Of a DNA stretch of 45,958 bases, positions 1 to 45,958 are shown in pieces. This DNA is from an uncultured Ruminococcus sp. (lineage in GTDB: Bacteria > Bacillota > Clostridia > Oscillospirales > Ruminococcaceae). Position numbers and translations under genes: made by a program. The stretch is taken from contig CAMVRM010000022.1 in assembly GCA_947169885.1 (NCBI GenBank), positions 1 through 45,958 of the forward strand. Reading direction: 5' to 3'. The notes under the pieces were generated by a model. That model was given only the letters and a program-made list of their open reading frames with translations, had not been told where the DNA came from and made no database searches. The stretch's first letter is position 1, and every line of letters begins with the position of its first letter.

Positions 1-61
1 GGAGTGGTTGTCTTTATTTTTTGTGCAGTTTTTTGGAGTGCTCATTTATAGTATATTATTA

Positions 62-220
62 TATGGTTATCCCTTTAACACACCAATATCTGATAGCCGT
101 AATTCAGCGTTCTTGGCAAGGGGCGACCCAACCCTCTACCCTTACGTAGGGGAGGGGCTATGTGGCACGCCGATTTACCACATCTGCCCAAAAATGTGGT
201 GTGTCAGGGGGATAACCATA
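62..220. mobile_element. MITE, copy A (159 bp)
   Basis: A non-coding 159-bp unit with 24-bp imperfect terminal inverted repeats (begins TATGGTTATCCC, ends GGGATAACCATA). An almost identical second copy lies at 45314-45490 in the same orientation. The interior holds a C-rich/G-rich hairpin around 131-157. It has no transposase, so it would be mobilised in trans. Unlike copy B it shows no matching target duplication: TATTATTA is on the left and AAAATGAA on the right. Its right end supplies a G-run just upstream of the next start codon. Confidence 0.85.
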
Positions 221-223
221 AAA

Positions 224-538
224 ATGAATAAAGAGGATCATCTTCATATCATGTCAAGTATCACCTATGGAATCAGTTCTTTAGACTTAAAAGAAAAGCA
301 GGCAGAGGTAATGAATGAATTATCCTGCCTGCTTGATCTGAGGAATACTAAATACGATGACAATATGGTAAGTATTATTCTTCAGCCGAGTGATATACCG
401 GATATAATTGCAAATCTTGTTATTCTTACAGCCTGCCTATCCGAAGAGACCCGTATGTATAAAGAATTATTCAAGGATTCACTCAACGGATATAAAGAAC
501 TGGCAGAAAAAATGCTTGACAGTAAGAAAGGTGAATAA
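224..538 (+). CDS. hypothetical protein, 104 aa
   Basis: I do not recognise this protein. It is a 104-residue, mostly helical, acidic soluble protein without a signal peptide or membrane segment. The open frame extends upstream to position 8, but that part translates the MITE, so the start is placed at the ATG at 224, four bases after the MITE ends. The only purine-rich sequence upstream is AGGGGG near 206-211, which is MITE-derived, so translation may now depend on the inserted element. It is followed by the dyad repeat at 563-578 and then by the next small gene. Function unknown. Confidence 0.55.
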   Translation: MNKEDHLHIMSSITYGISSLDLKEKQAEVMNELSCLLDLRNTKYDDNMVSIILQPSDIPDIIANLVILTACLSEETRMYKELFKDSLNGYKELAEKMLDSKKGE

Positions 539-562
539 TTAAACTTCGTCATTATATAAAAC

Positions 563-578
563 TCTGCCACATGGCAGA
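563..578. repeat. dyad repeat, copy 1
   Basis: Core CTGCCACATGGCAG at 564-577, extended by T on the left and A on the right. It is one of seven copies in the window. This one lies in the gap between the genes ending at 538 and starting at 612. Confidence 0.8.
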
Positions 579-611
579 AACCAACGAATCACTTGAAAGG
601 GGGTGAAACTC

Positions 612-833
612 ATGGCATTGGTATTAAAGCAGCGGGACAGCGCTCCGTGTCTGTATTTCACAGGTCACAAGTGCCGTATGGCTTCGGGCGTTGTTCCCGA
701 AACTACCGACAACGTGGAGCTTGCGAGGAAATATCATTCCTATGCTTCTGCAAGAAATGTATGTCAAAAGCTGTATTTGCTTTACGGCGTAAAATTCATA
801 GTGCAGTCTGTTCCAATCGAAGATACTGCGTAA
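612..833 (+). CDS. hypothetical protein, 73 aa
   Basis: A small unknown protein with three cysteines, starting MALVLKQRDSAPC. A GTG at 603 is in frame, but the purine-rich GAAAGGGGGTG at about 594-604 is spaced correctly for the ATG at 612, so 612 is preferred. It is followed 16 bases later by the next gene with its own AAGGAG site, and the two probably share an operon. No domain recognised. Confidence 0.6.
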   Translation: MALVLKQRDSAPCLYFTGHKCRMASGVVPETTDNVELARKYHSYASARNVCQKLYLLYGVKFIVQSVPIEDTA

Positions 834-849
834 AAAAGGAGATATTATT

Positions 850-1356
850 GTGAGAATAGTACCGACGGGGATAATCACTTCAGTGGTATTTGAAGCTACG
901 CTGCAAAGTGTGGCGCTGCATTTACCCTTAAGAATTGTCGAGGAGCTAAAGCTGAATGGCGGAGAGAACTTATACGGTTTTTTTACAACGCAAAAAGGCA
1001 GCAGAAACCATTTTGTGCTGGCACTTGATAAGCCTGATGGGATAGAGACTGTTAAGGTCAAGTATTTATCCTCCGGAAAAATACGCTATTATCCTAAAAA
1101 TTTAAGCGAGTTCACAGAGATCTCAAACTGTAGACCGTCAGCTTCATTTTACCGCTGCTATGAGGGGGATAAAATGATAGGTATATCTGTAAAAATGCTT
1201 TACCTTAAAGAGGTATGCACTTTTTGCAATTCTGAAACCGGGCTGTGTGCATTTGGCGGCAAATACATTTGTGTTGACTGTTTAAATGGGATAATTGAGG
1301 AATTTGGAAAACTCAAAGGAAACGATCTGTTAAAATCCAAAGGAAACGATGAGTAA
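850..1356 (+). CDS. hypothetical protein with C-terminal zinc-ribbon-like motif, 168 aa
   Basis: Starts at GTG 850 with AAGGAG upstream. The first about 110 residues look like a mixed beta fold and are not recognised. Near the C terminus two CxxC pairs (VCTFC about residue 121-125 and ICVDC about residue 139-143) could bind one zinc ion. This suggests a nucleic-acid or protein-binding module, but that is inference. The tail is lysine-rich and contains a short repeat (LKGNDLLKSKGNDE). The next gene follows after 18 bases containing AAAGGAGA, so co-transcription is likely. Confidence 0.6.
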   Translation: MRIVPTGIITSVVFEATLQSVALHLPLRIVEELKLNGGENLYGFFTTQKGSRNHFVLALDKPDGIETVKVKYLSSGKIRYYPKNLSEFTEISNCRPSASFYRCYEGDKMIGISVKMLYLKEVCTFCNSETGLCAFGGKYICVDCLNGIIEEFGKLKGNDLLKSKGNDE

Positions 1357-1374
1357 TAACAAAGGAGAAAGAAC

Positions 1375-2193
1375 ATGAAATTTGATGTAACAGTAACCAC
1401 TAACGGAGTAGACCAGTACAATGCTAAGGTCGATGAGAGCATGAAGGAGGGACAGACCCGAAAGAGCAGACTGCTTGCGTTTTCAAGCATACACTTCGAT
1501 GATTCCGACATAATGGTGTCGAACATTAAGCTTTACGAGGTCTACAAGGTAAACGAACAGACAGGCGAAACTGAAAACAAGCTTTTTATCTCCATGCCGC
1601 ACACTATGGGCATAGACAGGGAAACGGGCAGGCGTGAGACAAAGGATGTATTTTTCGCCTACAAGCCCGAAACAAGGGCGGCTATGGACAGGGCGATCAT
1701 CGGAGAGTTTCAGCACATGGTAAAGTCTGAAAAGACTTACAGCAGAGGCTACTATGACCCGCCTGCACTCAAAGAGATCAATGCAAATATCAATGACATA
1801 ACAGTAACGCCAAGAAAAACACCGCCTTCGTCTGAGCGTGACAGATCGGTGGGTATGGCATATATCACGCTTGGCGGCAGCGAGGGTTCGCCTGAGTTTG
1901 GTATACGCAGTATATCACTTGTGCCGCCCACAACACCGAGCAGTGAAAAACCCATCATCATTTCTTCTCCCTCTGAAAAAGTATTCAAATACAACAAGGA
2001 GGACGGCTCATACACGGAAGCCTTTCAGAACTCCGTGGTGATAGTAAACAAAGATAAGTATGCACAGCTAAGTCAGCAGCTTTATCAGCAGCTTGCCGCC
2101 AAAAACGGCATTGAGCTGACAAACGAACAGCAGCAAGAGCAGGAACAGACTGCGGCTGCAAGAAGACCGCATATGCGCTCAAAACCGAGGTAA
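1375..2193 (+). CDS. protein with two tandem SpoVG-like domains, 272 aa
   Basis: Residues about 26-110 match the layout of SpoVG: a strand after an initial SRLLAFSSI, then VSNIKLYEV, FISMP and a conserved tail ending in an AMDRAIIGEF helix. Residues about 155-245 repeat the plan (GMAYITLGG, FGIRSISLV, then NSVVIVNKDKYAQLSQQLY). SpoVG is a small DNA/RNA-binding regulator of Firmicutes, usually about 90 residues and single-domain. This ICE-encoded protein appears to be a duplicated, diverged version. The C terminus is glutamine-rich and ends in basic residues. It has an AAAGGAGAAAG ribosome site and a strong terminator after it at 2232-2270. A nucleic-acid-binding regulator of element genes is inferred. 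Confidence 0.65.
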   Translation: MKFDVTVTTNGVDQYNAKVDESMKEGQTRKSRLLAFSSIHFDDSDIMVSNIKLYEVYKVNEQTGETENKLFISMPHTMGIDRETGRRETKDVFFAYKPETRAAMDRAIIGEFQHMVKSEKTYSRGYYDPPALKEINANINDITVTPRKTPPSSERDRSVGMAYITLGGSEGSPEFGIRSISLVPPTTPSSEKPIIISSPSEKVFKYNKEDGSYTEAFQNSVVIVNKDKYAQLSQQLYQQLAAKNGIELTNEQQQEQEQTAAARRPHMRSKPR

Positions 2194-2231
2194 GACCAAA
2201 ACCAAAAAAGGCAAAATATGATCTAAAACAG

Positions 2232-2270
2232 CCGCATGACAGCCCTATGAACTGTCATGCGGTTTATTTT
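2232..2270 (+). terminator. Rho-independent terminator after the SpoVG-like gene
   Basis: A perfect 11-bp stem (CCGCATGACAG at 2232-2242 with CTGTCATGCGG at 2252-2262) and a 9-base loop are followed by TTTATTTT. It separates the first small-gene operon from the giant gene. Confidence 0.9.
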
Positions 2271-2293
2271 CTAAAAGAAAGAAGGATTTTTAT

Positions 2294-5200
2294 ATGTCTA
2301 AACTCGCAGCTATCGCTGAAAGATACGAGGAGTCGTTAAAAAAAGCCGGCGATAATTACAAGGATTTTTTAGGTTTTGCTTCAAGGCTTTACACCATGAG
2401 TTTTTCCGATGCGGTGACTTTATACTATTATGACCCAGCTGTTACTTCGGCTGCCGGCTCTAAAGAATGGCAGGAGGTCGGGCGCAGGGTAAAGCGTGAT
2501 GCAAAGGGTATACCCGTTATCCGTGAGGACGGAAAGGGTGTGCTGCTTTTCAGAGAAAGTGATACCGTAGAGATACCACGTCTGAAAATCAATGATGAGC
2601 CTGCTGTATCATTACCGGGAAGTTGGACTATCAAGGCTGACGATCAGTACAGCATAAATAAGCTTTTCAGGCAAAGATACGAAAAAAGATTCATGTCCTT
2701 CGGGCAGGCGTTAGACCATATCGTTTCAGAAAACACAGAGGATCACATTTCCGATATATACGATCTGTGCAGACAAAGAGGATATAGTGAGGAAGCCGCT
2801 GATAAAACAGCATATTCCTTTGAAAGCTGCTGCCGTTACTCTGCGGCAGTCCGCTGTGAGTACGGGTCAGGGGATACTTCGCTGTCGGCTTCGAGAGAAT
2901 TATATATAGACAATGCGCTGCGTTCAGATACAGATCTGTTTAAGAAATTCTGTATCATGGTGCATAACAGCACCTCAGAGATACTTTCTGAGATCGAAAG
3001 CACAGTTACAGAGTATTACAAGGAAAATAATAAAAGCGTTGAACAGGCAGCAGAGGAAAAGAACAAGGTCACAGCACCCGATCATTGGGCGCTTTTGTCT
3101 CAGACCTTTCCAAATATGTTTGACGGAGAGCCTAAAAACGCTTATGAGATATACGAAGATAAAAACGGGAACAGAACAGAGCTGCGTTTTCTGACACATG
3201 GCAGAAAGTTTACGGCAGCCGAGATACTGACAGACGATCATGAGCCTGTTCGTATACCGATGAACGAAGCAGAAGGAATAAATGCTGATGACCTTGCATA
3301 CCTTACCAAAATGCTTCAAAGCTTTGACCACAGTTCAAACACCATTGCAGACTACATGAGCGTTGACGAATACATGAATATGCTGGATTCTGCAACGCTG
3401 TCTCTTGATGCCTATGACCTGCATATCAACCTTTCAGCAGTGGAAGAACTGGTATTCGTTGTATTTGAGAGCGAAAAAGGCAAGGGCGGCGGAGATGTAT
3501 TTCTCAACGAATACGGTTTCATTCAGTTCAATGATTACAGGGGCGGACACAAGGTAACATATTATGACCCTATGGAACCCGATGAATGTGCGGCTCTTGA
3601 AAAGGATGTTACCGACTTTATTATGACTTCAAGCAATATACAGCTCAGAGCCATTAAGGATAAAAAGATCACATATATCCCGCTTGTGAATAATGCAGAA
3701 CTGAGAACGGCGCTGAAACACATTTCCGACTATATTTACAGCGAGTTTGATGAGGAGTTTGATATTTCGGCAGCGCTTAACAGACCGGATAACATAGGGC
3801 TTGCTTACACCACTATTGATGATGACAACGATACTGAACATGATGTGAACGTTTATGCCGATCTGAATGCACTTGAACTTGTGACCGAGATAGATGGTAA
3901 GGTCTTCAAGAGTGAAAAGTATGAAAGCATCGGGCAAATGGACAGGAACGTTTTTGACGGACTAAAGTTTGATGAGCTTTTTGTATTCACCTCTGATGAG
4001 TATGCAAGGATAACAAAGGAATATGGCATAAACGAGCCTGCTGCTAACTCAGAACAGGAAACAGAGGATATTGACAGCGAGGAAGAAAACGTAGTATCAG
4101 TGCTGATACCGCCGATAACCGATGAAAATATCATATATGCAGTCTTAAAGCACGATCAGTTTTTCAGCAAAACAGCAGAGGAAATAAGCGAATACTTTTC
4201 CGCAAACGCTGACACCGATGAGCGTATCTCGTTCTTAAAGGAAACGATAAATGACGATTATTCGCAGATATTCCTGGGTGACGGTGAGGACGTATACGGC
4301 TACAAGACCTATGACTGGGGTATGGTCATATGGGAGGGCAGCTACCTCGTGAAAACCAAAAAGCGTGATATTCCGTGGGACGAGCTTGCGGAGATCTACG
4401 CTCACATGGCTGAAAACGGCTTGCTCACAGCGGAGAATGCTGTCACCTCCGATGAGGTGTATTTTACCTCAGATGATGAAAATATTGAGCAAGCTGACAC
4501 AAATGACAACGGTGAGCAGCAGTCATTTTTTGCAGACCTTGCAGACACTCCTGCGGAGCAGACGGTTTCTTCTAAAAAGAAAAGCAAAAAAACAAACCGC
4601 AGGTCTGACAGAAAGCTGCTGCCTGCAAGTGAGATAACCGATGAGATGGTGGACTTCGTGCTTCGCTGCGGAAGTACCGAGAGAAAGTCACTTGAAAGAA
4701 TTGTGGCATTTTATCAGAAGGACAAGTCCGAATCTGACAATGCAGAGTTTCTGAAGGAGGAATTTTGCGGGCGACACAGTATCGCAGGAAGCTATCTTCC
4801 CACAAGCGATATTATATCGTTGGGACAGATAAGCAGGCTGAAAGTGACGTCATCTGACAGCAGAGGATATTATTATCCGATCACCGGCGAGGGCGAAGTG
4901 CAGCTCACAGCAAGGTTTGAGGGATCGGGTATCACCATTGGCGGCGGTGAGAGATCATCAGCTGCTGTTTGCCGAACCATAACGTGGGAGGAAGCTGCCG
5001 AACGCATCGAAGCTATGTTTTCAAGCGGAAGCTACTGCGCTAAGGAAATCATCGACCGGGCAGAGGACAACGAATCAAAGGATATAGCTGAAAGCCTGTG
5101 GTATCTGCATCAGGACACAGACCACGAGATATATCAGTTTTTTATTTCCGATGAAATGTTCAGGGGCGGTTTCCCCGACAGCACTGAACGGATAAGGCAC

Positions 5201-8200
5201 TCGCTCCGTGACCCCGATACTCTTGAAAGCTATATCAGCGGTATGGAAAAGCTTATATCTGACTATGCTGAAAACCGTGACATAATGCGTTTTCATTTCC
5301 ATGAGCCATATGTTCTACTGAACAAACTCAGAGATCTGCGTATTGAGCGCAGGGATTTTGATGCGGTCATTGATAAGCAGCCTGACTATGAGCATTTTGT
5401 TTCGGACGATGAGATAGACGATATTATACTTGGTTCGCATTTTGATAAGAAATTTGAGTTTGCAGGATTTTTTGCAGAAGAACACACCGACAAGGAAAAG
5501 GCTTCATTTGTCAAAAAGTATCACGGTACAGGCGGTCACTCCATGCGTGGCGGCTGGGTGTCCTACGATCACAAGGACTATTCCTATCAGCGTGGTGACT
5601 ATGATGAAAACAACTGCACCAAAATGATCTCATGGGCGGAATACGCAAGCCGTGTAGAAACCTTTATAAACGCAGGAACATATATCACCCGTGCAGATCA
5701 TCTTGAAAGAGTGCGTGACTGCCTGTGGAATATTAAGCGCTATATCGAAAGTCAGAATGAGAACAGGGAAAATGCTGCATTCAATACCGATTATGAATAC
5801 AAACAATATGAGAAAAATATCGGCATACTCAACGATTACGGCATAAGGACAGATATTGTTTTACAGCGGCTCACCGGAAAGATAGTGAGTATGTCTGCAT
5901 CTGATCTTCGTGAGGGCGATATTATCCGCTATGACGGTCACGTTATGGAGGTAGAGCAGGTCGGCAGCAGCGGTATAACCATGAAATACAACGATGCCGA
6001 TACCTTCGGAGGGATACTTCAGAGCAGCCGTCTTGGTATCATTCATGATGAATGGGTGGACGAAATGAACGAAAAGGGCATCGTTCTTATCAGCCGCAAA
6101 AGGACTGATGAGCAGGAGATCACTTACGATGACGATGAAGAAATAGGCACTCCTGTAACTATCGACCTGACAGACACACAGGATACACCCGAAAAGCTCT
6201 CTGTTAAAAACAGCATAGAAAACTCCAACTACAATAATCTGTGCAGGCTCTATCCTAACGTTATGAATGGCTCTCATGTATCTGAGGTCTACGGTGCAGA
6301 TGGCTTTGATGATCTTGTTATCGACCGATACGGAACACAGCTTATTATGTCGCACAACTACGTTCAAAACGGCGATATAATGTATGACCCACGCATTGAC
6401 TTTGTTATCGACGATGATAAACGCTCTGTAACGCCTTACAGCTATGAAAATTCGGGACTTGGTGTTTATGACGAGTACACAGAGGGTTCGGCAGGACAAA
6501 AGGATTGCAGCAGCTTTGTTAAAACGTGGCTGAATAACATAGAACAGCAGCCGTACAAGCTTGAAAGGGTGTATCTGACCTACAATGACTGTGACCTTAC
6601 CGTTGACTATGATGAAAACGGTGAGATAAAAGCCATAGACGGCGATGATGCTGCAAGGGCTGCATACATTAAGGATAACAATATTTCTCTTAAAGCAGAA
6701 AAGCTGCACAGAGTAATAACAAACGCAGGCTTTGACGGCGGTATAGACGACAAGTTGGAATATACCACACTTGAAGAAGCTGTTAAGGCAGGAGACAGCT
6801 ATTTATCCGAGGGGTATCTCGGATATGCAGTCCTGAATAGTGAAACAAAGATCATTGAAAGGATCGAGGGCGATTTCCCAGCCGATGAAGCATTCAGCGA
6901 TGAGGTACTCAGCATCAACGGCATGACAAAACGCAGCAAGGGCAGTATTGCGATACATAAGGTAGGTGATTTCTATGAGATATACGGTGAGGAAGCTGCT
7001 GCCGCTTCAAAGGAGCTGGGGCTTTATCTCACGAAAAAACAGGGCAGAGAAATGTGCGGCTTTCCCGATCACGCAAAAGATGAATACTGCGACAAGCTGC
7101 GTGATGCAGGATATTTAGTGGTTAATATGTCTGCAAGCGATGAGCAGACGGCAGAAAACACTCTGACAGTCGGTGATGTCATTTATATGCCGCCGCTTAA
7201 AACGATAGGCGTTAATGGCAAGCCATATATGTCAAAGGGATATTATGGGGAAATAACCTCCGCAGATGATTCGGGTGCAAGGCTCGACACCTTTGCTGAT
7301 GCAGAGCTTACCGAGAGCAGGGGGGAGCATTATTTTCAGTCCAATACTGACACATGGCAGCATAAGCTTGAAACAAGAGGATACAGATACATAGGCAGAG
7401 CCGATATTATCCGTAGTCAGAGGGAGCAGAACAGCACTCGGCTAAAGGAGATAGTGTTCGTATGCAGTGCAGATAAAGCTGTTCTTTCTGAGATAAAGGA
7501 TATTGTGCTGTCATACGGCTCGACTGTTACTGACGGGAACAAGCTGACACTCTTCACCTCTGAGAATTACATTGATGAACTGAAAAGGATCGTCGATGAC
7601 TTCGGCGGCGGTATGATTCTTGACAGTGAAAATAATCAGATATATCCCGAAATACAGCCTGTGAAGAAACTTGCTCCGGATGAAGTGGCTGTAGGTGACA
7701 GATTCCGTCATGTTGTAACGGGAGAGATCGCAGAGGTGGTTTCACTCAGCGGTGCGCTGGATTTCTACACCGATCAATGCACTGTTACAACTGACAAGGG
7801 CAGCTATGCCGTTACCGAAAACATAAGCTATGACAAACTGCTGAATACGGCTTTTTATGAATATATAGGCAAGGCTGAACCCGAAAAGGAACAGAACAAT
7901 ATTCCGGAGATAAAGAATCTTTCTCAGATGAAAAAGAAGCTTAGACCGGGAATGCTTTTTGAGGTAACAGCTCATCATCGTACCGACAGCATCGGTGAAT
8001 ACAGAGTGATAACTTCGGTAAGTACCGTTGATTTTACTTCACGAAAGGTAAATGAAAACGGTGAGCCTTACGGCAGAGAAATCCACATGGAGTTTGACAA
8101 AGCCAAAAACTGGACTTTCGATGAGGGCGAAATGACTTACCGTTATGAAACGGGCGAGCTGGTCATGGGCTTTCGTCTTGTGGATAGTGTGGCTGAAAAG

Positions 8201-11200
8201 ACACAGACTGTGACCGAAAGCACCGATGAAAACAACGCAGAACAGCTTTCAATGTTCGATGCTCCGGCAGCACCGCAGATCATAGAGCCTGCAAAAGAAG
8301 CTGTCACAGAAGAAAACTCTGCCACATGGCAGAAAACAAGCGCACTGAACTATGTCTATGATCCTGCAAACCTACCCGAAAAGGGAGCAAGAAAGCGGTT
8401 TGAAGCAAATTACGAAGCGGTTTCTCTGCTTAAAAGAATAGAAGCTGAGGGCAGGAACGCAACAGCCGATGAACAGAAAATACTTGCCCGTTATGTCGGG
8501 TGGGGAGGACTTTCGGCAGCCTTTGACCCGAATAATTCTTCATGGACAGGAGAATACAACAGACTTAAAGAACTGCTGGACGAAAAAGAATACAGTGCTG
8601 CAAGATCGTCGGTGCTTACTGCCTACTATTCCTCGCCTGAGATCATCGAAGGAATTTATGAAGCATTGAACGGCATGGGCTTTAAGGGCGGAAACGTTCT
8701 TGAACCGTCAATGGGTATCGGAAACTTTTTTGCACAGTACCCCTATAAGTGGAAGAACAGCTCTCATCTTTACGGTGTGGAGCTTGACGATATTACCGGG
8801 CGTATAGCAAAGCTGCTCTACCCCGAAGCAGATATACAGATAAAGGGCTTTGAAAAGACCGCATACACAGACAACAGCTTTGACGTTGTTATCGGAAATA
8901 TACCCTTTGGTGATTTCAAGGTCAACGACAAGCGCTACAACAAGCATAATCTTAATATCCACGATTATTTCCTTGCAAAGTCCTTAGATCAGGTACGCCC
9001 CGGCGGAGTTATCGCAGTTGTCACCTCAACGTTTACGCTGGATAAAAGGACTGAAAAATTCAGAAATTACCTTGCCGGGCGCTGCGATCTTCTCGGTGCG
9101 GTAAGGCTGCCAAAGGGAACCTTTGCAGATACAGACACAGCAAGCGATATACTGTTCTTGCAGAAGCGTGAGGGTGTAAACACCATAATGCCCGAATGGA
9201 CAAAGGTTGGCTGCAACTCAGACGGCTTCAAACTTAATGAGTATTTTATACAGCACCCCGATATGATACTGGGAACGATAAAGAAAAATACACGCTTCGG
9301 AGAGGAGAGTGAGAATATCGACATAATCGCTGACCCGTCAAGGGGAAGTCTCAGAGAACAGATACAGGAAGCAGTATCCAAAATTCATGGGTGGATAGGT
9401 CAGTCACAGCTTGTACGGCTTGCTACAAAGGATACAGACGGCGAGGATATTATCGCATCAGACCCAAACGTGCCGAATCAGACCTACACTATCCTTGAAA
9501 ACGGAGAGGTCTATTTCCGCAGCAATGAGATAATGCAGAAGTGCAAGGAAAGCGGAAAGAGGCTTGACAGGATAAAAGGAATGTGCAGGATAAGGGACAT
9601 TGGTATGCAGCTTATCCGTGCGGAAGCAAACGGCTGTGATGACAAGACCATGATACTCATGCAGGAACAGCTTAATGCAGAGTACGACAGGTTCGTGAAA
9701 AAATTCGGGTATTTATCCGACAGCGCAAACGCTGTTTTCTCAGATGACCGCTATTATAATACGATCTGTTCCTTTGAATCCAAGCAGGAAAAAGAGGGAG
9801 AGAAGGTAAAGTATGTTAAGGCAGCTATCTTTTATCGCAGGACTATCCAGCCCGAAGTTGAGGTGCTGAAAGCCGACACCCCGGAGGACGCACTTATCGT
9901 TTCGATAGACAAGCTGTGCAGAGTGGATATAGGCTATATGTCTGAACTTACCTCGATGCCGCCGGAGGATATTATTCTTTCTCTTAAAGGAAAAATTTAC
10001 AGAGACCCCGAAATGATAAAGGCTGACGATCCCCTGTCGGGATATGTGGAAGCAAGCGAATATCTTTCGGGTGACGTAAGACACAAGCTTGCAGCGGCAA
10101 AGCTTAGGGCTGAGATAGAACCCGATTATGAGGAAAACATAGCGGCTCTTGAAAGCATACAGCCTCCGCTGCTCCAGCCGGGAGACATTGTTCTCCAACT
10201 GGGACACCCGATAGTGGAGATCGACGATTACAACACATTTATAGAGGAGTATGCAAATGTAAACGTAGAATACCGTAATACAGTAATGCGGACACCTATG
10301 GGCGAGTTCAAGCTTGCAAACCGCAGCTTCGGCACAACAGAAGCAGAAACAGCAATCTACGGCACGAAAAGAATGGACTGCTATGAGATACTTGTGCGGC
10401 TGCTCAACGGACGTGACCTCAAGGTAAATGACCGTGTTGACCTGCCTGACGGGTCATGCAGATACGTTGTCAACGAAGCCGAAACAAGACGGGCGCAGGA
10501 AAAGGGCAAGCAGATGGACGCTGCATTTAAAAAGTGGATATGGGAAGACCCGGACAGAAGCGACAAGTATGTAAAGCTGTACAACGATAAATACAACTGC
10601 CTTGTGCTTAGGTCTTATGACGGTGCAGAGCTGTCTCATCCGGGCATGAACCCCGATATTAACTTATATCCGCATCAGCAGAATGCCGTAGCAAGAGCAA
10701 TGTACGGAAATATGCTGCTTGCTCACGATGTTGGTGCAGGCAAGACCTTTACAATGGGCTGCATAGCCGCCGACAAGGTATCAAGAGGACTGGCTTCAAG
10801 GGTACTATGGCTGTCTCCAAAGTCGATAATCAAGCAGAGCGCAGATGAGGTGCAGAAGCTTTATCCTAACCTGAAAATATATGTGCTGTCCGATAAGCTC
10901 AGCACAAAGAAAGAGCGTCAGCGCTCAGTAGCATCTATCCTGTCCTCAGATGCCGAGGTGGTATTTATGACCCCAGAAACCTTTGGAATGATACCTATGA
11001 GCAATGAATATCAGATCGACTATCTTAACAGAAAGAAAGCAGAGTATCGTGCTTATCTTGAAGGCTTAGGGTCGAGCCGCTGGGCAACGGCAGAGGAGAA
11101 AATAAGTATCAAGGCTATCGAAAAGGAGATAAAAAACCTTGAAGAACGAACAGCGGTGCTTATGGAAAAGCACAGCGACAACAGCTATAACTTTGAGGAT

Positions 11201-13231
11201 TTCGGCTTCAACTATCTGATAGTCGATGAATATCATCTGTACTTCAAGAATATGTATCAGCCGACTAAGATGGGAAATATCCCCGGATTGCAGAACAGTC
11301 CGTCAAAGAGGGCAGAGGATTTCCGCATGAAGGTGGGATATATGCGTGAACAGTACGGCAGCAGTTTTATGACGCTTGCAACGGCAACACCCGAAACAAA
11401 CTCCCACCTTGAATGGTACAATATGATGAGCATTTGTGATCCGGAGGGGTTGCAGAGGGCAGGCATATACACGGCTGATGACTGGATAAAATCCTACGTT
11501 GTCATCGAGTCTAAGTATGTTCCTTCCCCCAGCGGATCAGGGCTTACATTCAGAAAGCAGGCTAATTCATTCAACAACGTTCCTGAGTTAAAGGCTCAGA
11601 TACACGAATTTGCCGACATTGTACCCACTGAAAAAACAAATATCGTTATCCCGAAGCGTTACAGCGGAAAGGAGATCATCATAAGCTGTGAGCAAAGCGA
11701 AGCACAGAAAAATGCAATGGAAAGCTTCATGCAGCGTGCTGAGAGGATACACAGCGGCAGCGTTCCTCCCGATATTGACAATATGCTGCTTATAATGCAC
11801 GAATCAAACCTGTGCAGCTTAGACCAGCGGTACTTAGACCCTGCGCTGCCCTGTGACCCAAACGGGAAGCTTGGGACCTGCGCAAAGCTTGTAAAGGAGT
11901 GGTATGACAACACAAATGACCGAAAGGGCGTTCAGATCGTTTTCCTTGACAGAGGTGTAAACGAGATAAACGGTTTTTCGGCATACAAGGCTTTGACTGA
12001 TGAGCTTACTGCACAGGGTATTCCCCGTGACGAGATCTGCATGGCGAACGATGCAAAAAATGACAAGGAGCGTGATGCAATGTATGACGAACTCAGAAAG
12101 GGAAAAAAGCGTGTTGTTATCGGCTCACGACAGAAGCTTGGGACGGGAGTTAATATCCAGAACAAGGTAGTTGCCATGTATAATATAGACCTGCCATTTA
12201 CGCCTGCAAACAAAAAGCAGGGCGAAGGCAGAGGTCTGAGGCAGGGCAATGAAAACTCAGAGGTAGCTGTGTACACCCTTGTTACCAAAGGCTCACTTGA
12301 TACCTACATGGCTAATCTGCTATGCAACAAGGAAACAGGACAGCAGCAGCTTCTCGACCCCGAAATATGCTGTTCACGCTCTATTTCTGACATAAGCGAG
12401 AGCGCACTGACCTTCCGTGATATGCAGATAGCTACAACGGATAACCCTTATCTTGCGGAGTTCTTAACACTTAAAGATGAGGTCTTGCAGCTTGAAGCGC
12501 TTGAAAAAGACCATACACGGCAGGTCATCGCTCTTGAACGAAAGATAAACCATGAGTTCCCGCAGCAGATAGAGAGCATTAAGTCTATCATCGAAAAGCA
12601 GACTGAGGATCTGAAACACTTTGAGGAAAACAGACCCGAAAAGTTTGAAATGGTGATAGGCGATGTAAAGACAGATGAGCGTGAAAAATGCGCTGCATAC
12701 ATGGAAAAGGCAAGAATAGAAGCCAGGTCAGCAGATGAAAGCGTTCTTGTGGGCAGCTATGCAGGATTCCCGGTGTATATCTCGCCAAAAAGAGTTTTCA
12801 GCGAAACTCTGTTCGGGTATCAAGCCGTCTATGAGATAAGCGTTCAGGCTAATTTCAAGTACCGCACCGATTACGGAGAAGCGGCTGACGAAAAAGTAAA
12901 CGTGGGCAACACCACAAGGCTTGAGAATATCTTTTCTAACAGCCTGCCTAAGCTGCTGGCACAGCAAAAGGACAGACTTGAAAAGCTTGAAACAGACCTG
13001 CGGCTTTCAAAGGAAATGGTGGAAAAGCCCTTTGACCATGCGGAGGAACTGAAAACAAAGCGTGAGAGAATGGAGTTTCTTACGGATAAGCTGACAAGCA
13101 GCAGCAAGACCAGTGCTTTGCTCGATGATTCTCCGGAGGACGATATTTTCCTTGCTGCTGACGATACACGAGCTATTTCAGATGACCTGCAAAAGAAGCC
13201 GAACACTGTAATTAAGTCAGTCAGGCGGTAA
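2294..13231 (+). CDS. giant DNA methyltransferase / SNF2-type helicase protein, 3645 aa
   Basis: A multidomain protein of the ICE family that joins an N6-adenine methyltransferase to a superfamily 2 helicase, like the antirestriction protein DarB of phage P1. Visible parts in order: an ArdC-like N-terminal domain (about 6-95, with EWQEVGRRVKRDAKGIP); three diverged copies of an unnamed domain (about 611-705, 782-915, 1036-1155); a MutS domain I-like segment (about 1543-1615, HKVGDFYEIYGEEA); beta-rich segments; a methyltransferase (RYVGWGGLSAAF about 2066; motif I LEPSMGIGNF about 2136; NIPF 2202-2205); a helicase with Walker A HDVGAGKTF (2811-2819), DEYH (2978-2981), TATPETN, GTGVNIQN and GEGRGLRQGN (3310-3319); and a C-terminal coiled coil. 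It probably protects or remodels transferred DNA. ATG 2294 has AGAAGGA upstream. Confidence 0.9.
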   Translation: MSKLAAIAERYEESLKKAGDNYKDFLGFASRLYTMSFSDAVTLYYYDPAVTSAAGSKEWQEVGRRVKRDAKGIPVIREDGKGVLLFRESDTVEIPRLKINDEPAVSLPGSWTIKADDQYSINKLFRQRYEKRFMSFGQALDHIVSENTEDHISDIYDLCRQRGYSEEAADKTAYSFESCCRYSAAVRCEYGSGDTSLSASRELYIDNALRSDTDLFKKFCIMVHNSTSEILSEIESTVTEYYKENNKSVEQAAEEKNKVTAPDHWALLSQTFPNMFDGEPKNAYEIYEDKNGNRTELRFLTHGRKFTAAEILTDDHEPVRIPMNEAEGINADDLAYLTKMLQSFDHSSNTIADYMSVDEYMNMLDSATLSLDAYDLHINLSAVEELVFVVFESEKGKGGGDVFLNEYGFIQFNDYRGGHKVTYYDPMEPDECAALEKDVTDFIMTSSNIQLRAIKDKKITYIPLVNNAELRTALKHISDYIYSEFDEEFDISAALNRPDNIGLAYTTIDDDNDTEHDVNVYADLNALELVTEIDGKVFKSEKYESIGQMDRNVFDGLKFDELFVFTSDEYARITKEYGINEPAANSEQETEDIDSEEENVVSVLIPPITDENIIYAVLKHDQFFSKTAEEISEYFSANADTDERISFLKETINDDYSQIFLGDGEDVYGYKTYDWGMVIWEGSYLVKTKKRDIPWDELAEIYAHMAENGLLTAENAVTSDEVYFTSDDENIEQADTNDNGEQQSFFADLADTPAEQTVSSKKKSKKTNRRSDRKLLPASEITDEMVDFVLRCGSTERKSLERIVAFYQKDKSESDNAEFLKEEFCGRHSIAGSYLPTSDIISLGQISRLKVTSSDSRGYYYPITGEGEVQLTARFEGSGITIGGGERSSAAVCRTITWEEAAERIEAMFSSGSYCAKEIIDRAEDNESKDIAESLWYLHQDTDHEIYQFFISDEMFRGGFPDSTERIRHSLRDPDTLESYISGMEKLISDYAENRDIMRFHFHEPYVLLNKLRDLRIERRDFDAVIDKQPDYEHFVSDDEIDDIILGSHFDKKFEFAGFFAEEHTDKEKASFVKKYHGTGGHSMRGGWVSYDHKDYSYQRGDYDENNCTKMISWAEYASRVETFINAGTYITRADHLERVRDCLWNIKRYIESQNENRENAAFNTDYEYKQYEKNIGILNDYGIRTDIVLQRLTGKIVSMSASDLREGDIIRYDGHVMEVEQVGSSGITMKYNDADTFGGILQSSRLGIIHDEWVDEMNEKGIVLISRKRTDEQEITYDDDEEIGTPVTIDLTDTQDTPEKLSVKNSIENSNYNNLCRLYPNVMNGSHVSEVYGADGFDDLVIDRYGTQLIMSHNYVQNGDIMYDPRIDFVIDDDKRSVTPYSYENSGLGVYDEYTEGSAGQKDCSSFVKTWLNNIEQQPYKLERVYLTYNDCDLTVDYDENGEIKAIDGDDAARAAYIKDNNISLKAEKLHRVITNAGFDGGIDDKLEYTTLEEAVKAGDSYLSEGYLGYAVLNSETKIIERIEGDFPADEAFSDEVLSINGMTKRSKGSIAIHKVGDFYEIYGEEAAAASKELGLYLTKKQGREMCGFPDHAKDEYCDKLRDAGYLVVNMSASDEQTAENTLTVGDVIYMPPLKTIGVNGKPYMSKGYYGEITSADDSGARLDTFADAELTESRGEHYFQSNTDTWQHKLETRGYRYIGRADIIRSQREQNSTRLKEIVFVCSADKAVLSEIKDIVLSYGSTVTDGNKLTLFTSENYIDELKRIVDDFGGGMILDSENNQIYPEIQPVKKLAPDEVAVGDRFRHVVTGEIAEVVSLSGALDFYTDQCTVTTDKGSYAVTENISYDKLLNTAFYEYIGKAEPEKEQNNIPEIKNLSQMKKKLRPGMLFEVTAHHRTDSIGEYRVITSVSTVDFTSRKVNENGEPYGREIHMEFDKAKNWTFDEGEMTYRYETGELVMGFRLVDSVAEKTQTVTESTDENNAEQLSMFDAPAAPQIIEPAKEAVTEENSATWQKTSALNYVYDPANLPEKGARKRFEANYEAVSLLKRIEAEGRNATADEQKILARYVGWGGLSAAFDPNNSSWTGEYNRLKELLDEKEYSAARSSVLTAYYSSPEIIEGIYEALNGMGFKGGNVLEPSMGIGNFFAQYPYKWKNSSHLYGVELDDITGRIAKLLYPEADIQIKGFEKTAYTDNSFDVVIGNIPFGDFKVNDKRYNKHNLNIHDYFLAKSLDQVRPGGVIAVVTSTFTLDKRTEKFRNYLAGRCDLLGAVRLPKGTFADTDTASDILFLQKREGVNTIMPEWTKVGCNSDGFKLNEYFIQHPDMILGTIKKNTRFGEESENIDIIADPSRGSLREQIQEAVSKIHGWIGQSQLVRLATKDTDGEDIIASDPNVPNQTYTILENGEVYFRSNEIMQKCKESGKRLDRIKGMCRIRDIGMQLIRAEANGCDDKTMILMQEQLNAEYDRFVKKFGYLSDSANAVFSDDRYYNTICSFESKQEKEGEKVKYVKAAIFYRRTIQPEVEVLKADTPEDALIVSIDKLCRVDIGYMSELTSMPPEDIILSLKGKIYRDPEMIKADDPLSGYVEASEYLSGDVRHKLAAAKLRAEIEPDYEENIAALESIQPPLLQPGDIVLQLGHPIVEIDDYNTFIEEYANVNVEYRNTVMRTPMGEFKLANRSFGTTEAETAIYGTKRMDCYEILVRLLNGRDLKVNDRVDLPDGSCRYVVNEAETRRAQEKGKQMDAAFKKWIWEDPDRSDKYVKLYNDKYNCLVLRSYDGAELSHPGMNPDINLYPHQQNAVARAMYGNMLLAHDVGAGKTFTMGCIAADKVSRGLASRVLWLSPKSIIKQSADEVQKLYPNLKIYVLSDKLSTKKERQRSVASILSSDAEVVFMTPETFGMIPMSNEYQIDYLNRKKAEYRAYLEGLGSSRWATAEEKISIKAIEKEIKNLEERTAVLMEKHSDNSYNFEDFGFNYLIVDEYHLYFKNMYQPTKMGNIPGLQNSPSKRAEDFRMKVGYMREQYGSSFMTLATATPETNSHLEWYNMMSICDPEGLQRAGIYTADDWIKSYVVIESKYVPSPSGSGLTFRKQANSFNNVPELKAQIHEFADIVPTEKTNIVIPKRYSGKEIIISCEQSEAQKNAMESFMQRAERIHSGSVPPDIDNMLLIMHESNLCSLDQRYLDPALPCDPNGKLGTCAKLVKEWYDNTNDRKGVQIVFLDRGVNEINGFSAYKALTDELTAQGIPRDEICMANDAKNDKERDAMYDELRKGKKRVVIGSRQKLGTGVNIQNKVVAMYNIDLPFTPANKKQGEGRGLRQGNENSEVAVYTLVTKGSLDTYMANLLCNKETGQQQLLDPEICCSRSISDISESALTFRDMQIATTDNPYLAEFLTLKDEVLQLEALEKDHTRQVIALERKINHEFPQQIESIKSIIEKQTEDLKHFEENRPEKFEMVIGDVKTDEREKCAAYMEKARIEARSADESVLVGSYAGFPVYISPKRVFSETLFGYQAVYEISVQANFKYRTDYGEAADEKVNVGNTTRLENIFSNSLPKLLAQQKDRLEKLETDLRLSKEMVEKPFDHAEELKTKRERMEFLTDKLTSSSKTSALLDDSPEDDIFLAADDTRAISDDLQKKPNTVIKSVRR
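8319..8332. repeat. dyad repeat, copy 2 (inside a coding sequence)
   Basis: CTGCCACATGGCAG, the same core as the intergenic copies, is read in frame as residues around SATWQ (about residue 2009-2013 of the giant protein). It lies in a low-complexity linker (proline, alanine and glutamate-rich) directly before the methyltransferase module. Confidence 0.75.
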
Positions 13232-13256
13232 AAAGAGGTAAGGTATTATCATGATA

Positions 13257-13296
13257 ACGGTCTTTGTTCTTTGGGGCAGAGACCGTATTATTTTTT
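13257..13296 (+). terminator. terminator or attenuator after the giant gene
   Basis: ACGGTCT (13257-13263) pairs with AGACCGT (13280-13286) across a 16-base loop, followed by ATTATTTTTT. The next ribosome site starts immediately afterwards, so partial read-through is plausible. Confidence 0.7.
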
Positions 13297-13308
13297 AAGG
13301 AGGAACTC

Positions 13309-13746
13309 ATGCACTATACAACACCCGAAGAGATCATCATCAAAAAAATATCCGAAAACCGTGGAACAGGCAACTTCATCAGCAAAGATGAACTGATACG
13401 GCTTTCGGTGGAAAATGATATTGAAGTCAATGATAAAATGGCTAAAAGGGATATTGCAGAACAGCTTGCTCAGAAAATCGGATATGAGCAGCTTGCCGTG
13501 ACAGCAGGTGTCGGTGTGTCATCTGCCGAGCTTCAGAAAAAATTCGGGATAACAAACAAAGAGGTAAAGCTGATGGCAGCGGAAGGCTTTTTGAGGATAA
13601 CCGGGAAAGAGCCTTTCCGTCTGTATGGCAGACAGTGCTATGCAAATCTGTACAGCCCTTATGATTACTTCAAATCACCCGAAGAAGTGGCGCAATGGCT
13701 CACAGAACAACAGCCTGTAAGAAAGACAAAGCCGAAAGGACGATGA
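13309..13746 (+). CDS. hypothetical protein with possible helix-turn-helix, 145 aa
   Basis: The frame is open from 13264, but AAGGAGG at 13297-13303 fits the ATG at 13309, which is chosen. Residues about 71-96 (VSSAELQKKFGITNKEVKLM then a short strand) look like a helix-turn-helix or winged helix, and the N-terminal helices resemble a small DNA-binding domain. No named family recognised. The stop is 3 bases before the ArdC gene, so the two are translationally linked. A regulatory or DNA-binding partner of the antirestriction block is an inference. Confidence 0.6.
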   Translation: MHYTTPEEIIIKKISENRGTGNFISKDELIRLSVENDIEVNDKMAKRDIAEQLAQKIGYEQLAVTAGVGVSSAELQKKFGITNKEVKLMAAEGFLRITGKEPFRLYGRQCYANLYSPYDYFKSPEEVAQWLTEQQPVRKTKPKGR

Positions 13747-13749
13747 ATC

Positions 13750-16572
13750 ATGCAGCATTATGGATTTTATGCGGTGCAGCTATACGAAAAGCTGTCCGCA
13801 GAGCTTAAACGCCTGAACGGTATATCCGAGCAGCAGCGGTCAGTTATGAGAGAGCTTTCCGAGTATGACTTTTTCGGGGAGACAGAAAGAGGAAGCATCG
13901 AGCCTGCAAGCGGCATAATGCGAGGGATACCGACAGAAACACTCACCGAACTGCAATATGCGGCGCTCATGTCTATGCCCGATGCTTTGCAGTCGATATA
14001 TGACAGCTATACTGATGATACGTCAAGAGACTATGACGGGGCGTTTATGACAGCAGCCGATAACGCATTTTCTCTTTTAAAAGAAAACAAGCTGCCTTCT
14101 GAGACAGACCTGATGATAACCAATGACCTTGCTGAAATATGCAGGATATATGACATACCGCTTACAAACCGTGATAACAGCACATTTATCAGTAACCGTG
14201 ACTACTTTCTGTCACAGATACCTGAATTTACCGTGAAGCATGATGCGCTCATTGATCTGAAAGAAAAATGGGATCTGCGTATCGACCTTAATAACCATGA
14301 TAAAGCAAACGTTATAGAGGTCGATCACGCCGATGAAAATGTGTCCGGCTCATACGAACTTCACGCAGATAAATTCGGACATATCATCAAGACCGGGTAT
14401 ACAGATAAAGGTGAAAAAATAGAAAATGCAGTTGGTCTTAAAGAAGCGGCTGCACTTATCGACAGAGCGTTATCCGATAATAACAGTATTACGGTAATAA
14501 ACGGTAACGGTGAGCCTAAGATGCTGGAAGTCAAAAACGGAAAGGTCATTGTTTTGAAAAATGCCCCGATAAAGGGAACGATCAGCATACATAAAAAGAA
14601 GAGGTTTACAGCAGAGGAAAAAAAGGAATACCGTAAAAGGAAAGAGGAAGAAAAAAAGAAAGTATACGAAAAGCTGCTCCAAAAGGTCAATGATGTATTT
14701 GATTCGGAGGAATTTCTGAACTATCTGAAATTCAGTTCACAGCTTCACAAATATTCCACAAAGAACAAGCTGCTGATTTATATGCAGTTTCCCAATGCGA
14801 CCTTTGTAGGCTCAAAAACTGCATGGAACAAGCTGGGCGGACATATAACTTCCGGTGAGAAATGCAGGATATGGGTCTACTCTCCAATAACCCGGAAAGT
14901 CAGCGATGAAGCTGAAAGCACTGACGAAGATGAAGAAAAGAATAAGCCTGAAAGAGAGATCATCGGCTACAAGCTTATGCCTGTATACGATATTTCACAG
15001 ATAACAGGTGTTGAACCTCCGCAGCTTATACAGCCGTTAAAGGGCGAGATCGACAAGGAGACCTTTGAAGCTATTTTCAAGGGCATCGAGAATGTTTGCA
15101 GGATAAAGCCGAAGCTTGAACCATTGAAAAAGGGACTTGACGGCTACTTTAAAATGAGCGATAACACGATAACTCTTAATTCGGAAAACAGCGATCTGCA
15201 AAAGGTGCTGGCTTACATACACGAGGCGGCACATTCTGTTTTTCACCGCAAGGACGGACCCTATGAAAAAGAAAGCAAGGAAGATCAGGAGATAGAAGCT
15301 GAAGCATCTGCATACCTTGTTTGCAGAAAATTAGGCTATGAAACTGATAAAAACTCTATACCTTATATTGCCACCTACCGTCATGGAAAGACCAATGAAG
15401 AACTTTTGAAAACGCTGGAGATCACGGAGCATTTTGTTGACATTATGGTAAATTCGATCCGGCAGCAGCTTCAGGAGCTTGAAAAGCGCAGACAGGAGAA
15501 TGAGCAGAAGGTCACATATACCCTTGCTCCCGACGGGGACGGATTCGTTATAAAAATAAGTGACGGCTTCGATAATTACAGCAATGAGTGGTTCGGCTCA
15601 GTGGAGGAAGCGCTGTTCTTCGCTAAAAAGGAAAAGCTTGAATTTGACAACTCAGAGGATGAGCTGAGGGAGTGGCGGGATATTGATATTCTTCTCGATA
15701 AACGCTCGCTTGAATATGACAGATTCGATCATCTCCCTCCCGACAGAGTTATGTGGAGCTACTATTCCCCCGATGGTGATGACGGCAGGGGAGTTATCGT
15801 TGAAGCAATGATCTACGACCACGATATGCGCTGGGCGTATGACAGTTATCTGAAAGCTTTGTCCGAAGAACCCAAAAACGCAGGACAGCGATTTATGGAT
15901 TCTCTGTACACCACCTGTAAGCAGACTGTGTATCCAACTTCTGACGACAGCGGCAAGAACCTTGACAGCTTTAAAAAAGACCCTGCTGATCTCATGATCG
16001 AGGGAAAGCTGGTAAACGGCAGGGAGGGTGCTGAACGGCTTATAGAGTTTTTTAAATCGACCTGCCGTTCATTTGCGCTTTATGCAAGCTACCGGGAGAA
16101 CGAGGGTCTGAGAAAGACAGACCCCGAAACGGCACTGAAAATGTGGGAGAACGGCTTTGAGATAAGGACTGAAAAAGGAGAAGTCCTGCCGTCCTATAAA
16201 ACGGCAGGCGACAGCGGCTATGCAAGATTTTACAGCAGCGAAAATGAACTGTTCGTTTGCTCTAAGCTGGATCACAGAATGCAGGAACTTATAGACCGTG
16301 TGGCAGCTTCGGCAGAAGAACTGTCCTGCTACGGATATACCCCCGGTAAGGTCGAGGGCTATGACCCGGCACGAACAGCAGAACAGAATATGCAGACAGC
16401 ACTTGCAAGCAAGAGCTATACCTCGGCGGAGCAATATTTCCGGCGGGCGCACAGCAGCGAATACGGCAACGGTGAGATAGCAGAAAAGGCAAAGGCTGCA
16501 ACGTTTGCGCTGGAGGAATTGAAGCACCTTGACAGCAGCGCTGCGGAGTACAGAAAGCACTCCAGAAAATAG
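13750..16572 (+). CDS. ardC: ArdC-type antirestriction protein with long extensions, 940 aa
   Basis: The middle holds the two ArdC parts: an ssDNA-binding segment (about residues 325-380, with YSTKNKLLIYMQF and GSKTAWNKLGGH) and a zinc metallopeptidase-like domain with HEAAH at 491-495 and a downstream glutamate in EIEAEASAYLVCRKLG. ArdC proteins of conjugative plasmids protect incoming single-stranded DNA from host nucleases. Typical ArdC is about 300 residues. Here about 290 unassigned residues precede a lysine-rich coiled coil (about 290-330), and about 350 unassigned residues follow. AAAGGA precedes ATG 13750. It is translated together with its neighbours on both sides. The ArdC core call is firm; the role of the extensions is unknown. 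Confidence 0.85.
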   Translation: MQHYGFYAVQLYEKLSAELKRLNGISEQQRSVMRELSEYDFFGETERGSIEPASGIMRGIPTETLTELQYAALMSMPDALQSIYDSYTDDTSRDYDGAFMTAADNAFSLLKENKLPSETDLMITNDLAEICRIYDIPLTNRDNSTFISNRDYFLSQIPEFTVKHDALIDLKEKWDLRIDLNNHDKANVIEVDHADENVSGSYELHADKFGHIIKTGYTDKGEKIENAVGLKEAAALIDRALSDNNSITVINGNGEPKMLEVKNGKVIVLKNAPIKGTISIHKKKRFTAEEKKEYRKRKEEEKKKVYEKLLQKVNDVFDSEEFLNYLKFSSQLHKYSTKNKLLIYMQFPNATFVGSKTAWNKLGGHITSGEKCRIWVYSPITRKVSDEAESTDEDEEKNKPEREIIGYKLMPVYDISQITGVEPPQLIQPLKGEIDKETFEAIFKGIENVCRIKPKLEPLKKGLDGYFKMSDNTITLNSENSDLQKVLAYIHEAAHSVFHRKDGPYEKESKEDQEIEAEASAYLVCRKLGYETDKNSIPYIATYRHGKTNEELLKTLEITEHFVDIMVNSIRQQLQELEKRRQENEQKVTYTLAPDGDGFVIKISDGFDNYSNEWFGSVEEALFFAKKEKLEFDNSEDELREWRDIDILLDKRSLEYDRFDHLPPDRVMWSYYSPDGDDGRGVIVEAMIYDHDMRWAYDSYLKALSEEPKNAGQRFMDSLYTTCKQTVYPTSDDSGKNLDSFKKDPADLMIEGKLVNGREGAERLIEFFKSTCRSFALYASYRENEGLRKTDPETALKMWENGFEIRTEKGEVLPSYKTAGDSGYARFYSSENELFVCSKLDHRMQELIDRVAASAEELSCYGYTPGKVEGYDPARTAEQNMQTALASKSYTSAEQYFRRAHSSEYGNGEIAEKAKAATFALEELKHLDSSAAEYRKHSRK

Positions 16573-16590
16573 CAGAAAGGAAGTATAATT

Positions 16591-17082
16591 ATGAGTGAGA
16601 AGTACAAGCTGATCTTTGGAGATGAGGGCAGTTTTACAGGCAAGGCACAGGTGAGAGCATATATAAACTACCTTTGCAGAACTGACGATGAACAGAAGTG
16701 GACAGCCGGCAACACAGGCAGCGATCAGATCATCATCTGCACACCTGCACTGTCTATCGACAAGCTGACCGATGTGCTTGACATAAGAAAACAGTTTGCA
16801 AGACAGACCGATCTTATCGTCCAGCAGCTTGGAGCATATGTGAATGCCGGCAAGCTGCTTGCCCTCAGAAAGTGTACCGCAGAGTTTGATAACAGAGAGC
16901 TTACGGAGTTTGACGGCGATATGACACGAGCATTTATCAAGCTTATAGAGGAAATGCAGGGCATTGACAGCATTGTTCCCGTTGCTGCCGTTTCTCACGA
17001 AGAAAAGGACGAATATCTCGGCTGCCGTATAGAGCTGCTTTACTTTAATTTCTCGGAATATGCGCTGATAGATGTTATCTGA
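16591..17082 (+). CDS. hypothetical protein, 163 aa
   Basis: A soluble alpha/beta protein beginning MSEKYKLIFGDEGSF, with GAAAGGAAG upstream of ATG 16591. It starts 18 bases after the ArdC gene and is probably in its operon. No domain recognised and no catalytic motif visible. It is followed by a stable RNA stem (17092-17157), which may end the operon. Confidence 0.6.
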   Translation: MSEKYKLIFGDEGSFTGKAQVRAYINYLCRTDDEQKWTAGNTGSDQIIICTPALSIDKLTDVLDIRKQFARQTDLIVQQLGAYVNAGKLLALRKCTAEFDNRELTEFDGDMTRAFIKLIEEMQGIDSIVPVAAVSHEEKDEYLGCRIELLYFNFSEYALIDVI

Positions 17083-17091
17083 AAAAAAGAA

Positions 17092-17157
17092 AAAGCAGAT
17101 AAACTGTTCAAGACTATAGGATACCGATTATCCAAAACGACTTCAGTTTACTGCTTT
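17092..17157 (+). terminator. long-armed stem with internal hairpin, probable terminator
   Basis: AAAGCAGATAAACTG (17092-17106) pairs with CAGTTTACTGCTTT (17144-17157), 14 pairs with one bulge. Inside the loop is a second hairpin, GGATA-ccgat-TATCC (17119-17133). The T-tract is short (CTTTGAT), so the element could be a structured leader or attenuator of the next gene rather than a simple terminator. The rest of the gap to 17245 is AT-rich with no confident promoter. Confidence 0.5.
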
Positions 17158-17245
17158 GATAATAGTATAGCATACACAACAAAAAAATGTCAAGTCATTT
17201 TCTGAGTATTTGACAGAAATTTCACAGCAAAAAGGAGAGGATAAA

Positions 17246-19624
17246 ATGAATCCATTTGAAGAATACGGATTTGAACCTGTTTCGGAATCATATGATGAGG
17301 ATTCCAGACAAGATACATTATATTCAATAAAGGTCAACGATGAGATATTCTATATCGAATATAATGAATACTGGTACTGGAGTATAACGAATAGCTACGG
17401 TATGCCGCTTTTTCATGAAGAACTGGACAGAGCCGAAAAGCTGTCTATAAGGGAATGCAAGGACTATCTTTCGGAATATTTTCCGCTTGTGTACGGCTTT
17501 TCTCTGGAAGACCGTGAGCAGTTTATGAAAGCTGACCTCGCACGTTTTATTGCTAAGGAATCGCTTTCTTCCGATGAATGGGAAAGCTTAGCCTATCCGA
17601 TGTTTGAAAACAAGTATATTGATAGGCGTAAACCGAGCGAAAAAAGCATACTGGGACATTTGGAAGAGCCTGAAGTATTTGAGATCGCCCGCCGCTTTCA
17701 TAACGGAGAAGATATACGAAGGGAGCTTGCCCTCGGTCTTTTAGATTTCAATAGTGATATTGAGATCGTCTTTGGCGAGGACGGCATAACAAGTTCAACT
17801 TATAGATATGGCAAGGATACCCCTCGTTATAAGATCCACGCAAAAAAAACAGAAGATGGCGTAAAGCTCAGTCTGTTCGATAAGGAACGCATCGTGAGCT
17901 ATGAGGAGATCGGACAGAAATTTATAGATTTGATACATAAGGAATTTGAGGACTTGGCATATTGGGCTGTGCTTGATTTTATCAAGGACGAAATTCCTGA
18001 TATTTCGGACGAAACGGTAAAGTCACTTATTACAGCTTTTGATAATAACAAAATGCATGGCTGGGATAGTGGTGACGATCAGGCAAAAATCAACCGTATC
18101 AAGAAGGCTTTGAACGAGTTCCTTAGTGACGAGGAGCAGACTGAAAAGGCTTTTACCTGCATTGCTAAACGGAAGTATAACGTCGAATTTGCCGATAATT
18201 CCTCTAAAACGGCGGTTTTCAGCCTTGAACAGAATGGAGAGGTGCAGTATTTCAAGACAGCTGAGACTGCGGAAAAGCTTCTTGAAACCGTCAAAAACAG
18301 CGAACACGCATTTATCGACATTTCCAAATTGGGTACTCGTATCAGCGAAGCCGAATTTGCGGAGATAGAGCAGAGCAAAGCTGTGACATTTTCGGCGGAG
18401 ATCGACCTTGATATAAAAACTGCCAAACTGACTGAGATAAATAACGGCAAGGGCGGCATTGCCGATCCCGACAGGAACAGCGAAAATACTTCTGTGCAGG
18501 AAATACGTTTAGACGGCATGGAAATAACACAAAGCCGCATAGAGAGCATGAAATATATGGGTATCGAAACAGAAGCTGTCCGCAGTGAACTTGCCCGTTC
18601 TGCCGGTATACCGATAAGCGAGCTTGATGCTCTGCTTAAAGAAGAGTGTTTTGAAATTATAGCGCACGATCTTCTCAAAGGTCTGGAGCAGATCAGCGGC
18701 ATAGATGATCCCGACACAGAAAAAGCAGAGGAAACACTGTTGCAGTCACAAGGAATAGATATGGCAGGACTGCGATTTGACTTATATGAAGCTGCAAGAG
18801 CGCATTATTCAGCCGAATTGACAGACAGCATCAGGAACGGAACACAGGATATAGTGTTCACAAAATTCTATTTTGAGGGAGATACGATGAAGCTGTATCC
18901 CGGACGGTATGATGATATAACCGATGTCCCCGACTGGGAGGAGGTGCGCCGTTCTCTGCTTTGTCCCGAAAACGGTGTTGATGATAATGTCAAGGTGCGC
19001 TGCGAGCAATTTGTTATAGGCTGCGGAAGTGAACGTGAAGAAAGAAACGAACGAAATGCCCTGCCCTCTGAGCTTGTGCTTTTGGAAAGCTGTTTCAAAA
19101 ACGAACCTCACACATATGAGCTGCCACAGGAGTTTGACAGCAGGCTGAAAAAAACTTATGATGATTCCGAGTTTGTAATGATGTATCTTGACCCCGATGA
19201 TGTTGTGTATGATATACTTTTAAACGGAGAAAAGAAGCACAATGAAGCACCCGAAATGACCAACTCCGCTTTCAGAGATGTTTTTATTCAAAGCAGCCCA
19301 CGCTTTGCACTTGAACAGATAAAGCTGAACTGTGCCGAATGGAAAAAATGGGACGAGGCTATAATGTACATGACCGACAACAAGCTGACGGCTGATGATG
19401 TGGATATGGTAGCTGTCGCCGTGATCGACAGCAGCGGAGCAAGGGGTGTCAGAGATATGACACCCGAAGGGCTGTTTGTACTTAACAAACATACTGTCAC
19501 AAACTCACTTGCCGCAGGAATGGCTATGAAAAAGCATGGGGAACTGATGAAACGTGCAGAAGCAGAAAGGAAAGAAAAGGAAAGCGAGCCTGCGCTTGTA
19601 AAGAAAAACAGCGGCAGAAAGTAG
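17246..19624 (+). CDS. hypothetical ICE protein, 792 aa
   Basis: AAAGGAGAGG at 17231-17240 fits ATG 17246, so an in-frame upstream start at 17210 is rejected. The protein is acidic and soluble with no named domain I can assign. Its last about 90 residues (WDEAIMYMTDNKLTADDVDM, then a short strand pair, MTPEGLFVLNKHT and SLAAGMA) closely match residues 50-120 of the 146-residue protein at 21002-21442, so both carry the same C-terminal module. The Rpn locus lies between them. A role in transfer-DNA metabolism is guessed from context only. Confidence 0.6.
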   Translation: MNPFEEYGFEPVSESYDEDSRQDTLYSIKVNDEIFYIEYNEYWYWSITNSYGMPLFHEELDRAEKLSIRECKDYLSEYFPLVYGFSLEDREQFMKADLARFIAKESLSSDEWESLAYPMFENKYIDRRKPSEKSILGHLEEPEVFEIARRFHNGEDIRRELALGLLDFNSDIEIVFGEDGITSSTYRYGKDTPRYKIHAKKTEDGVKLSLFDKERIVSYEEIGQKFIDLIHKEFEDLAYWAVLDFIKDEIPDISDETVKSLITAFDNNKMHGWDSGDDQAKINRIKKALNEFLSDEEQTEKAFTCIAKRKYNVEFADNSSKTAVFSLEQNGEVQYFKTAETAEKLLETVKNSEHAFIDISKLGTRISEAEFAEIEQSKAVTFSAEIDLDIKTAKLTEINNGKGGIADPDRNSENTSVQEIRLDGMEITQSRIESMKYMGIETEAVRSELARSAGIPISELDALLKEECFEIIAHDLLKGLEQISGIDDPDTEKAEETLLQSQGIDMAGLRFDLYEAARAHYSAELTDSIRNGTQDIVFTKFYFEGDTMKLYPGRYDDITDVPDWEEVRRSLLCPENGVDDNVKVRCEQFVIGCGSEREERNERNALPSELVLLESCFKNEPHTYELPQEFDSRLKKTYDDSEFVMMYLDPDDVVYDILLNGEKKHNEAPEMTNSAFRDVFIQSSPRFALEQIKLNCAEWKKWDEAIMYMTDNKLTADDVDMVAVAVIDSSGARGVRDMTPEGLFVLNKHTVTNSLAAGMAMKKHGELMKRAEAERKEKESEPALVKKNSGRK

Positions 19625-19629
19625 TTTTC

Positions 19630-19647
19630 TTCTGCCATGTGGCAGAA
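19630..19647. repeat. dyad repeat, copy 3
   Basis: TTCTGCCATGTGGCAGAA, 5 bases after the stop at 19624 and 23 bases before the -35 box of the Rpn promoter. With copy 4 (20966-20979) it brackets the Rpn locus. Confidence 0.85.
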
Positions 19648-19670
19648 AACGTAAAAATTAGTAAAAATGC

Positions 19671-19699
19671 TTGACAGTTTGCTCTGAAAAGGGTATAAT
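19671..19699 (+). promoter_or_regulatory. consensus sigma-A promoter of the Rpn locus
   Basis: TTGACA (19671-19676), exactly 17 bases, TATAAT (19694-19699). Both hexamers match the consensus, making this one of the strongest promoters visible in the window. It gives the Rpn locus its own transcription. Confidence 0.9.
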
Positions 19700-19739
19700 A
19701 TAATTAATAAAATAAAAAAAATGAAAGGTGATGATACCA

Positions 19740-20636
19740 ATGTCTGAATCAGGCAATACTTCAAGAGAGTATAAGGACAGATTGTTCAAGTTTTTGTTCG
19801 GAAATCCCGACAATAAGGAGTGGACCTTGAGCCTTTACAACGCAATGAACGGTTCAAACTATACCGACCCTGAACTTATACAGATAAACACTATCGAAGA
19901 TGTTGTTTATATGGGTATGAAAAATGATGTTTCGTTTCTTATCGAAAATACCATGAATCTGTATGAACAGCAATCGACCTTCAATCCTAATATGCCGATG
20001 CGTTTTTTCATATACGCCGGTATGCTTTACAGCAAATTTATTGAGGGAAAGAAGTCTTATCTGAGGTACAGTACCGTTTTGCAGAAAGCACCCACTCCGA
20101 AATGTATATGCTTTTACAACGGCAAGACGGAAAAAGAAGACAGATTGGTTTTAAAGCTGTCTGACTGCTTTGATAAGAATGTAAGTTCTGATATTGAACT
20201 TAAAGTAATGATGATAAATATAAACTACGGGCATAACAAGGAGCTGCTGAACGCCTGCAAGCCGCTGAAGGAATACTCGTTCTTCGTGGCTAAGGCAAGA
20301 GAGAACACAGAGCAAACGGGTTCTCTTGAACAGGCGATAGATGCAGCAATCAGTGAATTGCCCGATGATTCGATCATAAGACCGTTTCTGATCGCCAACA
20401 AAGCGGAGGTGAAACGTATGTTTATTACTGAATATGATGAAGAAAGAGCAAGAGCCGAACTTCAGGCAGAGAGCTATGATGTTGGCAAAGCTGAGGGCAA
20501 AGCCGAAACCATTTTATCAAATATCAGAACCTTGATAGAAACACTCAACTTCACCGCACAGCAGGCAATGGACGCACTGAAAGTCCCCGAACAGGAAAGG
20601 GCGCAGATAGAGGAACAGCTTGCAATGAAATCATGA
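19740..20636 (+). CDS. Rpn-family PD-(D/E)XK nuclease, 299 aa
   Basis: Start ATG 19740 is preferred with GAAAGGTGA at 19723-19731; GTG 19728 is an in-frame alternative. The N-terminal two thirds are a Rpn/putative-transposase nuclease domain. D63 in KNDVSF and E76-x-Q78 in YEQQST form the D...ExQ core, and the basic N terminus (REYKDRLFKFLFGNP) is typical. In E. coli, Rpn proteins are DNA nucleases with toxic and antiphage activity, restrained by a short protein (RpnS) translated from inside the same gene. Here GGAGGTGA (20405-20412) stands six bases upstream of an in-frame ATG at 20418, which fits such an internal start. The stop overlaps the next start (ATGA, 20633-20636). Confidence 0.85.
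   Translation: MSESGNTSREYKDRLFKFLFGNPDNKEWTLSLYNAMNGSNYTDPELIQINTIEDVVYMGMKNDVSFLIENTMNLYEQQSTFNPNMPMRFFIYAGMLYSKFIEGKKSYLRYSTVLQKAPTPKCICFYNGKTEKEDRLVLKLSDCFDKNVSSDIELKVMMININYGHNKELLNACKPLKEYSFFVAKARENTEQTGSLEQAIDAAISELPDDSIIRPFLIANKAEVKRMFITEYDEERARAELQAESYDVGKAEGKAETILSNIRTLIETLNFTAQQAMDALKVPEQERAQIEEQLAMKS
20336..20470 (+). repeat. 135-bp direct repeat, copy 1 (inside rpn)
   Basis: This segment of the Rpn gene recurs at 20635-20769 with about three differences. It contains the internal ribosome site and ATG 20418. The copies are 299 bases apart, which puts the second copy in a different frame from the first gene. Confidence 0.9.
20418..20636 (+). CDS. predicted intragenic antitoxin (RpnS-like), 72 aa
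   Basis: An in-frame internal product of the Rpn gene beginning MFITEYDEERARAELQ. Evidence is the near-ideal Shine-Dalgarno sequence GGAGGTGA at 20405-20412, five to six bases upstream of ATG 20418, at the point where the nuclease domain ends and a helical C-terminal domain begins. In E. coli Rpn genes such a product blocks the full-length nuclease. Translation of this product here is a prediction. The C-terminal pattern FTAQQAMDALKVPEQERAQI is typical of this nuclease family. Confidence 0.6.
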   Translation: MFITEYDEERARAELQAESYDVGKAEGKAETILSNIRTLIETLNFTAQQAMDALKVPEQERAQIEEQLAMKS

Positions 20637-20917
20637 TAGATGCAGCAATCAGCGAATTGCCCGATGATTCAATCATAAGACCGTTTCTGATCGCCAACAA
20701 AGCGGAGGTGAAACGTATGTTTATCACTGAATATGATGAAGAAAGAGCAAGAGCCGAACTTCAGGCAGAAATCAAAGCCGAAACTCGTTTTTTGGATATT
20801 GTAAACGTTATGAAAACATTCAATGTAACCGCACAGCAGGCAATGGATGCACTGAAAGTCCCCGAACTGGAAAGGGCGATCATAGAAGAACTGATTGCAC
20901 AGAGATCAGACAAGTGA
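20633..20917 (+). CDS. duplicated Rpn C-terminal ORF, 94 aa (or 66 aa from 20717)
   Basis: A second copy of the Rpn 3' end, starting by ATGA overlap with the stop of the full-length gene, so it would be coupled. Like the first copy it has GGAGGTGA (20704-20711) before an ATG at 20717, which would give a 66-residue RpnS-like protein. The first about 45 residues are nearly identical to the parent. The next about 20 differ (IKAETRFLDIVNVMKTF against the parent), and the last helix is again similar. It lacks the nuclease core. It is either a free-standing antitoxin variant or what remains of a second rpn gene after recombination. Confidence 0.6.
   Translation: MIDAAISELPDDSIIRPFLIANKAEVKRMFITEYDEERARAELQAEIKAETRFLDIVNVMKTFNVTAQQAMDALKVPELERAIIEELIAQRSDK
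20635..20769 (+). repeat. 135-bp direct repeat, copy 2
   Basis: About 98 percent identical to 20336-20470. After it, the sequences diverge and then become similar again over the last helix. That mosaic pattern points to recombination between rpn paralogues rather than a simple tandem slip. Confidence 0.9.
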
Positions 20918-20927
20918 ATATGAATAT

Positions 20928-20966
20928 AAACGAGCAGCATTTTTAAAATGTATGCTCGTTTTTTTC
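20928..20966 (+). terminator. terminator of the Rpn locus
   Basis: ACGAGCA (20930-20936) pairs with TGCTCGT (20953-20959), followed by seven T residues that run directly into dyad repeat copy 4. Confidence 0.9.
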
Positions 20967-20979
20967 TGCCATGTGGCAT
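20966..20979. repeat. dyad repeat, copy 4 (one mismatch)
   Basis: CTGCCATGTGGCAT: the last G of the core is replaced by T. It begins in the T-tract of the Rpn terminator and ends 22 bases before the next start codon. With copy 3 it encloses the Rpn locus. Confidence 0.75.
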
Positions 20980-21001
20980 AAGGTGAGGTGAGATAATTAC
21001 A

Positions 21002-21442
21002 ATGGAAGAGGATCTTATGCAAAGCATTATTGAGATCGGAAAGCATTCATACGAAAACGAACGTCAGCTTGATAAGCGTGTGTTTTCGGGGCATTATCTT
21101 CTGGAGCTGCCGGTCATGCGGGCTGAAGAAATTCTTTTAAAAGACAAGGAATGGCAGCCCTATGAGCAGGGAAAACAGGCATTAATGGAAAACGGTCTTG
21201 GCGCTGATGCGGTTGAAATGGTGTCGGTAAAGTGCGTTGATAATAACGGAGATATGATACAGATAGATATGCCGCCCGAAGCATTGTATATCGTCAACGA
21301 ACGCAGCAAGCACGATACACTTGCAAGGGCATTTGCAATAAATAAGCTTGAACGGAAGGAAATGGCAGCAGAGAAAAGCCTGCGTCCTGTTGATGATCGT
21401 TCGGCAAAGATGTTTCCGCACCTTGCAGGCGGCAGAAAATAA
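21002..21442 (+). CDS. hypothetical protein, paralogous to the C terminus of the 792-aa protein, 146 aa
   Basis: Starts at ATG 21002 behind AGGTGAGGTGAG. Residues about 50-120 (WQPYEQGKQALMENGLGADA, VSVKCVDNNG, PPEALYIVN and LARAFAINK) match the last 90 residues of the protein encoded at 17246-19624. This small protein is therefore a stand-alone version of that module with a different N terminus. No known domain name. It begins a tight operon of four genes ending with the primase (next ribosome site AAGGAGG overlaps its stop). Confidence 0.65.
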   Translation: MEEDLMQSIIEIGKHSYENERQLDKRVFSGHYLLELPVMRAEEILLKDKEWQPYEQGKQALMENGLGADAVEMVSVKCVDNNGDMIQIDMPPEALYIVNERSKHDTLARAFAINKLERKEMAAEKSLRPVDDRSAKMFPHLAGGRK

Positions 21443-21456
21443 GGAGGACGGCTTGA

Positions 21457-21711
21457 TTGGATAACGCTGTAAGAGATTTTTTTAAGGCACAGCGAAAAGC
21501 ATATCTAAGCTTAGACAAGGAGATCATTTGCAGCTTCTTTGAGGAATACGGTATATCTGCCCCCGATGATGAAAATGAGATGTGGCGCAACATATGTCTT
21601 ATTATCATAGATATGGGCGGAGTGCCGTCAGAAACAAGAGAAAAAGCTGAACAATGGCTCAGCGAACATGGATATTACTTGCGCAAAAAAACAGTAAAGC
21701 GAGGAAGATGA
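21457..21711 (+). CDS. hypothetical protein, 84 aa, TTG start
   Basis: A strong AAGGAGG (21441-21447) points to the TTG at 21457; no ATG or GTG is suitably placed. The product begins MDNAVRDFFKAQRKAYLSLD and is small, helical and basic at its C terminus (KKTVKRGR). It is in the same operon as its neighbours, with its stop one base before the next ATG. Unknown function. Confidence 0.6.
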   Translation: MDNAVRDFFKAQRKAYLSLDKEIICSFFEEYGISAPDDENEMWRNICLIIIDMGGVPSETREKAEQWLSEHGYYLRKKTVKRGR

Positions 21712-21712
21712 T

Positions 21713-22357
21713 ATGGAGATAAAACGTGATCTCAACGGAAGAGGATATATTATAGAACTGTCAGACGAGGAACTGTACAAGGCTTATCTCGAAAAGCGAG
21801 ACGATATTTTTCTCGATCAGATAATGCAATACCTTGACCAGACTGAGCAGATTGGCAAATATCCCGGAGAGCTGCTTCGCAGTGAACGGTTTGCAGACAA
21901 GGTGCTGACGCAGCTAAAAATGATCGAGGATAATTTTGTGGAAAATATCGGGCAGGCAGTGGCTATGGCGATAGATTATGAAATAAAATCCAACACCATG
22001 GAGGATCTTGTCACAGCTTCCACAGCAGATATTATCATGTACAAGCTGAACGCTGCGGGCTATCAGCTCAATGCAAGCAGTGCAGAACTTCAGGCGCAGC
22101 TTGCAAACAAACCTGATGAGATACTAAGATCGTTAAAGGAAGCACCTGCAATAAGCAGCGCTGACAGAGGTCAGCAGAAAATGCTCGAAAGCTGTGTAAG
22201 CACAGTTGAAAAGTATACCGCTTCTGCCATGATCGGCAGAGGAATAAATGAACTTGGCGACTATGATGACCTTGATCCCGAAAAGGGTCTTGAAAAGCCG
22301 CAGGAGCAGACTAAAAAGGAAGTGCCGCTGCGACACACACCTAAACTTAAAAGATAA
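21713..22357 (+). CDS. hypothetical protein, 214 aa
   Basis: ATG 21713 is preceded by GAGGAAG and follows the previous stop by one base, so translation is coupled. The protein is helical and acidic, with a basic C-terminal tail (HTPKLKR). No domain recognised. It is placed directly before the primase-like gene (13 bases), so a role with DNA processing is possible but unproven. Confidence 0.6.
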   Translation: MEIKRDLNGRGYIIELSDEELYKAYLEKRDDIFLDQIMQYLDQTEQIGKYPGELLRSERFADKVLTQLKMIEDNFVENIGQAVAMAIDYEIKSNTMEDLVTASTADIIMYKLNAAGYQLNASSAELQAQLANKPDEILRSLKEAPAISSADRGQQKMLESCVSTVEKYTASAMIGRGINELGDYDDLDPEKGLEKPQEQTKKEVPLRHTPKLKR

Positions 22358-22370
22358 GGCGGTGAAAATA

Positions 22371-23522
22371 ATGCCGAGATGGAGAAGTCAGAGCAACGGT
22401 GTTGCTTATATTCAATATCTCCCAGATGAGGTGGAACAGGTAAAGCAGATGAGTATGCTGGATTTTCTTAAACGGGAATACGGCTTCACATTTGATAACA
22501 GAGGCAGCGCTTATATCTGCAAGGAGCATGACAGCCTTGTGGTCATGCCCGATCAGAGATCGTGGTTCTGGAACTCGCAGGATACACACGGCAGGAATGT
22601 CATTGACTGGCTTGAAAATGTTGAGGGACATAGTTTTCAGAGTACGCTGCAAAAGCTGATAGGCACACCGGAAATGCCTGCGCAGCCTGAGTATTACACA
22701 AAGGCTCCGCAGACAGGTGACATAAGACCTGCGGAGATAAAAAAAGAGTTAGTCCTGCCGCCGAAAACGCCTGAGCAGATGAAACGCACATTTGCATATC
22801 TTATAAATGAAAGAAAGCTTGATGCGGCTGTTGTCTCGGAGCTTGTAAAAAACAAGCTGATATACGAGGAAGCAAAGCATCACAACTGCGTGTTTGTCGG
22901 ATATGACGAAAGCGGTGTACCACGATTTGCTGAAAGCAAGATCACAAATTCGTATCTTGCTGCAATGAAAGATGAAAACGGCAGAAAGAAATTTCACCCT
23001 CAGAATATAGCAGGCTCGGACAAGGCATACAGTTTTAATGTTCCGGCAGACAAAGGACGTTACCCCGCAGGGAGCAACGTCCTTTATATTTTTGAAGCGC
23101 CGGTGGATCTTATGAGCCACATGACCTTTGCGCTGATGACTGAGCGCAAGAAAGCCGGCTCTGAAGGCAGAGAACCCGACATGAGCTGTGTGAGAAGCGT
23201 GAACCGTCTGTCGTTATCCGGCAAGTCAGACAAAGCACTTTCTTCGTATCTCTCACGAAACAGCAATATCACTCAGTTAGTGTTCGGGCTTGACAACGAT
23301 GATGCAGGCAACAGCGCATCGGAAGCACTTATTGAAAAATACAAGGAACTGGGATATATCTGCAAACGTGTAAAGCCACGATTTGGCAAAGATTACAATG
23401 AATGCCTGCAAATCATAAAGAGCAAGACGGAAGAGGTAAAAAACAGAAAACCGCAGATAACGCAGAGACCAATGAACAACGAGCCTGTTTACTATTCAAG
23501 TGCCGGCTACGGCAGACGATAG
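22371..23522 (+). CDS. DUF3991/Toprim primase-like protein, 383 aa
   Basis: An in-frame start far upstream (22248) overlaps the previous gene. AAGGCGGTGA upstream supports ATG 22371. Residues about 35-95 (AYICKEHDSLVV, then SWFWNSQDTHGRNVIDWLEN) resemble the N-terminal domain of plasmid primases, with the zinc ligands mostly missing. A Toprim domain follows: FEAPVD with E242, GLDNDDAG with D308 and D310, and a final GKDYNE. Such proteins prime or process transferred single-stranded DNA in ICEs and plasmids. It is the last gene of the four-gene operon, and its stop is followed immediately by dyad repeat copy 5. Confidence 0.8.
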   Translation: MPRWRSQSNGVAYIQYLPDEVEQVKQMSMLDFLKREYGFTFDNRGSAYICKEHDSLVVMPDQRSWFWNSQDTHGRNVIDWLENVEGHSFQSTLQKLIGTPEMPAQPEYYTKAPQTGDIRPAEIKKELVLPPKTPEQMKRTFAYLINERKLDAAVVSELVKNKLIYEEAKHHNCVFVGYDESGVPRFAESKITNSYLAAMKDENGRKKFHPQNIAGSDKAYSFNVPADKGRYPAGSNVLYIFEAPVDLMSHMTFALMTERKKAGSEGREPDMSCVRSVNRLSLSGKSDKALSSYLSRNSNITQLVFGLDNDDAGNSASEALIEKYKELGYICKRVKPRFGKDYNECLQIIKSKTEEVKNRKPQITQRPMNNEPVYYSSAGYGRR

Positions 23523-23524
23523 GT

Positions 23525-23546
23525 TTTTCTGCCATGTGGCAGAAAA
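23525..23546. repeat. dyad repeat, copy 5 (full 22-bp symmetry)
   Basis: The core CTGCCATGTGGCAG (23529-23542) is flanked by TTTT and AAAA, so the dyad extends over 22 bp with only the central two bases unpaired. It starts two bases after the primase stop and ends four bases before the -35 box of the next promoter. Confidence 0.85.
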
Positions 23547-23550
23547 AAAG

Positions 23551-23579
23551 TTGACATTTATCAGCAAATATGTTAAAAT
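23551..23579 (+). promoter_or_regulatory. sigma-A promoter of lipoprotein 1
   Basis: TTGACA (23551-23556), 17 bases, TAAAAT (23574-23579). The adjacent dyad repeat is well placed to act as an operator. Confidence 0.85.
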
Positions 23580-23604
23580 ATTAACGAAAGGAAGTGCTTT
23601 TAAA

Positions 23605-24651
23605 GTGTACAAAGGAAAGCTAATAATTGCCGCAGCTATTATTTCAGCAGCACTGACAGTAACAGCCTGCGGTAACAGTTCTGACGATAACTCTAAATCG
23701 TCAACAAAGGCAGAAACAAAAGCAACTGCTGCCGAATCAGTCGAAAGCGCAGAAGAGAGCAAGACGGAGAGCCTTGCGGAAAGTGTCACGGACACAAGTA
23801 CAGTCCCCGATACAGACATGACCCCCGACAGTTCTGTTGCCGAAAGTGAGACTACTTACAGCGAGTATGACAGTATCACTCCTGAACCGTCAACTGTGAA
23901 GATCAGCAGCGATTGGACTGACCTTGAATTTGTTGTTGACGGAACTGTTTTTAAACTCGGTGTTTCGGCATTTGGAGATCTGTGGAATGCACATTTTATT
24001 GACCAAATGAATACATACGAAGATGCAATGAGAAAACAATCCGATTATATTCCGCTCAATCAGGAATTACCGCATTGGCAGTTCTTCAAAAGCGATGAAT
24101 ACGGGTATCTTTCAGATTTCGATACTTATGCGTATTTCAGTCTTATGCCTGTAAATGACGGCGAGATTCAGAATAATGTGATAACAGCATTTGAGGTTGA
24201 TAACACGTCTAAATTATATAATAAGTTCAAAGGTAATGAGATCAATATGATCACAGCGACCGTATCAGGTAAGATCACGTTTGGTTCTACTGCTGACGAT
24301 ATAATTACGGCATACGGTGAACCTGATGTAAGAGAGGATGTTGACAATTGGGAGTGTCTTGATGATTTTCGCAAATATGGCAAAATGCTTAGTAATCCGT
24401 CCTCATCATCTTCCTTTACGGGTTCTAAGACAATGATCGATGGAGTTACTTATATCAACGGTGTTGAAGTTCAGTCCGAAGCAGAAAGTAACGAAGAAAA
24501 TGTTGTACACAGAGAATACAAGGAAGAAGATTTCCACAAGGAAATAATCAAATATTCTTCCGGAAACAAGGAAATTACATTTGTTGTAAGTGATCTTGTA
24601 GGTGTCTGCAAAATAACGATAAAGCAAGACGTAAACGAGAAATTTGAATAA
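23605..24651 (+). CDS. lipoprotein 1, Ser/Thr-rich linker, 348 aa
   Basis: GTG 23605 with GAAAGGAAG (23586-23594) lies correctly downstream of the promoter; an in-frame ATG at 23500 lies upstream of the promoter and is rejected. The sequence has a signal peptide (KGKLIIAAAIISAAL) with lipobox TVTAC, then about 80 residues rich in Ser, Thr, Glu and Ala, then a globular domain. The domain includes ITFGSTADDIITAYGEPD, a pattern seen in small secreted BamE/SmpA-like folds. The protein is probably attached to the outer face of the membrane. It is a monocistronic cargo gene with its own promoter and terminator (24675-24712), between the primase and the pilin. Its role is unknown; surface exclusion or mating-pair functions are possible. 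Confidence 0.75.
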   Translation: MYKGKLIIAAAIISAALTVTACGNSSDDNSKSSTKAETKATAAESVESAEESKTESLAESVTDTSTVPDTDMTPDSSVAESETTYSEYDSITPEPSTVKISSDWTDLEFVVDGTVFKLGVSAFGDLWNAHFIDQMNTYEDAMRKQSDYIPLNQELPHWQFFKSDEYGYLSDFDTYAYFSLMPVNDGEIQNNVITAFEVDNTSKLYNKFKGNEINMITATVSGKITFGSTADDIITAYGEPDVREDVDNWECLDDFRKYGKMLSNPSSSSSFTGSKTMIDGVTYINGVEVQSEAESNEENVVHREYKEEDFHKEIIKYSSGNKEITFVVSDLVGVCKITIKQDVNEKFE

Positions 24652-24674
24652 AAATAATTAGTATCAGACAAGGT

Positions 24675-24712
24675 AAAAGCCTTTGCTATAAACGCAAGGG
24701 CTTTTTTATTTT
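24675..24712 (+). terminator. terminator of lipoprotein 1
   Basis: AAAAGCCTTTGC (24675-24686) pairs with GCAAGGGCTTTT (24694-24705), with one mismatch, followed by a T-rich tract. Confidence 0.9.
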
Positions 24713-24720
24713 ACCACAAG

Positions 24721-24755
24721 ACCAAAATATCGGCTTACAGGTTTGCCGATTTGGT
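24721..24755 (+). promoter_or_regulatory. hairpin in the leader of the pilin gene
   Basis: ACCAA...ATCGGC (24721-24734) pairs with GCCGAT...TTGGT (24745-24755). It has no T-tract, so it is more likely a leader or processing structure than a terminator. It is 30 bases upstream of the pilin start. Confidence 0.4.
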
Positions 24756-24784
24756 AATAAATCTATTTTAAGGAGGTTTTTCTT

Positions 24785-25159
24785 ATGAACAAGAAAAACA
24801 AAAGGATCGCAGCGTTCTGCATGATGCTCGTCATGCTCTGTGCTGCAATGTTCGCAACTGTGATAACAGGTTCGGCACTGGGCATCAGTGAAAACACTGC
24901 TGCCGTTCCTGCACTCATACCTATGGTTGATGTGAGTGGTGTTACAACGTTTCTTAATGAAATCAGCAGCGCGCTGAAGATCATTGCAGGTGCAATTGCC
25001 GGTATCTCGGTGATCGCTCTTGCGATAGTTCTCATCGCAGGCGGCGCACAGGGTCTTCAGAAAGCGAAGCCCTTTGCTATCGCTATCTGCGTAGGTATTG
25101 TTGTGCTGGCAGCCGGACCCGATCTTCTCTCGGCACTCATGTCCTCGGCAGGAGCCTGA
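24785..25159 (+). CDS. VirB2/TrbC-like pilin or channel subunit, 124 aa
   Basis: AAGGAGG precedes ATG 24785. Residues 1-33 are a long signal peptide (basic NKKNKR, then a hydrophobic run ending near SALG). The mature part has two hydrophobic helices (about 62-88 and 96-118) joined by a short basic loop (QKAKP), the usual layout of VirB2-type pilins and of the small double-helix proteins that open Gram-positive transfer operons. It sits at the head of the channel operon and is followed by a strong terminator (25187-25222). This would make it more abundant than downstream products. Confidence 0.75.
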   Translation: MNKKNKRIAAFCMMLVMLCAAMFATVITGSALGISENTAAVPALIPMVDVSGVTTFLNEISSALKIIAGAIAGISVIALAIVLIAGGAQGLQKAKPFAIAICVGIVVLAAGPDLLSALMSSAGA

Positions 25160-25186
25160 CAGACTGTTTATTAACCCATTGACCTC

Positions 25187-25222
25187 GGCGCACGATCTTA
25201 AAAAGGTCTGTGCGCCTTTTTC
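25187..25222 (+). terminator. strong terminator between the pilin gene and virB6-like gene
   Basis: GGCGCAC (25187-25193) pairs with GTGCGCC (25210-25216), and an inner GATCT/AGGTC extension lengthens the stem. TTTTT follows. It is likely leaky, as no clear promoter is visible before 25290. Confidence 0.9.
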
Positions 25223-25289
25223 AAGGTACATAAGGTTTGTGTATCTTGATAAGGGCGTAAAGACCAAATTTTAAAAAAGGAGTATATGT

Positions 25290-28200
25290 ATGAAGAAATA
25301 TTCGGAACTTGGACGAAAAAAGGGCTGCAAGATGCTGTTTGCGATATTCGTAGTTTTTCTGCTTGCAAGTCTTACAACTGCAATAATAGGTTTTGCAGAA
25401 GGTGAAACTATGAAATCACAGGGTTATGACCCGTGGATCACCAAAAATGCAGATGTAAAAAGCTGGTGGAAGGATATTCTGAGGAACATTGGCTATAAGA
25501 TACTGCTGTTTTTGGCTTGGCTTATAAACAATTTTGACAAGGCGATAGACGATCTTATATCAATAAATCTGTATACTCTTATAAAAGATGCCTTTAATAT
25601 AAAAACTCAGATATATCCGATAGCAGCCGCAGCAGCTTCGGCGGCATTGATATTTGCAGTTATCCTGCTGTTTATAAATGCTGACAAGGCAAGGGTAAGT
25701 GACTTTATGAGGAACATACTGTGCAGCGTTATGCTTATCGTTGCTCTGCCTGCGCTTACCTCCACTATGAATGATCTGAAAACTACGGGAACAGAATATG
25801 CTCAAAATGCAATAGATGATTACTCAGATTATGAAATAGATACCGACACCGGAATTGTAGAAAAAGTAAAACTCGGAGACAGGATATTACTGCAAGAGGT
25901 CTATGATATTGGAAGATCCATAGACAATAACAAACCTGAAAACGTTGAGGGATTTACAAAAGCTGAAGCGATCTCGATCAATAAGCCCCTTGACAACAGC
26001 TATTATGACAAAAAGCCTGCGGAAGACGGAGTTTATACTAACCCCGAACTTATCTCACTGCAAACTGATTATAAGGAACTTAGTGATGCAGAAAAATTCA
26101 GACTGCTGGACAGAGCCGCTGCCAAAACATATACAACCTATACCGGAGTAAAAAGCGATCCCGGTATATATGACTATATCACAGCGTGGGAAAATTACAG
26201 CGATGACACGATAATGAACTATGGCGGAAGTGCTTATTATGCTAAGGTGGGCGGAAAATTAAACAGAGTTGGATTAGACAGCAGCTCTGTATATTGCCGT
26301 GTCGAATGGAATGAGAGTACATACCAATGGGTTCCAAAGTGTCAGATCTTCAAAGAAGATGTCACAAATGAGATAATCGTATATGTTGACAATCTCGATG
26401 AAGGAGATAAGAACGCCAGAGCTGAAAAAAACGGCGGTTCATTAGACCTAAATGATATAAAGGAACTGCATCAGAGAACAATAAAATGGGGCGACAACTG
26501 GACACAGGGACGTTCTCTCGGCTGGACTGAGGCAAAACAATATTTTTTATTTGACAATATAATGAATTATCAAGTATTCTTATGCAATAAATTAGCAGAG
26601 GAATTGACTTTTACTTCTCCGATATATACACATTTGCCGCCTGATGCTAAAGCTACTATGTGTAATAAGGATTGGGTTTGGAACAATATAAAAAATGCGT
26701 CATCAATAACAGAAGCACTTGCATCATTGGAATCTACGAAGATTGAATACAACGGCATAAAGCTTTCGGTCATGGAATGGCTGAACGTGGATGAAAACAA
26801 ATCAATAATCGAGACATTATCCGAGGAAGATGAATACAAGTCACATACATGGGTCGCTCTTGATAAGTATGACCCTGAATCTACAAGTGAATCAATGACT
26901 GTCTTACTTAAAGCAATAGGCACTCAATACTTTGATGAATACTTATATATGTATCATTTTGACTTTTTAAAAAGTCTTGTGATGCTGCTTATCACCTCTG
27001 TTTGCCTGATCTTTGCCGGCTTCAAGATAGCATCACTTATGTTTGACGTGCTGTTTGCACAGATAGTCGCACCGATAGCACTTGCAACGGACATGACAGG
27101 CAGCGGCAGAGGTAAGCAGGTCATAATGAATCTGTTAGGCTGCAATATCTGTTATATTGTTGTTATATTTATCCTAAGACTGTATGTTACTGTACTTAAC
27201 GCTCTATACGAGCAGAATTACAGCTTTCTTGTGGTCGTATTTATAACATTTGCCGGTGCTAAATTTGTTATAGACGAACCCGATCTTATCGTAAAGCTGA
27301 CAGGTATAGATGCAGGTATCAAGAGTGGAATGAGTACCTTAATGGGTCTGAGAAGTGCTGCACAGCTTACAAAGGGTGCTGTTCAAGGCACTGTCGGACT
27401 GGCTAAGGCTCCTTTCAAACTTGCCGGCGGTATCGGCAAGGGTATCGGCAAAGGTGTTGCAGGCGCTAAAGCTATCAGCAATGATATTAAAAACGCTGAT
27501 TCGGGCAGGGACAAGGCGAAAGCTGCGACAGGTGCGGTATTGGGTCACGTTCCCGTTCTTGGCAGCGCTGTTAAGGGCTATAAGAGTGGATTTTCCGAAG
27601 CAGCAAGAGCAAATCAAGACTATGCAAATGCTAAGAGCGAGCTTTCAGGCGGCTCAAGTGTATCAGCTCCCACTACCACCACAGGTAGTTCGACCTCATC
27701 AGCAGGCGGCGGCTCATCGGCAGGCAGCACAGGAACAGCTCAGACACTTCCTCCGAGAAAGCCAACAGAAAGAACAGGTAACAGCAATTCTTCATCAAGT
27801 GCAGGCGAAACAGCTTCAAGCAATACAAACAGTGCGCATACACCTCCTCCGAGAAAACCGGCAGAAAACTCAGATAACAGCAGTTCATCATCAAACGCTG
27901 ACGAAACCGCTTCTGACAGTGCAGAAACAAACACCAACGGCTCATCTGCCGTCTGGAACACAGGTGGCAGTGCTGCTTCACCGGGCAAAAAAGCCCTTGA
28001 CCCACGAACCAAAGCAAGAAAACGTGCAAAGCCTGTGGAAGAAAACAGCAATTTCGGCGGTACTGATACGGACAGCTTACCATCGGGAAATGTATCTCCA
28101 AAGGATAATTCACTGCCACGCTCTGATGCAGGCGTTTCCGCTGCTTCAAACGAACCTGCGGAGGGTGTAAGTTATTTTGGAACAAGTGGATATGATGGTT

Positions 28201-28865
28201 TTTACTATCGTGCATTTCCAGATCCTAACGCTCCGGGCAAATTCGTGTCAAGTTCAGGCAGTCCTTTAAGCAATGTCAAAGGCTTTAATTATTCCGGTGA
28301 TTCAGATTCATTAAAGCTTGGAACAGTAACACCTGAAGGAAAGTTAGTTCGTATCCTGCCTTCAAATGGCTTTAAGGATTCAGAAGTATTTGCATTTGTA
28401 GGCAGTGGTATACACGGCAATTCAGTCAAAGGATACAACAGCAACGGCGAGCTTGTAAGTGCTTTTCCAAGCAGTTCGGGCTTTGTGGATTCAAATGGTT
28501 CTGCCGTTTCAAATGTCGGAGTGTATGACAGCAACGGTTTAGACCCGAATATTTCGATAGTTGCAAGACCTGTTGTTTCTTCGCCCGCTGTAACGGCTGC
28601 TTCGGCGGCAGGATCAGGCGGCTCATCGGAAGCGGCAGCTCCTTTCTCATCTCCCGGCTACGCTAACTACTCTCCGATAGATGAATATTATTACAGTGAA
28701 GCTGCATCGGACAGCAGCTCTTTCTCAGACTTTGACCCTTATGATGCCGGCTCAGACAGCGGCGGCGGTTTCTACGATGCGAGCGACTTCACAGGTTCAA
28801 GAACAAGCAGCGGAAGATCTGACCGACCGAGGAAGAAGTTTGACCCGAACAAGAAAAAGAAGTGA
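25290..28865 (+). CDS. VirB6/TrbL-like channel protein with long disordered tail, 1191 aa
   Basis: Position in the operon and layout match the large polytopic channel protein of Firmicutes ICEs. It has an N-terminal hydrophobic segment (about 15-35), further membrane helices (about 66-80, 108-130, 143-160), an outside segment of about 370 residues rich in Tyr, Asp and Trp, then three more helices (about 555-590, 612-640, 648-670). A glycine/alanine-rich amphipathic stretch follows (APFKLAGGIGKGIGKGVAG). From about residue 780 the tail is low-complexity Ser/Thr/Pro, with two PPRKP repeats, and a Tyr/Phe/Gly-rich segment with DPNAPGK and EGKLVRILP units. The start is ATG 25290 with AAAAAAGGAG. 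The tail is probably cytoplasmic and may bind partner proteins; that is inference. Confidence 0.7.
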   Translation: MKKYSELGRKKGCKMLFAIFVVFLLASLTTAIIGFAEGETMKSQGYDPWITKNADVKSWWKDILRNIGYKILLFLAWLINNFDKAIDDLISINLYTLIKDAFNIKTQIYPIAAAAASAALIFAVILLFINADKARVSDFMRNILCSVMLIVALPALTSTMNDLKTTGTEYAQNAIDDYSDYEIDTDTGIVEKVKLGDRILLQEVYDIGRSIDNNKPENVEGFTKAEAISINKPLDNSYYDKKPAEDGVYTNPELISLQTDYKELSDAEKFRLLDRAAAKTYTTYTGVKSDPGIYDYITAWENYSDDTIMNYGGSAYYAKVGGKLNRVGLDSSSVYCRVEWNESTYQWVPKCQIFKEDVTNEIIVYVDNLDEGDKNARAEKNGGSLDLNDIKELHQRTIKWGDNWTQGRSLGWTEAKQYFLFDNIMNYQVFLCNKLAEELTFTSPIYTHLPPDAKATMCNKDWVWNNIKNASSITEALASLESTKIEYNGIKLSVMEWLNVDENKSIIETLSEEDEYKSHTWVALDKYDPESTSESMTVLLKAIGTQYFDEYLYMYHFDFLKSLVMLLITSVCLIFAGFKIASLMFDVLFAQIVAPIALATDMTGSGRGKQVIMNLLGCNICYIVVIFILRLYVTVLNALYEQNYSFLVVVFITFAGAKFVIDEPDLIVKLTGIDAGIKSGMSTLMGLRSAAQLTKGAVQGTVGLAKAPFKLAGGIGKGIGKGVAGAKAISNDIKNADSGRDKAKAATGAVLGHVPVLGSAVKGYKSGFSEAARANQDYANAKSELSGGSSVSAPTTTTGSSTSSAGGGSSAGSTGTAQTLPPRKPTERTGNSNSSSSAGETASSNTNSAHTPPPRKPAENSDNSSSSSNADETASDSAETNTNGSSAVWNTGGSAASPGKKALDPRTKARKRAKPVEENSNFGGTDTDSLPSGNVSPKDNSLPRSDAGVSAASNEPAEGVSYFGTSGYDGFYYRAFPDPNAPGKFVSSSGSPLSNVKGFNYSGDSDSLKLGTVTPEGKLVRILPSNGFKDSEVFAFVGSGIHGNSVKGYNSNGELVSAFPSSSGFVDSNGSAVSNVGVYDSNGLDPNISIVARPVVSSPAVTAASAAGSGGSSEAAAPFSSPGYANYSPIDEYYYSEAASDSSSFSDFDPYDAGSDSGGGFYDASDFTGSRTSSGRSDRPRKKFDPNKKKK

Positions 28866-28872
28866 GATTATT

Positions 28873-28913
28873 TTATCGGCTCTGAGTGGTTTTGCTCAGA
28901 GCCGATAATTATT
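28873..28913. terminator. 14-bp hairpin after the virB6-like gene
   Basis: TTATCGGCTCTGAG (28873-28886) and CTCAGAGCCGATAA (28895-28908) form a perfect 14-bp stem with an 8-base loop. The T-tract is weak in both directions, so it may stabilise the upstream mRNA or act as a partial terminator. Confidence 0.7.
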
Positions 28914-28929
28914 GTCAGGAGGAATGATC

Positions 28930-29325
28930 ATGGGCATGATCCCTAAATCTACAAAGCAGGAAAACAAGCTGCATAACGGTATAAGCTTCGGCAAGATCGC
29001 AGGACTTATCGCAGTTATAGTTGTGTGTGCAACTATAATAAATCCGCTGTTTTTTCATGGGGTGTGGGTAAAGATACTTTTTACGGTGTATTGCTCAGCG
29101 GTGTATATCATCGCTGTAAAACGATCACCCACAGACCCAACAAAGCCTTTTATTGTGGGGCTTAAAGACTGGATCTTCTTTGCGCTCCAACCGAGAACTA
29201 TCTACGGTGAGAGCAGTGAGGAATACGAGGAACATAAGAGGAGGCAGGAAAAGAATGAAGCTGATAAGCAAAGAAAACAGGAAAAGAAAGCAGAAAAAAA
29301 GCAGAAAAAGAGAGATAAAGCTTAA
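28930..29325 (+). CDS. PrgI/VirB3-like membrane protein, 131 aa
   Basis: Several starts are in frame (TTG 28912, ATG 28924, 28930, 28936). AGGAGG at 28918-28923 gives the best spacing to ATG 28930. Two adjacent hydrophobic segments (about 22-40 and 45-62), then KRSPTDPTKPF, LKDWIFFALQPRTIYG and a highly charged Lys/Glu tail match the small PrgI/VirB3 partner found before VirB4 in Gram-positive conjugation operons. Its 3' end overlaps the virB4-like gene by 71 bases, indicating coupled translation and a shared complex at the inner membrane. Confidence 0.7.
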   Translation: MGMIPKSTKQENKLHNGISFGKIAGLIAVIVVCATIINPLFFHGVWVKILFTVYCSAVYIIAVKRSPTDPTKPFIVGLKDWIFFALQPRTIYGESSEEYEEHKRRQEKNEADKQRKQEKKAEKKQKKRDKA

Positions 29326-31942
29326 TCCCTCGCAGATCACAGGAGGTTATGTTTCATTTGAACGTATCGAGCATAACAGTGAAGAGGGCATAGTGAAGCT
29401 TACCGCTATGCTGAGGAAAAAGAGCCGCTATGCGGCGGCTGTTTCAATATCGGGTATAGATATTTTCCATTACAGCGCTGAGGAGCGTGATTCGGTATTC
29501 ACCAATTTTGCGCAGGCATCATCTGCGCTGGAGATAGACCACAAGTATATATTTACCGATATTATCCCCGACCTCACTCCTCAGATAGACTATCTGAATT
29601 ATGTGTATGCTAATTCAGACAGCTTTAAGCGTTACAATCTTGGTCAGCGCATCGAAGAATATGAGCATATAGCTAAGTATCATCGTGACAGGCTGGCGTA
29701 TCTTGTTTTTTATGCAGATACGGTGAAGCAGCTTGATGATTCGGTGGAAATGTACACACGCTCAATGTCCGATGTGCTTATAAACAGGCTCGACCAGGGC
29801 AGCTTAGAGCTGCTGCTGCACAGGTCAGCCTGCCTTGATACCGAAACGAAAAAGCAGGTCAGGACTGACGATCTGAATGCGTTTATCTATCCCGAACGGA
29901 TAGAATTCAAGCAGGACAGATTCATTGTGAACGGCATACTTAATGCTGCTTCGTTCGTTGTGCATGACTATCCTGCCGATCTGAACGATCTGACGATAGC
30001 AAGCTACGTTCTGCAAAACAGCGATGTCAGCATAATGCTCGATGTAAAAAAGCGTGACCGTGAAGAACTTAAAAGCGAGATAAAGCGCTCAATGGACGAG
30101 CTTGCAAGCCGCAGCACGATCAAACAAAAGGTCGCAGACAGCATGGACAGCAGCACAGAGTTTCAGAAGATAGAGTGGCTGTATAACAGCATAACCAACG
30201 GAAATGAACAGATATTTGAAGTCACATGGCGATTTATCGTAACGGACGAAAGCAGCGAGGAACTTGATAACAAGCTGAAAAAACTCACGAAAATACTTGA
30301 AGATGACGGAATACACGGCTTTGTGCCGATAAATCAAAGCGTTGACGAATACTTCAATATGCTCATGCCGTCCAATAAAACAGGCAATCCGTTTCCGCTG
30401 TATGATACGCTTTCAAGGCAGTTTCCGTTCTATTATCAGCAGCATATAGACCCTATGGGAATGTATTTCGGGCAGACGGACACGGGCGGTCTTGTGGTGC
30501 TGAACACCTTTACACGCAACAAAAAACGCCCCTCCTTTGACCTTATCGCTATGGGTGTAAAGGGCGGCGGTAAGTCGATCACGCTGAAAACCATGCTTGA
30601 AGATCAGCTCCTGCTTGGCAACAAGATAATGGTTCTTGATATTGAAAATGAGTACGGTGAAATGGTAAAGGTCTACGGCGGACAGATGATCCGAATGACC
30701 AAAAATAGCTGCATAAATCCATTGCAGCTAAGGATAACCGTTGACGCAGCCGCCGAGGATATGACCGAGGAGGAAGCTGCCGAACAGAATTTCTTGCAGG
30801 AAATGTCACGGATACAGACCTTTTTCACAGAGCTTAACCCCGATTCCTCGGACGATGAACTTCGCAAGCTGTCAGAGCTTCTGCTATGTGCTTACTACGA
30901 AAAGCATATAGACAACCGTACCAATCTGAGTACCCTCGACAATGAGGATTTTCCGATATTCAGTGACATTCTTCGTATATGTGAGGATAAATTTTACAAC
31001 GCCGACAACGATTTTGACAGGGAGATACTTGCCCGTCTGAAGCCTAAGCTGAGACAGCTTTCAAGGGGTGGCAGCTATGATATTTTTGATAATCACACAA
31101 ATGTCGAGACAGACAATACCGACCTTATCGTGTATAATGTCAAGGCTTTGTCGGAGATGGACGAGAAGATATACAACGCTCAGTTGTTCAATATCCTTGC
31201 GATAATGTGGGCTGAGATATGCAAGAACAGGGGTGTGAACAACGGTATAATCAATCCTTATGACCGAAAATATGTTGTCGCTCTGATAGATGAAGCACAC
31301 AGATTCATTTCGGAGTACAAGCCACGCTGCACCGAATTTATTGAAAAGCTGGTGCGCCGTTCAAGAAAATATTTCTCCGGACTGTGGTTTGCAACACAGT
31401 CGATACTTGATTTTCTCCCCAACGGCTTTGAATCTTCGGGCAGAGTTGCGGACAGGATAAAGATAATTTTCCAGCTTGTGCAGTACAAGATACTGCTGAA
31501 ACAGGAATCCTCTGCACTTAAAGTTTTGCGGCAGGCATTTCCGCAGTTTACAGAAAGCGAGCTGAAAAATACCACAGATTTTGAACCGGGCGAAATGCTC
31601 ATGGCGCTTGACAGCGCAAGAACCAAGCTGCATTGTACACGCAGAGCCACCGATCTTAACCTGCTGTATATGGGAAATTCAGATGATACGCAGGTCATTT
31701 TCAACAGATATTTCTCTGAATTATATATTGAAAACAACAATCCCGGAGGGCTTACAGATGCTGATTACGGCTATCAGCTAAAGGATGATCCTGAGCTTGC
31801 AGAGGATTTTCACGATGAATTTGTTGAGTATATACACCAAAGACTTACTTTGGAACGTAACAGATCGGCTGAATTAGACAGGATAATATCCGACAGCACA
31901 TACGATCTTATACATTCACTTGTCAGAAAAGCGGAGGTGTAG
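29255..31942 (+). CDS. virB4: VirB4-type conjugation ATPase, 895 aa
   Basis: The open frame begins at 29153, but GAGGAGG near 29238-29244 fits ATG 29255, inside the previous gene. Residues 1-30 are very basic. The N-terminal domain (to about 400) carries the VirB4/TraE pattern, with SVDEYFNMLMP near 365 and PFPLYDTLSRQFPF. The ATPase domain has Walker A GVKGGGKS (434-441) and Walker B ALIDEAHRF (D679, E680), followed by RRSRKYFSGLWFATQS. VirB4 ATPases power assembly of the transfer channel and work with VirD4. Length and order in the operon are normal for Firmicutes ICEs. The next gene starts three bases after the stop. Confidence 0.95.
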   Translation: MKLISKENRKRKQKKSRKREIKLNPSQITGGYVSFERIEHNSEEGIVKLTAMLRKKSRYAAAVSISGIDIFHYSAEERDSVFTNFAQASSALEIDHKYIFTDIIPDLTPQIDYLNYVYANSDSFKRYNLGQRIEEYEHIAKYHRDRLAYLVFYADTVKQLDDSVEMYTRSMSDVLINRLDQGSLELLLHRSACLDTETKKQVRTDDLNAFIYPERIEFKQDRFIVNGILNAASFVVHDYPADLNDLTIASYVLQNSDVSIMLDVKKRDREELKSEIKRSMDELASRSTIKQKVADSMDSSTEFQKIEWLYNSITNGNEQIFEVTWRFIVTDESSEELDNKLKKLTKILEDDGIHGFVPINQSVDEYFNMLMPSNKTGNPFPLYDTLSRQFPFYYQQHIDPMGMYFGQTDTGGLVVLNTFTRNKKRPSFDLIAMGVKGGGKSITLKTMLEDQLLLGNKIMVLDIENEYGEMVKVYGGQMIRMTKNSCINPLQLRITVDAAAEDMTEEEAAEQNFLQEMSRIQTFFTELNPDSSDDELRKLSELLLCAYYEKHIDNRTNLSTLDNEDFPIFSDILRICEDKFYNADNDFDREILARLKPKLRQLSRGGSYDIFDNHTNVETDNTDLIVYNVKALSEMDEKIYNAQLFNILAIMWAEICKNRGVNNGIINPYDRKYVVALIDEAHRFISEYKPRCTEFIEKLVRRSRKYFSGLWFATQSILDFLPNGFESSGRVADRIKIIFQLVQYKILLKQESSALKVLRQAFPQFTESELKNTTDFEPGEMLMALDSARTKLHCTRRATDLNLLYMGNSDDTQVIFNRYFSELYIENNNPGGLTDADYGYQLKDDPELAEDFHDEFVEYIHQRLTLERNRSAELDRIISDSTYDLIHSLVRKAEV

Positions 31943-31945
31943 GCT

Positions 31946-33235
31946 GTGAATGCAAGAAAAAGCAACGTGATATATATAACTTTTATCGTGGTGACACTAT
32001 CGGTTTTAGCGCTGTTTGTAGCATATGCAGCGGTGAAAGCAAACGCAGAAAAGTCCTCCTACACGATAGATATGAACACGGGAATAATGATGAATCACTA
32101 CAAAATAAAGGTATCAGACCCCATGTATATTACCGATAAGAACGAGTTTATATACGCACTGAGCATGATAAAGGAACCCGGTGCAGATGACAGGGCAGAG
32201 CCTTCGCCATACGATTTTCAGACCTTTAAAAAGGGTGACAGCAAGGTGTCTTATCCTCCCGAATATGCCTTTTCAAAGCGTACAGATATGTCGGAATATG
32301 TGCATATAACAGGTGTGATAGATGATTATATCTATGTTCGGGTGTTTATCGAATCGGTAATACCCGAATACCGTGACCCTCCCACAGTTGATGAATTTGG
32401 CGATGAGATAGAGGGTCAGCTTCACGAGGAAGTAAAAAAACAGATATATGTGCAGATAGATAAAAAGGACATAAAGTATCTTACATATGATGAATTTTTA
32501 AAGCTGAAGCCTGTTGACAGTCCCGAAAGTATTGCCGATGAAACAAGCACTCAGCCCGATAATGACGATAGCAAAAGCTACGATGAGATCGACATAAACG
32601 TATCGAGTGAGGAAGAACAAAGCAGCTTTTTCAGTTCTTCAGAAAGTGAAAATGTGTCCTCTGTAAGTGCGCTGACCGAACTTTCAAGCGCTGAGAGCAG
32701 CTCCTCGGAAAGCACTTTATCACGCTCAGAAGGCAGCACCAACAGCACAGGGAACAGCGGTGCAGGCGGTGGAAACAGCGGAGGAGGCGGCGGCAGCGCA
32801 GACGAAAGACCGGAAGAGACAGAAGCTCAGCCTGCCGAAACTGAGCCTCCGCACACTGAAACACCCACAACTACCACAACACAGCCGCCTGTTGCAACAA
32901 CTACTTCAACTACAACAACTACTACTACCACAGCAGCAACAACTGCCGAACCTGTGACTCAGCCTGTGATACACGTTGATACGATAAGCATTTCAAGCGA
33001 CTTTGCAGGCAATCTGATAAGCCTTAAAGTGGGCGAACATACCGTTATCCATGCGGTGATAAGCCCCGAAAATGCAACTAACAAGGCTGTGAAATGGACG
33101 AGCAACAGAGAGGATATTGCAAGGGTAGATGATGACGGCAGGATAACCGCCGTTGGAAACGGCAAGGCTATAATCACCTGCGAAAGCGAGGACGGCGGCT
33201 TAAAGGCAAGCTGTATGGTGACGGTATCGCCTTGA
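31946..33235 (+). CDS. membrane-anchored surface protein with Big_2 domain, 429 aa
   Basis: GTG 31946 follows GGAGGTG. One N-terminal membrane segment (about 8-30, uncleaved or signal anchor) leads to an extracellular domain of about 150 residues. A Ser-rich stretch, a Gly-rich stretch and a nearly pure Thr/Pro linker (about 290-335) follow, then a C-terminal bacterial Ig-like Big_2 domain (about 345-429, with VGEHTVIHAVISPENATNKA, VKWTS, DDDGRITAVGNGKAIITC). Big_2 domains often mediate adhesion. It occupies the position after VirB4 where related ICEs often have a cell-wall hydrolase, but there is no catalytic domain here. A role in mating contact is inferred. Confidence 0.75.
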   Translation: MNARKSNVIYITFIVVTLSVLALFVAYAAVKANAEKSSYTIDMNTGIMMNHYKIKVSDPMYITDKNEFIYALSMIKEPGADDRAEPSPYDFQTFKKGDSKVSYPPEYAFSKRTDMSEYVHITGVIDDYIYVRVFIESVIPEYRDPPTVDEFGDEIEGQLHEEVKKQIYVQIDKKDIKYLTYDEFLKLKPVDSPESIADETSTQPDNDDSKSYDEIDINVSSEEEQSSFFSSSESENVSSVSALTELSSAESSSSESTLSRSEGSTNSTGNSGAGGGNSGGGGGSADERPEETEAQPAETEPPHTETPTTTTTQPPVATTTSTTTTTTTTAATTAEPVTQPVIHVDTISISSDFAGNLISLKVGEHTVIHAVISPENATNKAVKWTSNREDIARVDDDGRITAVGNGKAIITCESEDGGLKASCMVTVSP

Positions 33236-33250
33236 AAAACGGAGGATAAA

Positions 33251-33883
33251 ATGGAAGAATACTACTACAAATACCCTGCTGACGGGAACGAAGCAGAGGA
33301 AGAATACATTGAACAGCTTAATAAAAACATAAAAAACAAGAAGCTCATCACTGTTATAATCGGTGAGAATCTTGTGCTTTTTCTGCTGTATCTCATGCCG
33401 TTTTTCGGTAAACTGTCGTCTGTGTTTCTGTTTCTTATCATTGCTCAGTCTGTTTTCTTTTTCTATTTTTATAAGACAAAAAGCCTGAAACTCGGCTTGA
33501 CGATGCTGTCTATAACAGCATATGAGGACAGAATGATACTGGAATATTACAACGGCAGACGTAAGAAGGTACTTTATGCCAATTATAAGGACATTGTTAC
33601 GGCAAGATTTTCCGATGATGAATACACAAAATTTCAGATCGGGATAGCCAAAACCGACAGCACCTATATCGAAGAATCTGACCTTTTAACAGGCGAAAAA
33701 TACACCCCGAATATGGATAGTCTGTTCCTGTTTTCGATAAGACCGTTTAGCTGTGAACAGTATTTTTTCTTATATGCCGCCGATAAATTATTCGATATAC
33801 AGGGCTTTGACAGAAACAAAAGGTTTTTGAAACAATACGGAACAGCTTCGGAATATCTTGAAGCATTGGAAAACGGAGAGTGA
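33251..33883 (+). CDS. membrane protein with two N-terminal helices, 210 aa
   Basis: GGAGG precedes ATG 33251. Two adjacent membrane helices (about 32-52 and 55-75) follow a charged N-terminal helix (EEEYIEQLNKNIKNKK). The rest is a soluble beta-rich domain (SITAYEDRMILEYYNGR then VLYANYKDIVTARF), which resembles the layout of YcxB-like or PH-like membrane-attached domains. Not a confident family call. It is in the transfer operon, 15 bases after the Big_2 gene, and its stop is just before the RHH gene. Confidence 0.6.
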   Translation: MEEYYYKYPADGNEAEEEYIEQLNKNIKNKKLITVIIGENLVLFLLYLMPFFGKLSSVFLFLIIAQSVFFFYFYKTKSLKLGLTMLSITAYEDRMILEYYNGRRKKVLYANYKDIVTARFSDDEYTKFQIGIAKTDSTYIEESDLLTGEKYTPNMDSLFLFSIRPFSCEQYFFLYAADKLFDIQGFDRNKRFLKQYGTASEYLEALENGE

Positions 33884-33887
33884 TGTA

Positions 33888-34295
33888 ATGGGAAACACTA
33901 TATATATTCGTGACGTTCCCGATGAAATAATTGAAGAAATAGACAGAATATCTTCTAAAAAAGGAATGTCACGGAATCAGCTTTGCAACGAAATATTGAA
34001 AATATATCTCGATTGTCAGCGTGAGGGAGTGCATAAAATGCTCCCCGAAGTTATCCATTCTGTTGTCAGAAGCGAGATAAAGGATATGCGTTCCGAGGTC
34101 AGATCAATGATGAATCTGATACTTATCTGCGCTGTGAGAATGACAAAAACGAATGAAAAGCTCAACGATTTTTTGTTTCCGCAGCTTGAAAATCTCAGCA
34201 TAAACGGCATGAGCAGTGAGCAATTATTTGCAATTCTTTCGTCAGAAGATGATATTTCGGACGAAGAAGCGGCAGAAATTATCCAAAATCTGTAA
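33888..34295 (+). CDS. ribbon-helix-helix (RHH) DNA-binding protein, 135 aa
   Basis: ATG 33888 with GGAGAG upstream; an in-frame ATG at 33858 overlaps the previous gene and is rejected. The N terminus has the RHH pattern: strand TIYIRDVP, helix EIIEEIDRISSKKG, turn MSRNQLC, helix NEILKIYLD. The C-terminal half is helical (oligomerisation likely), with an acidic end. It lies directly before the iteron array, so it is the best candidate for the iteron-binding protein. It may help form the relaxosome or repress the mobilisation operon. Confidence 0.7.
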   Translation: MGNTIYIRDVPDEIIEEIDRISSKKGMSRNQLCNEILKIYLDCQREGVHKMLPEVIHSVVRSEIKDMRSEVRSMMNLILICAVRMTKTNEKLNDFLFPQLENLSINGMSSEQLFAILSSEDDISDEEAAEIIQNL

Positions 34296-34302
34296 AAAAG
34301 CG

Positions 34303-34432
34303 GTATGACAGTATGAATAAAACAGTATGACAGTACGCACAAATCAGTATGTTAGTATGAATAAAAAGTATGACAGTACGAATAAAATAGTATGTCAGTA
34401 TGAATAAAAAAGTATGACAGTACATACTGAAT
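34303..34432 (+). repeat. six iteron-like direct repeats, 21-22 bp period
   Basis: Units start at 34303, 34325, 34347, 34368, 34390 and 34412. The consensus is GTATGACAGTAYGAATAAAA, itself holding two GTATGA half-sites eight bases apart. Spacing of about two helical turns places all units on the same face of the DNA. They are located between an RHH gene and the relaxase operon. Confidence 0.9.
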
Positions 34433-34440
34433 CTGAAAAA

Positions 34441-34508
34441 AGTGCAAGCACTAAAAATGCTCAAAAAAGTCCGTACTACGGACTTTTTCATCAGAAGTGC
34501 TTGCACTT
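34441..34508. other. putative oriT core: nested inverted repeats
   Basis: Outer arms AGTGCAAGCACT (34441-34452) and AGTGCTTGCACT (34496-34507) are reverse complements of each other, and each is nearly self-palindromic. The inner pair AAAAAGTCCGTA (34464-34475) and TACGGACTTTTT (34477-34488) forms a tight stem. With the six iterons upstream and the relaxase operon downstream, this is the natural place for the nick site. The exact nick cannot be read from sequence. The inner stem followed by T residues could also terminate transcription of the upstream operon. Confidence 0.7.
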
Positions 34509-34520
34509 CCTTTATGCTCA

Positions 34521-34550
34521 TTGACTTTTTTGACACTGTGGATTTTTAAT
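34521..34550 (+). promoter_or_regulatory. possible promoter of the mobilisation operon
   Basis: TTGACT (34521-34526) and TTTAAT (34545-34550) with an 18-base spacer, downstream of the oriT repeats and 72 bases before the accessory gene. Confidence 0.45.
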
Positions 34551-34621
34551 TTGAAACCATTGTAACGCAAAAAGCTGTTGAAAATGTGCAGCATAAATAA
34601 CTGAAAGCGAGGTAAACAAAC

Positions 34622-35143
34622 ATGGCAAAAATAAGAAAAACATACACGCTCGATAAGGAAGCGGTAGTAGTCCTTGAACAGATAGGTCTTACCGAAAATA
34701 TCCCGGTCTCATCTCTGCTCAACAGTCTTATTCTTCAGAAAGGCGTTGAACTTGGTATACTGGAGATCAACGAAGTGAAAAACAGTATATATGATGACCG
34801 TGAGATAAAATATAACTACACCGATGGTCAGACAAGATTTGAAAATCTGCTGTTGAACTCAACTGCAAAAATGACAGATGCAGCAGACAGCACTCAGAGC
34901 GCCGTCCGGCAGGTCGATCTCCGTGTAGGTGACGTGGAAAAAATGGTGTATCAGCTCAGGGATATGATGAATGTTTTTTTGAAATACTCGGTGCCGGAGG
35001 ATGGCTCTGTTCCGTTCATGTCCGCAGACGAAAACAGCGACAATTACGAATCATCTCTGTTCCTTAAAAAGTCTAACGATAACTACCGCCGCCGTCAGGA
35101 GCGTCTGAGGACTGATAACGCCAATTTCAGAGGTAAGCACTGA
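34622..35143 (+). CDS. relaxosome accessory protein, RHH/MobC-like, 173 aa
   Basis: ATG 34622, with GAAAGCGAGG upstream. The N-terminal part (KIRKTYTLDKEAVVVLEQIG, then IPVSSLLNSLILQKGVELG) reads as a ribbon-helix-helix domain. The middle is a long helix (TDAADSTQSAVRQVDLRVGD), and the C terminus is basic with RRRQERLR. The stop overlaps the relaxase start (TGATG), so the two are translationally coupled. MobC-type proteins bind oriT and help the relaxase open it. The family call is by pattern and position. Confidence 0.65.
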   Translation: MAKIRKTYTLDKEAVVVLEQIGLTENIPVSSLLNSLILQKGVELGILEINEVKNSIYDDREIKYNYTDGQTRFENLLLNSTAKMTDAADSTQSAVRQVDLRVGDVEKMVYQLRDMMNVFLKYSVPEDGSVPFMSADENSDNYESSLFLKKSNDNYRRRQERLRTDNANFRGKH

Positions 35144-37785
35144 TGCCTGCGGTGGTTCTTAAAACCTCGTTTCGGTACAAATGGGATATAGGCGGTTTCC
35201 TTGACTACATGGAGCGCCCCGAAGCGTTCAGTAACAATTTGTCGGATAAAAAATCAGAGTATTACGATTATCTTGAATACATGGGAAACGAGGATAAGTC
35301 TGACGGACTGTTTTCTGCTTCAAAGGACTTGCTTGATACGGAGGACAAGGCGCAGCTTCGTCAGCTTGAAATATCTGCCTTGTCGCAGGGCTGTCCGAAG
35401 TATCTCGGAGTTATCAGCTTTGACAACAACTATCTAAAACAAAACGGCTGGATAGTGGGTGACAAGCTTGATAAAGACAAGCTGAAGGACTGCGCCAGAA
35501 AAGCGATCACAGCAATGATAAATGCTTCGGACAAGCTGGAAGCAGATAATGTGGTATGGGTCGCAGCCATACACACCAACACCGACAACGTTCATATCCA
35601 CTTTCAGCTCATCGAAAAGGAACGCCGTGAGGACAGGAGGGTGACTTACAAGGGAAAGGGACAGGACAAGCTTGAAACAGCAGCGTTTGAACGGCTGAAA
35701 TCAACTGTACTCAGCGATACACTCACACGAAAGCAGACTCCGATCATAACCGAGATCGAGCGAAAGATACTCGTTCCCTCGATAGGTGAAAAATTTACAC
35801 CGACAGCGAGCATAAATGCTCTTATGCACGATCTGCCCGAAACCAAAAAGGCATGGCAGTACGGGCGTTCAAAAATGCAGCCGTACCGTCAGAGGATAAA
35901 AGCCTGTGTAGATGAGATAATTGAGAGCGACAGTGAGTTGTCAAAACAGTTTGATGATTACAAGAGCAAGCTTGAAAACATGAGCCGTCAGTACCGTGAA
36001 TTATATGGAAAGCGTGAGGACGGAAGAACACCCATAGAGGAATATACTGTAAATCACCTCGACGATTTTTATAACGCTGCCGGTAACAAGCTGCTTCAGG
36101 AAATATACAAACTGAAATACGAAGATGATGCTCACGACCCTACAATGACGAAAAAAGTAAAAAAAGCTGCCGCCCCCAATCTTATAAAAGAAAAAAATAG
36201 GAATTTACGTTCAAATGCTCCTATCCCGGAGGATAGTGATCCGGTTGATGAGAGCGACACCTATGAATATGAAAAGACTGAACATGAAAAACAAAATATC
36301 AGCGATAACAGAAAAGGATATAAACTCGATTGGTCGAAAGAATATAAAAAGGCTCAGAAGATCATCTACAACAGAAATTCGACAGCCGATGATATAAAAA
36401 CAGCCGAAAAAATATTGCTTGCTGAGAGTGGCAAAGGAAATGCCCTTGCGACCTTTGCACTTGGTAAGCTGTACTCGACTGAAAAGCACGGAACAAAAGA
36501 CGAAACAAAATCTTATCAGTATTATGAACTTGCGCTGACTGCTTTCAGGGAACTTGAAAAGACGGACAAGCAAAAGCCGTACTTACAGTACCGGATAGGC
36601 AAAATGTATCAGTACGGACTTGGAACAGAAACAGATTACATTGAAGCGCATGATTGGTTTGAACGTTCTGCTAATCAGAACAACAAGTATGCACAGTTTT
36701 CGCTTGCCAATATGTATTATTACGGCACCGGAGTTGAACAAGATTCTCAGAAAGCCTTTGAATGGTATGAAAGATCATATCAGCAAGGAATGCCGTATGC
36801 GGCATACGCACTTGGTCAGATGTACAGCCGAGGACAGTATGTTGATAATGATGATGAAAAAGCGCAAAAATGCTATAAAGAAGCACTTCAAGGCTTTCTC
36901 AATATGGAAACGGATGCTGCCGATGATAACCTTCTGTATAAAATCGGGCAGATGTACCGTGACGGAAAAGGAACAAAATCAGATATAGCAAAGGCATTGA
37001 AGTATTTTGAGAGATCGGCAGAACTTAACAACGTAAATGCTCAAAGGATAATGGGGGTCGAATACGTTACCGGAGAAAACATTGCTCAGGATATTCCTAA
37101 AGGTTTGAAAATGCTAACAGCACTTGCCGGTAAAAAAGACACTCTTGCGGCATATAAGCTCGGTCAGTTTTATAAGTGCGGTGAGTACATTGAAAAAGAC
37201 CTTGACAAAGCTGAAAAGTATCTGCTTTTAGCCGAAGAAAATGAGTTAGCCATGTACTCACTCGGTAAGTTGTATCTCACAGAAGAAAAAAAGGACATAG
37301 GAAAAGCGGCTCACTATTTCGAGAAAGCCTGCGAAAAGCCCTCGATCAGACCTTTTGCGGCATACACCTACGCAAAGCTGCTGCTTGACGATACGCCGAT
37401 ACATAACAGCGGAAAAGCAGTGAAGTTGCTTGTGGATAATGCTGCCGACAACGATCAATGTGCGTATCTTCTTGGAAAGCTTTATCTGTTTGGAACTAAG
37501 GAAATACAGAAAAATATAGATGCGGCAGAGCAATGGCTGAAATACGCAGCCGGGCATGAAAATAAAAATGCCGCTGTTATACTGGAACGTGGCATACGAA
37601 AAATATATGCACGAAAGGCGTTCAGAAACGCTGCATCAGGTTCGCAGCATATCATGGACAGATGTGCCGGCAGCATAGAACGGCTTCTGAGAGAATCGGA
37701 AGCACACCTGAAAGCACTGCAAAACGAATACGAATACAATGTCGAACAGCATGGAATGTTCGATGAATATGAGAGGGAGTATTGA
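35143..37785 (+). CDS. MobL/MobP-type relaxase fused to Sel1 repeats, 880 aa
   Basis: The N-terminal about 330 residues are a relaxase: histidine motif HTNTDNVHIHF with H144, H151 and H153 (metal ligands), a preceding tyrosine-rich segment YYDYLEYMGN (about 40-49) that could hold the nicking tyrosine, and PSIGEKFTP. The protein would cut oriT and lead the strand into the recipient. After a charged linker (about 330-410) come about ten Sel1-like repeats to residue about 815 (signatures YRIGKMYQYGLG, FSLANMYYYGTG, YALGQMYSRG, YKIGQMYRDGKG, YKLGQFYKCG), then a helical tail. Sel1 repeats are TPR-like protein-binding solenoids. The fusion suggests the relaxase carries its own docking domain. It is followed after one base by the coupling protein. 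Confidence 0.85.
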   Translation: MPAVVLKTSFRYKWDIGGFLDYMERPEAFSNNLSDKKSEYYDYLEYMGNEDKSDGLFSASKDLLDTEDKAQLRQLEISALSQGCPKYLGVISFDNNYLKQNGWIVGDKLDKDKLKDCARKAITAMINASDKLEADNVVWVAAIHTNTDNVHIHFQLIEKERREDRRVTYKGKGQDKLETAAFERLKSTVLSDTLTRKQTPIITEIERKILVPSIGEKFTPTASINALMHDLPETKKAWQYGRSKMQPYRQRIKACVDEIIESDSELSKQFDDYKSKLENMSRQYRELYGKREDGRTPIEEYTVNHLDDFYNAAGNKLLQEIYKLKYEDDAHDPTMTKKVKKAAAPNLIKEKNRNLRSNAPIPEDSDPVDESDTYEYEKTEHEKQNISDNRKGYKLDWSKEYKKAQKIIYNRNSTADDIKTAEKILLAESGKGNALATFALGKLYSTEKHGTKDETKSYQYYELALTAFRELEKTDKQKPYLQYRIGKMYQYGLGTETDYIEAHDWFERSANQNNKYAQFSLANMYYYGTGVEQDSQKAFEWYERSYQQGMPYAAYALGQMYSRGQYVDNDDEKAQKCYKEALQGFLNMETDAADDNLLYKIGQMYRDGKGTKSDIAKALKYFERSAELNNVNAQRIMGVEYVTGENIAQDIPKGLKMLTALAGKKDTLAAYKLGQFYKCGEYIEKDLDKAEKYLLLAEENELAMYSLGKLYLTEEKKDIGKAAHYFEKACEKPSIRPFAAYTYAKLLLDDTPIHNSGKAVKLLVDNAADNDQCAYLLGKLYLFGTKEIQKNIDAAEQWLKYAAGHENKNAAVILERGIRKIYARKAFRNAASGSQHIMDRCAGSIERLLRESEAHLKALQNEYEYNVEQHGMFDEYEREY

Positions 37786-37786
37786 C

Positions 37787-40090
37787 ATGAAGAAAAACAA
37801 AGACCCCGAAAAGCTGCGTGGACACAGCAGCATAGATGAGGTCGCTAATCCACGGGCTAAAGCCATGATAATACAGCTCATATTGTTTGTGCTGCTGTAT
37901 TATGTGGTGATCTCGCTTGTGTTCAGCTATCTGCACAACTCACTTGCTTACCTGGGTGATATAAAAAATCCGGGGAAGTATTTTCGTTTTAAGCTGATAT
38001 ATCTTGTGTATGCCGAAGGACTTGGAGTATTCTGGAATTTTATGATCTCCGCATTGCTATCTATCTTCACTGTGGTCAAGCTTGATCAGTTGTGGAAGGT
38101 AAAAAACGGCAACAAGGGTGTTAAGGGCAAGGCACACTGGCTAAAAGAGGAAGAAGTCGAAAATCTTCTGAGCAGTTTCCCGGAGGACAATATAGAGGAG
38201 TGTCCGTCAGGCGGTATACCGCTTTGGCGAAATAACGGCTATATCTATGTCGATACCGAAACGATACACTCGCTTATAATCGGCACTACCCGTTCGGGTA
38301 AGGGTCAGACATTCGTCATGCCGATGATACGGTATATATCCCATGCCAAGATAAAGCACAGCATGATACTCAACGACCCGAAGGGCGAGCTGCTTGAAAA
38401 CTGCTATGATATGCTTATAGAAAACGGGTATAATGTGGCTGTTCTGAATCTTCGTGATACCCAGTGGTCGCACCTGTGGAATCCCTTGCAGGTCATAATC
38501 GACGAATACCGTGACCGCAGGGACGGCAAAGACGGAAACACCGATCTGTCACGCTGTATTAAGCTGTCTCAGTCACTTGCAAACGTATTTACTCATAATG
38601 ACAAATCAGACCCCATATGGCCCGAATCAGCAAAATCGCTGTTTGTGGCTATGCTGCTTTATCTGCTTGAACAGGGCTATGACAATCATCACCTTGAAAA
38701 CGTGAGCCTTTACTCGCTGTATCAGATGTTCATTGAGTTTGGTACGGCAAATGAAACAAGAGGTCAGCGAGAGATAAATGCGCTTGATGAGCTGTTTGAG
38801 AGCCTGCCTATCGGAAATCCCGCAAGATCGGCTTATGCGACCTCAAACTTTGCTTCGGGCGAGATGCGTTCCTCGATATTCTCCACACTTGCAAGCAACC
38901 TGACACTTTTCGGCTCTGACGTGGGTGTTTCAAAGCTTACTTCGGGCAATCAGATAAACTTCCAGTCGCTTGCCGACCCCGACAAGCCTATGGCGGTTTT
39001 CATGCTTGTTCCCGACAATGAAACTTCACGATATGTTTTGGCATCACTGTTCGTGAATCAGTGCTATGATGAGCTTGTGGAATACGCAAATAATTTCCGT
39101 GGGCAAAAGCTGCCGCAGAGAGTGCATTTCATACTTGACGAGTTCGGAAACATGGTGCATATCCCGAACATGGACACAAAGATAACTGTCGGTGCAGGAA
39201 GAAATCTGCTGTTCAATATGTTCATACAAGACTTGAACCAGCTTGATACCAAATACAGCAATGCCGCCAAAACGATACGCTCAAACTGCGGAAATTTGGT
39301 GTATATAAACTCCCTTGACAACGACACAAACAAGTATTTCAGCGAGGTGCTTGGAAACAAAACGCTTGAATATAGCACATACAGCGGAAGTCTCAGCAGC
39401 TTCCTCGATCATCAGAACAAGGCAGTGGAAGCACAGGCTCTTGTGACGGCTGATGAACTGGCGAACCTTCCGCAGGGAACGGCGATAACAAAACGGCAGC
39501 GCAGCTATCCGATGAAAACAAAGTTTGAGTTTTTCTACAAGCTGGGCATCAAGGCGCAGGCTGTTCCCGATATTGCGAAGAAAATGCAGCTTATCGACCG
39601 TCCGCTTGAGGAAACGATCTATCCGCTGGAGGAGATATGGTGCAAGCTCATCAGGCGCACGATCATTGATCAGTCTATGCCGGCACAGCAGGACTACAAA
39701 TGGAAGAGCGCTGCTGAACGTCTGCTGTCAGACAACAGGTGGGTATGGCAGGCAGAGCAGGCAGATGAAAACGGCAGTCAGAGTTTTCGGCTCGTCCCGA
39801 AATCTGGCGTTGTGATAAAACGGACAAAGCGTACCGACTTTAAGCCGCAGGCAAGACCTAACAAAAAGCTTGATGATGTACTGAGCAGGATCAAGGAAAA
39901 GAACGAAGCCGACCTGCAATCGCTCATGCAGGGATTAAATCAGCTTTTCGGCACAGACCTTGACACCGACGGAAAAAAGTCACTTGCAAAAAAGCTTATA
40001 GATCAGGTAAGAAAAATGTCCTATCTTTCCGGTACCGACAAGCGCCTGCTTGAAGATCATATCAATACGGCGCACAACGGAGCAGCGTGA
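37787..40090 (+). CDS. virD4: VirD4/TraG-type coupling protein, 767 aa
   Basis: GAGGGAG precedes ATG 37787; the open frame from 37739 overlaps the relaxase and is rejected. Two N-terminal membrane helices (about 24-52 and 68-100) are followed by the ATPase domain. Walker A is GTTRSGKG (166-173) and Walker B is FILDEFGNM (D451, E452). Also seen are IRSNCGNLVYINS, the all-alpha domain and a C-terminal lysine-rich tail. Coupling proteins recruit the relaxase-DNA complex to the VirB channel and pump DNA. Adjacent coupled genes for relaxase and VirD4 fit this role. It is the last plus-strand gene before the minus-strand cargo block. Confidence 0.95.
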   Translation: MKKNKDPEKLRGHSSIDEVANPRAKAMIIQLILFVLLYYVVISLVFSYLHNSLAYLGDIKNPGKYFRFKLIYLVYAEGLGVFWNFMISALLSIFTVVKLDQLWKVKNGNKGVKGKAHWLKEEEVENLLSSFPEDNIEECPSGGIPLWRNNGYIYVDTETIHSLIIGTTRSGKGQTFVMPMIRYISHAKIKHSMILNDPKGELLENCYDMLIENGYNVAVLNLRDTQWSHLWNPLQVIIDEYRDRRDGKDGNTDLSRCIKLSQSLANVFTHNDKSDPIWPESAKSLFVAMLLYLLEQGYDNHHLENVSLYSLYQMFIEFGTANETRGQREINALDELFESLPIGNPARSAYATSNFASGEMRSSIFSTLASNLTLFGSDVGVSKLTSGNQINFQSLADPDKPMAVFMLVPDNETSRYVLASLFVNQCYDELVEYANNFRGQKLPQRVHFILDEFGNMVHIPNMDTKITVGAGRNLLFNMFIQDLNQLDTKYSNAAKTIRSNCGNLVYINSLDNDTNKYFSEVLGNKTLEYSTYSGSLSSFLDHQNKAVEAQALVTADELANLPQGTAITKRQRSYPMKTKFEFFYKLGIKAQAVPDIAKKMQLIDRPLEETIYPLEEIWCKLIRRTIIDQSMPAQQDYKWKSAAERLLSDNRWVWQAEQADENGSQSFRLVPKSGVVIKRTKRTDFKPQARPNKKLDDVLSRIKEKNEADLQSLMQGLNQLFGTDLDTDGKKSLAKKLIDQVRKMSYLSGTDKRLLEDHINTAHNGAA

Positions 40091-40099
40091 TAATAATTG

Positions 40100-40121
40100 T
40101 TTTCTGCCACATGGCAGAAAA
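40100..40121. repeat. dyad repeat, copy 6 (full 22-bp symmetry)
   Basis: Core CTGCCACATGGCAG (40104-40117) with TTTT and AAAA flanks. It directly abuts a GCCGTCAG stem. With copy 7 it brackets the minus-strand module, and copy 7 has the same abutting stem. Confidence 0.85.
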
Positions 40122-40157
40122 AGCCGTCAGGCAGCACAGCGGGCTCTCTGACGGCTT
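40121..40157 (-). terminator. terminator of the minus-strand lipoprotein operon
   Basis: AAGCCGTCAG (40121-40130) pairs with CTGACGGCTT (40148-40157). Read on the minus strand it is followed by TTTT from the adjacent dyad repeat. It has no T-tract on the plus strand, though it may still slow VirD4 transcripts. Confidence 0.75.
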
Positions 40158-40220
40158 AAATACGAACTTTAATGCTACTCACATTAGTATTTGTTTTTTT
40201 ATTAGCTCTTTGGAAATACG

Positions 40221-40949
40221 TCAAGGATAGATATCAAATGAGAAAACAACAGTGCTTGGATTATAAGTAAAACCATATTTTTTACTGACCAGTCCTTTAT
40301 TTCCCGGAAAGGCATTTAACCACAATTCAATTGCTGCACTGCTCCAGTTTTCTTCAAGCTCTGCAGAAACACTTTTTACAACGCTTTCGCCTGAAGCTAA
40401 TGTTGTCCCTTTCCAATCTGCTGTTTGAGTGTGTATTGCTCCGCAATGTTTGGCAAGATCAGTTTCTGCAAATAAAGAAGGTTCACAGTCGAGTATAAAT
40501 TCTTGATCCCAATTATTTGTGATTGTGACATCAACATAGAATTTTCCGTCATCGCCTAAATAATAATCAAAGCTCTCTGTAATTCTGCCGTCAGAAGTTA
40601 CAGCACTATAATCTGTTTCCCTAACAAATTCAAAATATTCCGGATCTTCATTTATTTCTACATCTTCAATGATGGAGGTCTTTTCATCAACTGAGTTTTG
40701 CTCATCTGCAAGAGAGCTTTGTTCATCAGGTGGAAAACTATCAAAATTAGCTTGAGTTTCTGCTACAGCCGATGATTCTTGTTCGATACTTGTTTCGGAT
40801 ACTACAGAACTGCTTTCACTTACAATTGACGATGTTTGAGCATACTGTTTCTGTTGTAAATTACTCGATGGATTCATTTCGTTACTACCGCAGCCGACAT
40901 TCATAAACGCTACGACCAAAGCCAAAAAGATTAATAGCCATTTTTTCAT
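40221..40949 (-). CDS. lipoprotein 2, Ser/Glu-rich linker, 242 aa
   Basis: The start at 40949 (minus strand) is preceded by GGGGGGAG; an upstream GTG at 40967 overlaps the small gene and is rejected. The sequence has a signal peptide (MKKWLLIFLALVVAF) with lipobox NVGC, a Ser/Glu/Val-rich linker of about 85 residues, then a beta-rich domain (FYVDVTITNNWDQEFILD, then SGESVVKSVSAELE) that resembles Ig-like or DUF4352-type extracellular domains. The architecture parallels lipoprotein 1 at 23605 although the domains differ. It is expressed together with the 36-residue peptide. Function unknown. Confidence 0.75.
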   Translation of the reverse strand: MKKWLLIFLALVVAFMNVGCGSNEMNPSSNLQQKQYAQTSSIVSESSSVVSETSIEQESSAVAETQANFDSFPPDEQSSLADEQNSVDEKTSIIEDVEINEDPEYFEFVRETDYSAVTSDGRITESFDYYLGDDGKFYVDVTITNNWDQEFILDCEPSLFAETDLAKHCGAIHTQTADWKGTTLASGESVVKSVSAELEENWSSAAIELWLNAFPGNKGLVSKKYGFTYNPSTVVFSFDIYP

Positions 40950-40966
40950 TTGCTCCCCCCGAACCA

Positions 40967-41077
40967 TTAGTACAAAATCACATGTAAACCTGAAAACACA
41001 TTTGTAATCTTAGAGGCATATGTATTATTTTCACCATCTTTTGCTAGAGACGATACTTTCTTTAATATACTTTTCAT
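40967..41077 (-). CDS. small peptide gene, 36 aa
   Basis: On the minus strand, ATG at 41077 with an excellent AGGAGGT (41083-41089) encodes MKSILKKVSSLAKDGEN and continues for 36 residues to the stop at 40967-40969. It ends 17 bases before the start of lipoprotein 2, so the pair form an operon. The N-terminal half is a basic amphipathic helix and there is no signal peptide. It is too short for routine gene calling. It could be a signalling peptide, membrane-active peptide or leader peptide; no evidence separates these. Confidence 0.6.
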   Translation of the reverse strand: MKSILKKVSSLAKDGENNTYASKITNVFSGLHVILY

Positions 41078-41088
41078 AATTTACCTCC

Positions 41089-41114
41089 TGTTCCTGTAAA
41101 ATGTTCCTGTAAAA
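41089..41114. repeat. 13-bp perfect tandem repeat upstream of the small peptide gene
   Basis: TGTTCCTGTAAAA twice in succession (41089-41101 and 41102-41114). On the minus strand it lies in the 5' untranslated region, touching the ribosome site, so it could bind a regulator or affect translation. The remainder of the gap to 41160 is AT-rich, presumably holding the promoter. Confidence 0.8.
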
Positions 41115-41159
41115 CTTTAAAAAGCTAACATAAATACTTATCTATTATTATGCTCGTTT

Positions 41160-41192
41160 TAAATAAAGCCGAGGAACAAAATGTCCTCGGCT
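41160..41192 (-). terminator. terminator of the NPKTG surface-protein gene
   Basis: AGCCGAGGA (41167-41175) pairs with TCCTCGGCT (41184-41192). On the minus strand it is followed by TTATTTAAAA. Confidence 0.85.
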
Positions 41193-41224
41193 CCAACTAT
41201 ATAAACTTTTTTGTTTATAATAAA

Positions 41225-41926
41225 TTACTTAGACTTCTTTGCAACGGTCAGCACTGCAAATGCGAGTAACGTCATGCCGCCTACAGTCATGCCGACAAGA
41301 CCACCTGTCTTGGGGTTATCGTCCTTGCTCTTATCGGATTTTGAGGAAGAAGCGGATGCGCTGCTTGCAGCTGCGGGTGATGTACTGCTCGCCGTGCCGG
41401 TTGAAGAAGTGCTGCCTGCTGCCGAACTGCTGTCTGCGGGGGAGACGGAGCTTGTGTCGGGTGCGCTGCTGTAATCAACTGTATATGATTCAACATAAGA
41501 ATCAGATATGCTGCTGCTCGAAGTATCAGACTTTGAACTGCTGCTTGATACATCAGGCGTTGAACTGCTTTCAGAATCATCTGATGCGGGAGAATCATCG
41601 AGACTCTCTTCGTCTTGTTCTGATAAGTTCACAGTTTCACAATATTTTTTATTCTGAGCTACAAAGATCCTTCCTTCTCCGTCAATGACAAAAATCGCAA
41701 CATATTGTCCTGTCGGATCTATAGTACAATGAGCTTCTACCCACTCATCGGCTGGCACACCGTCGATAGTTGCCCAGGAGCCGTCTTCATTGTATTCCAA
41801 AAAGCCTTCAATATGATACCCATTGACCCAAAAGTCTGTTGCCGCCGAAACTATGACTGTCGCAGCTGCGGCAGCTGCAAGTGCAACTCCGATAAGTCCA
41901 GCTGCTGCCTTTGGTACTATTTTCAT
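41225..41926 (-). CDS. sortase-anchored surface protein (NPKTG), 233 aa
   Basis: Minus-strand ATG at 41926 with AAAGGAGTGG. It has an N-terminal signal peptide (KAAAGLIGVALAAAAAATVI), a small globular domain (about 32-100, with DFWVNGYHIEGFLEYNEDGS and FVIDGEGRIF) and a low-complexity Ser/Asp/Ala/Thr stalk of about 100 residues. The end is a typical cell-wall sorting signal: NPKTGG (about 205), a hydrophobic helix (MTVGGMTLLAFAVLTV) and a basic tail AKKSK. A host sortase would attach it to peptidoglycan. The stalk suggests presentation through the wall, perhaps in mating contact. The ligand is unknown. Confidence 0.8.
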   Translation of the reverse strand: MKIVPKAAAGLIGVALAAAAAATVIVSAATDFWVNGYHIEGFLEYNEDGSWATIDGVPADEWVEAHCTIDPTGQYVAIFVIDGEGRIFVAQNKKYCETVNLSEQDEESLDDSPASDDSESSSTPDVSSSSSKSDTSSSSISDSYVESYTVDYSSAPDTSSVSPADSSSAAGSTSSTGTASSTSPAAASSASASSSKSDKSKDDNPKTGGLVGMTVGGMTLLAFAVLTVAKKSK

Positions 41927-42161
41927 AATGCACCACTCCTTTCTTACGATTAATCATACACTACATTTATTAACTAATTGTATATCTTCTATTAATAAAC
42001 GCTAAATATTAACGAATAGTGATTTTTTTGTTAATATATACAATTACTTGTTATTGATTCTGTTTAAATAGTAGAATTTCAACATGAACTATTGAAAATG
42101 TTAAATAAATATAGTAATATTATAATATCAAAGGTCTTTTGAATAGTTAGGTCGATTTTGA
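41927..42161. other. AT-rich divergent intergenic region
   Basis: This gap holds the promoter for the minus-strand surface gene (not precisely assignable) and one for the plus strand (42092-42120). It also contains inverted repeat AATTGTATAT (41976-41985) and ATATACAATT (42036-42045), a possible operator for the minus-strand gene. I see no gene in it. Confidence 0.6.
42092..42120 (+). promoter_or_regulatory. sigma-A-like promoter before the broken ORF
   Basis: TTGAAA (42092-42097), 17 bases, TAATAT (42115-42120). Confidence 0.6.
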
Positions 42162-42410
42162 AGGGAGTGGGGTGAAGAGAATCAGAACAATAAAATTAGT
42201 TATTCTGAATTAACAACATCAAGCAATGAGATCGTTTTGGCAAATCGTGATGAGCAATATGAACACGATGATAATGTGTGTACTGACTACGAACTTTTCT
42301 TTTCATCTTTAGATGACCTTGCAGGCTATCTCATTGAAAACCGAAACGGAAGCGAAAGCATACTGTTTGAGAGCGAATCGCAATTAAAAAACAAGAATCC
42401 AAAAAGATAA
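42162..42410 (+). pseudogene. broken small gene without a start
   Basis: An 82-codon frame ends at 42408-42410 and encodes an acidic sequence (DEQYEHDDNVCTDYELFFSS, then LDDLAGYLIENR), but it has no usable ATG or GTG. A GTG at 42172, with AAGGGAG upstream and the promoter 42092-42120, opens a different frame that stops after 13 codons. The simplest reading is a small gene disrupted by a frameshift near 42175-42215. The product is not recognised. Confidence 0.4.
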
Positions 42411-42417
42411 CGTACAC

Positions 42418-42433
42418 TCTGCCACATGGCAGA
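42418..42433. repeat. dyad repeat, copy 7
   Basis: Core CTGCCACATGGCAG (42419-42432). It abuts a GCCGTCAG stem exactly as copy 6 does, and with copy 6 bounds the minus-strand surface module. Confidence 0.85.
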
Positions 42434-42480
42434 AAAGCCGTCAGACAGTGGGAAATGCCCTCTGACGGCTTTTGGTTTTT
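42433..42480 (+). terminator. terminator before topB (first of two)
   Basis: AAAAGCCGTCAGA (42433-42445) pairs with TCTGACGGCTTTT (42461-42473), 13 bp, followed by GGTTTTT. Confidence 0.9.
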
Positions 42481-42512
42481 AAACGTAAAATTCACAAGCA
42501 CCCCCCTGAAAG

Positions 42513-42556
42513 CCCCTCTGAGAGCCGTTCACACGGTTCTGAGGGGTCTTTCTTTA
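42513..42556 (+). terminator. second terminator or attenuator before topB
   Basis: CCCCTC...AGAGCCGT (42513-42528) pairs with ACGGTTCTGAGGGG (42533-42546) with a two-base bulge, then TCTTTCTTT. It lies 30 bases from the topB start. No promoter is evident between the two hairpins, so topB expression must read through, or start within, this leader. Confidence 0.7.
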
Positions 42557-42585
42557 AAAAGAAAAAATGAAAGAGGTAATTGAAA

Positions 42586-45171
42586 ATGAAGCTTATCATC
42601 GGAGAAAAGCCCGATGTGGCACGATCTATTATTCCTGTTGTCGGTGCAGAAACGAAACGGCAGGGATATTATGAGGGCGGCGGATATTATGTTTCATGGT
42701 GCTATGGACACCTTGCAGGACTTTGTATGCCGCCTGATTACGGCGAAATGTGGCAGGGCAGCTGGGCTTTTGAAAAGCTGCCCATGATTCCCGATAGCTG
42801 GCGGTTGAAGATAACAAATCACAGTGAACAGTTTGCTGTACTGCGAAAACTCATGAACGAGCCTGCGGTGGATGAGATAATCTGCGCCACTGATGCTGAC
42901 CGTGAGGGAGAGTGCATTTTTCGATATGTCTATCAGCTTGCCGGCTGCCGTAAGCCTGTCAAGCGCCTTTGGGTGTCCGATCTTGAAGCAAGCACGATAA
43001 GCCGTGGTCTTTCTGCTTTAAAAGATGATCGTGAGTACGATAATTTGTTTGGTGCAGGCTTTTCAAGAGCAAAAGCCGACTGGCTCGTAGGACTTAACGC
43101 CACAAGGCTTTTCACAGTGCGCTGCGGCGGCAAGGTCACTATCGGCAGAGTGCAGACACCAACGCTTGCGATGATCGTAAAGCGTGACTATGATATAAAG
43201 CATTTTGTCAAGGAGAAATATTTTACTGTCGAGATAGACACAGGTGCATTTCGTGCGGTATCTGCCGAAATAAAGGACGAAAATGCCGCCGATATACTCG
43301 CAGTCAGAGCGTCGGGAACAACTGCTGCCGTGACTGACGTTTCCTGTGAAAGAAAAAAAGCGAATCCGCCTAAGCTGTTCGATCTGACCGAACTGCAAAA
43401 GGCGGCTAACCGTCAGTTTGGCTACACAGCAGATGAGGTGTCTGAGATCGCTGAGGAACTGTATATCAGAAAGCTGTCAAGCTATCCGAGAACGGACAGT
43501 ATGTACATATCGTCAGACATGGAGCAGACTGTGACTGACGTTATAGCAGACGTTCACAGGGTATTTCCCGAACTTGGTGTGCCTGCCGGAGCGCCTGACG
43601 TAAAGCGCTGCATAAACAACGGCAAGGTCAGCGGACACCATGCCCTCATACCTAAGTCGGGGATAGCTGCGGAGGATCTGTCCGGGCTTACGGAGGCTCA
43701 GAGCAACGTTTTAAAGCTGATATGTGCAAGGCTGCTGCTTGCAACAGGTCAGCCGCATATTTATGATGCGACAAAAGTAACGCTCACCTGCGCCGATACT
43801 GAGTTTTCCGCTGTTGGGAAAAAGGTCTTGCAGGAGGGGTGGAAGGCTGCCGAAAAAGCTGTAAAAAAGGCTCTTGCGAACAAAAACGCCGACAGCAAGC
43901 ATGAGGACAAAACGCAGGAACTTCCGTCAGTCGAAAAAGGACAGGTCTATCACGATATTGCCGCAGAAAAGGTGCTGCACTGGACCTCTCCGCCTAAGCT
44001 GTATACCGATGATACGCTGCTGACAGCCATGAAATATGCAGGCAATGATAGCTATGATGAGGATACGATACCAAAGGGGATAGGCACACCTGCGACAAGA
44101 GCCGAAACGATTAAAGGGCTGGTCGCAAACGGTTACATTGTCCGCAAGGGAAAGCAGATCGTCCCGACCGAAAGAGGTGTCGAGGTGGTAAAGGTCGCTC
44201 CCTCAGAGCTTGTGTCTCCAAAGCTTACAGCCGAATGGGAATCACAGCTCCAGCAGATCGAGCGTGGCGAGCTTGCAAAGGAAAGATTTATGGCAGGTAT
44301 CGAAAATTATGTGCGTCAGCTTTGCAGTACATATTCCGAGATCGACCCGAACAGTCCTCTGCGTGAAGTCAGGGAAACAGTGGGCAAATGCCCGAAATGC
44401 GGTGCAGATGTTATAGCGTTCCCGAAAGGCTACGGCTGCGAAAGCGGCAGAGAAAAATGCGGTTTCGGGCTTGCAAAGAAGATATGCGGAAAAACGATCC
44501 CGTCAGCGCAGGTCGAAAAGCTGCTTGCAAGCGGAAGAACCGACATTATCGAGGGCTTCACAGGCAGGAACGGCGGAGCATTTTCTGCCTTTTTCGTTTT
44601 AGAAGAAAATGAGATAAAGCTGAAGCTGCCCGAACCGTTACACGAAAAGGTCGGTATCTGTCCGAGGTGCGGCGGCAGCGTTATCGAGCAGCACATGAGT
44701 TTTTCCTGTGAAAACGAAAGCTGTGATTTTACCCTGTGGAAGAACGATAAGATGAAGCATATCACCTTGACTGCCGAAAATGCCGCCGAACTTCTGAAAG
44801 GTGGGACGGTCAAGCTAAACGCTGTGAACAAGGCAGGCAAGGGATATTACGGCAGCTTTAAACTCAGCGACAACGGCAAATACGCTAACCTTGAATTTGT
44901 CCCCGAAGCAGAAAATGAGCCGTCTGTGGGCAAATGCCCGAAATGCGGGTCGGATATAAAAAAGAGTATGTACGGCTTTATGTGTTCGGCAAAATGCGGC
45001 ATGAATGTGGGCAAGATCTTCGGCAGGGAGCTGACAGAGCAGCAGCTTAAAACGCTCCTTTCCGGCAGGAGCATTGCCGTGACGATAAAGGGAAAAAAGA
45101 CCACGGTAATGCCGCAGGTCACTCAGAACGAGTATAATGGCAAGGTCTATTTCCAGTGGGTGACGAAGTGA
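42586..45171 (+). CDS. topB: DNA topoisomerase III, 861 aa
   Basis: A type IA topoisomerase, common in Firmicutes ICEs, that would relax or decatenate DNA during transfer and replication. ATG 42586 is preceded by AAAGAGGT; TTG 42580 is an alternative too close to that site. Residues 1-140 are the Toprim domain (IIGEKPDVARSI and CATDADREGECIFRYVY, with the DxDxE acidic triad). The active-site tyrosine is Y300 in SSYPRTDSMYIS. HALIP and GIGTPATRAETIKGL complete the core. The C terminus has three zinc-ribbon-like segments with CPKCG or CPRCG, which in this family bind single-stranded DNA. Full length, nothing missing. Confidence 0.95.
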   Translation: MKLIIGEKPDVARSIIPVVGAETKRQGYYEGGGYYVSWCYGHLAGLCMPPDYGEMWQGSWAFEKLPMIPDSWRLKITNHSEQFAVLRKLMNEPAVDEIICATDADREGECIFRYVYQLAGCRKPVKRLWVSDLEASTISRGLSALKDDREYDNLFGAGFSRAKADWLVGLNATRLFTVRCGGKVTIGRVQTPTLAMIVKRDYDIKHFVKEKYFTVEIDTGAFRAVSAEIKDENAADILAVRASGTTAAVTDVSCERKKANPPKLFDLTELQKAANRQFGYTADEVSEIAEELYIRKLSSYPRTDSMYISSDMEQTVTDVIADVHRVFPELGVPAGAPDVKRCINNGKVSGHHALIPKSGIAAEDLSGLTEAQSNVLKLICARLLLATGQPHIYDATKVTLTCADTEFSAVGKKVLQEGWKAAEKAVKKALANKNADSKHEDKTQELPSVEKGQVYHDIAAEKVLHWTSPPKLYTDDTLLTAMKYAGNDSYDEDTIPKGIGTPATRAETIKGLVANGYIVRKGKQIVPTERGVEVVKVAPSELVSPKLTAEWESQLQQIERGELAKERFMAGIENYVRQLCSTYSEIDPNSPLREVRETVGKCPKCGADVIAFPKGYGCESGREKCGFGLAKKICGKTIPSAQVEKLLASGRTDIIEGFTGRNGGAFSAFFVLEENEIKLKLPEPLHEKVGICPRCGGSVIEQHMSFSCENESCDFTLWKNDKMKHITLTAENAAELLKGGTVKLNAVNKAGKGYYGSFKLSDNGKYANLEFVPEAENEPSVGKCPKCGSDIKKSMYGFMCSAKCGMNVGKIFGRELTEQQLKTLLSGRSIAVTIKGKKTTVMPQVTQNEYNGKVYFQWVTK

Positions 45172-45180
45172 TACTGTAGA

Positions 45181-45209
45181 TTGACATTTCTGTTTAAATG
45201 TGATAATAT
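45181..45209 (+). promoter_or_regulatory. sigma-A promoter after topB
   Basis: TTGACA (45181-45186), 17 bases, TAATAT (45204-45209). It reads into a short region with no ORF and a terminator. Confidence 0.75.
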
Positions 45210-45215
45210 ATAGTT

Positions 45216-45289
45216 ATAATTTCAAAAAAAAACAACGGAAGAAGATAAAAAAACACACCGAACTGCACACAGTTTGGTGTGTTTTTTTA
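45216..45289 (+). ncRNA. candidate small RNA, about 75 nt
   Basis: It is bounded by the promoter 45181-45209 and the terminator 45253-45289, with no start codon followed by a meaningful frame. It contains an A-rich 5' segment and GGAAGAAG around 45237-45244, complementary to nothing obvious nearby. The only evidence is the promoter-terminator pair; it could instead be the leader of a gene lost on insertion of the adjacent MITE. Confidence 0.45.
45253..45289. terminator. terminator downstream of topB
   Basis: ACACACC-G-AACTG (45253-45265) pairs with CAGTT-T-GGTGTGT (45270-45282). A residues before and T residues after the stem make it functional in both directions. Confidence 0.95.
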
Positions 45290-45313
45290 TGCTATTTAGT
45301 TTATATATAATAA

Positions 45314-45490
45314 TATGGTTATCCCTTTAACACACCAATATCTGATAGCCGTAATTCAGCGTTCTTGGCAAGGGGCGACCAAACCCCCAACCCTCTACCC
45401 TTACGTAGGGAAGGGGCTATGTGGCACGCCGATTTACCACATCTGCCCTGTTTGCTTGCAGAAATGTGGTGTGTCAGGGGGATAACCATA
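45314..45490. mobile_element. MITE, copy B (177 bp)
   Basis: Same element as 62-220 with two small insertions (7 and 11 bp). Terminal inverted repeats start TATGGTTATCCC. It is flanked by a perfect 8-bp direct repeat TATAATAA (45306-45313 and 45491-45498), a target-site duplication showing transposition into this site. No coding capacity. Confidence 0.9.
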
Positions 45491-45514
45491 TATAATAATT
45501 TACAGAAAGGAAAA

Positions 45515-45547
45515 AGGGCGAATGTCAGAACCACATTCGCCCTCTTT
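45515..45547. terminator. isolated hairpin, possible terminator
   Basis: AGGGCGAATGT (45515-45525) and ACATTCGCCCT (45533-45543), a perfect 11-bp stem with a 7-base loop, between the two MITEs. AAAAA before it and CTTT after it suggest a terminator for either strand, whose gene has been lost. Confidence 0.6.
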
Positions 45548-45552
45548 AATAT

Positions 45553-45725
45553 TAGACTTCCTCGGAAACTACTGCGCACCGCCTGCCGAAATCTTTTGCC
45601 ATGCTGCTGCGTTGTCTTCCTCACTGTGCGCCAGCACGCTGACATTGCAAGCAATGCAGTCGTCCGTCTTGCATCATGACAAAATCTTTCGACATTCGGC
45701 ACACGTTAGTTTCCGAGGAAGTCTA
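45553..45725. mobile_element. second MITE type (173 bp) with TA target site
   Basis: Perfect 19-bp terminal repeats including TA: TAGACTTCCTCGGAAACTA (45553-45571) and its reverse complement (45707-45725). Imperfect complementarity continues for about 30 bases inward, and the middle has ATTGC-AA-GCAAT. A TA duplication is typical of IS630/Tc1-mariner-type elements. No transposase inside. It abuts the serine recombinase remnant. Confidence 0.75.
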
Positions 45726-45934
45726 TTGATTATATTTTTCCGATGAACAATATCCGTTTTATCGCCCTGAATGATGGTGTTGATACGGCTGACCATGACA
45801 GCGCCGCTTTGGACATGATGCCGATAGTCAATCTTGTAAGTGCGCCAAATTTACAAAATCCAAAAGCGACCGATTTACCGATATTTCATCAAAGAGCGTT
45901 ACATCTTCGTAATGCTCTTTTTCTTTTCAGATGA
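45725..45934 (+). pseudogene. remnant of a large serine recombinase
   Basis: The frame entering from the MITE edge reads IDYIFPMNNIRFIALNDGVD, then TADHDSAALDMMPIVNL. This is the FxAxNDGVD segment of TnpX-type large serine recombinases, about 100 residues into the catalytic domain. The N terminus with the catalytic serine is absent, and after PIVNL the frame no longer resembles the family. An ORF starting at ATG 45743 is just this fragment. It is probably a leftover of an integration or excision enzyme from this or another mobile element. Confidence 0.65.
45891..45925 (+). terminator. terminator at the right edge
   Basis: AAAGAGCGTTAC (45891-45902) pairs with GTAATGCTCTTT (45909-45920), with one G-T pair, followed by a T-rich tract. 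It lies inside the open end of the recombinase remnant. The last 30 bases of the window hold nothing I can name. Confidence 0.85.
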
Positions 45935-45958
45935 TTGACTTTTTCAAAGTAGTGTGAT

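Follow-up and report, generated by a model that had tools for sequence, protein, structure and literature searches.

We consider it probable that the stretch of DNA analyzed here, a window of 45,958 nucleotides from an uncultured Ruminococcus sp., carries an rpn gene-within-gene toxin-antitoxin unit on a conjugative element, and that the duplicate lying directly downstream of the nuclease gene is an RpnS of different specificity rather than the antidote of its neighbor. The RpnL/RpnS gene-within-gene toxin-antitoxin system has been published, and downstream copies in E. coli are already reported in the accessible text of that work (PMC10327210); the layout of the window is therefore not new. 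The initial annotation of this DNA had proposed an Rpn nuclease with an intragenic antitoxin, a proposal that is well supported by the sequence, which has RpnA-like catalytic residues, a conserved and codon-biased Shine-Dalgarno (SD) plus ATG, and four-residue repeats.

The features of the unit are collected in Table 1. Five promoter-like sites were found in the region against 3.1 expected, and only the one ahead of rpnL scored 12/12. The internal ATG does stand behind GCGGAGGTGAAACGT, as had been annotated, but the spacing of six bases given for it does not hold, as GGAGGTGA ends 5 nt before the ATG. Translation from 20418 would yield the 72-aa RpnS. No SD was seen near the first ATG (20633) of the downstream ORF, so that a product of 66 residues would be likelier than one of 94 aa; both short lengths agree with those predicted in the annotation. 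The 135-bp duplication carrying the internal start, with its two ORFs overlapping by ATGA, was likewise confirmed, and its 45 codons contain 4 synonymous and no non-synonymous differences between the copies. A further repeated stretch of 136 nt (20498-20633 and 20773-20908) is 78% identical. The middle segment of the second ORF does differ as described, 24 nt (8 residues) being absent relative to the parent rpnL, and the last ~45 codons have diverged (7.2 synonymous and 22.8 non-synonymous changes, dN/dS 0.87). In the window copy, RpnS keeps its start and SD, and residues 1-18 are unaltered. The terminator-like hairpin beyond the copy was not among the sites given by the pattern scan that found the promoter-like sites.

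Table 1. Coordinates of the features of the rpn unit in the window.
Feature	Position	Strand	Evidence or remark
Sigma-70-type promoter-like site TTGACA-17-TATAAT	19671..19699	+	12/12 consensus; 40 nt upstream of rpn start codon
rpnL, predicted 298-aa PD-(D/E)XK-type nuclease, divergent Rpn subfamily	19740..20636	+	D13, D63, E76, Q78, R88; AlphaFold2 pLDDT 85.6
135-nt direct repeat, copy 1	20336..20470	+
Internal translation start: SD GGAGGTGA, 5-nt spacer, ATG 20418	20405..20420	+	Sequence, codon and SD tests
rpnS within rpnL, 72-aa putative antitoxin: a long helix containing the zone of four-residue repeats, followed by two short ones	20418..20636	+
Free-standing second rpnS-like ORF, 94 aa	20633..20917	+	ATG overlaps rpnL stop by ATGA
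135-nt direct repeat, copy 2	20635..20769	+	98% identical to copy 1
Predicted 66-aa free-standing RpnS: SD GGAGGTGA and ATG 20717	20704..20917	+	8 residues (two repeat units) shorter in helix, diverged tail
Intrinsic terminator-like hairpin and T run, 3′ of second copy	20928..20965	+	Fold -15.9 kcal/mol for 20920-20970, z -4.5

The nuclease belongs to a divergent Rpn subfamily that occurs mainly in genomes from gut and rumen metagenomes, judging by record titles. Identification by curated HMMs alone failed, the window protein lying below the cut-offs of both TIGR01784 (14.0 vs. 52.1 bits) and PF12784 (13.5 vs. 27.4). The protein contains the D...D...E-x-Q...R pattern of the PD-(D/E)XK core, and over 130 genes the columns concerned are strongly conserved (D63, Q78 and R88 in 130, E76 in 128, D13 in 119). 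The corresponding residues of RpnA, matched here by order and pattern without alignment to RpnA, are D11, D63, E82, Q84 and R94, which were tested by mutation according to the accessible text of PMC5350276. Of 52 aligned relatives, 32 matched TIGR01784 at E ≤ 0.001 (best 4.3e-12) and 8 matched PF12784, and a profile comparison with the PF12784 member encoded on contig C83 of the same genome gave a probability of 94% (E 1.4e-7), partly over the shared tail. PADLOC returned just a weak match, to candidate PDC-S02 (E 2.9e-4). When the AlphaFold2 model was compared with the PDB by Foldseek, McrC and other nucleases were among the matches, none of them at E ≤ 0.001 (best E 0.025). The C-terminus is modeled as one long helix (234-269) and two short ones; RpnA-S of E. 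coli is a three-helix structure (PDB 7TH0; PMC10327210, accessible text). RpnA-L/RpnA-S resembles the window in its catalytic D, D, E-x-Q and R and in an internal start before the C-terminal part, whereas the window protein, known here from its sequence, is too divergent from RpnA for a match among PDB sequences (0 with phmmer). A distant blastn search gave no plasmid match, and no relative was confirmed by a peptide-pattern scan of IMG/VR. Relatives at 33-45% identity are encoded in five phage records that come from human faecal samples and lack annotation; for three of these records (MT836069, MT838692 and MT837051; 38-45% identity) the E values are 4e-51 or lower.

Free-standing C-terminal copies recur among the relatives of this gene. 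Among the 124 homologs whose downstream sequence extends for 250 nt or more (130 genes minus 6 with less), 17 have such a copy at most 1.5 kb away; these homologs were sampled for their similarity to the window and include related species. Parents with free-standing matches numbered 18 at first, but one of them, L141 at 1489, has its copy in common with the gene that follows it. The layout had been called unusual, a description contradicted by this count and by the E. coli precedents rpnE-ypaA and rpnC in the accessible text of PMC10327210. The first-listed copy match starts 0-11 residues ahead of the internal start in 15 of the 17 cases, the others being the window (27) and L132 (23). When the 66-aa copy was searched in 396 genomes of the family, only 4 genomes besides its own gave matches, the identities being 43% or less; a toxin bearing the same tail as the copy was thus not detected in those 396 genomes.

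Some of these copies are degenerate: L114, L148, L022 and further L138 matches are broken, truncated or frameshifted. Of the scorable copies, 3/15 have no permissive SD-like match, namely the two at L031 and the one at L008. There are also tandem arrays of full-length units, whose repeat numbers differ (L053, L083 and L141). Together with the dN/dS of 0.87 in the tail of the window pair, these cases fit the idea that a copy is an unselected and decaying by-product of duplication, driven by Rpn or by replication slippage. We regard this as possible though on the unlikely side, and it is compatible with a non-cognate part for the copy. It accords poorly with the 12 of 15 scorable copies that retain a permissive SD-like match, several of these having diverged ahead of the SD, and with the accessible text of PMC10327210, according to which the free-standing YpaA/RpnE-S is made in E. 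coli. Moreover, the pooled free-standing pairs gave a dN/dS of about 0.21-0.26, a rough value in which related pairs are counted repeatedly, suggesting that many of the copies are kept as coding sequence.

A comparison with the other Rpn loci of the host, which the initial annotation had advised, brought out a second case of an internal start with a free-standing copy, on contig C83 (L004). An internal SD-ATG is present in the rpn genes of this genome on C22, C23 (35504), C4 and C83, and the pattern is absent from the PF12784-family genes on C8 and C23 (12951), which are near-identical and one of which has GGGAG before an internal ATG. These last two genes (L177 and L178) encode PF12784 Rpn proteins of 246 and 250 aa, one four-residue unit apart. 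The C83 nuclease, unlike that of the window, belongs to PF12784 (E 1.7e-49), a different subfamily, and the C83 copy starts exactly at the internal ATG; by reading, it is near-identical to its parent save for 7 more repeat units (+28 aa) and 3 extra residues at the end. Viewed by eye, the promoter, the terminator-like hairpin and the tail of the C83 unit are much like those of the window (L004 180-240 and 1700-1755), and the two units look as if nucleases had been exchanged between shared ends. The window tail is nearest to the C83 tail (score 156 vs. 125 for the window's own copy) and the nuclease part is nearest to L008 and L070 (72%), so tails appear to move between nucleases. Elsewhere, on the minus strand of L007 (1443-1943), a 167-aa ORF ends in an Rpn-type tail like that of the window but has no Pfam nuclease match, and adjoins an ORF that by eye resembles a serine recombinase.

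The closeness of the window tail to that of a different nuclease subfamily would also be expected if the downstream copy served mainly to donate tails; recombination between the 135-nt repeats would delete 299 bp and so exchange the tail of RpnL. The repeats, at 98% identity, supply the homology for such an event, and among E. coli strains we found single-copy rpnE genes with the copy's tail (L164 and L165; L166 has a similar tail and has lost neighboring genes), fusions of this kind being reported in E. coli in the accessible text of PMC10327210. A fusion may nevertheless be a loss and not a selected switch, and the window locus is known from one strain; we give a main role in tail switching a minor share of the probability, while noting that it and the reading of the copy as an RpnS of different specificity are not exclusive.

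Repeat numbers bear on the specificity of the copies. In the accessible text of PMC10327210, one experiment with RpnC is described in which RpnC-L was blocked only by an RpnC-S of equal repeat number, one repeat of difference abolishing inhibition. In the homologs of the window, the helix of the copy differed in length from that of the parent RpnS by a non-zero multiple of four residues in 15/15 scorable copies (13 parents), with differences from -36 to +8; L014, L022, L114, L148 and the further degenerate L138 matches were left unscored. In the window, the helix of the copy falls 8 residues short of that of its partner, so that the copy does not share the repeat number that would mark it as cognate. 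The same was seen in E. coli, where repeat numbers were mismatched at 13/13 rpnE/ypaA loci (K-12 and 12 strains, with 7 distinct repeat combinations; the difference in K-12 is one unit, KLEG) and at 11/11 two-copy rpnC loci, these 24 loci being a sample picked by hand from lists, spread over the matching genomes, which numbered 5371 and 5374. The rpnC copies begin further upstream, and some of their length differences are not multiples of four. Two random genes have equal RpnS length in just 2.8% of pairs, and the data are accordingly an absence of matching and not active avoidance; the latter was considered and is not claimed, as a freely drifting repeat number also predicts mismatch. A mismatch between parent and copy was not found stated in the literature searched or in the accessible text of PMC10327210.

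Since only a repeat-matched RpnC-S blocks RpnC-L, we predict that mismatched copies give no protection from the adjacent toxin, and the mismatch argues against the copy being a second antidote for the same RpnL, whether as an extra dose or as a separately expressed supply. A second antidote would be consistent with the unchanged start, SD and first 18 RpnS residues, and with the position of the copy between the same promoter-like site and terminator-like hairpin as rpnL. It is hard to reconcile with a loss of two repeat units and a tail carrying 22.8 non-synonymous changes in 45 codons, and with mismatch in every scorable copy and in 24/24 E. coli two-copy loci when a single repeat suffices to abolish RpnC inhibition (PMC10327210, accessible text), and we consider it unlikely. 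The repeat mismatch leaves room for the suggestion, made in the initial annotation, of a second copy that broadens immunity so as to cover a related Rpn.

The internal start is conserved and codon-biased among the homologs. In the wider set of 130 genes (those of 146 unique genes that are complete and reach the internal-start region), the Glu residue encoded within the SD is specified by GAG in 126/126 genes with Glu at that place, whereas GAG accounts for 36.3% of Glu codons elsewhere and for 48/148 at other Glu-Val dipeptides. In a smaller set of 86 non-redundant genes (94 minus 2 duplicates and 6 that were truncated, broken or unalignable) the corresponding figures are 85/85 and 31.7%, and the SD Glu has the strongest codon bias of the 173 columns tested, with no comparable codon fixation in the other Glu columns listed. 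The preceding Ala is encoded by GCG in 63/76 of these genes, and a Ser at that place by TCG in 7/8. An SD with ATG stands at the internal-start column in 126/130 genes of the wider set, 26 of them having the ATG one codon past the aligned column, compared with 25/1249 other internal in-frame ATGs. By the strict test it is absent from L032, L103 (SD with TTG), L115 and L118. These codon and SD counts come from related sequences and are therefore given without a p-value. With GAG fixed and SD plus ATG kept to this degree, the internal start appears to be under selection. The helix a short way behind the internal Met contains four-residue repeats of varying number. L066, cut by a contig end and left out of the 130, has AGG as internal start codon behind an intact SD, and in L050 the tail appears by eye to be frame-shifted within the repeats, giving an unrelated C-terminus.

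It is very improbable that the internal SD merely slows ribosomes or reflects a conserved Glu-Val-Lys motif, with no separate product, for although the residues Ala-Glu-Val are conserved in themselves, the codon choice is fixed far past the amino acids for Glu, Ala and Ser alike, the ATG lies at initiation spacing, and free-standing copies begin at or near the SD-ATG unit. Promoters at both internal starts were also considered and set aside, the matches (9/12) being at chance level. A structured RNA switch was dropped, as RNA folding over both starts was ordinary (z -1.0 and -0.6) and Rfam gave no match within 17000-24000.

The arrangement in the window has close counterparts in other bacteria. 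In E. coli rpnE-ypaA and rpnC, as in the window, a full-length Rpn with an internal start is directly followed by a free-standing C-terminal copy (PMC10327210, accessible text), although the E. coli genes are of a different Rpn subfamily and a different phylum. Unlike the E. coli copies, that of the window includes 28 codons ahead of the inner ATG, and its ORF shares ATGA with the stop of the parent; in K-12 rpnE, by reading, the homology of the copy starts at the SD right behind the parent stop. In C. difficile, also a Gram-positive organism, RpnS was made from the internal RBS and start when rpn was cloned in E. coli (PMC10327210), and no free-standing copy is described there in the accessible text of that work.

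The window also encodes a MobL relaxase, a TraG-type coupling protein and a TraG P-loop (VirB4-like) ATPase domain, and topoisomerase and ArdC-like genes are likewise present. Given these conjugation-type genes, the rpn unit appears to travel as cargo on a conjugative element. Positions 2294-13231 of the window, on this element, are taken up by one ORF of 3645 codons. An 18-nt near-palindrome, TTCTGCCATGTGGCAGAA, occurs at window positions 562, 3189, 7345, 8317, 19630, 20964, 23527, 40102 and 42417, with 17 strand matches (at most 3 mismatches) at these nine places in the element against 0.04 expected. It flanks the rpn unit on both sides, and one more exact copy lies on contig C8 of the genome; it is possibly a regulator or module-boundary site.

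In the model that we favor, a single promoter would drive a transcript of the rpn unit, which would be translated from 19740 into the nuclease RpnL and from the internal SD and ATG 20418 into RpnS, the C-terminal helical domain alone. By analogy with E. coli RpnA, RpnS would bind RpnL and keep the nuclease inactive, RpnL being toxic when unrestrained. Because RpnL and RpnS are read from shared codons, toxin and internal antitoxin cannot differ in repeat number, and the overlap of rpnL and rpnS forces co-evolution (PMC10327210, accessible text). The downstream ORF would be a tandem duplicate of the antitoxin translation unit that is free to change: duplication would release the antidote from the overlap lock, letting it keep or gain another repeat number and tail, the direction of the change in repeat number being one that we infer. 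With two four-residue units fewer and a diverged tail, the window copy is predicted to be non-cognate to the adjacent RpnL, provided that repeat matching also governs specificity in this subfamily. Its RpnS may act on another Rpn allele or paralog and may donate an alternative tail; immunity to other alleles, a reservoir of tails and a by-product of duplication are each conceivable roles. More tentatively, and short of calling it probable, we suggest that free-standing RpnS copies across bacteria may form a distinct class of non-cognate antitoxins, which would protect against a different Rpn allele, be it past, incoming or paralogous, and store a tail with which specificity could be switched.

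With these findings, a divergent Rpn subfamily joins those of gene-within-gene toxin-antitoxin design, with codon-level support for a selected internal start. If the published repeat-matching rule is valid here, the free-standing copies should fail to neutralize their neighbor, in this host as well as in E. coli K-12.
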